The position numbers were made by a program, and so were the translations under genes. From NCBI GenBank assembly GCA_022711615.1, contig JAKLER010000005.1, positions 1-39,227 on the forward strand: a DNA stretch of 39,227 nucleotides, read 5' to 3'. The DNA is from Acidobacteriota bacterium. Lineage in GTDB: Bacteria > Acidobacteriota > Thermoanaerobaculia > UBA5066. The first letter of the stretch is position 1. Each line of letters begins with the position of its first letter. Below the pieces are notes generated by a model. The model saw only the letters and a program-made list of their open reading frames with translations, did not search any database and was not told the origin of the DNA. Of this stretch, positions 1 through 39,227 are shown piece by piece.

Positions 1-3000
1 GTCCTCACGGGCCTCCTGGGGCGGATCCTCGACGGCCGGCCCCACCTCGCCGTGAACCTCGACCGGAAGGGGAGGAACGGCGTCGAGACGCTCCAGCTCG
101 CGCTCGCGCGCCTCGTGGCGGCGGGCGTTCCGATGTCTCCCGCGAAGCCCTTTGCCGACGTCCGCGTCGACCGAACCGAGGGGACGGCCGCGGCCTCGAA
201 GCTCGCCGTCGCGATCGACGGCAGCAACCACGGCAAGCTCTATCCCCCGCCGGGCGGCGCCGCGTCGCTTCCCGCCCCGAACCCGCCGCGGCCCGCGCCG
301 CTCCCGCAGCAGGGCGCGTCCGCCCCGGCGAATCCCCCTGCCGCAGCCCCCCAGGAGAGCCCGATGAGGATCGAGACCGCCGTGCCCGTTTCGTCCGCTC
401 CGTCTCCGTCGCACGAGGCGCCCGCCCGCGCGCTGGCCGGGAACCCTTCGGACTGGGTCCTCGCGTTCCAGGAGACGCAGCGGCAGACCGCCGAGGCTCA
501 CGCCGTCTACCAGCGGGCGATGGCCGAGAGCCACGCCTCGTTCCTCCGCGTCGCCGAGTCGGGGATGCTCGGCCTCACCGCGATGGTGACGGGCCAGCCC
601 CTCGCGATGCCGGCGCCGATGCCCGCGAAGGAGCCCGCTTCGCGCTTCGTCCCCGAGCAGCCGGCGACCGTCCGGGCCGCGGCCCCGGCAGAGGTGCACG
701 GTCCGGCTCACGTGCCGGTCGCTGCCGTCGTGGAGACCCCGGCGCCGCCAACCGCGGCTCTCGCGGCGCAGCCCGCGCCGCCCGTCGTCGTGCCCCTCGC
801 TTCCGCCGCGTCTCCGACGGCGGCGACCTCCGACGTCGACCTCGTGGGCCTCATGCTCGCGGTCGTCGCGGAGAAGACGGGCTACCCGGCCGACATGCTG
901 AACCTCGGGATGGACCTCGAGGGGGACCTCGGGATCGATTCGATCAAGCGGGTCGAGATCCTGTCGGCCGTCGCCGACCAGGTGCCGGAGCTCCGGTCGG
1001 TGGACATGGGCCACATGGGCTCGCTCCGCACGCTCGGCGCCATCGTCGAGTACATGAAGGAGCTCGCGCCGCAGGAGCCGGCCGCTCCGCCGGCGAAGAG
1101 CGCGGCGACCTCCGACGTCGACCTCGTGGCCCTGATGCTCGCGGTCGTCGCGGAAAAGACGGGCTACCCGGCCGACATGCTGAACCTCGGGATGGACCTC
1201 GAGGGAGACCTCGGAATCGACTCGATCAAGCGGGTCGAGATCCTCTCGGCCGTCGCCGACCAGGTGCCGGAGCTGCGGTCCGTGGACATGGGCCACATGG
1301 GGTCGCTCCGTACGCTCGGCGCCATCGTCGAGTACATGAAGGGCGTCGGGCAGCCGGGAGCGGCGTCCGTTGCGGCTCCGACGACGGCGCCCGCGACGGC
1401 GCCCGTTGCGGTTCCGGCCGCGCCCGCGGCGGTCCACGCCGCGAAGGCCGCGCCGGCGCTGGGCCGGTTCGCTCTCGAGAGGATAGCGGCCCCGGCCACC
1501 GGCCTCGCGCAGCCCGGACTCCTCTCGGGCGGCGAGGTCTGGGTCATCGGGTCGCCGGAGCTGAACGAGCCTCTCGCGGCCGAGCTGCGCGCTCGCGGCG
1601 TCAACGCGAGAACGACGTCGACCCTCCCCGAGGGAGCGACGGCCTGCGTCTACCTTGGCGGCCTCCGGGACGTCGCGGACGTCGACGAGGCGATCGCGGT
1701 CAACCGCGAAGCGTTCGCCCTCGCGCGCACCCTGGCGGTGCGGCTCGAGAAGGAACGCGGCCTCTTCGTGACGGTGCAGGACACGGGAGCCGCCTTCGGG
1801 ACCGCTCCGATGGACCCGCGGCGTGCCTGGCTCGCGGGCCTGCCGGCGCTCGTGAAGACGGCGGGGCAGGAGTGGCCGCAGGCTTCTCTGAAGGCCGTCG
1901 ACCTCGAACGCGGCGGACGCGGGGCGGATGAGATCGCGAGGGCGCTTGCTTCCGAGCTCCTCGAAGGGGGAGGCGAGGCGGAAGTCGCCCTCCCGGCGGC
2001 GGGAGGCCGCTTCACGCTCCGCAGCGTCGCGAAGCCCGTGACGGCCGGCGCGCCGGTGATCGTCCCCGGCGATGTCGTCGTCATCTCGGGAGGCGCGCGA
2101 GGGGTCACGGCCGCGTGCGTCGAGGAGTGGGCGCGGGAGAGCCGTGCGCGCTTCGTCCTCCTCGGGAGGACGCCGCTCGCGCCGGAGCCCGCCTGCTGCG
2201 CGGGCATCGCGGAAGAAGCCGGCCTGAAGAAGGCGCTCCTCGCCGAGGCCCGGGGCCGCGGCGAGAGCCCCGTGCCGGCCGAGCTCGGGGCCCGGGTCCA
2301 CGAGGTTCTCGCGAACCGCGAGATCCGCCGGACCCTCGACGCGATCGCAGCCGCGGGCGGCGAGGCGCGATACGAGGCCGCGGGCGTCGAGGACGCCCAG
2401 GCGCTCGAAGCGGTCCTGGCCCGCGTCCGCTCCGAGTGGGGCCCCGTCGCCGGGGTCGTCCACGCCGCGGGCGTCCTCGCGGATCGGAACATCTCGCAGA
2501 AGACCGACGCGCAGTTCGACCGGGTCTTCGACACGAAGGTGCAGGGGCTCCGCGCGCTCCTCGCCGCCACCGCGAGCGATCCGCTGAAGCTCCTCTGCGT
2601 CTTCTCGTCGGTCTCGGCCCGCTGCGGAAACAACGGCCAGGCCGACTACGCCATGGCGAACGAGGTCCTCGCAAAGGTCGCCTGGGCCGAGTCCCGCCGC
2701 CGCCCGGAGCTCCTCGTGAAGTCGCTCGGGTGGGGGCCCTGGGAGGGCGGGATGGTCACGCCGCAGCTGAAGGAGCGGTTCGCCGCGCTCGGCGTCCCGA
2801 TGATCCCGCTCGTCGCGGGAGCACGGATGTTCGTCGACGAGCTCCGCGGCGCGGAGCGCGCGGAGGTGGAGCTCGTCCTCGGCGGAGAGCCGCGGGCCGA
2901 GGCGCTCCTCTTCGCGGGCGCCGACGCGCGGGTCCAGGAGCTCGAGGTGAAGGTCCAGCGGGGGAGCCACGGCTGGCTCGAAGGGCACTCGATCAAGGGG

Positions 3001-3735
3001 ACCCCGGTCGTGCCGGTGGTCCTCGCGGCCGAGTGGCTCTCTCGCGCGGCCCGCTCCTTCCGGCCTGGCCTCGCGCTCGCCGCGCTGCACGACATCAAGG
3101 TCCTGAAGGGAATCCGCCTCGGAGCATTCGACAACGGGGGCGACCGGTTCGTCATCCAGGCCCGCCAGACCTCGGGCGGCCCCGGGACCTGGCTCCAGCT
3201 GGACGTCCGCGGATCGGCGGGGACCCACCACTACAGCGCCCGGGCCGAGCTGCGGCCCGAGCTCCGGGCCCCGGAGAGCGAGCTCCCCGAGCTCCCGCTC
3301 GGGGAGTGGTCCGGGGAGCCGATCTACCGTGACCTCCTCTTCCACCGCGGGGCTTTCGAGCTGATCGAGGAGGTCGAGGGGATCTCCGACCACGGGGCCG
3401 GAGGGCGCGTGAGAGGCGTCGAGCGCGCCGGATGGCCGAACGGCACGGCGAACCCCTGGCAGCTCGACGTCGCGGCCCTCGACGGAGGGCTCCAGGTCGC
3501 GGTCCTCTTCGCGCAGCGGATGCTCGGGAAGGAGAACCTGCCGACGACGATCGGCGAGCTGCGGTCGTACCGCTCCGCTCCGTCGCCGGGCGTCGTGAGC
3601 GTGGCCGCGTACCGCCGCAAGGTGGGGAGCCTCGGCGTCACGACGGACATCCACTTCACCGACGACGAGGGGCGTCGCCTCGCGTCGCTCCTCGGGGTCG
3701 AGACCCACGCGTATCCGGCCGGCAGCCAGGCCTGA
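1..3735 (+). CDS. pfa2: Pfa2/PfaA-type PUFA (secondary lipid) synthase subunit, 5'-truncated by window: AT tail-ACP-ACP-KR-DH
   Basis: The frame is open from base 1, so the gene starts upstream; a GTG at 52 is internal. Numbered from base 1, residues 1-45 match the end of the acyltransferase domain of the next gene. A Pro/Ala linker follows with a helical block at about 149-197, then two ACPs (275-353 and 369-447) with the Pfa-type DSIKR motif and phosphopantetheine serines Ser314 and Ser408. A structural plus catalytic ketoreductase spans about 490-960: GGARGV at 697, Ser870, Tyr883, Asn887, all as expected for an active NADPH-dependent KR. The C-terminus (about 970-1220) is a PKS-type double-hotdog dehydratase with His996 in GHSIKG and Asp1161 in DGGLQ. 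The family builds long polyunsaturated acyl chains de novo in the cytosol; the missing N-terminus should carry KS and AT. The stop lies 4 bases before the next gene, so the two are co-transcribed. Two ACPs is a low number for this family. The exact product (EPA, DHA, AA or another lipid) cannot be read from the sequence. Confidence 0.9.
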   Translation, partial: VLTGLLGRILDGRPHLAVNLDRKGRNGVETLQLALARLVAAGVPMSPAKPFADVRVDRTEGTAAASKLAVAIDGSNHGKLYPPPGGAASLPAPNPPRPAPLPQQGASAPANPPAAAPQESPMRIETAVPVSSAPSPSHEAPARALAGNPSDWVLAFQETQRQTAEAHAVYQRAMAESHASFLRVAESGMLGLTAMVTGQPLAMPAPMPAKEPASRFVPEQPATVRAAAPAEVHGPAHVPVAAVVETPAPPTAALAAQPAPPVVVPLASAASPTAATSDVDLVGLMLAVVAEKTGYPADMLNLGMDLEGDLGIDSIKRVEILSAVADQVPELRSVDMGHMGSLRTLGAIVEYMKELAPQEPAAPPAKSAATSDVDLVALMLAVVAEKTGYPADMLNLGMDLEGDLGIDSIKRVEILSAVADQVPELRSVDMGHMGSLRTLGAIVEYMKGVGQPGAASVAAPTTAPATAPVAVPAAPAAVHAAKAAPALGRFALERIAAPATGLAQPGLLSGGEVWVIGSPELNEPLAAELRARGVNARTTSTLPEGATACVYLGGLRDVADVDEAIAVNREAFALARTLAVRLEKERGLFVTVQDTGAAFGTAPMDPRRAWLAGLPALVKTAGQEWPQASLKAVDLERGGRGADEIARALASELLEGGGEAEVALPAAGGRFTLRSVAKPVTAGAPVIVPGDVVVISGGARGVTAACVEEWARESRARFVLLGRTPLAPEPACCAGIAEEAGLKKALLAEARGRGESPVPAELGARVHEVLANREIRRTLDAIAAAGGEARYEAAGVEDAQALEAVLARVRSEWGPVAGVVHAAGVLADRNISQKTDAQFDRVFDTKVQGLRALLAATASDPLKLLCVFSSVSARCGNNGQADYAMANEVLAKVAWAESRRRPELLVKSLGWGPWEGGMVTPQLKERFAALGVPMIPLVAGARMFVDELRGAERAEVELVLGGEPRAEALLFAGADARVQELEVKVQRGSHGWLEGHSIKGTPVVPVVLAAEWLSRAARSFRPGLALAALHDIKVLKGIRLGAFDNGGDRFVIQARQTSGGPGTWLQLDVRGSAGTHHYSARAELRPELRAPESELPELPLGEWSGEPIYRDLLFHRGAFELIEEVEGISDHGAGGRVRGVERAGWPNGTANPWQLDVAALDGGLQVAVLFAQRMLGKENLPTTIGELRSYRSAPSPGVVSVAAYRRKVGSLGVTTDIHFTDDEGRRLASLLGVETHAYPAGSQA
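823..1059 (+). repeat. ACP-coding direct repeat, copy 1
   Basis: A 237-base unit encoding the first acyl carrier protein. It recurs 282 bases downstream with only scattered, mostly synonymous differences (for example gaagacg/aaagacg and gggggac/ggagac). The modification serine is in the codon at 940. Confidence 0.9.
1105..1341 (+). repeat. ACP-coding direct repeat, copy 2
   Basis: Second copy of the 237-base ACP unit; the modification serine codon is at 1222. The only amino-acid change I see in the shared unit is Gly to Ala just after the DVDLV segment. The copies are separated by a 45-base Ala/Pro linker. Confidence 0.9.
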
Positions 3736-3739
3736 GCCG

Positions 3740-6700
3740 ATGCCGTTCGCCCCGATCGCCATCGTCGGGCGCTCCTGCGTCCTGCCCGGCGCGCTGGACC
3801 CTTCCGCGCTCTGGGAGCTCGTCGCCGCGGGGCGCGACGTCGTCGGAGAGGCGCCCGAAGAGCGCTGGGGGCTCGAGAAGTCCGAGGTCCTTCGCGACCC
3901 GCGCGGCCCGGCGCCGGACGGTGCCTGGTCCGACCGCGGCGGCTACGTCTCGGGCTTCGAGGCGGTCTGGGACCCGGCGGGGTTCGGGGTCGGCGAGAGG
4001 GAGCTCGAGGGGCTCGACCCGCTCGCGCACTGGGTCCTCCACACGGCGCGCGAGGCGCTGAGAGACGCTGGAGACGGCAGGTCCGGCACGGTCGCCCGCC
4101 CTCGGACCGGCGCCGTCTTCGGCAACCTCGGCTTCCCGTCGGAGGGGATGGCCGCCTTCGCGCGGAGCGTCTGGACGGAGAACGGGCGCGCCGGCGAGGG
4201 AGCGGGCGTCGACCCGCGCAACCGGTTCATGAGCGGCGGGACCGCGACGCTCCTCTCCCGCGCGCTCGGCCTCGGATCGGGCGCCTTCTGCCTCGACGCC
4301 GCCTGCGCGAGCTCGCTCTACGCGATCAAGCTCGCGTGCGACCGCCTCCACGACGGCGAGGCCGACGTGATGCTCGCGGGGGCCGTCCAGCGCGCCGACG
4401 ACCTCTTCCTCCACGTCGGCTTCACGGCCCTCGGCGCGCTGAGCCGGAGCGGCCGGTCGCGCCCCTTCCACAAGGACGCCGACGGCCTCGTCCCGGCGGA
4501 AGGTGCCGCGTTCGTCGCCCTGAAACGCCTCGACGACGCCCGGCGGGACGGCAACACGATTCACGGCGTCATCCGGGGCGTCGGCCTCTCGAACGACGGG
4601 CGCGGCAAGGGCCTCCTCGCGCCGTCGGAGGAGGGGCAGGAGCGCGCCATCCGGGCCGCCTACGAGGAGGCGGGCCTCGGCCCCGAGCAGGTCTCCCTCC
4701 TCGAGGCGCACGCGACGGGGACGCCCGTCGGGGACGCCGCGGAGATCCGGAGCACGGGCGCCGTCTTCGCCGGGCTCGGCGGCGTGGCGCTCGGCTCTCT
4801 CAAGTCGAACCTCGGGCACCTCATCACGGTCGCCGGCGTCGCCGGGCTCCTGAAGGTGCTCGGAGCGATGAAGGCCGGACAGCGGCCTCCCACGCTCCAT
4901 GCCGAGGAACCGACCCGCGCGCTCGACGGCTCGCCGTTCCGGCTCGTCGAGAAGCTCGAGCCGTGGCCGTCCGACGGGCCGCGGGTCGCCGCGGTCTCGG
5001 CGTTCGGCTTCGGCGGGAACAACGCGCACCTCGTCGTCTCCGAGGATTCGGCGGAGCTGGACGAACGGGTCGGTATGCGCGAAGCCGTTCCGGCTCCGCC
5101 TCCGGCGCTCGCCGTCGTCGGGCTCGGCTGCGCCGTGGCGAGCGCCCCGGACCGGCGGCGATTCGCCGAGGCGCTCTTCTCGAACGAGAGCCTCCTCGAC
5201 GCGAGCGGTGAAGGCCGCCTCGGCCCGGTCGAGCTGGACCTCGAAGGTCTCCGCTTTCCTCCGAAGGACCTCGCCCAGACCCTGCCGCAGCAGCTCGCCA
5301 CGCTCCGCGCCGCCACGGAGGCGCTCGCCGGGAGCGGCCCGCTGCCGCGCGAGAGGACCGGCGTCTTCGTCGGGATGGAGCCCGACCCCGAGGTGGCCCG
5401 TTGGGGGACGCGCTGGCGCCTCGCCCGCACGGCCCGCGAGACGGGCGCCTCCGCGGAGTGGCTCCGGAGCGCGCGCGACGCGGTCGTCCCCGTCCTCGAG
5501 GCGGCGGCGGTCGTCGGGACGATGCCGAACATCCCGGCGAACCGGCTCAGCTCGCAGCTCGACCTGGGCGGGCGCGCGTTCAGCGTGCAGGCGGGCGAGG
5601 CCTCGGGAACGACGGCGCTCTCCCTCGCGATGCGGGCCCTCCGTTCCCGCGAGCTCGACGCGGCGCTCGTCGGCGCCGCCGACCTCTCCTGCGAGAAGGT
5701 CCACTCGAGCGCGGTCGGGGCGCTCGCCGACGGAGCGCCGAACCCGCCCGGGGACGCCGCGGTCGTCCTCGTCGTGAAGCGGCTCGAGGACGCCGAGCGG
5801 GACGGCGACAGGGTCTGGGCGCTCATCGAGGAACAGGGAGGAGCGGACGGGGAAGGACGCGAGGGAGGCGGAGCGCCGCTCCTCCTCTCCGGCGAAGGCT
5901 CGACGAGCCTCGTGCCGCGGTTCGGGCACGCCCACGCCGCGTCGGACCTCGTCCACGTCGCCGCCGCGGCGTTGAGCCTCCATCACCGCAGGCTCCCGGG
6001 CGGGAGGCCGTGGCTCCCGTCTGGCGCATTCGCCCGCGCAGCGTGCGTCGCGGTTCCGAACGGCCCGTCGATCCGTCTCACGGAGGCCGAGGCGCACCCG
6101 CGCCGCGGCGAGGACGAAGCCCCGCGCCTGCGCTGTTTCGCGGGACCCGACCGCGCGGCGGTGATCGACGCGCTGCGCTCCGGTCGCGAAGGACTCGGCG
6201 CGGAGGCGGCCGCCCGCCTCGTCGTCGTGGCTCGAGACGGGAACTTCGAGGACGTGCGAGCGCGGGCCCTGGCGCATCTCGAGAAGGGAACGCCCGCAGG
6301 CCCTGGAATCCACTTCCGCGAGCGCCCCGTGGGCGGCGACCTCGCCTTCGTCTTCGCCGGAGCCGGGGCGGCCTACCGCGGCATGGGCCGCGACCTCCTC
6401 GAGCGGCTGCCGGGCCTCGCCGACTCGCTCGCGCGCCGCAGCCGGAGGCTCCCCCGCGCGCTCGCGTGGTCCTTCGAGGACGACTCCCGCGAGCCCACGG
6501 TCCTGGAGCAGCTCTGGGGAGCCTCCGCGCTCTGCCAGCTCCACGCCGAGTTGACCCGCGGCTTCCTCGGGATCGTGCCCCACGCGTGGCTCGGGTATTC
6601 CTCGGGCGAGACGAACGCCCTCCTCGCCTCCGCGACGTGGACCGACGCCGACGCGCTGATCGAGGAGAGCGAGAGCTCGGGGCTCTTCACGCGCGACCTC

Positions 6701-9700
6701 GGCGGGAGCTTCGCCGCGATCGAGAGGGCCTGGGGCACCCCGGTCCGCTGGGCGTCCTTCACCGTCCTCGCTCCCGTGGCCGACGTGACGGCGGCGGTGG
6801 CCCGCGAGGAGAAGGTGCACCTCGCGATCGTTCACGGCGACGAGGAGTGCGTCATCGCAGGCGACGAGGACGGCTGTACCCGCGTCGTCGCGGCGCTGGG
6901 AGAGGGCCGCTGCCTGCGTCTCGGGTACCCGCTCGCGGTCCACGTCCCCGAGCTCGACACGGTGCGCGATGCCTGGCTCTCGCTCCACCGCCGATCGACG
7001 ACCCCGCCGCTCCCGGCCGCGTCGCGGTCCGCCGCGCGCTTCTACACGAACGCCACGGGCGGCTCCTACGCGCCGACGTCCGAGAGCTGCGCGCAGGCGA
7101 TCCTCGGCCAGGCGAACCGGACGCTCGACCTCCGCCCGACCGTCCTCCAGGCCTTCGAGGACGGCGTCCGCGTCTTCGTCGAGCACGGGCCGCAGGCCGC
7201 GTGCGGCCGCTGGATCCGCGCGATTCTCGGCGAGCGCGAGGCGCTCGTCGTCAGCCTCGACCGGAAGGGGCAGGGGCTCGAGGCGACGCTCGACGCGCTT
7301 GCGGCGCTCGTCGCCGCGGGCGTGCCGCTGCGCGCCGGGGCCCTCGACGAGCTCGATACGCTGCTGCGAGGAGAGCGTCCCTCGCCCGGCAGCGGCCGGA
7401 GCCTCTCCTTCCCCGCGCACCCTCCCGCGATAACGATTCCGCCCGTCCCCGCGGTCGGCGCCAGGATCGGAGCGGCGGACGCGCGAGAGATGACCCCGGC
7501 CCCGGCCCTTCCGCCGGTGATCGACGAGGAGTGGGGCGTCCGTCCCGCCGAGCCTGCTGGACTCGCGGCCCCGCGTGAACGGAGCGTCACGCCGGTCACG
7601 CCGGTCACGCTGGTCGCGCCCGTGGCGCCTGTCGTGCCTGCGTCGCCCGCCTCCTCCGCACCTCCCGCCCTCGTTCCTTCCGCCGTCCTTGACGGCTTCC
7701 GCGCCCACGTGGCGCAGCTCTCGCGAATCCAGCAGGACCACGTCCTCGTCCAGCAGGCGCTGCACGAGCGGTTCCTCTCCCTGCGCGGGTCCGCGATGGA
7801 GACCTTCCTCCACGCGGCGAGCCGCGCGGGAACGGCGCAGGCCACACCCGCCCCGGAGGCCCCGACGGTTCCGGCGACTCCCTCCGTCGCGCCGGCTCCG
7901 CCTGTGCCGCCCGTCGCGGCCGTTCCGTCGCCGGTCGCGCTGGTCCCCGTTCCGGCCCCGACGCCCCGCCGCGACGGCGAGCTCGTCGGACCCCGCTTCG
8001 ACCGCCGCCAGCTCGAGGTCCACGCCGGCGGCCGGATCTCCGAGATCTTCGGCCCCGCGTTCGCCGCGCAGGACGCGTACGAGAGGCAGGTGAGGATGCC
8101 GCTCCCGCCGCTCCTCCTCGCCGACCGCGTCGTCGGCCTCTCAGCCGAGCCCGCGAGTATGGGGAAAGGGACGATCTGGACCGAGACCGACGTGACGTGG
8201 GACTCCTGGTACCTCCACCAGGGGTACATGCCGCCGGGCCTGATGATCGAGGCGGGCCAGGCCGACCTGATGCTGATCTCGTACCTCGGGGTCGACCTCC
8301 TGAACCGGGGAGAGCGGGTCTACCGCCTCCTCGGCTGCGAGCTGACGTGGCACGGCGACCTGCCGCGGGCCGGCGACACGCTCCGCTTCGGGATCCACCT
8401 CGACGGCCACGCGGCGCAGGGCCCCGTGCGGCTCATGTTCTTCCACTACGACTGCACGAACGGCCACCGGCCGCAGCTGACGGTGCGGAACGGCCAGGCG
8501 GGCTTCTTCACCGACGCGGAGCTGGCGGAGTCGGCCGGCTGCCTCTGGAGCCCCGAAGAGCAGGAGATCGTTCCCGAGCCGCGCCTCGCGCCGGCGGCGG
8601 TCCGTTGCACGAAGAGCCGTTTCGAGAGGGAAGAGCTGGAGGCCTTCGCCCGCGGCGACGCGTTCGGCTGCTTCGGAGCGGGCTTCGAGCGGGCGAAGAC
8701 CCACACGCGGAGCCCGCGCATCCCCGAAGGGCGGATGCTCCTCCAGGACCGCGTCACCGAGCTCGACCCCTCGGGCGGGCCGTGGGGCCGCGGGTACCTC
8801 CGGGCCGAGCTCGACGTGAAGCCTGACCTCTGGTTCTTCGACGGCCACTTCAAGAACGACCCGTGCATGCCCGGGACGCTGATGTTCGACGGCTGCCTGC
8901 AGGCGATGTCGTTCTACCTCGCCGCCCTCGGCTTCACGCTGCCGCGGGACGGCTGGCGCTTCCGCCCCGTCGCCGAGCTGCCGTACCAGCTCCAGTGCCG
9001 CGGACAGGTCACGCCCTCGTCGCGCCGCCTCGTCACGGAGGTCTTCGTCGAGGAGGTCGTCGGCGGTCCGACGCCGACGCTCTTCGCCGACCTCCTCTGC
9101 ACCGTGGACGGCCTGAAGGCGTTCCACGCGCGGCGCGTCGCGATCGAGCTCGTCCCCGACTGGCCGCTCGAGGCGATGCCGGCGCTTCTCGCCGAGGCGG
9201 CGGCCGACCTGCGGCCCGCGGCCGAGGTCGACGGCTTCCGCTTCGACCGAACGAGCCTCCTCGCCTGCGCCTGGGGAAAGCCGTCGAAGGCCTTCGGCCC
9301 GATCTACGCGCGCTTCGACGGGCCGACGCGCGTCGCCCGCCTCCCGGGGCCGCCGTACCTCTTCATGAGCCGTGTGACGGAGGTCGACGGCGCGATCGGC
9401 GTCATGAAGGCGGGCGCGACGACGACGGTCGAATACGACGTTCCCGCCGACGCCTGGTACTTCGACGAGAACGGCGCGCGGACGATGCCGTTCGCCGTCC
9501 TCCTCGAGGCGGCCCTCCAGCCGTGCGGCTGGCTCTCGAGCTACGTCGGCTCGGCGCTGAGCGTCGACGAGGAGCTCGGCTTCCGCAACCTCGACGGCAC
9601 CGGACGGCTCCTCGGCGAGGTCTTCCCCGACTCCGGCACGCTCACGACGCGCGTGAAGCTGAACGGCGTCTCGGCCACCGGGACGATGATCATCGTGTCG

Positions 9701-12391
9701 TTCGAGGTGACCTGCTCCGTGGGGGAGCGGCCGGTCTACGAGATGAAGACCGTCTTCGGCTTCTTCCCGCCCGCCGCGCTCGCGAGCCAGGCCGGGCTTC
9801 CCGTTCCCGACGCGCAGCGCGAGCTGCTGGAGCGGCCGGGAAACGTCCTCGTCGACCTGACGACGCGGGCCGCCGCCTTCTTCGACCCGCGCCGGCCGCG
9901 GATCGCGGGGCCGATGCTCCGGATGATCGACCGCGTCGACGGCCTCTGGCCCGGGGCGGGGAAGGCGGGCCTCGGCCAGCTGCGCGCCGTCAAGGACGTC
10001 GACGCGGGCGAGTGGTTCTTCAAGGCCCACTTCTTCCAGGACCCGGTGCAGCCCGGCTCCCTCGGGATCGAGGCGATGATCCAGGCGCTGCAGCTCTTCA
10101 TGCTCGAGGCGGGAATGGACGACGGGATCGTCGCGCCCCGCTTCGAACCGCTCGCGACCGGTGCGGACCTCACCTGGAAGTACCGCGGGCAGGTCCTCCC
10201 GCACCACCGGGCCGTCCACACGACGATCGAGATCACGGCGAAGGGGCGCGACGAGCGGGGCGCCTGGGCCATCTGCGAGGCGAGCCTCTGGGCCGACGGG
10301 CAGCGGATCTACGAGGCGACGAACCTCGGCATGCGGATCGTCCCGGGCAACCCGGCGGACGCGCCGCGGACGAACGAGATCGTCCTCGACCCGGAGAGCG
10401 ACCGCTGGCTCCTCGACCACCGTCCGACCTGGACCGTGCCGGCGCTCCCGATGATGAGCATCGTCGACCTCCTCGCCCGAGGCTCCACGGGCGACGGCCC
10501 CGTGACCGGCCTGCGCGACGTGCGCGTCGGCGGCTGGTTCCTCGTGGACGAGCCGCGGCGCCTCCGCACCGAGGAGTCGGGCGGGGTCGTCCGGCTCCTC
10601 GCGCCGACGCCGGAAGGGGAGAAGGAGGTCGCGCGGGCCCGCGTCGTTCGCGGCGAGTACGCGCCCCGCCCCGAGCCGCTCCCCGAGGCGCGCGGCGCGG
10701 ACGTCCCGCTCCCGTACGAGACGGGCGAGCTGTTTCACGGACCCGCGTTCCAGGTCGCCGAGCGCCTCGTGATGGGGAAGGGCGAGTCGTCGATCACGCT
10801 GCGCGCCGAGAGCGGCGTTCCCGTCGGTCTCCTGAACCCGGGCCTCCTCGACGGTGCGACGCACGGCATCCCGCACGCGGAGCTCCACGGATGGAACGAC
10901 GCCTCCGACCCGGGCAAGGTCGCGTTCCCCGCGTTCATTCCCGAGATCGACTTCTTCGGCCCGACGCCTGTCGCCGGAAGCATCCGGTGCGAGGTCCGGC
11001 AGCAGCCATACCTCGGCAGCCCCGATTACCCGGTCTTCCGGATCCAGCTCGTCGGACCGGACGGCGTCTGGTGCCAGCTCCGCCTCGTCGAGTCGTGCTT
11101 TCCGAAGGGGCCTCTCGGCTCGACCGACCCGGCGTCGCGCCGCGCCTTCCTGCGCGACCGGACGCCGGTCGAAGACCTTCGTCTCTCGCGCGTCGAGAAC
11201 GGCGCGACAGTCCTGACGGACGCGGACGTCGCGGCGACCGACTGGCTGCCCGGCACCGTCGCGGCGGTCTACGGCTCCCGCGAAACGGAGGAGATCGCCC
11301 GCGCCGAGCACGCGGCCGCGGCGCACGCGCTCCACCCGGGACGGGTCTTCGCGCAGCTCCCGCTCACGCGCTTCGACCTCGCCGCCGAGCGGGCGGGCGG
11401 CGAGGTGCGCGTCTCGGGCGACGGCCGGGGAAGGCTCGACCTGACGCCCGTCCGCCGGTTCTGGACGCGCTGGTTCGACCGCGGGCCGTGGCCCGTGGAG
11501 GACCTCTACTACGGCCTCGTCGGCCGCTTCGTCGGGCGCGTCGTCGTCGGAGACCCGGCGGCGTACGCGGCGCTCCGCGGCCGGAGCGTCCTCTACCTCG
11601 CGAACCACCAGACGGGCGTCGAGTCGCTCCTCTTCTCGATCGTCGCGTCGGCGCTGAACGAGGTCCCGACCGTCACGCTCGCGAAGATCGAGCACCGCGA
11701 GACCTGGCTCGGAAGGCTCATCGCACTTTCCTTCGCCTACCCGGGCGTGGCCGACCCGCGCCTCATGACCTTCTTCGACCGCGAGGACAAGGCGAGCCTC
11801 CCCCGCGTCATCGGCGAGCTCGCCGCCGAGATGAAGGGGCCGGGCCGGTCGGTCATGGTCCACGTGGAGGGGACACGGTCCCTGACCTGCCGCAAGCCGG
11901 TCGAGAAGATGAGCGGCGCGTTCGTCGACATGGCGCTCGCGGTCGGCGCCCCGATCGTCCCGGTGAGGTTCGTCGGGGGCCTGCCGGCCGAGCCGCTCGA
12001 GAAGCGCCTCGAGTTCCCGCTCGGCATGGGCCGCCAGGACATCCACCTCGGAGAGCCCCTGTTGCCCGAGCGCCTCGCCGGCCTCCACTACGGCGCCCGA
12101 AAGGCGCTCGTCGTCGCGGCGATCAACGCTCTCGGCGTCCCGAACGCCCTGGAGCAGCCCTACCCCGGCGACCCCGACTTCGAGAGACGCGTGAACGCCT
12201 GGCAGGCCGCGCGCGACGTCTCCCACGAGCACGCGACGCTCCGCGAGGTCCTCGCGGAGCTGGACTCGCCGGGCGACGAGGTCCGGCGGCTCCTCGCGCC
12301 CCCGAACGCCGCCGCCCTCGCCGGGGACGAGACCCCGGCGGGGCGGTGGCTGCGGGAGCTGGGCCGGAGGCTCCTGGGAGAGGGACCCTAG
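3740..12391 (+). CDS. pfa3: Pfa3/PfaC-type PUFA synthase subunit: KS-CLF-AT-DH-DH-DH(PKS)-AGPAT, 2883 aa
   Basis: Giant multidomain synthase starting with ATG 4 bases after the previous stop. Domains by eye: ketosynthase 3-430 with Cys189 (ACASS), His324 (HATGT) and His360 (GHL); chain-length-factor 455-740, a KS fold with Glu620 where Cys would be; acyltransferase 868-1190 with Ser954 in GYSSGE and probable His1068; Pro/Ala linkers around a helical block at 1314-1364; FabA-like hotdog pair with active half His1703/Asp1717; second pair with His2097/Glu2111, each preceded by a divergent half; PKS-type dehydratase about 2210-2465 with His2227 and Asp2371; an unassigned segment 2466-2600; and a lysophosphatidate-acyltransferase-like domain 2600-2830 with NHQTGVE at 2622-2628 and VEGTRS. 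This order matches terrestrial myxobacterial Pfa3, in which the terminal acyltransferase is thought to transfer the finished chain to lysophosphatidic acid. Its stop overlaps the convergent flotillin stop by 4 bases. No ER or PPTase gene is in the window. Confidence 0.92.
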   Translation: MPFAPIAIVGRSCVLPGALDPSALWELVAAGRDVVGEAPEERWGLEKSEVLRDPRGPAPDGAWSDRGGYVSGFEAVWDPAGFGVGERELEGLDPLAHWVLHTAREALRDAGDGRSGTVARPRTGAVFGNLGFPSEGMAAFARSVWTENGRAGEGAGVDPRNRFMSGGTATLLSRALGLGSGAFCLDAACASSLYAIKLACDRLHDGEADVMLAGAVQRADDLFLHVGFTALGALSRSGRSRPFHKDADGLVPAEGAAFVALKRLDDARRDGNTIHGVIRGVGLSNDGRGKGLLAPSEEGQERAIRAAYEEAGLGPEQVSLLEAHATGTPVGDAAEIRSTGAVFAGLGGVALGSLKSNLGHLITVAGVAGLLKVLGAMKAGQRPPTLHAEEPTRALDGSPFRLVEKLEPWPSDGPRVAAVSAFGFGGNNAHLVVSEDSAELDERVGMREAVPAPPPALAVVGLGCAVASAPDRRRFAEALFSNESLLDASGEGRLGPVELDLEGLRFPPKDLAQTLPQQLATLRAATEALAGSGPLPRERTGVFVGMEPDPEVARWGTRWRLARTARETGASAEWLRSARDAVVPVLEAAAVVGTMPNIPANRLSSQLDLGGRAFSVQAGEASGTTALSLAMRALRSRELDAALVGAADLSCEKVHSSAVGALADGAPNPPGDAAVVLVVKRLEDAERDGDRVWALIEEQGGADGEGREGGGAPLLLSGEGSTSLVPRFGHAHAASDLVHVAAAALSLHHRRLPGGRPWLPSGAFARAACVAVPNGPSIRLTEAEAHPRRGEDEAPRLRCFAGPDRAAVIDALRSGREGLGAEAAARLVVVARDGNFEDVRARALAHLEKGTPAGPGIHFRERPVGGDLAFVFAGAGAAYRGMGRDLLERLPGLADSLARRSRRLPRALAWSFEDDSREPTVLEQLWGASALCQLHAELTRGFLGIVPHAWLGYSSGETNALLASATWTDADALIEESESSGLFTRDLGGSFAAIERAWGTPVRWASFTVLAPVADVTAAVAREEKVHLAIVHGDEECVIAGDEDGCTRVVAALGEGRCLRLGYPLAVHVPELDTVRDAWLSLHRRSTTPPLPAASRSAARFYTNATGGSYAPTSESCAQAILGQANRTLDLRPTVLQAFEDGVRVFVEHGPQAACGRWIRAILGEREALVVSLDRKGQGLEATLDALAALVAAGVPLRAGALDELDTLLRGERPSPGSGRSLSFPAHPPAITIPPVPAVGARIGAADAREMTPAPALPPVIDEEWGVRPAEPAGLAAPRERSVTPVTPVTLVAPVAPVVPASPASSAPPALVPSAVLDGFRAHVAQLSRIQQDHVLVQQALHERFLSLRGSAMETFLHAASRAGTAQATPAPEAPTVPATPSVAPAPPVPPVAAVPSPVALVPVPAPTPRRDGELVGPRFDRRQLEVHAGGRISEIFGPAFAAQDAYERQVRMPLPPLLLADRVVGLSAEPASMGKGTIWTETDVTWDSWYLHQGYMPPGLMIEAGQADLMLISYLGVDLLNRGERVYRLLGCELTWHGDLPRAGDTLRFGIHLDGHAAQGPVRLMFFHYDCTNGHRPQLTVRNGQAGFFTDAELAESAGCLWSPEEQEIVPEPRLAPAAVRCTKSRFEREELEAFARGDAFGCFGAGFERAKTHTRSPRIPEGRMLLQDRVTELDPSGGPWGRGYLRAELDVKPDLWFFDGHFKNDPCMPGTLMFDGCLQAMSFYLAALGFTLPRDGWRFRPVAELPYQLQCRGQVTPSSRRLVTEVFVEEVVGGPTPTLFADLLCTVDGLKAFHARRVAIELVPDWPLEAMPALLAEAAADLRPAAEVDGFRFDRTSLLACAWGKPSKAFGPIYARFDGPTRVARLPGPPYLFMSRVTEVDGAIGVMKAGATTTVEYDVPADAWYFDENGARTMPFAVLLEAALQPCGWLSSYVGSALSVDEELGFRNLDGTGRLLGEVFPDSGTLTTRVKLNGVSATGTMIIVSFEVTCSVGERPVYEMKTVFGFFPPAALASQAGLPVPDAQRELLERPGNVLVDLTTRAAAFFDPRRPRIAGPMLRMIDRVDGLWPGAGKAGLGQLRAVKDVDAGEWFFKAHFFQDPVQPGSLGIEAMIQALQLFMLEAGMDDGIVAPRFEPLATGADLTWKYRGQVLPHHRAVHTTIEITAKGRDERGAWAICEASLWADGQRIYEATNLGMRIVPGNPADAPRTNEIVLDPESDRWLLDHRPTWTVPALPMMSIVDLLARGSTGDGPVTGLRDVRVGGWFLVDEPRRLRTEESGGVVRLLAPTPEGEKEVARARVVRGEYAPRPEPLPEARGADVPLPYETGELFHGPAFQVAERLVMGKGESSITLRAESGVPVGLLNPGLLDGATHGIPHAELHGWNDASDPGKVAFPAFIPEIDFFGPTPVAGSIRCEVRQQPYLGSPDYPVFRIQLVGPDGVWCQLRLVESCFPKGPLGSTDPASRRAFLRDRTPVEDLRLSRVENGATVLTDADVAATDWLPGTVAAVYGSRETEEIARAEHAAAAHALHPGRVFAQLPLTRFDLAAERAGGEVRVSGDGRGRLDLTPVRRFWTRWFDRGPWPVEDLYYGLVGRFVGRVVVGDPAAYAALRGRSVLYLANHQTGVESLLFSIVASALNEVPTVTLAKIEHRETWLGRLIALSFAYPGVADPRLMTFFDREDKASLPRVIGELAAEMKGPGRSVMVHVEGTRSLTCRKPVEKMSGAFVDMALAVGAPIVPVRFVGGLPAEPLEKRLEFPLGMGRQDIHLGEPLLPERLAGLHYGARKALVVAAINALGVPNALEQPYPGDPDFERRVNAWQAARDVSHEHATLREVLAELDSPGDEVRRLLAPPNAAALAGDETPAGRWLRELGRRLLGEGP

Positions 12392-13635
12392 CCCTTCTCT
12401 TCCGGCGCGCCGAGCCTCCCGACGACCTTCGCGAGGTCGACGCCGAAGGCGGCCTTGACCTGCTCGACGAGCTGGACGCCCTGCGCGACCTTCGCGGAGG
12501 CGGGGAGGTAGGCGACGCGGTCGACCTTGACGCTCTGGATCGTCTCGACGAGGGACGACATGACGCTCTGGAGCTTCTGCATGAGGAAGATGTCGCGGGC
12601 GTTCGGGCCGGCGGCCTTCCACGTCTCGATCATCTGGGTCAGGACGGCGGCGGTCGCCCGGCCGTCCTCCACGATCTTCGCGGCCCGGCCGCGCGCCTCG
12701 GCCTGCTTCTTCTCCATGTCGGCGCGGGCGGGGGCGACGACGTCGGCCTCGAGCTTCAGGCGGACCTGCTCGAGGCGCGCCTTCTGGACCTTCAGCTCGG
12801 CCTCGGCCTTGGCGATCGCGGCGGTCACCTTGCCGACCTCCTCGGCGATCATCGCCTCCTGGCCCGTCACGCACTGGGTGATCCGCTTCTCGGCCTCGGC
12901 CTGGGCGATCGCCCCCTCGGCGTCGACGAGGGCGAGGCGGGCGGAGAGGTTGTTCTCGGCCTCGCGCACGGAGGCCTCGGCGTGGGCCTGCGCCTCGGCG
13001 ACGCGGGCGCTCTTGTCGAGGGCGGCGGTCTGCTTGCGGCCGAGGGAGTTCAGGTAGCCGACGTCGTCGGCGACGTTCTGGATCTTCAGGACGTCGAGGA
13101 TCAGGCCGAGGCGGGAGAGGTCGTGCTCGGCCTCCTCGAGGAGCTTCTCGGCGAAGCGGAGCTTGTCCTGGTTGACCTCCTCGGGGGTGAGCTGCGAGAG
13201 GACGCCGCGGAGGTTCCCTTCGAGGGTGTCCTTGGCGACCTGAATGATCTGGGGGCGGCCCCTGCCGAGGAGCCGCTCGAGGGCGTTGTTCAGGAGCGGC
13301 TGGTGGCCCGCGACCTTGAGGTTCGCGACGCCCTGCACCGTGAGCGGGATGCCCCCCTTGGAGTAGGCGTTCGACACGGCGACGTCGACGGTCATGTTTG
13401 TGATGTCCATCCGGTCGACCCGCTCGAGGAGCGGCGTCCGGAGGGAGCTCCCCCCCTTGACGATCCGGTAGCCGACGGGGCGCCCCTCGACGGTCGACTT
13501 CCCGCCGGAGAAGACGAGGACCTCGTTCGGGGAGCAGATGTGGAAGAGGCGCTTGACGACGACGAGCGCCGCGGCGCCGAAGAAGAGGACGACGCCGACC
13601 GCGACGCCGACGACGGAGCCGAGGTCGCCGATCAT
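12388..13635 (-). CDS. Flotillin-like SPFH/band 7 protein, second paralogue (415 aa)
   Basis: Starts at ATG 13635, preceded by GGAGGT 7 bases upstream and overlapping the stop of the upstream flotillin by 4 bases (ATGA). An N-terminal hydrophobic segment at about residues 7-30 is followed by the SPFH region (NEVLVFSGGK, an LLERVDRMD segment, NAYSKGGIPL) and a long Ala/Glu-rich coiled coil at about 215-345. Flotillins oligomerise on the inner face of the membrane and organise microdomains. The similarity to the upstream gene runs the full length, so the pair is a tandem duplication. It is last in the nfeD-flotillin-flotillin operon. Family assignment is firm; the specific cellular process is unknown. 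Confidence 0.88.
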   Translation of the reverse strand: MIGDLGSVVGVAVGVVLFFGAAALVVVKRLFHICSPNEVLVFSGGKSTVEGRPVGYRIVKGGSSLRTPLLERVDRMDITNMTVDVAVSNAYSKGGIPLTVQGVANLKVAGHQPLLNNALERLLGRGRPQIIQVAKDTLEGNLRGVLSQLTPEEVNQDKLRFAEKLLEEAEHDLSRLGLILDVLKIQNVADDVGYLNSLGRKQTAALDKSARVAEAQAHAEASVREAENNLSARLALVDAEGAIAQAEAEKRITQCVTGQEAMIAEEVGKVTAAIAKAEAELKVQKARLEQVRLKLEADVVAPARADMEKKQAEARGRAAKIVEDGRATAAVLTQMIETWKAAGPNARDIFLMQKLQSVMSSLVETIQSVKVDRVAYLPASAKVAQGVQLVEQVKAAFGVDLAKVVGRLGAPEEKG

Positions 13636-14906
13636 CGCGCCACCTCCGTGCGGGCCGGGGAGAGGAGCGCGACGACGTCCACCCCCGTCGTCCGGCTCAC
13701 CTCGGCGAGGACGCTCCGCACCGCGGCCGGGTACGACGCGACGTACGTGGCGAGCGAAGAGCCGTCGCCGCCGTCGAGGAGGTGGGCCTCGCCGACCTCC
13801 ATCTCCTTCACCCGCTCGACGACGGTCCGGAGGATCTGCTCGAGGTTGTGGATGAGGAAGATGTCCTTCGCGTCGGGGCCGGCGCTCACCCACGCGGTCG
13901 TCATCAGCTTGAGCACCTCGGCGAGGGCCCAGCCGTTCTCCTCGATCGTCGCCGCGGCTCCGCGCGCCGCGAGGGCCGCGGCCTGCTGGGCCGCCTGGGC
14001 CGGGAGGACCTCCTCGGCCGTCAGGCGCGTCTCCTCGAGCTCCTTGCGGATGGCCTGGAGCTTCTGCTCGGCCTCGGCGCGGGCCTGGAGCGCGGCCTGG
14101 ACGGCGGTCTCCTCGGCGGCCTTCGCCTTCGCCTCGAGCTGCGCCTTGAGCGTCTTCAGCTCGTTCTCCTTCTTCGCGATCGCCGTCGCGGCCTGCTGGT
14201 TCGCGACCTCGCCCGTCCGGCGGGAGACGGCTTCGCCCTGGGAGGCTTCGGAGCGGGCGAGCGACTCGGCCATCTCCGCGTCGCGCAGGACCATCGCGAT
14301 CCGGGCGCGGCCGATGTTCGCGAGGTAGTTCGCCTCGTCGGAGATGTTCTGGATCTTCAGCGTGTCGAGCGTCAGGCCGAGCTTGCGGAAGTCCCCCTCG
14401 GCCTCGTCGACGAGGCCGGTCGCGAACTTGAGGCGGTCCTCGTTGACCTCCTCCGGCGTCATGTTCGCGAGGACGCCTCGGAGGTGCCCCTCGAGGCTCT
14501 CCTTGGCGACGCGCGCGATCTCGGCCGGGTCTCGCCCGAGGAAGCGCTCGATGGCGTTCCCGACGACGCGCGGGTCGGAGGAGACCTTGACGTTCGCGAT
14601 CGCGTGGACCCGAAGCGGGATGCCGCCCTTGGAGTAGGCGTTCGCCACCTTCAGGTCGATCGGGATCGACAGGAGGCTCATCCGGTCGACCCGCTCGAGG
14701 ATCGGGATCCGGACGGACCGCCCGCCGAGCACGACCCGGTAGCCGACCTGGCTCCCGTCGGCGAGCTTCCGCTTGCGCCCCGAGAAGATGACGACCTGGT
14801 TCGGCGGGCAGATGACGAGGATCGACTTCGCGAGGAGCGAGAGGATACCGAGGGAGACGGCACCCGCGACGACACCTGCTCCGATTCCGGCGAGAGAGTC
14901 GAGCAC
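13632..14906 (-). CDS. Flotillin-like SPFH/band 7 protein, first paralogue (424 aa)
   Basis: Start chosen at GTG 14906 because AGGAGGT lies 5-6 bases upstream. One membrane-spanning or re-entrant hydrophobic segment at about 5-32 precedes the SPFH domain (NQVVIFSGRKRK, ILERVDRMS, NAYSKGGIPLRV) and a charged heptad-rich coiled coil at about 210-340. The C-terminus (AKDIFLIHNLEQIL) has a clear counterpart in the downstream paralogue. It sits 25 bases after the NfeD-like gene; NfeD and flotillin are a classic bacterial pair implicated in membrane microdomain assembly and stress tolerance. The two paralogues probably form hetero-oligomers, which is an inference from the tandem arrangement. Confidence 0.88.
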   Translation of the reverse strand: MLDSLAGIGAGVVAGAVSLGILSLLAKSILVICPPNQVVIFSGRKRKLADGSQVGYRVVLGGRSVRIPILERVDRMSLLSIPIDLKVANAYSKGGIPLRVHAIANVKVSSDPRVVGNAIERFLGRDPAEIARVAKESLEGHLRGVLANMTPEEVNEDRLKFATGLVDEAEGDFRKLGLTLDTLKIQNISDEANYLANIGRARIAMVLRDAEMAESLARSEASQGEAVSRRTGEVANQQAATAIAKKENELKTLKAQLEAKAKAAEETAVQAALQARAEAEQKLQAIRKELEETRLTAEEVLPAQAAQQAAALAARGAAATIEENGWALAEVLKLMTTAWVSAGPDAKDIFLIHNLEQILRTVVERVKEMEVGEAHLLDGGDGSSLATYVASYPAAVRSVLAEVSRTTGVDVVALLSPARTEVAR

Positions 14907-14931
14907 GACGACCTCCTGGCTCTGGGGGTAG

Positions 14932-15468
14932 CTATTCCTTCCAGGGAGCGGGCTCGACCTCGGCGATCCCGTCCCGGAAGCGGACGACGACGACGCGTTC
15001 GCGGATCTGGATCGGCTCGCCGCCCGTCCGGGCGGGGACCTCGACGTCCTGGTCGGCGACGTGGAGGCGGATCTTCCCGAGGCCGTCGGGGAGGAGCGGG
15101 AGGACGACCTCGCCCTCCGTCCCGAGGAACGCCTCGGTCGAGGCCGGGCTCGTCGCGGCCCCGCGGCCGAGGGACCGGAAGAGGGTCGCGACGCCCGTGC
15201 CGACGACGAAGCCGAGGACGACCGAGACGGGGACGTGGACCGGGGCGCCGACGCCGAGGAGCGAGAGGGCCGTCCCCGCCATGCCGAACGCCCCGAGGGC
15301 GTAGGTCCAGAAGCGGAGAGAGAAGAGGTTCGAGAGGAAGGCGCCGTGGTCGGCGTCGCCGCCGCCGTGATCGTCCCCGGTGTCGTGGCTGTCCCCGTCC
15401 CCGTGGAAGACGGAGGCCCCGATCAGGACGAGGCCGAAGGCCAGCGCGGCGAGGTAGACGGTCAGCAT
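14932..15468 (-). CDS. NfeD-like membrane protein with OB-fold tail (178 aa)
   Basis: First gene of the flotillin operon. It has an N-terminal transmembrane helix (about 3-20), a His/Asp/Gly-rich loop (about 23-42), two or three further hydrophobic segments (about 50-110) and a C-terminal beta-rich region (about 115-175; TEAFLGTEGEVVLPL, IQIRERVVVVRF) typical of the NfeD OB fold. It lacks the N-terminal ClpP-like protease of long NfeD proteins, so it is a short, YuaF/NfeD1b-like form. The partner role with flotillin is family knowledge. The acidic/His loop could bind metal, but this is speculative. A -10-like TAAACT lies only 9 bases before the ATG, suggesting a leaderless mRNA. Confidence 0.8.
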   Translation of the reverse strand: MLTVYLAALAFGLVLIGASVFHGDGDSHDTGDDHGGGDADHGAFLSNLFSLRFWTYALGAFGMAGTALSLLGVGAPVHVPVSVVLGFVVGTGVATLFRSLGRGAATSPASTEAFLGTEGEVVLPLLPDGLGKIRLHVADQDVEVPARTGGEPIQIRERVVVVRFRDGIAEVEPAPWKE

Positions 15469-15477
15469 TTCGGGACG

Positions 15478-15483
15478 AGTTTA
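15478..15483 (-). promoter_or_regulatory. -10 element (TAAACT) for the nfeD-flotillin operon
   Basis: On the minus strand TAAACT ends 9 bases before the ATG at 15468, with no Shine-Dalgarno between. It shares the 48-base divergent gap with the histidine-kinase promoter. No clear -35 was seen. Confidence 0.5.
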
Positions 15484-15507
15484 CGCCGCCTCCGCGGGCG
15501 CTAGACT
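15480..15507 (+). promoter_or_regulatory. Promoter for the histidine kinase gene (TTTACG-N16-TAGACT)
   Basis: TTTACG at 15480-15485 and TAGACT at 15502-15507 are separated by 16 bases. The -10 ends 9 bases before the GTG start at 15517, so the transcript would be essentially leaderless. It overlaps the oppositely directed nfeD -10. Confidence 0.5.
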
Positions 15508-15516
15508 TCGCCCACG

Positions 15517-17193
15517 GTGGACGGGCCCGTGGACCTGGATCGCGAGCGAAGGCGGGAGGGGGAGACGTCTCCCGCGGCGGCGTTCCTCGACCTTCACGCG
15601 ATCCTGGAGTCGATCCCGGAGCCGGTCGGCCTCGTGGACCACGCCGGGCGAATCCTCGCGTTCAACGGGCCGGCCCGAAGGGTCGTCTTCGCGGCGCGGT
15701 CGCAGGCCGTCGCCCTCGGGGACGACCTCTTCTCGTTCATCTCGCCCCACAACCTGGCGGGCGTTCGGGTCAGCCTCGAGCGGGCGTTCGCGGGCGAGGC
15801 GCACACGCATCGGACCGAGGCGGCCGGCCGCGTTTTCGAGACGGTCTACTCCCCGGTCCGAGGGCCGTGCGGCGAGGTGGCGGCGGTCTCGATCCGCGTG
15901 AAGGACGTCACGGAGAGGGAGCGGGCGCTCGCCGAGATCGCCTCCCTCAACGCGACGCTGGAGGAGCGGGTCGCCCGAAGGTCGGAGGAGCTCGAGAGCG
16001 TGAACGCGGAGCTCGGGAAGGCGGCCCGAGCCAAGGACGCCTTCCTCGCGAGCATGAGCCACGAGCTCCGGACGCCCCTGACGGGGATCCTCGGAGCCGC
16101 CGAGCTCCTGCGCGTCGGCGCGCACGGGCCGCTGAACGAGGCGCAGCTCCGGACGCTCCGGACGCTCGAGGAGGCGGGGAGGCACCTGCTGTCGATCCTC
16201 GCCGACCTCCTCGACCTCGCGAAGATCGGCGCGGAGCGCCTGTCGCTGCGCGCGGACGCCTGCGTCCTCGCGGACGTCTGCGAGTCGGCGCTCTCGATGG
16301 TGAGGAACGAGGCGCAGCGGAAGGGGATCGCGCTCGTCCTCCGCGCCCCCGACGCGGAGGTCCGCTTCGGGGCCGACGCCCGGCGGGTCCGTCAGGTCCT
16401 CGTGAACCTCCTGTCGAACGCGGTGAAGTTCACGCCGGCCGGCGGCACGGTGGAGCTCGCCGCGCAGGGCGACGCCGACGCCGGCCTCGTCCGTCTCGAG
16501 GTGAAAGACTCCGGCCCGGGGATCGCGGACGAGGACCTCCCGAAGCTCTTCCAGCCCTTCACCCAGCTCGACACGCGCCTCTCGCGCGAGCACGCCGGCA
16601 CGGGCCTCGGCCTCGCCCTCGTCCGCGGCCTCACGGAGCTGCACGGCGGTGACGTGGAGGTCGAGTCGGCGACCGGCAGGGGGAGCGTCTTTCGCGTGAC
16701 GCTCCCGTGGCGTCCGCCGAGCGCGCGCGGCTCGGGCGCGCACCGCGTCCTCGCCGCGGAGCCGCCCCCGGCGCCGGGCGGCGGCTCCGCGGCCCGGGTG
16801 CTCCTCGTCGAGGACGACGACGCGAACCGGACGATCCTCGGCGAGTTCCTCCGGTCGCGCGGCTTCGTCGTCGAGGAGGCGGCCTCGGGAACGGAGGCTC
16901 TGGAGCGCGTGGCGGCCTGCCGGCCCGACCTCGTCGTCCTCGACATCCAGCTCCCGGGCATGGACGGGCTCGAGGTTCTCGCGCGGCTCCGCGCGGCCGC
17001 CGCGGCGCCGCCTCCCGTCCTCGCGCTGACGGCGCTGGCGATGTCCGGCGACCGCGAGAGGATCCTGGCGGCCGGGGCCGACGCCTACCTGGCCAAGCCG
17101 GCGCCGCTCGCCGTGCTGGAGCAGGAGGTGCGGCGCCTCGCGGCGGCTCAGGGAGCGAGCCCGAACGCCTCGGCGAACAGCTCGGTGAAGTAG
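15517..17193 (+). CDS. Hybrid sensor histidine kinase: PAS-HisKA-HATPase-receiver (558 aa)
   Basis: GTG start at 15517; an in-frame TAG at 15502 excludes an earlier start. A PAS domain (about 25-140, with LVDHAGRILAFN) precedes a short coiled coil (about 145-172). HisKA follows with phospho-acceptor His182 in SMSHELRTPL, then HATPase_c with N box LLSNAVKFT, DSGPGI and GTGLGLAL. The C-terminal receiver (about 426-545) has VEDDD and phospho-acceptor Asp476 in LDIQLPGMDG. No transmembrane segment is seen, so it is cytosolic. No cognate output regulator lies next to it, so it probably feeds a phosphorelay elsewhere. Its last 46 bases overlap the convergent HdrB-like gene. The signal sensed by PAS is unknown. 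Confidence 0.92.
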   Translation: MDGPVDLDRERRREGETSPAAAFLDLHAILESIPEPVGLVDHAGRILAFNGPARRVVFAARSQAVALGDDLFSFISPHNLAGVRVSLERAFAGEAHTHRTEAAGRVFETVYSPVRGPCGEVAAVSIRVKDVTERERALAEIASLNATLEERVARRSEELESVNAELGKAARAKDAFLASMSHELRTPLTGILGAAELLRVGAHGPLNEAQLRTLRTLEEAGRHLLSILADLLDLAKIGAERLSLRADACVLADVCESALSMVRNEAQRKGIALVLRAPDAEVRFGADARRVRQVLVNLLSNAVKFTPAGGTVELAAQGDADAGLVRLEVKDSGPGIADEDLPKLFQPFTQLDTRLSREHAGTGLGLALVRGLTELHGGDVEVESATGRGSVFRVTLPWRPPSARGSGAHRVLAAEPPPAPGGGSAARVLLVEDDDANRTILGEFLRSRGFVVEEAASGTEALERVAACRPDLVVLDIQLPGMDGLEVLARLRAAAAAPPPVLALTALAMSGDRERILAAGADAYLAKPAPLAVLEQEVRRLAAAQGASPNASANSSVK

Positions 17194-18050
17194 CGCGCGG
17201 GGACCTCCGGCTGCGCCGGGGCCTCCGCGGGAGGCGTCGCGCGGCGGCTGCGGAGATTGTGGCGGCAGCGCGGGCAGGCGACGGCGATCACGTCGACACC
17301 CCGCTCGGCGGCGGATCGGAGGATCCGGCCGACCAGCGACCCGGCGACCTCCGCGCTCGCTTCGGAGGCGCGCCCCCCGCAGCAGTGCGACCGGAGAGGG
17401 AAGTCGACGACGTCGGCCCCGAGCGCCGCGAGGAGCTGCTCGAAGCGCGTCTCGAACCCGGCCGTCCGGGCGTCCCGCGCGCCGCCGTCGCGGGCGTCGA
17501 GGCATCCGTAGTAGGCCGCGACCCGCAGCCCCGTGAGCGGACGCGAGACGCGTGCACGGACCGCCCCGGGCCCGACGTCCTCCCAGAGGACGTCCAGGAG
17601 GTGACGGACCCGGACGGCGCCGGGCTCGCACCGGAACCCTTCGTCGGCGAGGCAGGCGTCGACCTGCTCGCGGAGGTCGGGGTGAGTCGCGAGCGCGCTC
17701 CGGGCGCGGGAGAGGTTCCGGTAGCAGGCGGTGCACGGGCTGACGACCGTGGGCGCCCGCCGCGGGAGCGTGCCGCGACCGAGGCGAGCGGCGAGGGAGA
17801 GGAGTCGTGCGACTCGCGCGTAGGCCGGAAGGCCGTTCAGCGCGAGGGCTCCCGGAGCGTCGCCGGCTCGCTCCTCCACGACCTCGAGCTCCAGCCCGAG
17901 CGCGCGGAGGGTGTCGAGGAGCTTCGCGTCCCCCTCGCGCCCCGCCGGGGGGCGGAAGCAGCCCGGCTCGTAGCCGTATCGTCCGCCCGTCCCCTCCACG
18001 CGGACGATGATTGGCCGGCCGCGTCGTCCCGCACCATGATCCGGGCGCAT
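17148..18050 (-). CDS. HdrB-like cysteine-rich (CCG-domain) protein, orphan, N-terminal motif degenerate (300 aa)
   Basis: Start taken at ATG 18050; a later start before the YEPGC motif is possible. The C-terminal CCG motif is complete: Cys183, Cys223-Cys224, Cys259 and Cys262, spaced CX39CCX34CXXC. The N-terminal half has Cys31 (YEPGC) and Cys106/Cys109 (SPCTACY), but the central Cys-Cys pair is absent: the expected region, about 68-73, reads ALALNG. CCG domains in heterodisulfide reductase subunit B bind non-cubane [4Fe-4S] clusters and act on disulfides or quinone-linked electrons. Here probably only one such cluster forms. No hdrA, hdrC or iron-sulfur dehydrogenase lies nearby, so partner and substrate are unknown. 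The 3' end overlaps the histidine kinase by 46 bases on the opposite strand. Confidence 0.8.
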   Translation of the reverse strand: MRPDHGAGRRGRPIIVRVEGTGGRYGYEPGCFRPPAGREGDAKLLDTLRALGLELEVVEERAGDAPGALALNGLPAYARVARLLSLAARLGRGTLPRRAPTVVSPCTACYRNLSRARSALATHPDLREQVDACLADEGFRCEPGAVRVRHLLDVLWEDVGPGAVRARVSRPLTGLRVAAYYGCLDARDGGARDARTAGFETRFEQLLAALGADVVDFPLRSHCCGGRASEASAEVAGSLVGRILRSAAERGVDVIAVACPRCRHNLRSRRATPPAEAPAQPEVPARYFTELFAEAFGLAP

Positions 18051-18086
18051 CAATTCCGCCCCGGCGGGCGCCGAAAGGCCGCGGAA

Positions 18087-18092
18087 TATACT
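18087..18092 (+). promoter_or_regulatory. Strong -10 hexamer (TATACT) upstream of the Ser/Thr kinase
   Basis: TATACT differs from the sigma-70 consensus at one base and stands out in GC-rich surroundings. It lies in the 73-base gap between the divergent HdrB-like and kinase genes. No convincing -35 was found at the right distance. Confidence 0.45.
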
Positions 18093-18123
18093 GCCGGCAC
18101 CACGGACAGGACGAATCGAGACC

Positions 18124-19020
18124 GTGCGCTCGGGGCTCTCGCGCCGCACGGGCGGGGAGGTGTTGGTGACGCTTCCGGGCATCGGCGTGACACTCGGCCG
18201 GTATCGGCTCGAGGAACGGATCGGGGCGGGCGGCATGGCGGAGGTCTGGCGGGCGCTCGATCTCGGGCTCGAGCGCTTCGTCGCCCTGAAGGTGATCTCC
18301 CCGGACGCCGTCCAGTCCGACCCGTCGTTCGTCCCACGGTTCCTGCGTGAGGCGAAGCTCGCGGCGCGGCTCGAGCACCCCCACATCATCCCGATCTGGG
18401 ACTTCGGTCCGTCCGACGATCTCCTCTTCCTCGTCATGCCGCTCCTGCCGGGGGGCTCCCTCCGGGACCGCGCGCGGGAGGGCGTCCCGGGCCTCGTCGC
18501 GATGGACTGGCTCGAGGCGCTCGCCGCCGCGCTCGACTACGCGCACGGCGAGGGGATCGTCCACCGCGACGTGAAGCCCGCGAACGTCCTCTTCGACCGG
18601 AACGGGAGGCTCTTCCTCGCGGACTTCGGGCTGGCGCGCGAGTCAGGAAGCGCCGGCCTGACGGTGGCCGGGACGGTCCTCGGGACGCCCGTCTATATGT
18701 CGCCCGAGCAGGTGAGGGGCGAGCCGGCGGGGCCGCGCTCGGACCAGTACGCCCTCGGAGTCCTGGCGTACTACCTCCTCGCGGGGACGCCGCCGTTCGA
18801 GGCGAACTCGGTCTTCGTCGTCATGGAGAAGACGCTCCGGGAGGAGCCGGCGCTGCCGTCGGACATCAACCCGGGGCTCCACCGCTCGGCCGACTATGTC
18901 CTGCTGAAGGTCCTCGAGAAGCGCCCGGAAAACCGCTTCGAGTCGTGCCGCGAGTTCGTCGAGGCGCTCCAGCGCGCCTCGCGCCGCGGAACCGACCCCG
19001 GCGTGAAGACGCGCGCGTAG
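18124..19020 (+). CDS. Soluble Hanks-type Ser/Thr protein kinase (298 aa)
   Basis: All kinase landmarks are present: glycine loop IGAGGMAEVW (33-42), Lys56, HRDVKPANV with catalytic Asp149, DFG Asp167, and a GTPVYMSPEQ activation segment. It therefore looks catalytically active. The GTG at 18124 is the longest start; GTG codons at 18160 or 18166 would remove only leader residues. The protein ends straight after the kinase fold with no transmembrane helix, PASTA, TPR or sensor domain, unlike many bacterial homologues. It is therefore a free cytosolic kinase. It lies head-to-head with the HdrB-like gene. Targets cannot be inferred. Confidence 0.92.
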   Translation: MRSGLSRRTGGEVLVTLPGIGVTLGRYRLEERIGAGGMAEVWRALDLGLERFVALKVISPDAVQSDPSFVPRFLREAKLAARLEHPHIIPIWDFGPSDDLLFLVMPLLPGGSLRDRAREGVPGLVAMDWLEALAAALDYAHGEGIVHRDVKPANVLFDRNGRLFLADFGLARESGSAGLTVAGTVLGTPVYMSPEQVRGEPAGPRSDQYALGVLAYYLLAGTPPFEANSVFVVMEKTLREEPALPSDINPGLHRSADYVLLKVLEKRPENRFESCREFVEALQRASRRGTDPGVKTRA

Positions 19021-19025
19021 CGCCC

Positions 19026-19038
19026 GCCTCCCCGATCC
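19026..19038 (+). repeat. Partial copy of the 55-base hairpin repeat (3' end only)
   Basis: GCCTCCCCGATCC here matches the last bases of the two full repeats downstream, immediately after the kinase stop. It suggests a decayed third unit. Confidence 0.5.
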
Positions 19039-19052
19039 GGTTCCGGCCCGGA

Positions 19053-19107
19053 GGAGGGGAGGCGCCGAACGCGCTGCGAGGAGGTGCGTGGCGCACCTCC
19101 CCGATCC
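19053..19107 (+). repeat. 55-base palindromic repeat, copy 1; possible bidirectional terminator
   Basis: Begins GGAGGGGAGGCGCCGAA and ends CCCCGATCC. It contains a perfect 9-base inverted repeat around a 3-base loop (stem GGAGGTGCG, loop TGG) at 19080-19100 and a second small GGCGCC-type arm. It lies between the convergent kinase and CBS genes, where a symmetric hairpin could stop transcription from both sides. No T-run follows, so termination is unproven. Confidence 0.85.
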
Positions 19108-19118
19108 CCGTCTCCCAA

Positions 19119-19173
19119 GGAGGGGAGGCGCCGAAGGCGCCGCGAGGAGGTGCGTGGCGCACCTCCCCGATCC
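19119..19173 (+). repeat. 55-base palindromic repeat, copy 2; possible bidirectional terminator
   Basis: Identical to copy 1 at 53 of 55 positions, with a period of 66 bases. The two differences (C to G, T to C) make the first arm a perfect GGCGCC-GAA-GGCGCC hairpin. The 9-base-stem hairpin is at 19146-19166. The copy ends 4 bases before the stop of the CBS-domain gene. Confidence 0.85.
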
Positions 19174-19176
19174 ACT

Positions 19177-19614
19177 TCAGCTCCGGCCGTAGATGTACTC
19201 GGTGAGGTACTCGACCTTCTGGTGGTCGGCGTCGGCGCGGAAGGCGTTCAGGTCGCCGATCGAGAGCATCCCGAGGAGCCCCTCCTCGCCCGCCACGGGG
19301 AGGTGGCGGATCCGGTGCTGCATCAGGATCCCCTCGATGTCGTCGATCTCGCGGTCCGGCCGGACGACGATCACGTCGGGCGTCATGACGTCGCGGACGG
19401 GAGTCGTGGCCGCGTCGCGCCCCTCGGAGACGACGCGCCAGAGGACGTCGCGCTCCGTGAAGATCCCGCGGATCGTCGAGCCTTCCGCGACGACGAGCGC
19501 ACCGATCCGGTGCTCGTGCATGAGGTGGGCGGCGTCCTTGACGGTGGCGTCGGGCGCCACGGTGATCACCGCGGCAGACTTCTTCCGGGCGAGGAGGTCG
19601 CGTGCGGTCGTCAT
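19177..19614 (-). CDS. CBS-domain protein, two CBS motifs (145 aa)
   Basis: A stand-alone CBS pair (a Bateman module): the first motif about residues 8-65 (APDATVKDAAHLMHEHRIGALVV), the second about 72-128 (VRDVMTPDVIVVRPDREI, HRIRHLPV). Such modules bind adenine nucleotides or S-adenosylmethionine and act as energy or ligand sensors for other proteins. No catalytic domain or membrane segment is present, and no partner is evident from the neighbours. The ATG at 19614 lies 8 bases after a good -10 on the minus strand, with no Shine-Dalgarno, so the mRNA is probably leaderless. Confidence 0.9.
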   Translation of the reverse strand: MTTARDLLARKKSAAVITVAPDATVKDAAHLMHEHRIGALVVAEGSTIRGIFTERDVLWRVVSEGRDAATTPVRDVMTPDVIVVRPDREIDDIEGILMQHRIRHLPVAGEEGLLGMLSIGDLNAFRADADHQKVEYLTEYIYGRS

Positions 19615-19622
19615 GGACGACT

Positions 19623-19650
19623 TCTATACGGTGCGGCGCGGATGCGTCAA
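19623..19650 (-). promoter_or_regulatory. Sigma-70-like promoter for the CBS gene (TTGACG-N16-TATAGA)
   Basis: Minus-strand TTGACG at 19645-19650 and TATAGA at 19623-19628 are separated by 16 bases. The -10 ends 8 bases before the ATG, putting the start site within about 2 bases of the start codon. This is the best full promoter in the window. Confidence 0.65.
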
Positions 19651-19690
19651 CGCTGCGCCGCAGCCGCCGCGGCGCAGCGCGACCGCTTGG

Positions 19691-19696
19691 TATCCT
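19691..19696 (+). promoter_or_regulatory. -10 element (TATCCT) for the DUF456-pgeF pair
   Basis: TATCCT ends 7 bases before GTG 19704, with no Shine-Dalgarno between. Its spacing matches the other leaderless-type starts in this window. No -35 is evident. Confidence 0.4.
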
Positions 19697-19703
19697 GCGT
19701 GCC

Positions 19704-20186
19704 GTGCCCGACGCCGCCCTCTGGGCCCTGGCCCTCCTCCTCGTCCTCGCCGGGATCGCGGGGGCGGTCCTGCCGGCGATCCCGGGGGCGCCGCTCGTCT
19801 TCGGCGGGCTGCTCCTCGCGGCGTGGATCGACGGCTTCACGAAGGTCGGCTGGTTTCCGCTCGTCCTCATCGGCCTCCTGACGGCGCTCACGTTCGTCGT
19901 CGACTTCGCCGCCACGGCGCTCGGGGCCAGGCGAGTCGGCGCGAGCCCGCTGGCTCTCGTCGGCGCCGCCGTCGGGACGGTGGCGGGGCTCTTCTTCGGC
20001 TTCGTCGGCGTCCTCGTGGGCCCGTTCGCCGGCGCGGCGCTCGGGGAGTACGCCGCGCGGCGCGACCTGCGGCAGGCCGGGCGGGCCGGCCTCGGGACGT
20101 GGCTCGGCATCGTCCTCGGGAGCGCCGCGAAGATCGCCCTGCTCCTCGCGATGGTCGGCGTCTTCGCCGTGGCGTGGCTCGTGTGA
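19704..20186 (+). CDS. DUF456 family membrane protein (160 aa)
   Basis: GTG start at 19704, with the mature-looking N-terminus PDAALWALAL. Successive hydrophobic stretches run over most of the length, about five transmembrane helices. Gly-rich segments (AVLPAIPGAPLVFGG near the start and LFFGFVGVLVGPFAGAALGE in the middle) are typical of DUF456, a small inner-membrane family without an established function. The stop overlaps the GTG of pgeF (GTGA), so the two genes are translationally coupled, though no functional link is known. Confidence 0.85.
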   Translation: MPDAALWALALLLVLAGIAGAVLPAIPGAPLVFGGLLLAAWIDGFTKVGWFPLVLIGLLTALTFVVDFAATALGARRVGASPLALVGAAVGTVAGLFFGFVGVLVGPFAGAALGEYAARRDLRQAGRAGLGTWLGIVLGSAAKIALLLAMVGVFAVAWLV

Positions 20187-20935
20187 GCGCGCTCCTCTGG
20201 CCGGACGGCGGCGGGGCGCTGTTCGACGGGCTGCCGTCCGGGCTCTCCGCCGGCTTCACGACGCTCGACCTCGTGCCGGACGAACTCCCCGCCGACGACG
20301 GCGCGCGGCGCTTCGCCCGGATGCTCGGCGTTCCCGAAGCGCCCGTCGCCCGCCTGAAGCAGGTCCACGGCGCGGCGGTCGTCGAGGCGCGGGGGATCGC
20401 CCCCGGCGAGGTCGCCGTCGCCGGCGCGGCCGACGCGGTCGTGACGACGGAGCGCGGCCTCGTCGTCGCGGTCGTGACGGCCGACTGCGTCCCGATCGTC
20501 CTCGCCGACCTCGAGGCGGGCGTCCTCGCCGCGGCGCACGCCGGGTGGAGGGGGACGGCCGCACGCGTCGCCGAGGCGGCGCTCGACGCGCTGGAGTCCC
20601 GCGGAGGCCGGGCGGAGCGCTCCTGGGCGCTCTTCGGCCCGTCGATCTCGCGGGGCCGCTACGAGGTGGGTCCGGAGGTCCTCGCCGCCCTCGGCGACCC
20701 GGTCCCCGACGGTGCGGTCGTCGCGGGGCGCGGCGACCGGAGCTGGCTCGACGTGGCGGCGTTCAACGAGGCGGCCCTCCTGCGGCGGGGGTTCCACCCG
20801 GAGCGGGTCGTCCGCCCGGAGCTCTGCACCTTCGGGCCGCCCATCCGCTTCTGCTCCTACCGCCGCGACGGGGAGCGGGCCGGACGTATCTTCACCGGCG
20901 CGGTGCTCCTCCCGGGCGGCGGCGCGGCGCGCTGA
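20183..20935 (+). CDS. pgeF: PgeF/YfiH (LACC1-like) purine nucleoside or peptidoglycan editing enzyme (250 aa)
   Basis: Starts at GTG 20183, overlapping the DUF456 stop by 4 bases. The diagnostic residues are present: His62 (KQVHG), Cys102 (TADCVP) and His119 (AHAGWRG), the zinc-binding/catalytic triad of the YfiH/PgeF fold. Also present is the C-terminal RFCSYRRDG signature. Family members act as purine nucleoside phosphorylase/adenosine deaminase-type enzymes. In E. coli PgeF prevents misincorporation of serine into peptidoglycan stems; which role applies here is not decidable. The length is normal. It ends 12 bases from the convergent GGDEF gene. Confidence 0.9.
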   Translation: MSALLWPDGGGALFDGLPSGLSAGFTTLDLVPDELPADDGARRFARMLGVPEAPVARLKQVHGAAVVEARGIAPGEVAVAGAADAVVTTERGLVVAVVTADCVPIVLADLEAGVLAAAHAGWRGTAARVAEAALDALESRGGRAERSWALFGPSISRGRYEVGPEVLAALGDPVPDGAVVAGRGDRSWLDVAAFNEAALLRRGFHPERVVRPELCTFGPPIRFCSYRRDGERAGRIFTGAVLLPGGGAAR

Positions 20936-20947
20936 ACGGCGGGGCCG

Positions 20948-22774
20948 TCAGGCCTTCCAGCTGCCGCTGCGCGGGGGGGCGGGCCGGGTCCGGACGGAGA
21001 CGCGCCCCTTCCCCTCGGACTTCGCGTCGTAGAGGGCGGCATCGGCCGTCGCGAGGACGTCGGCGGGCTGAGCGTGGCCCGCCACGAGGGCGACGCCGAT
21101 GCTCGCGCCGACGGCCGGCCCGTCGTACCCCTCGGGGGTCGCGAGGGCCGCGGCGCGGTCGCGGACCCGATCAGCGACGGCGCGTGCCTCCTCCGCTCCC
21201 GCCCCCTCGAGGAGGATCACGAACTCGTCTCCGCCGATCCGTCCGACGAGGTCGCCCGGCCGAACGGCGTCGAGGAAGAGCCGGGCGAACGCGCGGAGGA
21301 GTGAATCGCCCGAGCCGTGGCCCGAACGGTCGTTGACCTCCTTGAAGTTGTCGAGGTCGACCAGGAGGAGCGCGGAGGGGAGGCCGCGCTCGGCGCGCGC
21401 GAGAAGCCGGACGAGGTCCTCTTCGACGACCCGGCGGTTCGGGAGATCCGTGAGGGGGTCGTGCCGCGAGAGGTGGACGATCGCCTCCTCGTAGCGCTTG
21501 CGCTGGGTGATGTCCCGCTTGACGGAGACGAAGTGGGCGACCTCGCCGTTCTCGTCCCGGACGGGGGTGATCGTCTGGTCCTCGACGTAGACCGAGCCGT
21601 CCTTCCGGCAGTTCGTCGTCTCTCCCTCCCAGGTGCGCCCCGAGAGGATCGTCCTCCAGAGCTCCTCGAAAAAGGCCCTCTCGTGCCGCCCCGAGGACTG
21701 GATCCGGGGCGTCTTCCCGACGGCCTCCTCGCGCGAGAAGCCGGTCATCTCGGTGAACGCGGGGTTGACCCACTCGATCGTCCCGTCCGGCGCGGTGATG
21801 ACGACGGAGTGGTGGACGGCGTCGAGGGCGAGCGACTGCAGCCGGATCTCGGTCAGACCGGCCGCGTGGTCGAACGAGAGCGAGATCTGCTGGGTGAGCC
21901 GCAGGAGAAGGTCGACGGTCCGCGTGTCGAACGCGTTCGCGTTCGGGGCGTGGACCGTGAGGGCGCCGACGGCCGTTCCCCCGTCGACGAGGGGGAGCGC
22001 GATGGAGGCGCCGATCCGGTGGCCGGCCGAGCGGTTTCGCCAGGTGCCGCCGAAGGCGTCTCCGTTCCGCGCCTCGGCGCGCTGGACGAGGCCGGTCCGG
22101 ATCGCCGCGCCCGTGATCCCCCCGTGGGGAGAGGGGCGGTCCCAGCGGATCTCGTGGGCGACGGCCTCCGGGGCGTGCGGACCGGCGAGGCCGCTCATCC
22201 GGACGGTGCCGTCGGGCTGGCGCTGACCGATGCAGACGAGGCCGAAGCGGAAGACCTCGGCGACCGTGCGGCAGACGTAGGCGTGGATCTTCTGGAGCGG
22301 CTCGCGGGCGAGGAGGCGGGCGTTGACCTCGGCGACGAGCGTGAGGACCTGCTCGTTCCGCCGTGCGTCGGTCCGGTCGACGCCGACGGCCCAGACGTCC
22401 CGGTCCTCGGTCGGACCGGCGGCGGCGAGCGTCGACCAGGAGACGGTCCGGACCGCCCCGGCCTTCGTCGCCAGCTCGACCTCGACGTTCCGGAAACCGC
22501 GGCCGGCTTCCCTCCAGAGCTCGCACATCCGGGCCTTCTGAAGCGGGTCGGGGAAGAGCAGGTCCGCCGCGCCGGGGCTCCGGACGACGTCGCCGGCTGT
22601 GTATCCCGTGACCCGCTCGCACTCGGCGTTCCAGAACGAGAACAGGCCCTCTCCGTCCACGGCGCAGACGAGGAAGGGAAGCGAGCCGAGGACGAGGCGC
22701 ATCTCCGACAGCTCCGCCCAGAGCAGCTCGAGCTCGGGGACGTGGTCGAAGCTGAGGCCCTCGGGGAGCTTCAT
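20948..22774 (-). CDS. Diguanylate cyclase with PAS-GAF-PAS-GGDEF architecture (608 aa)
   Basis: ATG at 22774 follows GGAGGT closely. PAS 1 lies at about 25-140 ([19 protein letters not shown]), a GAF-like domain at about 150-320 and PAS/PAC 2 at about 325-445 ([20 protein letters not shown]). The catalytic GGDEF domain at about 450-600 has an intact GGDEF at 514-518. An inhibitory RxxD I-site (Arg505-Asp508) stands exactly five residues before it, predicting product inhibition by c-di-GMP. No EAL domain or transmembrane helix is seen, so it is a cytosolic cyclic-di-GMP synthase sensing a small ligand or redox/light state through PAS/GAF. No PilZ effector lies nearby. Confidence 0.93.
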
Positions 22775-22828
22775 GGACCTCCGGGGAGGCTCGGGAGAAC
22801 GGACGTCCGGGGCTGGGGTCGACGTCCG

Positions 22829-22858
22829 ATCATCCAGAATCGGGGGCCAGGCCGTCAA
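22829..22858 (-). promoter_or_regulatory. Putative promoter for the GGDEF gene (TTGACG-N18-GATGAT)
   Basis: A good -35 (TTGACG, 22853-22858) is followed after 18 bases by a weak -10 (GATGAT, 22829-22834) on the minus strand. This would give a 5' leader of about 48 bases, and a Shine-Dalgarno is present before this start, unlike its neighbours. Confidence 0.35.
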
Positions 22859-22944
22859 GTCCTTCCGGGAGCGTCTCCGGGAGCCGTCCCGGCCGCGGCG
22901 GAGCGTTCGCCGATGCGAGCCCGGCCCGCCGCGCGGCGTTCCCT

Positions 22945-22950
22945 TAGACT
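22945..22950 (+). promoter_or_regulatory. -10 element (TAGACT) for the carB operon
   Basis: TAGACT ends 7 bases before GTG 22958. There is no Shine-Dalgarno in the CCGCCCC spacer, which again points to a leaderless start. Confidence 0.45.
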
Positions 22951-22957
22951 CCGCCCC

Positions 22958-25900
22958 GTGCCGAAGAGAGCCGACCTGAAGTCGATCCTGGTCCTCGGGT
23001 CCGGTCCCATCGTCATCGGGCAGGCGTGCGAGTTCGACTACTCGGGGACCCAGGCCTGCCGGGCCCTCCGGAGCGAGGGGTACCGGGTCGTCCTCGTCAA
23101 CTCGAACCCCGCCACGATCATGACCGACCCCGAGTTCGCCGACGCGACGTACGTCGAGCCGCTCGACGTCGCGACGGTGGGGCGCGTGATCGCGAAGGAG
23201 CGTCCCGACGCCCTCCTCCCGACGGTCGGCGGGCAGACGGCCCTGAACCTCGCGGTCGCCCTCGAGAAGGAGGGGGTCCTCGAGAGGTACGGCGTCGAGC
23301 TCCTCGGCGCTTCGGCGAGGTCGGTCGAGCTGGGGGAGGACCGTCTCCTCTTCAAGGAGGCGATGCTCCGGGCCGGCGTCGACGTCCTTCGCTCGGGGAT
23401 CGCCCGAAACGTGGACGAGGCGCGCGAGATCGCGCAGCCGTTCGGCTACCCCGTCATCGTCCGCCCGTCCTTCACGCTCGGCGGCACCGGCGGCGGCATC
23501 GCCTACAACGCCGACGACTTCGAGGCGATCGTCAAGCGCGGCCTTCTCCTCTCGCCGGTCCACGAGGTCCTCGTGGAGGAGTCGGTCCTCGGCTGGAAGG
23601 AGTTCGAGCTCGAGCTGATGCGCGACGCGGCCGACACCTGCGTCGTCGTCTGCTCGATCGAGAACCTCGACCCGATGGGGGTCCACACGGGCGACTCGAT
23701 CACGGTGGCGCCCCAGGTCACGCTCACCGACGTCGAGTACCAGGCGATGCGCGACGACGCCAAGACCGTCATCCGGACGGTCGGCGTGGCGACGGGCGGC
23801 TCGAACATCCAGTTCGCCGTGAACCCGAGGACGGGGCGACGGATCGTCATCGAGATGAACCCCCGCGTCTCGCGCTCGTCGGCCCTCGCCTCGAAGGCGA
23901 CCGGCTTCCCGATCGCGAAGATCGCGGCGCTCCTCGCCGTCGGCTACCGCCTCGACGAGCTGCCGAACGACATCACGAAGAAGACCCCCGCCTGCTTCGA
24001 GCCGTCTCTCGACTACGTCGTCGTCAAGGTCCCGCGCTTCGCGTTCGAGAAGTTCCCGGGCGCCTCGGACGTCCTCGGGGTCCAGATGAAGTCGGTCGGC
24101 GAGGTGATGGCGCTCGGCCGGACCTTTCCGGAGGCGTTCGGAAAGGCGCTCCGCTCGCTCGAGGCGGGCCGCGGGGGGTGGACCGGGGCGGGCGCGGCGT
24201 CGATGCCCCGCGCCGAGGCGCTCCGCGTGCCACGGCCGGAGAGGGTCCACGCCGTCCTCGACGCGCTCCGTTCCGGCGCTTCGGTCGAGTTCCTGCACGA
24301 GGTGACGGCGATCGACCCCTGGTTCCTCGACCGCTTCCGCGAGGTCGTCGCCCTGGAGGCCGAGCTGAAGGCCGCGGGGAGCGAGGCGCTCGCCGCGCCG
24401 GCGCTGCTCCGGAGGGCGAAGCGGATGGGCTTCTCCGACGAGGACCTCGGGCGGCTCTCGGGGCGGAGCGCCTCGGAGGCGCGCGCGGCGCGCCTCTCCG
24501 CCGGCGTCGCACCCGTCTTCTCGCGCGTCGACACCTGCGCCGCCGAGTTCGAGTCGTCGACGCCCTACCTCTACTCCTGCTACGAGTCGGAGTGCGAGGC
24601 GGCGCCGACGGAGAGGAAGAAGGTCGTCGTCCTCGGCTCGGGGCCGAACCGGATCGGGCAGGGGCTCGAGTTCGACTACTGCTGCGTCCACGCGGCGAAG
24701 GCGATCTCGGAGGCCGGCTACGAGTCGGTGATGGTGAACTGCAACCCCGAGACCGTCTCGACCGACTACGACACCTCCGACCGCCTCTACTTCGAGCCGC
24801 TCACGTTCGAGGACGTGATGGCGGTGATCGAGAAGGAGAAGCCGGCCGGCGTCCTCGTCCAGTTCGGCGGGCAGACGCCGCTGAAGCTCGCCCATCCGCT
24901 GAAGGAGGCGGGCGTGCCGATCCTCGGCACCTCGCCCGACGCGATCGACCGGGCCGAGGACCGCGAGCGCTTCGGCGAGCTCCTCCGCGAGACCGGGCTC
25001 GCGGCCCCGCCGTGGGGGACGGCGCGCGACGTGGCCGAGGGGCTCGCGGCCGGCGCGAAGCTCGGCTTCCCGCTCCTCGTCCGGCCGAGCTACGTCCTCG
25101 GCGGCCGCGCGATGCGGATCGTCTACGACGACGCGGCGCTCCGCGGCGTCCTCGAGGAGGCCCTCGAGGCCTTCCCGGGGCGCCCCGTGCTCCTCGACCG
25201 CTTCCTCGAGGACGCCTTCGAGCTCGACGTCGACGCCGTCGGCGACGGGACGGACGTCGTCGTCGCGGGGGTGATGCAGCACATCGAGGAGGCGGGGATC
25301 CACTCGGGCGACTCCTACGCCGTCATTCCCCCCTACCGCCGCGTCCCGCGGGAGTCGCTCGGCGAGATCCGCGAGGCGACGCGCCGCCTCGGGCAGGCCC
25401 TCGGCGTCGTCGGCCTGATGAACGTCCAGTTCGCGCTCCGCGAGGGGAAGCTCTTCGTCCTCGAGGTGAACCCGCGCGCCTCGCGGACGGTCCCGTTCGT
25501 CGCGAAGGCGACGGGCGTCCCGCTCGCGCGGATCGCCGCGCGCCTCTGCCTCGGGCAGACGCTCGAGGAGGTCGGCCTGACGAAGGAGCCGCCGGTCCCC
25601 GGCGTCTCGATCAAGGCGCCCGTCTTCCCGTTCCGCCGCTTCGAGGGGGTCGACACGATCCTCGGCCCCGAGATGCGCTCGACGGGCGAGGTGATGGGGC
25701 GCGACCGGAGCTTCGGCCTCGCGTTCCTGAAGGCCGCGGCGGGCGCGGGAGTCCGCCTGCCGGAGACGGGCACCGTCTTCTGCTCCGTCCACGACGGCGA
25801 CAAGGAGGCGCTCCTGCCGATCGCGCGGGAGCTCTCCGCGCTCGGCTTCCGCCTCTCGGCGACGGGCGGCACGGCGGCGTTCCTCCACGCGGCGGGGCTC

Positions 25901-26161
25901 GAGGCGACGCCGGTCCTGAAGGTGAACGAGGGGCGGCCGAACGTGGTCGACCGGATGATCAACGGAGAGATCCAGCTCGTCGTCAACACTCCCCTCGGGA
26001 AGGAGTCGTTCTACGACGAGGTCGCGATCCGCCGGAACGCGCTCGAGCGGGACATCCCGTGCCTGACGACGCTCACCGCGGCCGCGGCGGCCCTCGAGGC
26101 GATCCGCGCCCGGGCGGGGGGGCCGCCGTCGGTCACGCCGCTCCAGGACGCGGGGGCGTAG
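22958..26161 (+). CDS. carB: Carbamoyl-phosphate synthase large subunit (1067 aa)
   Basis: Makes carbamoyl phosphate from bicarbonate, ATP and glutamine-derived ammonia for pyrimidine and arginine synthesis. GTG at 22958 is chosen because the protein then opens with the conserved [20 protein letters not shown]-type N-terminus. Two homologous ATP-grasp halves are clear: half 1 with the [13 protein letters not shown] loop and [18 protein letters not shown], half 2 opening with [21 protein letters not shown] and containing [18 protein letters not shown]. An MGS-like allosteric domain ends the protein (about 935 on; [14 protein letters not shown]). The length is normal. carA is not adjacent. The stop TAG overlaps the next start by one base (TAGTG), tying carB to cell-surface genes, an unusual partner set. 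Confidence 0.97.
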
Positions 26162-28137
26162 TGGACGGGCGCCGCGGGCGCCTTCTCCCGCTCGCGGCCT
26201 TCGCGGCGCGGGCCTCGCTCGCGCTGGCTCTCCTGGCGCTCGCGTTCGCGGCTCTCCGGATCCCCTGGCAACCGGCCCCGATCCCCCTTCTCGCATTCGC
26301 GGCGCTGGTGCTGGGCGCGTCCCTCGCGCGGCCGAACGTCGCGGTGCTCCTTTCGGCCGCGGCGCTCCCGCTCCTGCCGATCCTCGGGAACCTCTTCGGC
26401 GGGCCCTGGGTGGCGCCGGCCGAGCTCGTCCTCCTCCTCCTCGCGGCGGCGGTGCTCCTCCGGGGCGGGTCTCCGGCCCTCTCCGCGCCGCTCCCCCGGA
26501 CCCTCGCGATCTCGACGGCGGCGATGGCGGCCGGCGCGTTCGCGGCGACGCTCGCGGCGGTGGCGCCGGCCGAGCTCCCCGCGGCGGTGCGCGAGCTTTC
26601 GAGCTCCTTCTTCTCGGCGGGGAGCGATCACGCCGCGGCCCCGCTCCGCGCGGCGCTCGTCCACGCCTGCGGCCTGCTCGGCTTCGCCCTTTTCCGTCGC
26701 GTCGCCGCGGCCCGCGGAGAAGGGACGCCGCTCGCGGCGCTCGTCGCGGGGCTCGCCCTCGTCGGGGCGTTCGCCGTCGTCGAGGCGGCGACGGGGCTGA
26801 AGCTCTGGAGCCCCGCGCACTACGAGGCGCTCTCCGCCGGGCTCCGGGTCCCCTCGACGCTCCCCGACTACAACGCGACCGGCGCCGCCATGGCGCTGGG
26901 GCTCTTCCCGGCGCTCGCGCTCGCGTACGCGGCGCGCGGCGCGCGGCGGCTCGCGTGGGCCCTCGCCGCGGGGCTCCTTCTCGCGGGCCTCCTCCTCTCC
27001 GGCTCGCGCACGGCCTGGCTGGCCGCGCTCCTCGCGGGCGGCGCGACCCTCCTCGGAGCGCTCCACGCGCGCCGAAAGGAGGCGCGCGGCGGGAGCCGTC
27101 GGCTCCTGCTCGGGGCCTCGCTCGCGGCCGGCCTCGCCGTCGCGGCGGTGGCGGCGTGGCCGGGCGACGTCGGAGCGCTCCTCCGCCGGCGCGCCGCGAC
27201 GCTCCTCGAGCCGGAGGCGGCGCTGAAGGCGGTCCGGGCGGGGCGCCTCGGCTTCTGGACGGCGGGTGCGCGGATGGTCGCCGAGCATCCCGCAGCCGGC
27301 GTCGGCCCCGGAAGGGTGCCGGCCCGCTTCGACGACTTCTGCGACCCGGGCTTTCCGGTCCGCAACGAGAACCTCCACAACTACTTCCTCCAGGCGGTCG
27401 CGGAGAACGGCGTCCCCGGCGGGCTCCTCGTCCTCCTGCCGTTCGTCCCGCTCGGGCTCCTCCTCGGCCGTTCCCTCGCGAGCGGGGCCGCGTTCGTCTC
27501 GCCGGCCGCCGCGCTCGCGCCCGGACTCCTCGCGTTCACGGCGACCGGTGTCGCCTCGCACCCCTGGCTTCTCCCGGAGCTTCAGCTCCTCTTCTGGAGC
27601 GCGGCGGCGCTCCTCCCGGGGGCGGCGAGAGGCCCGGCCCCGGAGCCCCGCTTCCGGCGGGCGGGCGTCCTCGCGCTCGCGACCCTCGCCGCCTGGGGCG
27701 GATTCGTCCTCCTCGCGCGTCCGGGCCAGGAGCGGGGGCGCTGGGGCGCGGGCGAGTGGTCGGCCGAGGGAGCGGAGAAGCCGTACTTCTGGGTCGGCCC
27801 GCGTGCGCTCGTCCCGGTGGAGGTCCCCGGCGGGGAGCGCCTGAGCGTGCGGCTGCGGGGGATGCAGGAGGGGCTCGGGCGCCGGCCGCTCGTCGTCGCG
27901 CTTCGCCTCGACGGAGGGCCGGTCCGGAAGGTCTCCGTCCCGACGCGCGCGTGGCAGGATGTCGTCGTGGAGCGCGGCCCTCTTCGGCCCGGCATCGCCC
28001 CGGCGCGCGGCGGTCTCCTCGCGGTCGAGGCGAGCCGCGGTTTCCTGCCTTCGGGGGACGGGCGCGGCGACCGTCGCGTCCTGGCCCTTCAGCTCGCCCG
28101 GCCGCCCCTGCGTCCGGCCCCGGAGGCGATGCCGTGA
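26161..28137 (+). CDS. O-antigen ligase/polymerase (Wzy_C family) membrane protein with soluble C-terminal extension (658 aa)
   Basis: GTG start one base into the carB stop. About 11-13 hydrophobic helices occupy residues 10-520. A large periplasmic loop in the second half carries the family-type segment AEHPAAGVGPGRVPARFDDF and HNYFLQAVAENGVPGG. These proteins join or polymerise sugar repeats at the periplasmic face (O-antigen ligase, Wzy polymerases, or protein O-glycosylation ligases); the acceptor here is unknown. After the last helix (about 515-535) a roughly 120-residue soluble tail looks beta-rich and ends with a GDRRVLALQL segment, matched in the next gene. The stop overlaps the next GTG by 4 bases. 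Confidence 0.8.
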   Translation: MDGRRGRLLPLAAFAARASLALALLALAFAALRIPWQPAPIPLLAFAALVLGASLARPNVAVLLSAAALPLLPILGNLFGGPWVAPAELVLLLLAAAVLLRGGSPALSAPLPRTLAISTAAMAAGAFAATLAAVAPAELPAAVRELSSSFFSAGSDHAAAPLRAALVHACGLLGFALFRRVAAARGEGTPLAALVAGLALVGAFAVVEAATGLKLWSPAHYEALSAGLRVPSTLPDYNATGAAMALGLFPALALAYAARGARRLAWALAAGLLLAGLLLSGSRTAWLAALLAGGATLLGALHARRKEARGGSRRLLLGASLAAGLAVAAVAAWPGDVGALLRRRAATLLEPEAALKAVRAGRLGFWTAGARMVAEHPAAGVGPGRVPARFDDFCDPGFPVRNENLHNYFLQAVAENGVPGGLLVLLPFVPLGLLLGRSLASGAAFVSPAAALAPGLLAFTATGVASHPWLLPELQLLFWSAAALLPGAARGPAPEPRFRRAGVLALATLAAWGGFVLLARPGQERGRWGAGEWSAEGAEKPYFWVGPRALVPVEVPGGERLSVRLRGMQEGLGRRPLVVALRLDGGPVRKVSVPTRAWQDVVVERGPLRPGIAPARGGLLAVEASRGFLPSGDGRGDRRVLALQLARPPLRPAPEAMP

Positions 28138-30119
28138 ACCGTCCGAGCCCCGTCGCCGGGATCCTCGCCTTCCTCGGCTGGGTGGTCCTCGCGGCCCTCT
28201 GCTCCGTCGTCCTCCTGCCGCCGCTCCCGTCGCTTCGAACGGCGGTCTGGGGGGCGTCGGTCGTCCTCTTCGCGGCCGCCGTCCTCGCTCCGCTCCGGTC
28301 GCTCCCCGTCGCGGGGCTCGCGGTCGCCGTCTCGGGCGTCTCCTCCCTGGCGTTCGGCCTCGCCCATCCGGCCGCCGTCGCGCCCGTGCCGCTCGCGGCC
28401 TACCTCGCCGGCTCCGCCCTGCGCTCGATCTACGACCTGGAGCGGCCGCCGGCCCGCCACGGCCTGACGCCGCTCTGGCGCGCCCTCGCGTCGGTCTCGG
28501 CGGTCTCCGCCCTCTCGGCGTTCGTCCTCGCGCGGACGGCCTACCTCCTCGTCCGCGACGTCCCGCCGCCGCGGGTCGTCAACCGCCTCGGCCTGGACGC
28601 GGAGCAGGCCGTGGCCGGGACCGTCGCGATGCTCGCCGCCCTCTTCCTCGCGGCCGGCTTCCACGCGCTCGGCGTGCGGGCGGGGCGCGATCGGAGCGGC
28701 GCGCGCCTCGTCGACGCGACGCTCGTCGTCGTCGCTCTCGCCGCGGGCGGGACGGCGATCCTCCAGAAGGCCGGGCTCCTCCCGCACCTTCGCGCGGCGC
28801 ACTGGGCGACCTGGGGGCGGGCGCAGTCCACCTTCACCGACCCGTCCGCCGCGGGCGTCGGCGCGGCGCTCCTTCTCGCCCCGTGCCTCGCGCTCGTGGC
28901 CTCGGGGGGGTGGCCGCGCCGCCTGGCCGCGGGAGTCGGCGCCGCCGGGCTCCTCGTCCTCCTCGCCGACGCCGGCTCGAGGGGCGGCTTCATCGGAGCG
29001 CTCGTCTCGGTCCTCGTCCTCGTCCTCTGGGCGGCGACGCACGCCCTCGCCGGGCAGAAGCCGGGCGTGCGGCGCCGCGTCGCTCTTTCGGCCGGGACGC
29101 TCGCGATCCTCGTCGCGCTCGCGTTCGGAGCCGCGCTCGCGTGGCCCACTGGACAGGGGGGGCGGAGCGCGCTCCTCGCGAGGATGTCGGAATCGTTCGG
29201 GAAGAAGGAGGCGACGACGCTCGGCGAGCCGCAGCGGCTCCTCCTCTACGAGGGGGCCCTCGCGCTCGCGCGGGAGCACCCCGTCACCGGCAGCGGCCTG
29301 GGGACGTTCCGGTCGCGCTTCCCGGACGCCGCGCGCGACCTGCTCGGGACCGACGTCTCGTTCACCGACCACCCTCCGTCCCTCTACCTCGGCGTCCTCG
29401 CGGAGACGGGGCTCGCCGGGACGCTCGTCCTCGCGCTCCTCCTCGCCGGCCTGCTGCCGGCGCTCGGCGGCGCCCTCTCGTTCGGCGGGGCGCGCTCGGA
29501 GGAGTCTCTCCGCGCGGCCGGCGCGGGAGCCGCGGTCGTCGGCCTCCTCGTCGTCTTCCTCTTCGGCTCGCACCTCGTCTACGGGGAGATCGCGGCGCTC
29601 GCGGGCCTCCTGACGTCGCGGCTGCCGGCCCCGCCCGAGGGACGCTCGTCGCGCATGCTGGGCCACGTCCTTCCGGTCGCCGTCGCCGGCGCGTCGGTCC
29701 TCCTCCTCGGCGGAGCGCTCGCGCGCGGCGTCGAGACGTGGAGCGCCGACGCCGCGTTCGCCCACGCGCCGGCCGCGGGCCTCTGGAGCGAAGAGCGCGA
29801 GCCCGACGGCCGTCCGTTCCGGTGGACCTCCCGCGCCGCGGCGCTCCGCGTCGACGCGCCGGCCGGGCGTCCCTCGGCCCTCCGGATCCCGGTCCGCAAC
29901 GCCCGTCCCGACGGCGAGGCGGTCCGGGTCCGCGTCTACTGGAACGACCGCTCCCGCGGGACGGTCGAGCTGCCGCACGGCGGCTGGAAGGCGCTCCGCC
30001 TCGACGTCGACGGGCCGGGCGTCGTCCGGCTGGCCGTGGACCGGACGATCCTCCCCCCCTCGCGGGCCGACCGCCGCCGCCTCGGAGTGGAGACCGGCGC
30101 GCCGGCGTGGGCGCCGTGA
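28134..30119 (+). CDS. Second O-antigen ligase/polymerase (Wzy_C family) protein with soluble C-terminal extension (661 aa)
   Basis: GTG at 28134 overlaps the previous stop (GTGA). It has multiple transmembrane helices to about residue 540. The Wzy_C loop signature is AREHPVTGSGLGTFRSRFPD followed by DHPPSLYLGVLAETGLAG, closely paralleling the upstream paralogue. The soluble tail (about 545-661) is again beta-rich and ends in an ADRRRLGVETG segment, so both proteins share a fused extracytoplasmic module. Two adjacent polymerases may handle two glycans or act as a pair. Which is ligase and which is polymerase cannot be told by eye. The stop overlaps the following M23-like gene by 4 bases. Confidence 0.8.
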   Translation: MNRPSPVAGILAFLGWVVLAALCSVVLLPPLPSLRTAVWGASVVLFAAAVLAPLRSLPVAGLAVAVSGVSSLAFGLAHPAAVAPVPLAAYLAGSALRSIYDLERPPARHGLTPLWRALASVSAVSALSAFVLARTAYLLVRDVPPPRVVNRLGLDAEQAVAGTVAMLAALFLAAGFHALGVRAGRDRSGARLVDATLVVVALAAGGTAILQKAGLLPHLRAAHWATWGRAQSTFTDPSAAGVGAALLLAPCLALVASGGWPRRLAAGVGAAGLLVLLADAGSRGGFIGALVSVLVLVLWAATHALAGQKPGVRRRVALSAGTLAILVALAFGAALAWPTGQGGRSALLARMSESFGKKEATTLGEPQRLLLYEGALALAREHPVTGSGLGTFRSRFPDAARDLLGTDVSFTDHPPSLYLGVLAETGLAGTLVLALLLAGLLPALGGALSFGGARSEESLRAAGAGAAVVGLLVVFLFGSHLVYGEIAALAGLLTSRLPAPPEGRSSRMLGHVLPVAVAGASVLLLGGALARGVETWSADAAFAHAPAAGLWSEEREPDGRPFRWTSRAAALRVDAPAGRPSALRIPVRNARPDGEAVRVRVYWNDRSRGTVELPHGGWKALRLDVDGPGVVRLAVDRTILPPSRADRRRLGVETGAPAWAP

Positions 30120-31090
30120 CGGAGGTCCGCTTCCACTCGAGCGACCCGCGACGCCGCCCGCGCGCCTGGAACATCGACGGGAACGCCGGTCGCGTCGTGG
30201 GGGCGCTTCTCGTCCTCGCCGGGACGCTCGTCGCGATCGGGCTCTTCGGCGCTCCGGACCTCGTCGCCTACGTCGTCCGCTCGGCGGAGCGGCTGACGAT
30301 CCGGGCCACCGCCCGCCGAGGCCTTCTCGCCTTCGACTCGGTCCGCCTTCGCTTCGAGAAGCTCGACAAGCGCGTCCGGACGGACGAGCTCTTCCTCGCG
30401 AGGATGGCCGTCGTCCTCGACCTCCCGAGCCCCTCCGGGCTCGTCGCGACGGGCGAGGCCGCGCCTGCTGCGACGCCGGACGCGCTCGAGGCGGAGGTCC
30501 ACCGCCTCGGGCGGCGCCTCCGCGCGATGGAAGGTTTTCGCCGCACCCTCGCTTCCGCGAAGACGGAAGAGCCGGGACGGATCCCCTCCCGCTCCCCCGT
30601 CGAGCCGTCGTCGGCGGTCCCGGTCCATCTCTTCGGGCCGCGGGTCTCGCCGCTCACGCACCGCCCCGAGTTCCACGCGGGCCTCGGCCTCGCGGCCCCG
30701 GAAGGGACGCCGGTCCTCGCCCCGGCGGGCGGACGGGTCGTCTTCGCCGGCCGAGTTCCGGGGAGCGCCGGGGCGGAGTGGAGGAGCTTCCGGAACGTCG
30801 TCGTGATCGCCCACGGCGAGAGGACCCGGACGGTCCTCGGATACCTCGGGGAGATCCGGGTCCGGCGCGGCCAGGTCGTCCGGCGCGGTCAGGAGGTCGG
30901 GGTGGTCGGGGTGAACCGCTTCTCGCCGACTCCCCAGCTCCACTACGGCGTCTGGCGGCGGAATGGCGCGCGATGGACGCCCGTCGACCCGAGGCTCCAC
31001 GTCCTCGACGCGGAGTGGATCGGGGCCCGGGACCTCGCGACGCCGGTCGTCCCGCCGGCGAGCCTCGAGCTGCCGCCCGCGTTCCGCTGA
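30116..31090 (+). CDS. Membrane-anchored M23 (LytM)-like protein, probably catalytically inactive (324 aa)
   Basis: GTG at 30116 overlaps the previous stop. A single N-terminal transmembrane helix (about 24-46) is followed by a helical stretch (about 60-150) and a C-terminal LytM/M23 fold from about 170. The fold is recognisable (HAGLGLAAPEGTPVLAPAGGRVVFAG; LHYGVW). However, two zinc ligands are replaced: the Asp of HxxxD is Gly191 (His187 is kept), and the first His of HxH is Gln274 (His276 is kept). Active LytM endopeptidases need all of these, so this copy is likely a regulatory or structural LytM factor in the manner of EnvC/NlpD. Its place behind two Wzy_C proteins suggests a role at the periplasmic face in envelope glycan assembly; that part is inference. 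Confidence 0.82.
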   Translation: MTEVRFHSSDPRRRPRAWNIDGNAGRVVGALLVLAGTLVAIGLFGAPDLVAYVVRSAERLTIRATARRGLLAFDSVRLRFEKLDKRVRTDELFLARMAVVLDLPSPSGLVATGEAAPAATPDALEAEVHRLGRRLRAMEGFRRTLASAKTEEPGRIPSRSPVEPSSAVPVHLFGPRVSPLTHRPEFHAGLGLAAPEGTPVLAPAGGRVVFAGRVPGSAGAEWRSFRNVVVIAHGERTRTVLGYLGEIRVRRGQVVRRGQEVGVVGVNRFSPTPQLHYGVWRRNGARWTPVDPRLHVLDAEWIGARDLATPVVPPASLELPPAFR

Positions 31091-31112
31091 GCCTCGCGGC
31101 GGAAGCGCCCCG

Positions 31113-32267
31113 TCAGAGCTTCGCGAGGAGCCCGAGTACCTTCTCCGCGTCCTCCGGCTCGTTCCCGAAGTGCGGAGAGAGGCGGAGGAACCCGGCGCGG
31201 GCCGAGCAGGCGATGCCGCCGCCCTCGAGGTGGCGCATCGCCCGACGCGCGTCGACGCCCGCCGGCGGGCGCGCGGCGAGGATCCCGGAGCGGACGGCCG
31301 GACCGTGGAGGATCGGCGCGAAGCCGACCTTCGGGAGCCCCTCGGCGAGGAGGTCGAGGACGCCGCTGATCCTCCGCCCGACCTCCCCGAGGCCGGCCTC
31401 GAGGAGGAGGCCGATCGAGGCGTGGAGCGCGAAGACCCCGGGCATCGGGAGCGCGCCGATCTCGAACTTCGTCGCGTCCTCGGCGTACTCGGGATTCGCG
31501 CCGAGCTCGTACTGCGTCGGGTGGGTCCGCTTCAGGTTGAGCCAGCCCGACGGGGCGCGCAGGCGCGCCCGGAACGCGGGCGTCGTGAAGAAGAGGCCGC
31601 ACCCCTCGGGGCCCAGCATCCACTTGTGGCCGTCGGCCGAGAGGTAGTCGGCGCCGAGCGCGGCGACGTCGACCGGGATCGCGCCGGCCGCCTGGATCGC
31701 GTCGAGGCCGAACGCAATGCCGCGCTCCCTGCAGAACGCCGAGACCTCGGCGGCGGGCGCGACGAAGCCGGTGTGGTAGGCGACGAGCGAGAGCGAGACG
31801 AGGCGCGTCCTCTCGTCGCACGCGGCGAAGACCTCTTCGGCCCCGTACGCGCCGTCGCGTGTCGGGACGCGCCGCACCACGACTCCGAAGCGCGCGAGGT
31901 CGAGCCACGGGGCGAGGTTCGCGGGGAACTCCGACTCCGTCGTCACGACGACGTCGCCCGGCCTCCAGTCGAGCCCGCCCGCCACGAGCGCGAGGCCGTA
32001 CGTCGTGTTCGGGACGATCGAGACGGACGAAGCCCCGCCGAGCTCCGGCGTTACGCCGAGGAGGCGGGCTCCTTCCTCGCGGAGCATCTTCACGCGCGCC
32101 TCGAGCTCGGGGAACGCGAGCGGTCCCCTCGTGGAGACCAGGTCGGCGTACTCGCGGAGCGCGTCCGCGGCGCGCGCCGGGAGCGGCGAGACCGCCGCGT
32201 GGTTCATCTGGACCGTCGAGAGCCTCGACGGGAATTCGCGGTCGAGCGAGGCGCGGGAGAAGTCCAT
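31113..32267 (-). CDS. PLP-dependent class V aminotransferase (384 aa)
   Basis: Start set at ATG 32267 because GGAGGG lies 5 bases upstream; an ATG at 32336 would add a non-conserved leader. Fold-type I features are clear: MNHAAVSPLP near the N-terminus, the cofactor region SVSIVPNTTYGLALVAGGL, the Asp of FGLDAIQAAGA, and the Schiff-base Lys215 in SADGHKWMLGPEG. The overall pattern is that of the isopenicillin-N epimerase/cysteine-desulfurase-like branch. The substrate is unknown, and no cysteine suited to NifS-type desulfurase activity stands out at the active-site loop. It is divergent from vapBC. Confidence 0.88.
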   Translation of the reverse strand: MDFSRASLDREFPSRLSTVQMNHAAVSPLPARAADALREYADLVSTRGPLAFPELEARVKMLREEGARLLGVTPELGGASSVSIVPNTTYGLALVAGGLDWRPGDVVVTTESEFPANLAPWLDLARFGVVVRRVPTRDGAYGAEEVFAACDERTRLVSLSLVAYHTGFVAPAAEVSAFCRERGIAFGLDAIQAAGAIPVDVAALGADYLSADGHKWMLGPEGCGLFFTTPAFRARLRAPSGWLNLKRTHPTQYELGANPEYAEDATKFEIGALPMPGVFALHASIGLLLEAGLGEVGRRISGVLDLLAEGLPKVGFAPILHGPAVRSGILAARPPAGVDARRAMRHLEGGGIACSARAGFLRLSPHFGNEPEDAEKVLGLLAKL

Positions 32268-32319
32268 CGTCCCTCCGGGCACTCCGGCCGGCACGGGTCG
32301 CGCCGGCGGGAGGAAAAGG

Positions 32320-32325
32320 TAGAAT
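32320..32325 (+). promoter_or_regulatory. -10 element (TAGAAT) for vapBC
   Basis: TAGAAT lies 35 bases before the vapB ATG. An ATG (32335) sits exactly 9 bases after it and opens an 11-codon frame running into vapB. VapBC complexes normally bind their own promoter, so an operator is expected around here; I saw no clear inverted repeat. Confidence 0.45.
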
Positions 32326-32334
32326 TCAGGTGCC

Positions 32335-32370
32335 ATGGTACCAGACCGAGGAGGCCCTCCATGCCGCTGA
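32335..32370 (+). other. Possible leaderless leader-peptide ORF overlapping the vapB start (11 codons)
   Basis: ATG 32335 reads M-V-P-D-R-G-G-P-P-C-R then TGA at 32368. It covers the vapB Shine-Dalgarno (GAGGAGG, 32348-32354) and the vapB ATG (32361) in another frame. Translation of it could expose or block vapB initiation. There is no comparative evidence yet. Confidence 0.25.
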
Positions 32371-32630
32371 ACATCAAGGACCCGGTCACGGAGAAGCTCG
32401 CGGCGGAGGTGGCCCGGCTCGCGGGCGAGACGAAGACCGGGGCGATCCGCCGCTCGCTCCTCGAGCGGAAGGAGCGCCTCGCGCTCCGGGTCGTCCGCCC
32501 CGACCGGGAGGCGGACCTCGTCCGGTTCCTCGAGGAGGAGGTCTGGCCGCTCCTCCCGAAGGGCGGGAGCCGCCGCCTCACGAAGAGGCAGCGCGAGGCC
32601 CTCCTCGGCTACGGGCCGGAGGGCGTGTGA
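32361..32630 (+). CDS. vapB: VapB-family antitoxin (89 aa)
   Basis: ATG at 32361 is preceded by GAGGAGG 6 bases upstream. The first 45 residues (LNIKDPVTEKLAAEVARLAGETKTGAI) match the PSK/Rv0623-type VapB DNA-binding region. The charged C-terminal part (DREADLVRFLEEEVWPLLPKG) should wrap the toxin. It neutralises VapC and autorepresses the operon in this family. GTGA overlap with vapC secures stoichiometric translation. Confidence 0.9.
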   Translation: MPLNIKDPVTEKLAAEVARLAGETKTGAIRRSLLERKERLALRVVRPDREADLVRFLEEEVWPLLPKGGSRRLTKRQREALLGYGPEGV

Positions 32631-33013
32631 TCCTCGACAGCTCCGCTCTCGTCGCCGTCCTTCTCCGGGAGCCCGGCTGGCAGGCGCTCCTCGGCCGCAT
32701 CGCGGCGGACGAGGCCGCCGCCGTCGGCGCCCCGACGCTCGCCGAGGCCGGCCTCGTCCTGACGGCGCGCCTCGGCCGCGACGCCCGGAGGCTCCTCTCC
32801 GCGTTCGTGCGGGAGGCGGGGATCACGGTCCTCCCGTTCGTCGAGGAGCACGCCCGCGTCGCCGTCGAGGCGTACGCCCGCTACGGCAAGGGGCGCCATC
32901 CGGCGGCGCTGAATTTCGGGGACTGCCTGACGTACGCCGTCGCGCGGCTCTCGGGGCAGCCGCTCCTCTGCGTCGGAGACGACTTCCCGAGGACCGACCT
33001 CCCGATCGCCTGA
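32627..33013 (+). CDS. vapC: VapC toxin, PIN-domain ribonuclease (128 aa)
   Basis: GTG start overlapping the vapB stop by 4 bases. The acidic PIN active-site residues are all present: Asp4 (ILDSSAL), Glu40 (LAEAG), Asp99 (FGDCLTYA) and Asp118/Asp119 near the C-terminus (VGDDF). It is therefore expected to be an active Mg-dependent endoribonuclease that inhibits translation when free. Length and architecture are standard. It ends 7 bases before the convergent aroC stop. Confidence 0.93.
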   Translation: MILDSSALVAVLLREPGWQALLGRIAADEAAAVGAPTLAEAGLVLTARLGRDARRLLSAFVREAGITVLPFVEEHARVAVEAYARYGKGRHPAALNFGDCLTYAVARLSGQPLLCVGDDFPRTDLPIA

Positions 33014-33020
33014 GGCCGGC

Positions 33021-34199
33021 TCAGAACGCGCGCTGCGCGGCGAGGAACGCCTCGAGGTTCCGGCGGACCTCGGTCATCGCGTCGCCCCCCGTCTTCTCGA
33101 GGAGCGCGTCGGCGAGGACGAGCGCGAGCATCGCCTCGCCGATGACGCCGCAGGCGGGGACGGCCGTCACGTCGGAACGCTCGTACTGCGCGCGATGCGG
33201 CGCTTTCGTGTCGACCTCGACCGACGGGAGCCCCTCGCGAAGCGTGGCGATCGGCTTCTGGAAGAGGACGACGAGGACGTCCTCGCCGTTCGTGATCCCT
33301 CCCTCCAGGCCTCCCGCGCGGTTCCGCTCGCGGAAGAAGCCCCGCTCCTCGCTCCACGAGATCGGGTCGTGCGCGAGCGAGCCGGGGGCGAACGCGTTCG
33401 AGACGCCGGAGCCGATCGAGACCGCCTTCACCGAGGGGATCGAGAGCATCGCCTGGCCGATCCGCCCGTCGAGCTTCCGGTCCCAGGAGACGTGCGAGCC
33501 GAGCCCGGGCGGGACGCCGCGCGCCGCGACGAGGATCGTCCCGCCGAGCGTGTCCCCCTTCTTCGCGGCCGCGTCGACGGCCTGCGTCATCTTCTCTTCG
33601 AGCGCAGGGTCGACGGCGCGGAACGGCGAGGCGTCGTCGACCTTCGCGAGCGTCTCGAACGAGAACCCCTCGCGCGGCTCCTCGACCGACACCGGGCCGA
33701 CGGAGAGGACGCCGCTCTTCACCTCGACGCCGCACGCCGCGAGGAGCTGCCGGCAGACGGCGCCCGCAGCGACCCGCACCGCCGTCTCCCGCGCGCTCGC
33801 CCGCTCGAGGACGTCGCGCAGGTCGCGCCGGCCGTACTTGAGGCCCCCCGCGAGGTCGGCGTGTCCCGGCCTCGGCGACGAGAGGCGCCTCTTCGCGGCG
33901 GCCTGGGCGTCGATCTCGAGAGGCCCCATCACGCCTTCCCAGACGCCGTGGTCGAGGTTCTCGACCGTCATCGCGAGCGGAGAGCCGAGCGTCTCGCCGC
34001 CGCGCAGGCCGCCCGTGAACCGCACCCGGTCGCGCTCGATCTTCATCCGCCCGCCGCGGCCGTAGCCGTGCTGGCGGCGCGCGAGGTCGGCGTCGATCGC
34101 CGCGACGTCGAGTCGCAGCCCGGCCGGGAGCCCCTCGAGGAGCGCGGTCAGGAGCGGGCCGTGGGACTCGCCGGCGGTCAGAAGGCGGAGGCGCGGCAT
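33021..34199 (-). CDS. aroC: Chorismate synthase (392 aa)
   Basis: Converts 5-enolpyruvylshikimate-3-phosphate to chorismate using reduced FMN, the last common step to aromatic amino acids. Family signatures are clear: LTAGESHGP at the N-terminus, RRQHGYGRGGRMKIE, RPGHADLAGGLKYG, AGGLEGGITNGE and RAQYERSDVTAVPA. Full length and intact. The ATG at 34199 lies 8 bases after a minus-strand TAGACT with no Shine-Dalgarno, so a leaderless transcript is likely. No other shikimate genes adjoin it. Confidence 0.97.
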   Translation of the reverse strand: MPRLRLLTAGESHGPLLTALLEGLPAGLRLDVAAIDADLARRQHGYGRGGRMKIERDRVRFTGGLRGGETLGSPLAMTVENLDHGVWEGVMGPLEIDAQAAAKRRLSSPRPGHADLAGGLKYGRRDLRDVLERASARETAVRVAAGAVCRQLLAACGVEVKSGVLSVGPVSVEEPREGFSFETLAKVDDASPFRAVDPALEEKMTQAVDAAAKKGDTLGGTILVAARGVPPGLGSHVSWDRKLDGRIGQAMLSIPSVKAVSIGSGVSNAFAPGSLAHDPISWSEERGFFRERNRAGGLEGGITNGEDVLVVLFQKPIATLREGLPSVEVDTKAPHRAQYERSDVTAVPACGVIGEAMLALVLADALLEKTGGDAMTEVRRNLEAFLAAQRAF

Positions 34200-34207
34200 G
34201 GAAGGGG

Positions 34208-34213
34208 AGTCTA
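34208..34213 (-). promoter_or_regulatory. -10 element (TAGACT) for aroC
   Basis: Minus-strand TAGACT ends 8 bases before the aroC ATG, with CCCCTTCC between them and no Shine-Dalgarno. It is the same hexamer as at carB and the histidine kinase. Confidence 0.45.
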
Positions 34214-34222
34214 GCGGAGCGG

Positions 34223-34228
34223 TAATCT
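34223..34228 (+). promoter_or_regulatory. -10 element (TAATCT) for the Uma2-like gene
   Basis: TAATCT ends 9 bases before GTG 34238. It sits in the 38-base divergent gap shared with the aroC -10. No Shine-Dalgarno is visible. Confidence 0.4.
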
Positions 34229-34237
34229 CGCCTCGCC

Positions 34238-34840
34238 GTGTCGGACACCTCCCGGAAGCGACCCGCGACGTACGAGGACATCCTCGCGCTCCCCCCGCAC
34301 GTCAACGGGCAGATCGTCGATGGCGAGCTCTTCGCGACACCCCGCCCCGCGAATCCCCACGCGGCGGCCTCCTCGACGCTCGGCATGGACATCGGCGGCG
34401 CCTACCAGCGGGGGCGCGGCGGCCCCGGCGGCTGGTGGATCGTCTTCGAGCCCGAGATCCACCTCGGCCGGAACGTCCTCGTTCCCGACCTCGCCGGCTG
34501 GCGGCGGAGCCGGCTCCCGGCGATTCCGCCGACCGCCTTCTTCACCCTCGCTCCCGACTGGGTCTGCGAGGTCCTCTCGCCGTCGACGGCGAGCTTCGAC
34601 CGTGTGAAGAAGATGCGCGTTTTCGCGGCCGAGGGGGTCGGGCACGCCTGGCTCGTCGATCCGGGCGTCCGAACGCTCGAGGTCTAGCGGCTCGCCGAGG
34701 GGCGGTGGGTCCTCCTCTCGGCGCACGAGGGGACGGAGAGCGTCCGGGCCGAGCCGTTCGAGGAGCTCGAGATCGTCCTCTCCGACCTCTGGGTAGAGAT
34801 GGAGCCGCCGGCTCCGCAGGGCGCGACGCCGGCCCGGTAG
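34238..34840 (+). pseudogene. Uma2/DUF820-family (PD-(D/E)XK nuclease-like) gene interrupted by an in-frame TAG
   Basis: From GTG 34238 the frame gives a recognisable Uma2 protein: YEDILALPPHVNGQIVDGEL, an acidic core at VLVPDLAGW, and the VCEVLSPSTASFDRVKKM signature. Codon 150 (34685-34687) is TAG. Reading on in the same frame restores the usual family C-terminus (RLAEGRWVLLSAHEG, then VRAEPFEELEIVLSDLW) to a second TAG at 34838. One nonsense change, for example TAC or CAG to TAG, therefore splits an otherwise intact gene of about 200 codons. The 149-residue product keeps the nuclease core but loses the last beta strands. Readthrough or a sequencing error are alternatives. Uma2 genes are poorly characterised and often occur in many copies. 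Confidence 0.82.
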
Positions 34841-34868
34841 AGGAGGTCCGGGCCGGCGTCGTCCGCGA

Positions 34869-35807
34869 TCACTTCGCGGCGTTCAGGTAGCGGAGGAGGT
34901 CGCCGTCGGTGGAGAGGACGAGCGTCGTCTCCGGGTCGACGCTCTCCCGGAGCGTCGTCATCGACTTCAGGAACCGGTAGAAGTCGGGGTCGCGGTTGTA
35001 GGCGGCGGCGTAGATGTCGGCGGCCTGCGCGTCGGCCTTGCCCCGGATCTCCTGCGCCTTCCGGTACGCCTCCGACTCGATGACCCGGAGCTGCCGCTCC
35101 TTCTCGCCCGCGATGCGGGCGGCCTCGCCCGCCCCCTCGGAGCGGTAGCGTTCGGCGATCCGCTTCCGCTCGGAGATCATCCGGGCGTAGACCTCCTGCC
35201 TCACCGCCTCGACGTAGTTGATCTGCTTGATCCGAAAGTCGAGGATCTCGATCCCGAGGTCGTGGGTCCGCTTCCGAGCGTTCGCGAGGACCTCCTCGGT
35301 CAGCTTCTCGCGGCCGTACTCCACCTTCTCGGCCGGCTCCGGCTGCGAAAGGTCGGCCATGTCGTCGCCGACGACGAAGGGGCGGTTCGTCGACCTCACG
35401 ATGTCGATCAGCTCGTGCTTGGCGATCGTGTTCCGGGTCTCGCCGTCGAGGATGTCGTCGAGACGCGACTGCGCGCCCCGCTCGTCGCGGAGGCGCTGGA
35501 AGAAGAGGAGCGGGTCGGTGATGCGCCAGCGGGCGTAGCAGTCGACCCAGATGAACCGCTTGTCCTTCGTCGGGATCTGGTTCGGGTCGCCGTCCCACTC
35601 CATGAACCGCTTCTCGAAGGCGTGGACGACCTGGATGAACGGCGCCTTCATCTTCAGGCCGGGCGTCGTGATCGGCTTGCCGACCGGCTTGCCGAACTGG
35701 GTGACGATGACCTGCTGCGTCTCGGCCACCGTGTAGAGCGAGCTCGAGAGGACGACGACCGCGAGGACGGCGGCGAGGACGAGGGAGGCGATCCGGGCTT
35801 CCTTCAC
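34869..35807 (-). CDS. hflC: HflC, SPFH-family regulator of FtsH protease (312 aa)
   Basis: GTG 35807 overlaps the hflK stop (GTGA). An N-terminal transmembrane anchor (about 6-28) is followed by VAETQQVIVTQFGKPV, the SPFH domain, and the HflC-typical stretch EVLANARKRTHDLGIEILDFRI. A coiled coil with ERKRIAERYRSEG follows, ending with YRFLKSM. HflK and HflC form a large periplasm-facing cage around FtsH in the inner membrane and modulate its proteolysis. ftsH is not in the window. Co-translated with hflK and a normal length. Confidence 0.93.
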   Translation of the reverse strand: MKEARIASLVLAAVLAVVVLSSSLYTVAETQQVIVTQFGKPVGKPITTPGLKMKAPFIQVVHAFEKRFMEWDGDPNQIPTKDKRFIWVDCYARWRITDPLLFFQRLRDERGAQSRLDDILDGETRNTIAKHELIDIVRSTNRPFVVGDDMADLSQPEPAEKVEYGREKLTEEVLANARKRTHDLGIEILDFRIKQINYVEAVRQEVYARMISERKRIAERYRSEGAGEAARIAGEKERQLRVIESEAYRKAQEIRGKADAQAADIYAAAYNRDPDFYRFLKSMTTLRESVDPETTLVLSTDGDLLRYLNAAK

Positions 35808-36790
35808 GGCTTCACCTCCGGGGCGCCCGCGAGGGGCAGGAGGGGGAGGACCCCCTTCAGCTTCTCGTCGAGGACGACCTTCCTCTTCACCTTCGGGTAG
35901 ATCTCGCCCATCGTCTCGAGGTGCATCCGGCGCCGGGTCACCTCGGGGGCGCGCTGGTAGGCGGCGTGGACCTTCACGAAGAGCTCGGCGTCGCCGCGGG
36001 CCCGGTTGACGCGGTCGGTCGCGAAGCCCTCGGCCTGCTCGATCGTCTGCTGGGCCTGTCCGCTCGCGCGCGGGATGATCTGGTTGTAGTCGGCGCGGGC
36101 CTGGTTGATCAGCTTCTCGCGCTCCTGCTGGGCCTGGTTGACCTCGTTGAACGAGGGCTTGACCGGGTCGGGCGGGTTCACGTCCTGCAGGACGATCTGC
36201 TCGACCTTGATGCCGGTCTCGTACTGATCGCAGAGGTCCTGCAGCCGCTGCTCGACCTCGGCGGCGATCTCCTGCCGGCCGACGGTCAGGACCTCGTTCA
36301 CGCTCCGGTCGCCGATGATCTCGCGCATGACCGTCTCGTTCATGTCGCGGAACGTCTTCTGGACGCTCCGGACCTTGAAGAGGAACTTGTACGGGTCGCG
36401 GACCCGGTACTGGGCCGTCCACTCCACGACCGCCACGTTCAGGTCGCCCGTCAGCATCAGCGACTCGGAGGAGAGGTCCTCCTGCGAGTAGGTCGAGCGG
36501 GGGGAGGCGGAGGCATCCGTCCGGAAGCCGAACTCCTCCTTCAGCTGCCGCTCGACGGGGACCTTCACGACCCTCTCGATCGGGCTCGGGAGCTTCAGGT
36601 GGAGGCCCGGGGAGACGGTCCGGGCGTACTTCCCGAACCGGAGGACCAGCCCCGCCTCCTCCGGCTCGATCGTGAACCAGGACGAGAAGAGGACGACGAA
36701 CGCCACGACGCCGAGGGCTCCGCGGGCCAGGAGTCGGACCGGGATGCTCGGGGTCCGGAGCCGCGTCCCGTCGGGGAATTGGATCTCCAT
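35804..36790 (-). CDS. hflK: HflK, SPFH-family partner of HflC (328 aa)
   Basis: ATG 36790 has AGGAGA about 7 bases upstream. One transmembrane helix (about 20-42) is followed by the family motif EAGLVLRFGKY, the LHLKLPSPIERVVKVPVER region, the SPFH core (EWTAQYRVRDPYKFLF) and the HflK-type segment VLQDVNPPDPVKPSFNEVNQAQ. It lacks the Gly-rich N-terminal extension of E. coli HflK. It forms the hetero-oligomeric HflKC complex with the next gene. A 200-base gap with hairpin-forming GC palindromes separates it from the antiporter gene upstream. Confidence 0.93.
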   Translation of the reverse strand: MEIQFPDGTRLRTPSIPVRLLARGALGVVAFVVLFSSWFTIEPEEAGLVLRFGKYARTVSPGLHLKLPSPIERVVKVPVERQLKEEFGFRTDASASPRSTYSQEDLSSESLMLTGDLNVAVVEWTAQYRVRDPYKFLFKVRSVQKTFRDMNETVMREIIGDRSVNEVLTVGRQEIAAEVEQRLQDLCDQYETGIKVEQIVLQDVNPPDPVKPSFNEVNQAQQEREKLINQARADYNQIIPRASGQAQQTIEQAEGFATDRVNRARGDAELFVKVHAAYQRAPEVTRRRMHLETMGEIYPKVKRKVVLDEKLKGVLPLLPLAGAPEVKP

Positions 36791-36807
36791 CGGGTCTCCT
36801 TTCGCAG

Positions 36808-36827
36808 GGCGCCGGCCGGCCGGTGCC
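36808..36827. terminator. GC-only near-perfect palindrome in the antiporter-hflK gap (role uncertain)
   Basis: GGCGCCGGCC followed directly by GGCCGGTGCC is self-complementary at 9 of 10 positions, 18 bases before the hflK start. It could be a hairpin that ends antiporter transcription or structures the hflK leader. There is no T-run. A second GC-rich inverted pair (GGCGTC...GACGCC) lies nearer the antiporter stop, about 36955-36985. Confidence 0.25.
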
Positions 36828-36990
36828 GCCACGCACGCCGAAACGATGCAACGCGGCCGATCGAGGGGAGATTCCCCGGAACGTGCGGATTCGGCGCTTT
36901 TCGATGCGCCTCGACGGGGCTTCTCCCGAAACCGGGCTCCCGCCCCACGCCCCGGGCGTCGCCGGGCCCCGGGACGGACGCCGGGCGCGC

Positions 36991-38697
36991 TCAGGCAGCC
37001 GAGGGGTGGTCCATCCGGGCGAGGACGTGCCCCGCCATCGCGAGCGCCAGCTCGTGCTCGCCCATGAAGACCTTCCCGGCCTTCTCCTCGCGTAGCAGCT
37101 CGGCCTCCTCCTCCGTGTGGGTCCGGAGGACGATCTCGATCGACGGGTTCAGAGTCCGCGCGACCTCCACCATCTTCCGGACCTTCACCGGGTCGGGCGT
37201 GGCGACGACGAGCATCGCCGCCGTCGCCACATGGGCCTGGACGAGGACCGTCGGATCGGAGGCGTCGCCCGAGACGGCCGGGATCCCCTTTTCGCGAAGG
37301 TCGGCAACCGCGTCCCGGCTCATCTCGGCGACGACACACGGGACCCTCCGCTCCGAGAGCGCCTCGGCGATCCGCCGCCCGACCCGCCCGTAGCCGACGA
37401 GGACCACCTGGCCGGTGAGGAGCGCCTCGTCGACCGTCGTCGGGAGCGCGGCGGTCTCGTGCTCCAGGGCGGCCAGCCTGCGGGCGAGGGCCGAGTGCCG
37501 CTTCAGCCACTCGGCGATCGGCTCGACGGTGGAGAAGACGACGGGGTTCAGGCCGATGGAGATGATCGAGCCCACGAGGATGAGGCTGTGCCCCGCCGCC
37601 GGGAGCAGGCCGAGGTCGCGCCCGAGGACCGCGATGATGAACGCGAACTCGCCGATCTGCGCGAGCGCGGCCCCGACCGTCAGCGCGGTGTGAAGCGGGT
37701 AGCGCAGCGCGAGGACGAGCCCCACCGCTCCGAGCGTCTTGCCGATCATGATGATCGCGACGACGACGAGCACCTTCACCGGCTGCTCGAGAAGGACGCG
37801 CGGGTCGAAGAGCATCCCGACCGAGACGAAGAAGAGGACGGAGAAGGCGTCGCGGAGCGGCAGGGATTCGTCGGCCGCGCGGTGCGCGAACTCCGACTCG
37901 CGCATCATCATCCCGGCGAAGAACGCCCCGAGGGCGAAGGAGACGTCGAAGAGCTTCGCCGAGCCGTAGGCGACGCCGATCGCCGTCGCCAGGACGCAGA
38001 GCGTGAAGAGCTCGCGCGAGCCGGTCCGGGCCACCCAGAAGAGGATTCGCGGGAAGACCCGCTTGCCGACGACGAGCATCAGGACGACGAAGAGGGCGAC
38101 CTTCCCGAGCGTGATCGCGACCGCCGCGAGGAGGCTCCCGCCGGCCGGCGCGCCGGCCGGCGCGTTCCCGCCGAGGAGCGTCGCGAGCGGCGGGAGGAGG
38201 ACGAGGGCGAGGACGCAGGCGAGGTCCTCGACGACGAGCCAGCCGATCGCGATCCGCCCGTCCTGCGACTCCAGGATCCCGCGACTCTCGAGGGCGCGGA
38301 GGAGGACGACGGTGCTCGCCGTCGCGAGCGAGAAGCCGAAGACGAGCGAGGCGCCGGTGCTCCAGCCCCAGAGCTTCGCGGCCCCCATCCCGAAGAGCGT
38401 CGCGAGCGCGATCTGGACGATCGCCCCCGGCACCGCGATCCGCTTCACGGAGAGGAGCTCCCCCATCGAGAGATGGAGCCCGACCCCGAACATCAGGAGC
38501 ATCACGCCGATCTCGGCGAGCTGCCCCGCGAGCCCGACGTCGGCGACGAAGCCCGGCGTCCCCGGGCCGATGATCATCCCCGCGACGAGGTACCCGACGA
38601 TCGCGGGGATGCGCAGCTTCGAGGCGATCAGGCCGAAGACGAGCGCGAGCCCGAAGCCGGCGGCGATGGTCGTGATGAGGCTGATCTCGTGAGGCAT
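36991..38697 (-). CDS. KefB/YbaL-type CPA2 cation:proton antiporter with RCK (TrkA-N) domain (568 aa)
   Basis: About 12-13 transmembrane helices span residues 1-400, with the CPA2 marks LASKLRIPAIVGYLVAGMIIGP, LLMFGVGLHLS and ALGAFFAGMM. A cytosolic RCK/TrkA-N Rossmann domain (about 420-545) begins VVLVGYGRVGRRIAEAL, the NAD(H)-binding GxGxxG. The family exchanges K+ or Na+ for H+, gated by nucleotide binding. The length and the lack of a TrkA-C domain are closer to YbaL than to glutathione-gated KefB/C. A possible AGGAAG ribosome site lies about 10 bases before the ATG. The ion specificity is not decidable. Confidence 0.9.
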   Translation of the reverse strand: MPHEISLITTIAAGFGLALVFGLIASKLRIPAIVGYLVAGMIIGPGTPGFVADVGLAGQLAEIGVMLLMFGVGLHLSMGELLSVKRIAVPGAIVQIALATLFGMGAAKLWGWSTGASLVFGFSLATASTVVLLRALESRGILESQDGRIAIGWLVVEDLACVLALVLLPPLATLLGGNAPAGAPAGGSLLAAVAITLGKVALFVVLMLVVGKRVFPRILFWVARTGSRELFTLCVLATAIGVAYGSAKLFDVSFALGAFFAGMMMRESEFAHRAADESLPLRDAFSVLFFVSVGMLFDPRVLLEQPVKVLVVVAIIMIGKTLGAVGLVLALRYPLHTALTVGAALAQIGEFAFIIAVLGRDLGLLPAAGHSLILVGSIISIGLNPVVFSTVEPIAEWLKRHSALARRLAALEHETAALPTTVDEALLTGQVVLVGYGRVGRRIAEALSERRVPCVVAEMSRDAVADLREKGIPAVSGDASDPTVLVQAHVATAAMLVVATPDPVKVRKMVEVARTLNPSIEIVLRTHTEEEAELLREEKAGKVFMGEHELALAMAGHVLARMDHPSAA

Positions 38698-38757
38698 CCG
38701 TTCGTGCTTCCTGCCGGATGGTAACGGAGGGCGGGGAGGGGGAGACGGCCGGGATCT

Positions 38758-39227
38758 TTACCGCGTCCGCGTCCCCGGGTCCGGCCGCTGCGCCTCGGCG
38801 CGGACCGTCTCGAGGAGGGCGCGGGCGTGGCGCGCCTCGTCGCCCCCGGCGAGGCGGACGACGCGCTCGACGACGAGGTCGAGGTGGGCGCGGGTCCAGA
38901 CTTCCGTCCGGACGGCCGCCTCGGTCTCGCGCCAAGCCTCCCGCGCGACGGCGCGGGCCTCGTCGCGGCGGCCGAGGCGGTCGAGGAGCTCGGCCTGGAC
39001 GGAGAGGAGAGGGCCTCGGGCGCGGACGGCCTCGACGAACTCGGCGCGGGCCCGCCCGAGGAGGGCCTCCGGTTCGGCGTTCCGTGCGACGCTCATCTCG
39101 AACCACCAGAGGTGGAGGAGGTCGTACGCGTCGGGGTTGACGGGCGGCGGGTCGAAGGCGATTCCCCGGCGCCACGCGAGGAAGGTCCGGTAGTGCGGCA
39201 CGCGAGCGACCGCGACCATGTTCGTGT
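38758..39227 (-). CDS. C-terminal part of an unidentified protein (truncated by window edge)
   Basis: The frame stays open to the end of the window, so the ATG at 39219 need not be the start. The visible 150-odd residues have no recognised catalytic motif. The sequence is rich in Arg, Ala and Glu; a segment such as LLDRLGRRDEARAVAREAW resembles a TPR helix pair, and the preceding part is Trp/Tyr-rich (YDLLHLWWFEMSVARN). I do not recognise the family. It could be the tail of a larger TPR protein. The stop is 60 bases before the antiporter start, same strand. Confidence 0.6.
   Translation of the reverse strand, partial: TNMVAVARVPHYRTFLAWRRGIAFDPPPVNPDAYDLLHLWWFEMSVARNAEPEALLGRARAEFVEAVRARGPLLSVQAELLDRLGRRDEARAVAREAWRETEAAVRTEVWTRAHLDLVVERVVRLAGGDEARHARALLETVRAEAQRPDPGTRTR

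Follow-up and report, generated by a model that had tools for sequence, protein, structure and literature searches.

Known PUFA Synthases and the Class of the Locus

The myxobacterial Pfa1-Pfa2-Pfa3 synthases make LA, ARA, EPA, DPA or DHA, and their DH1, DH2-DH3, DH4 and Pfa3 AT domains influence the chain length and double bonds of the product (PMC6731297; PMC4882568; PMC8436480). They belong to type L, a type that also covers Actinomycete clusters of unproven product. Among the acidobacterial genomes compared in a 2022 study, only two, both of Acanthopleuribacteraceae, had pfa genes; this family has EPA at 6–12% and a Sorangium-like pfaD-A-B/C cluster (PMC8841776). When long-chain PUFAs (20:4, 20:5) turn up in soil lipids, they are as a rule attributed to fungi or other eukaryotes; one such study allows that bacteria may contribute as well (PMC9969633). 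Added here are the upstream half of an acidobacterial synthase, its host assignment, its placement on the Lysobacterales side, evidence that it is independent of the other type-L lineage in the phylum, and a product prediction that is conditional.

The window, that is, the whole stretch of 39,227 bp that was analysed, is contig C445 of a 4.54 Mb genome (96.5% complete, 1.7% contamination) from an uncultured genus of Acidobacteriota. By its sequence, the synthase falls into an established class, type L (myxobacterial Pfa1-Pfa2-Pfa3), and its host is new. A pfaD (ER) homologue lies at the 5′-end of the cluster, Pfa2 has the order KS-MAT-ACP(n)-KR-PKS-type DH, and PfaB/C is fused as KS-CLF-(AT)-DH-DH. 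Pfa3 ends in the C-terminal AGPAT (PF01553 and EGTRS) that is the myxobacterial hallmark, and the trees place the synthase with type-L synthases. The Pfa1-3 systems of Aetherobacter and Minicystis share with the locus the ER-Pfa2-Pfa3 order, the Pfa3 AT, the PKS-type DH4, the C-terminal AGPAT and the lack of a PPTase in the operon. The locus differs from them in its acidobacterial host, in a core that is nearest to Lysobacterales and in a DH1 that falls in a divergent clade.

The domain order had been predicted to be myxobacterial and not that of the marine PfaABCD, and this was borne out by the leading ER gene and the AT fused into Pfa3. The marine gammaproteobacterial PfaABCDE systems (types A/B) have domains homologous to those of the locus, in which the PfaA and PfaD models score over cut-off and the AT is PfaB-like. 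However, the locus has no separate pfaB gene, its PfaB activity being fused into Pfa3; its order is not A-B-C-D, the ER gene comes first, and DH4 and AGPAT are added. Type R (Koribacter/Solibacter) is a single KS-MAT-CLF-ACP(3-6)-KR protein, whereas the locus is multi-gene with DH and ER. A separate gene that resembles type R was seen in the same genome (L048:1-7231, G000:C518), with the order KS-AT-second KS-ACP-ACP and cut by a contig edge; type R-like genes also occur in the sister genomes G001 and G003.

Operon Structure and Contig Junction

Over the window and contig C231, the operon reads ER, then KS-AT-ACP-ACP-KR-DH1, then KS-CLF-AT-DH2-DH3-DH4-AGPAT. Window base 1 is a contig edge and not a gene start, because the end of C231 (4.7 kb, same genome) is identical to the first 127 bases of the window, and the junction is spanned by one contig of a sister species (G002:C346), which carries ER and most of Pfa2 on a single contig. 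Of the operon, the window itself holds the complete pfa3 and the 3′ part of pfa2. The ER (Pfa1/PfaD) and the first part of Pfa2, KS-AT, are missing from it; both had been proposed as the things to look for upstream, and both lie on C231, with the ER ahead of pfa2. The best PDB relative of the ER protein is PfaD 4yx6. A 29-base end match between C231 and C135 was too short for a confident upstream extension of the operon. The synthase machinery is apparently complete and working.

In the sister genome G001 (C56; L026:6071-8344), a gene about 670 bp upstream of pfa1 and in the same direction encodes an OmpR-type DNA-binding domain and PD40 beta-propeller repeats. This protein is a candidate operon regulator.

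Table 1. Positions and supporting matches of the synthase features (window coordinates unless a contig is given).
Feature	Position	Strand	Evidence or remark
pfa1/pfaD (ER)	C231:325-1971		directly upstream of pfa2; TIGR02814 618 bits, cut-off 449
pfa2, 3′ part	1..3735	+	open frame off left edge; two ACPs, KR, PKS-type DH
Tandem ACPs	838..1341 (about 838-1086, 1114-1341)	+	PF00550 in two stretches; ACP models; Ser in DSI
KR	2077..2745	+	PF08659 1.7e-32; motifs GGARGVT and SSVSARCGNNGQADYAM
DH1, PKS-type dehydratase	2941..3726	+	PF21089/PF14765; His and Asp present
pfa3, complete, KS-CLF-AT-DH2-DH3-DH4-AGPAT, 2883 aa	3740..12391	+	
Pfa3 KS	3752..5053	+	PF00109/PF02801; Cys-His-His present
CLF	5087..6109	+	catalytic Cys replaced by Glu
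PfaB-like AT	6332..7264	+	GYSSGE; TIGR02816 4.5e-22
DH2, FabA-type double hotdog	7997..9154	+	PF07977; active His in second half, GHFKNDPCMPGTL
DH3, FabA-type double hotdog	9221..10324	+	PF07977; active His in second half, KAHFFQDPVQPGSLG
DH4, PKS-type dehydratase	10337..11239	+	His (LLDHRPTW), Asp (LLDGATH)
AGPAT, PlsC-type acyltransferase	11579..11971	+	PF01553 2.4e-8; NHX4E and EGTRS

Domains and Catalytic Motifs

The domain maps of both frames agreed with the original prediction of a two-ACP/KR/DH subunit followed by KS-CLF-AT-DH-DH-DH-acyltransferase. Pfa2 starts at base 2015 of C231, and the joined product has 2108 aa with the order KS-AT-ACP-ACP-KR-DH1. The PfaA model TIGR02813 gave 929 bits for the C231 part of Pfa2 and 518 bits for the window part, which on its own (3e-155) is far beyond chance. 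The single-contig Pfa2 of the sister G002 scored 1304 bits against a cut-off of 1010. The operon may have more than two ACPs. The two copies are almost the same in sequence, an assembly can merge such repeats, and over this stretch the sister contig gives two alignments.

The catalytic motifs were aligned with those of up to 16 relatives. The Cys-His-His of the Pfa2 KS, the MAT motifs GHSLGE/AFH and the catalytic Tyr of KR are intact. The alignment confirmed the earlier reading that the catalytic residues are present everywhere except in the CLF, with one refinement in the AGPAT. The usual PlsC motif I is NHX4D, and the window and every type-L relative aligned have NHX4E.

Pfa3 is 85% identical to its counterpart in the sister genome G001. 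The best PDB chain for its AT is the crystallised PfaBs (9ry8, 4e-22). The Pfa3 AT is without the malonyl-binding Arg: 25 residues after the active Ser it has Ser, where the Pfa2 MAT has Arg. The GYS active site and this Ser fit long-chain transfer rather than malonyl loading (PMC12895367).

Predicted Product and Mechanism

The locus quite probably encodes a type-L PUFA synthase whose product is most likely a C20–C22 PUFA of the EPA/ARA/DPA/DHA kind. Judged from the domains, this PUFA would most likely be esterified into phospholipid. A C20–C22 PUFA on phospholipid is our best guess because the AT absent from Sorangium So ce56 is present and an AGPAT is fused to Pfa3.

We infer the chain length, double-bond positions and lipid destination together with the following reaction sequence. 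A PPTase encoded elsewhere would arm the tandem ACPs, and the Pfa2 MAT would load malonyl units. The Pfa2 KS and the Pfa3 KS-CLF would lengthen the chain by two carbons per round, the KR would reduce, and DH1-DH4 would dehydrate. The FabA-type domains may isomerise some trans double bonds. The ER (Pfa1) would saturate in some rounds and be skipped in others, giving methylene-interrupted cis double bonds. The PfaB-like AT of Pfa3 would handle the long chain, and the AGPAT would esterify it to lysophosphatidic acid on the way to membrane phospholipid. Elsewhere in the genome are an AcpS-type PPTase and an Sfp-type PPTase, of which the second is truncated at a contig edge.

A type-L PUFA synthase that makes a shorter chain, such as linoleic acid or some other C18 PUFA, is a fairly unlikely reading. 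Its model is Sorangium cellulosum So ce56, which has a closely related cluster and is reported to make only LA (PMC4882568). However, So ce56 lacks the Pfa3 AT, a lack that has been blamed for LA (PMC4882568; PMC8436480), and the AT of the locus is intact. AT, DH4 and AGPAT are also all present in the probable Acanthopleuribacteraceae relatives, from a family with reported EPA production. The AT loop and DH1 yielded no residues that decide between n-3 and n-6 or between EPA and DHA. In the literature, we found no reported product for the nearest relatives (Lysobacterales) and no fatty-acid report for Tahibacter.

The divergent DH1 beside an intact AT, DH4 and AGPAT might mean a PUFA with unusual double bonds or chain length, carried into phospholipid as an undescribed acidobacterial lipid, but we regard this as decidedly unlikely. 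A new product had been raised in the original prediction, and nothing found requires one. The companion claim that such products are little described in the phylum does not hold for the Acanthopleuribacteraceae, which make EPA (PMC8841776).

Still less probable is a specialised lipid as the destination of the acyl chain, be it a glycolipid, a phenolic lipid or a hybrid NRPS-PKS lipid, in place of a membrane PUFA. Related synthases make type F glycolipids and type P phenolic lipids (PMC3098273), and others feed hybrid NRPS-PKS clusters. The heterocyst glycolipid synthases (type F, hgl) are iterative KS-CLF-AT relatives of the locus, but type F lacks DH/I domains (PMC3098273), whereas the window synthase has two FabA-type DHs with an active His (DH2, DH3). 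The AGPAT fused to Pfa3 also argues against a specialised lipid. In the approximately 27 kb downstream and among the upstream genes of the sister G001, we identified no glycosyltransferase, NRPS, PKS or type III PKS, and a hybrid product or a glycolipid is therefore unlikely. Thus the glycolipid chain suggested earlier found no glycosyltransferase among the adjoining genes, and the fused AGPAT points to phospholipid instead.

Phylogenetic Analysis

A DH-alignment scan of named genomes gave 80 relatives. In both the quick and the careful DH2-DH3 trees, the window genus was sister to the synthases of Lysobacterales/Rhodanobacteraceae (100/100). The next branch was L055 + L059 (99/98), within the group holding the Sorangium and Actinomycete type-L synthases. 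Sorangium represented the myxobacteria in the trees, standing in for Aetherobacter and Minicystis. The KS-CLF tree agreed with this placement, and DH1 grouped with Lysobacterales (99*) in a divergent clade. In the KS tree, which had been proposed as a check and which held Beijerinckia type P and Rhodococcus comparators and no heterocyst-glycolipid (hgl) sequence, both KSs of the operon fell with PUFA-type KSs, away from the modular PKS, type P and type R-like KSs. The myxobacterial label of the original prediction is thus right for the architecture and for the type-L group, but the closest kin are Lysobacterales, not myxobacteria.

The Lysobacterales/Rhodanobacteraceae synthases (Tahibacter aquaticus, Pseudomarimonas arenosa and MAGs) are the closest in DH2-DH3, DH1, KR and KS-CLF, with a DH region 62–69% identical to that of the window. 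Their Pfa3 stops after DH3, whereas the window Pfa3 has both DH4 and AGPAT, for which the nearest relatives are L055 and L059. Such a pattern could come from a mosaic Pfa3, in which a Lysobacterales-type core (KS to DH3) recombined with a deltaproteobacterial DH4-AGPAT tail: core, KR and DH1 are closest to synthases whose Pfa3 ends after DH3, and the tail is closest to another pair. We consider a mosaic improbable. L055 + L059, which carry DH4-AGPAT, are the immediate sister of the window genus and Lysobacterales together in the core tree, and with the separate domain trees a mosaic is unnecessary. One loss of the DH4-AGPAT tail in Lysobacterales is the simplest account, since L055 + L059, nearest to the window in the tail, also branch next in the core tree. 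The Lysobacterales sisters without DH4-AGPAT provide a natural test of tail-domain function.

Three genomes of about 10 Mb in family f13, of the same class as the host, also hold a type-L cluster, complete in G331. This family is probably Acanthopleuribacteraceae. Its cluster has the same domain set as the locus, including AT, DH4 and AGPAT, but its DH region is 59–63% identical, G331 has four ACPs, and the two synthases are not sisters. A single acidobacterial clade of window and f13 synthases costs 142 log-likelihood units and was rejected (AU p = 3.7e-12). For this reason, the type-L synthases of the window genus and f13 look like separate acquisitions. The host genus probably gained its synthase by gene transfer. 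L098 is another separate acidobacterial lineage. The analysis adds at least one separate type-L lineage, that of the window genus, and indicates repeated transfer.

More distant PUFA-type synthases were seen in two other Acidobacteriota, G112 (L042-L043) and G375 (L146), with ER, KS-AT-ACP-KR-DH and KS-CLF-AT-DH-DH; no DH4-AGPAT was detected in these two. In G112, the synthase is followed by a gene that by eye resembles a KSIII/OleA relative. A type-L-like PUFA synthase was also present in a MAG labelled Klebsiella pneumoniae (L084, CAMAXZ010000055.1), whose label or bin is probably wrong.

Host Assignment, Conservation and Selection

The ER and Pfa3 were found in the genomes of all four species of the host genus, with graded divergence. 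Phylum-wide and class scans were run with the Pfa3 DH region as query. This region was found in 0 of the 10 other genomes of the host family in the class scan, and in only one other genome of an even phylum sample (n = 297). G004 and G023 were not counted as carriers: they gave PfaD matches but no Pfa3 DH region, and their other matches were giant modular PKS frames. The public locus L116 (Acidobacteriota bacterium isolate USPA_metabat.87) has the same domain map as G001:C206.

The window contig also carries chorismate synthase, with an identity of 97–92% in the genus, 80–67% in the family, 65% in the order and 60% in one class member. Because this identity is graded with kinship, the window contig is host DNA, and the suggestion of an acidobacterial host outside the myxobacteria is borne out. 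The nearest synthase relatives are gammaproteobacterial, and the operon is split over two contigs, C231 and the window, as would be seen if proteobacterial DNA had been binned into an acidobacterial MAG by error. Such an error is extremely improbable given the presence of the operon in the whole genus with graded divergence and the chorismate synthase on the same contig. The GC3 of the pfa genes (0.93–0.94) likewise matches that of the conserved genes on the contig (0.94–0.97).

The dN/dS against G001 was 0.12–0.34 in the Pfa3 domains and 0.42 in a linker; the values in the domains indicate that pfa3 is maintained under purifying selection. With its complete and conserved PUFA synthase, the genus joins the candidate bacterial sources of LC-PUFAs, which are mostly ascribed to fungi, algae or marine bacteria.

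Region around the End of pfa3

The synonymous divergence between the host genome and G001 (L044) falls along pfa3, from 0.34 in KS and 0.46 in CLF to 0.11 in AGPAT. This drop toward the AGPAT suggests that the 3′-end of pfa3 recombined between species. In G003:C80 (L046:131-397, 7318-7584) and G001:C177 (L049), 267 bases around the end of pfa3 are repeated approximately 7 kb downstream. The repeats bracket a segment with a subtilase-like gene, which is absent beside pfa3 in the window. The repeat region of G001 and G003 is 99.9% identical, although their pfa3 differs more elsewhere. In the window, pfa3 is followed on the opposite strand (12388-15468, −) by two adjoining SPFH/Band 7 genes and an NfeD-like gene, with one more Band 7 gene, the third, close to the window end (34869-36851, −).
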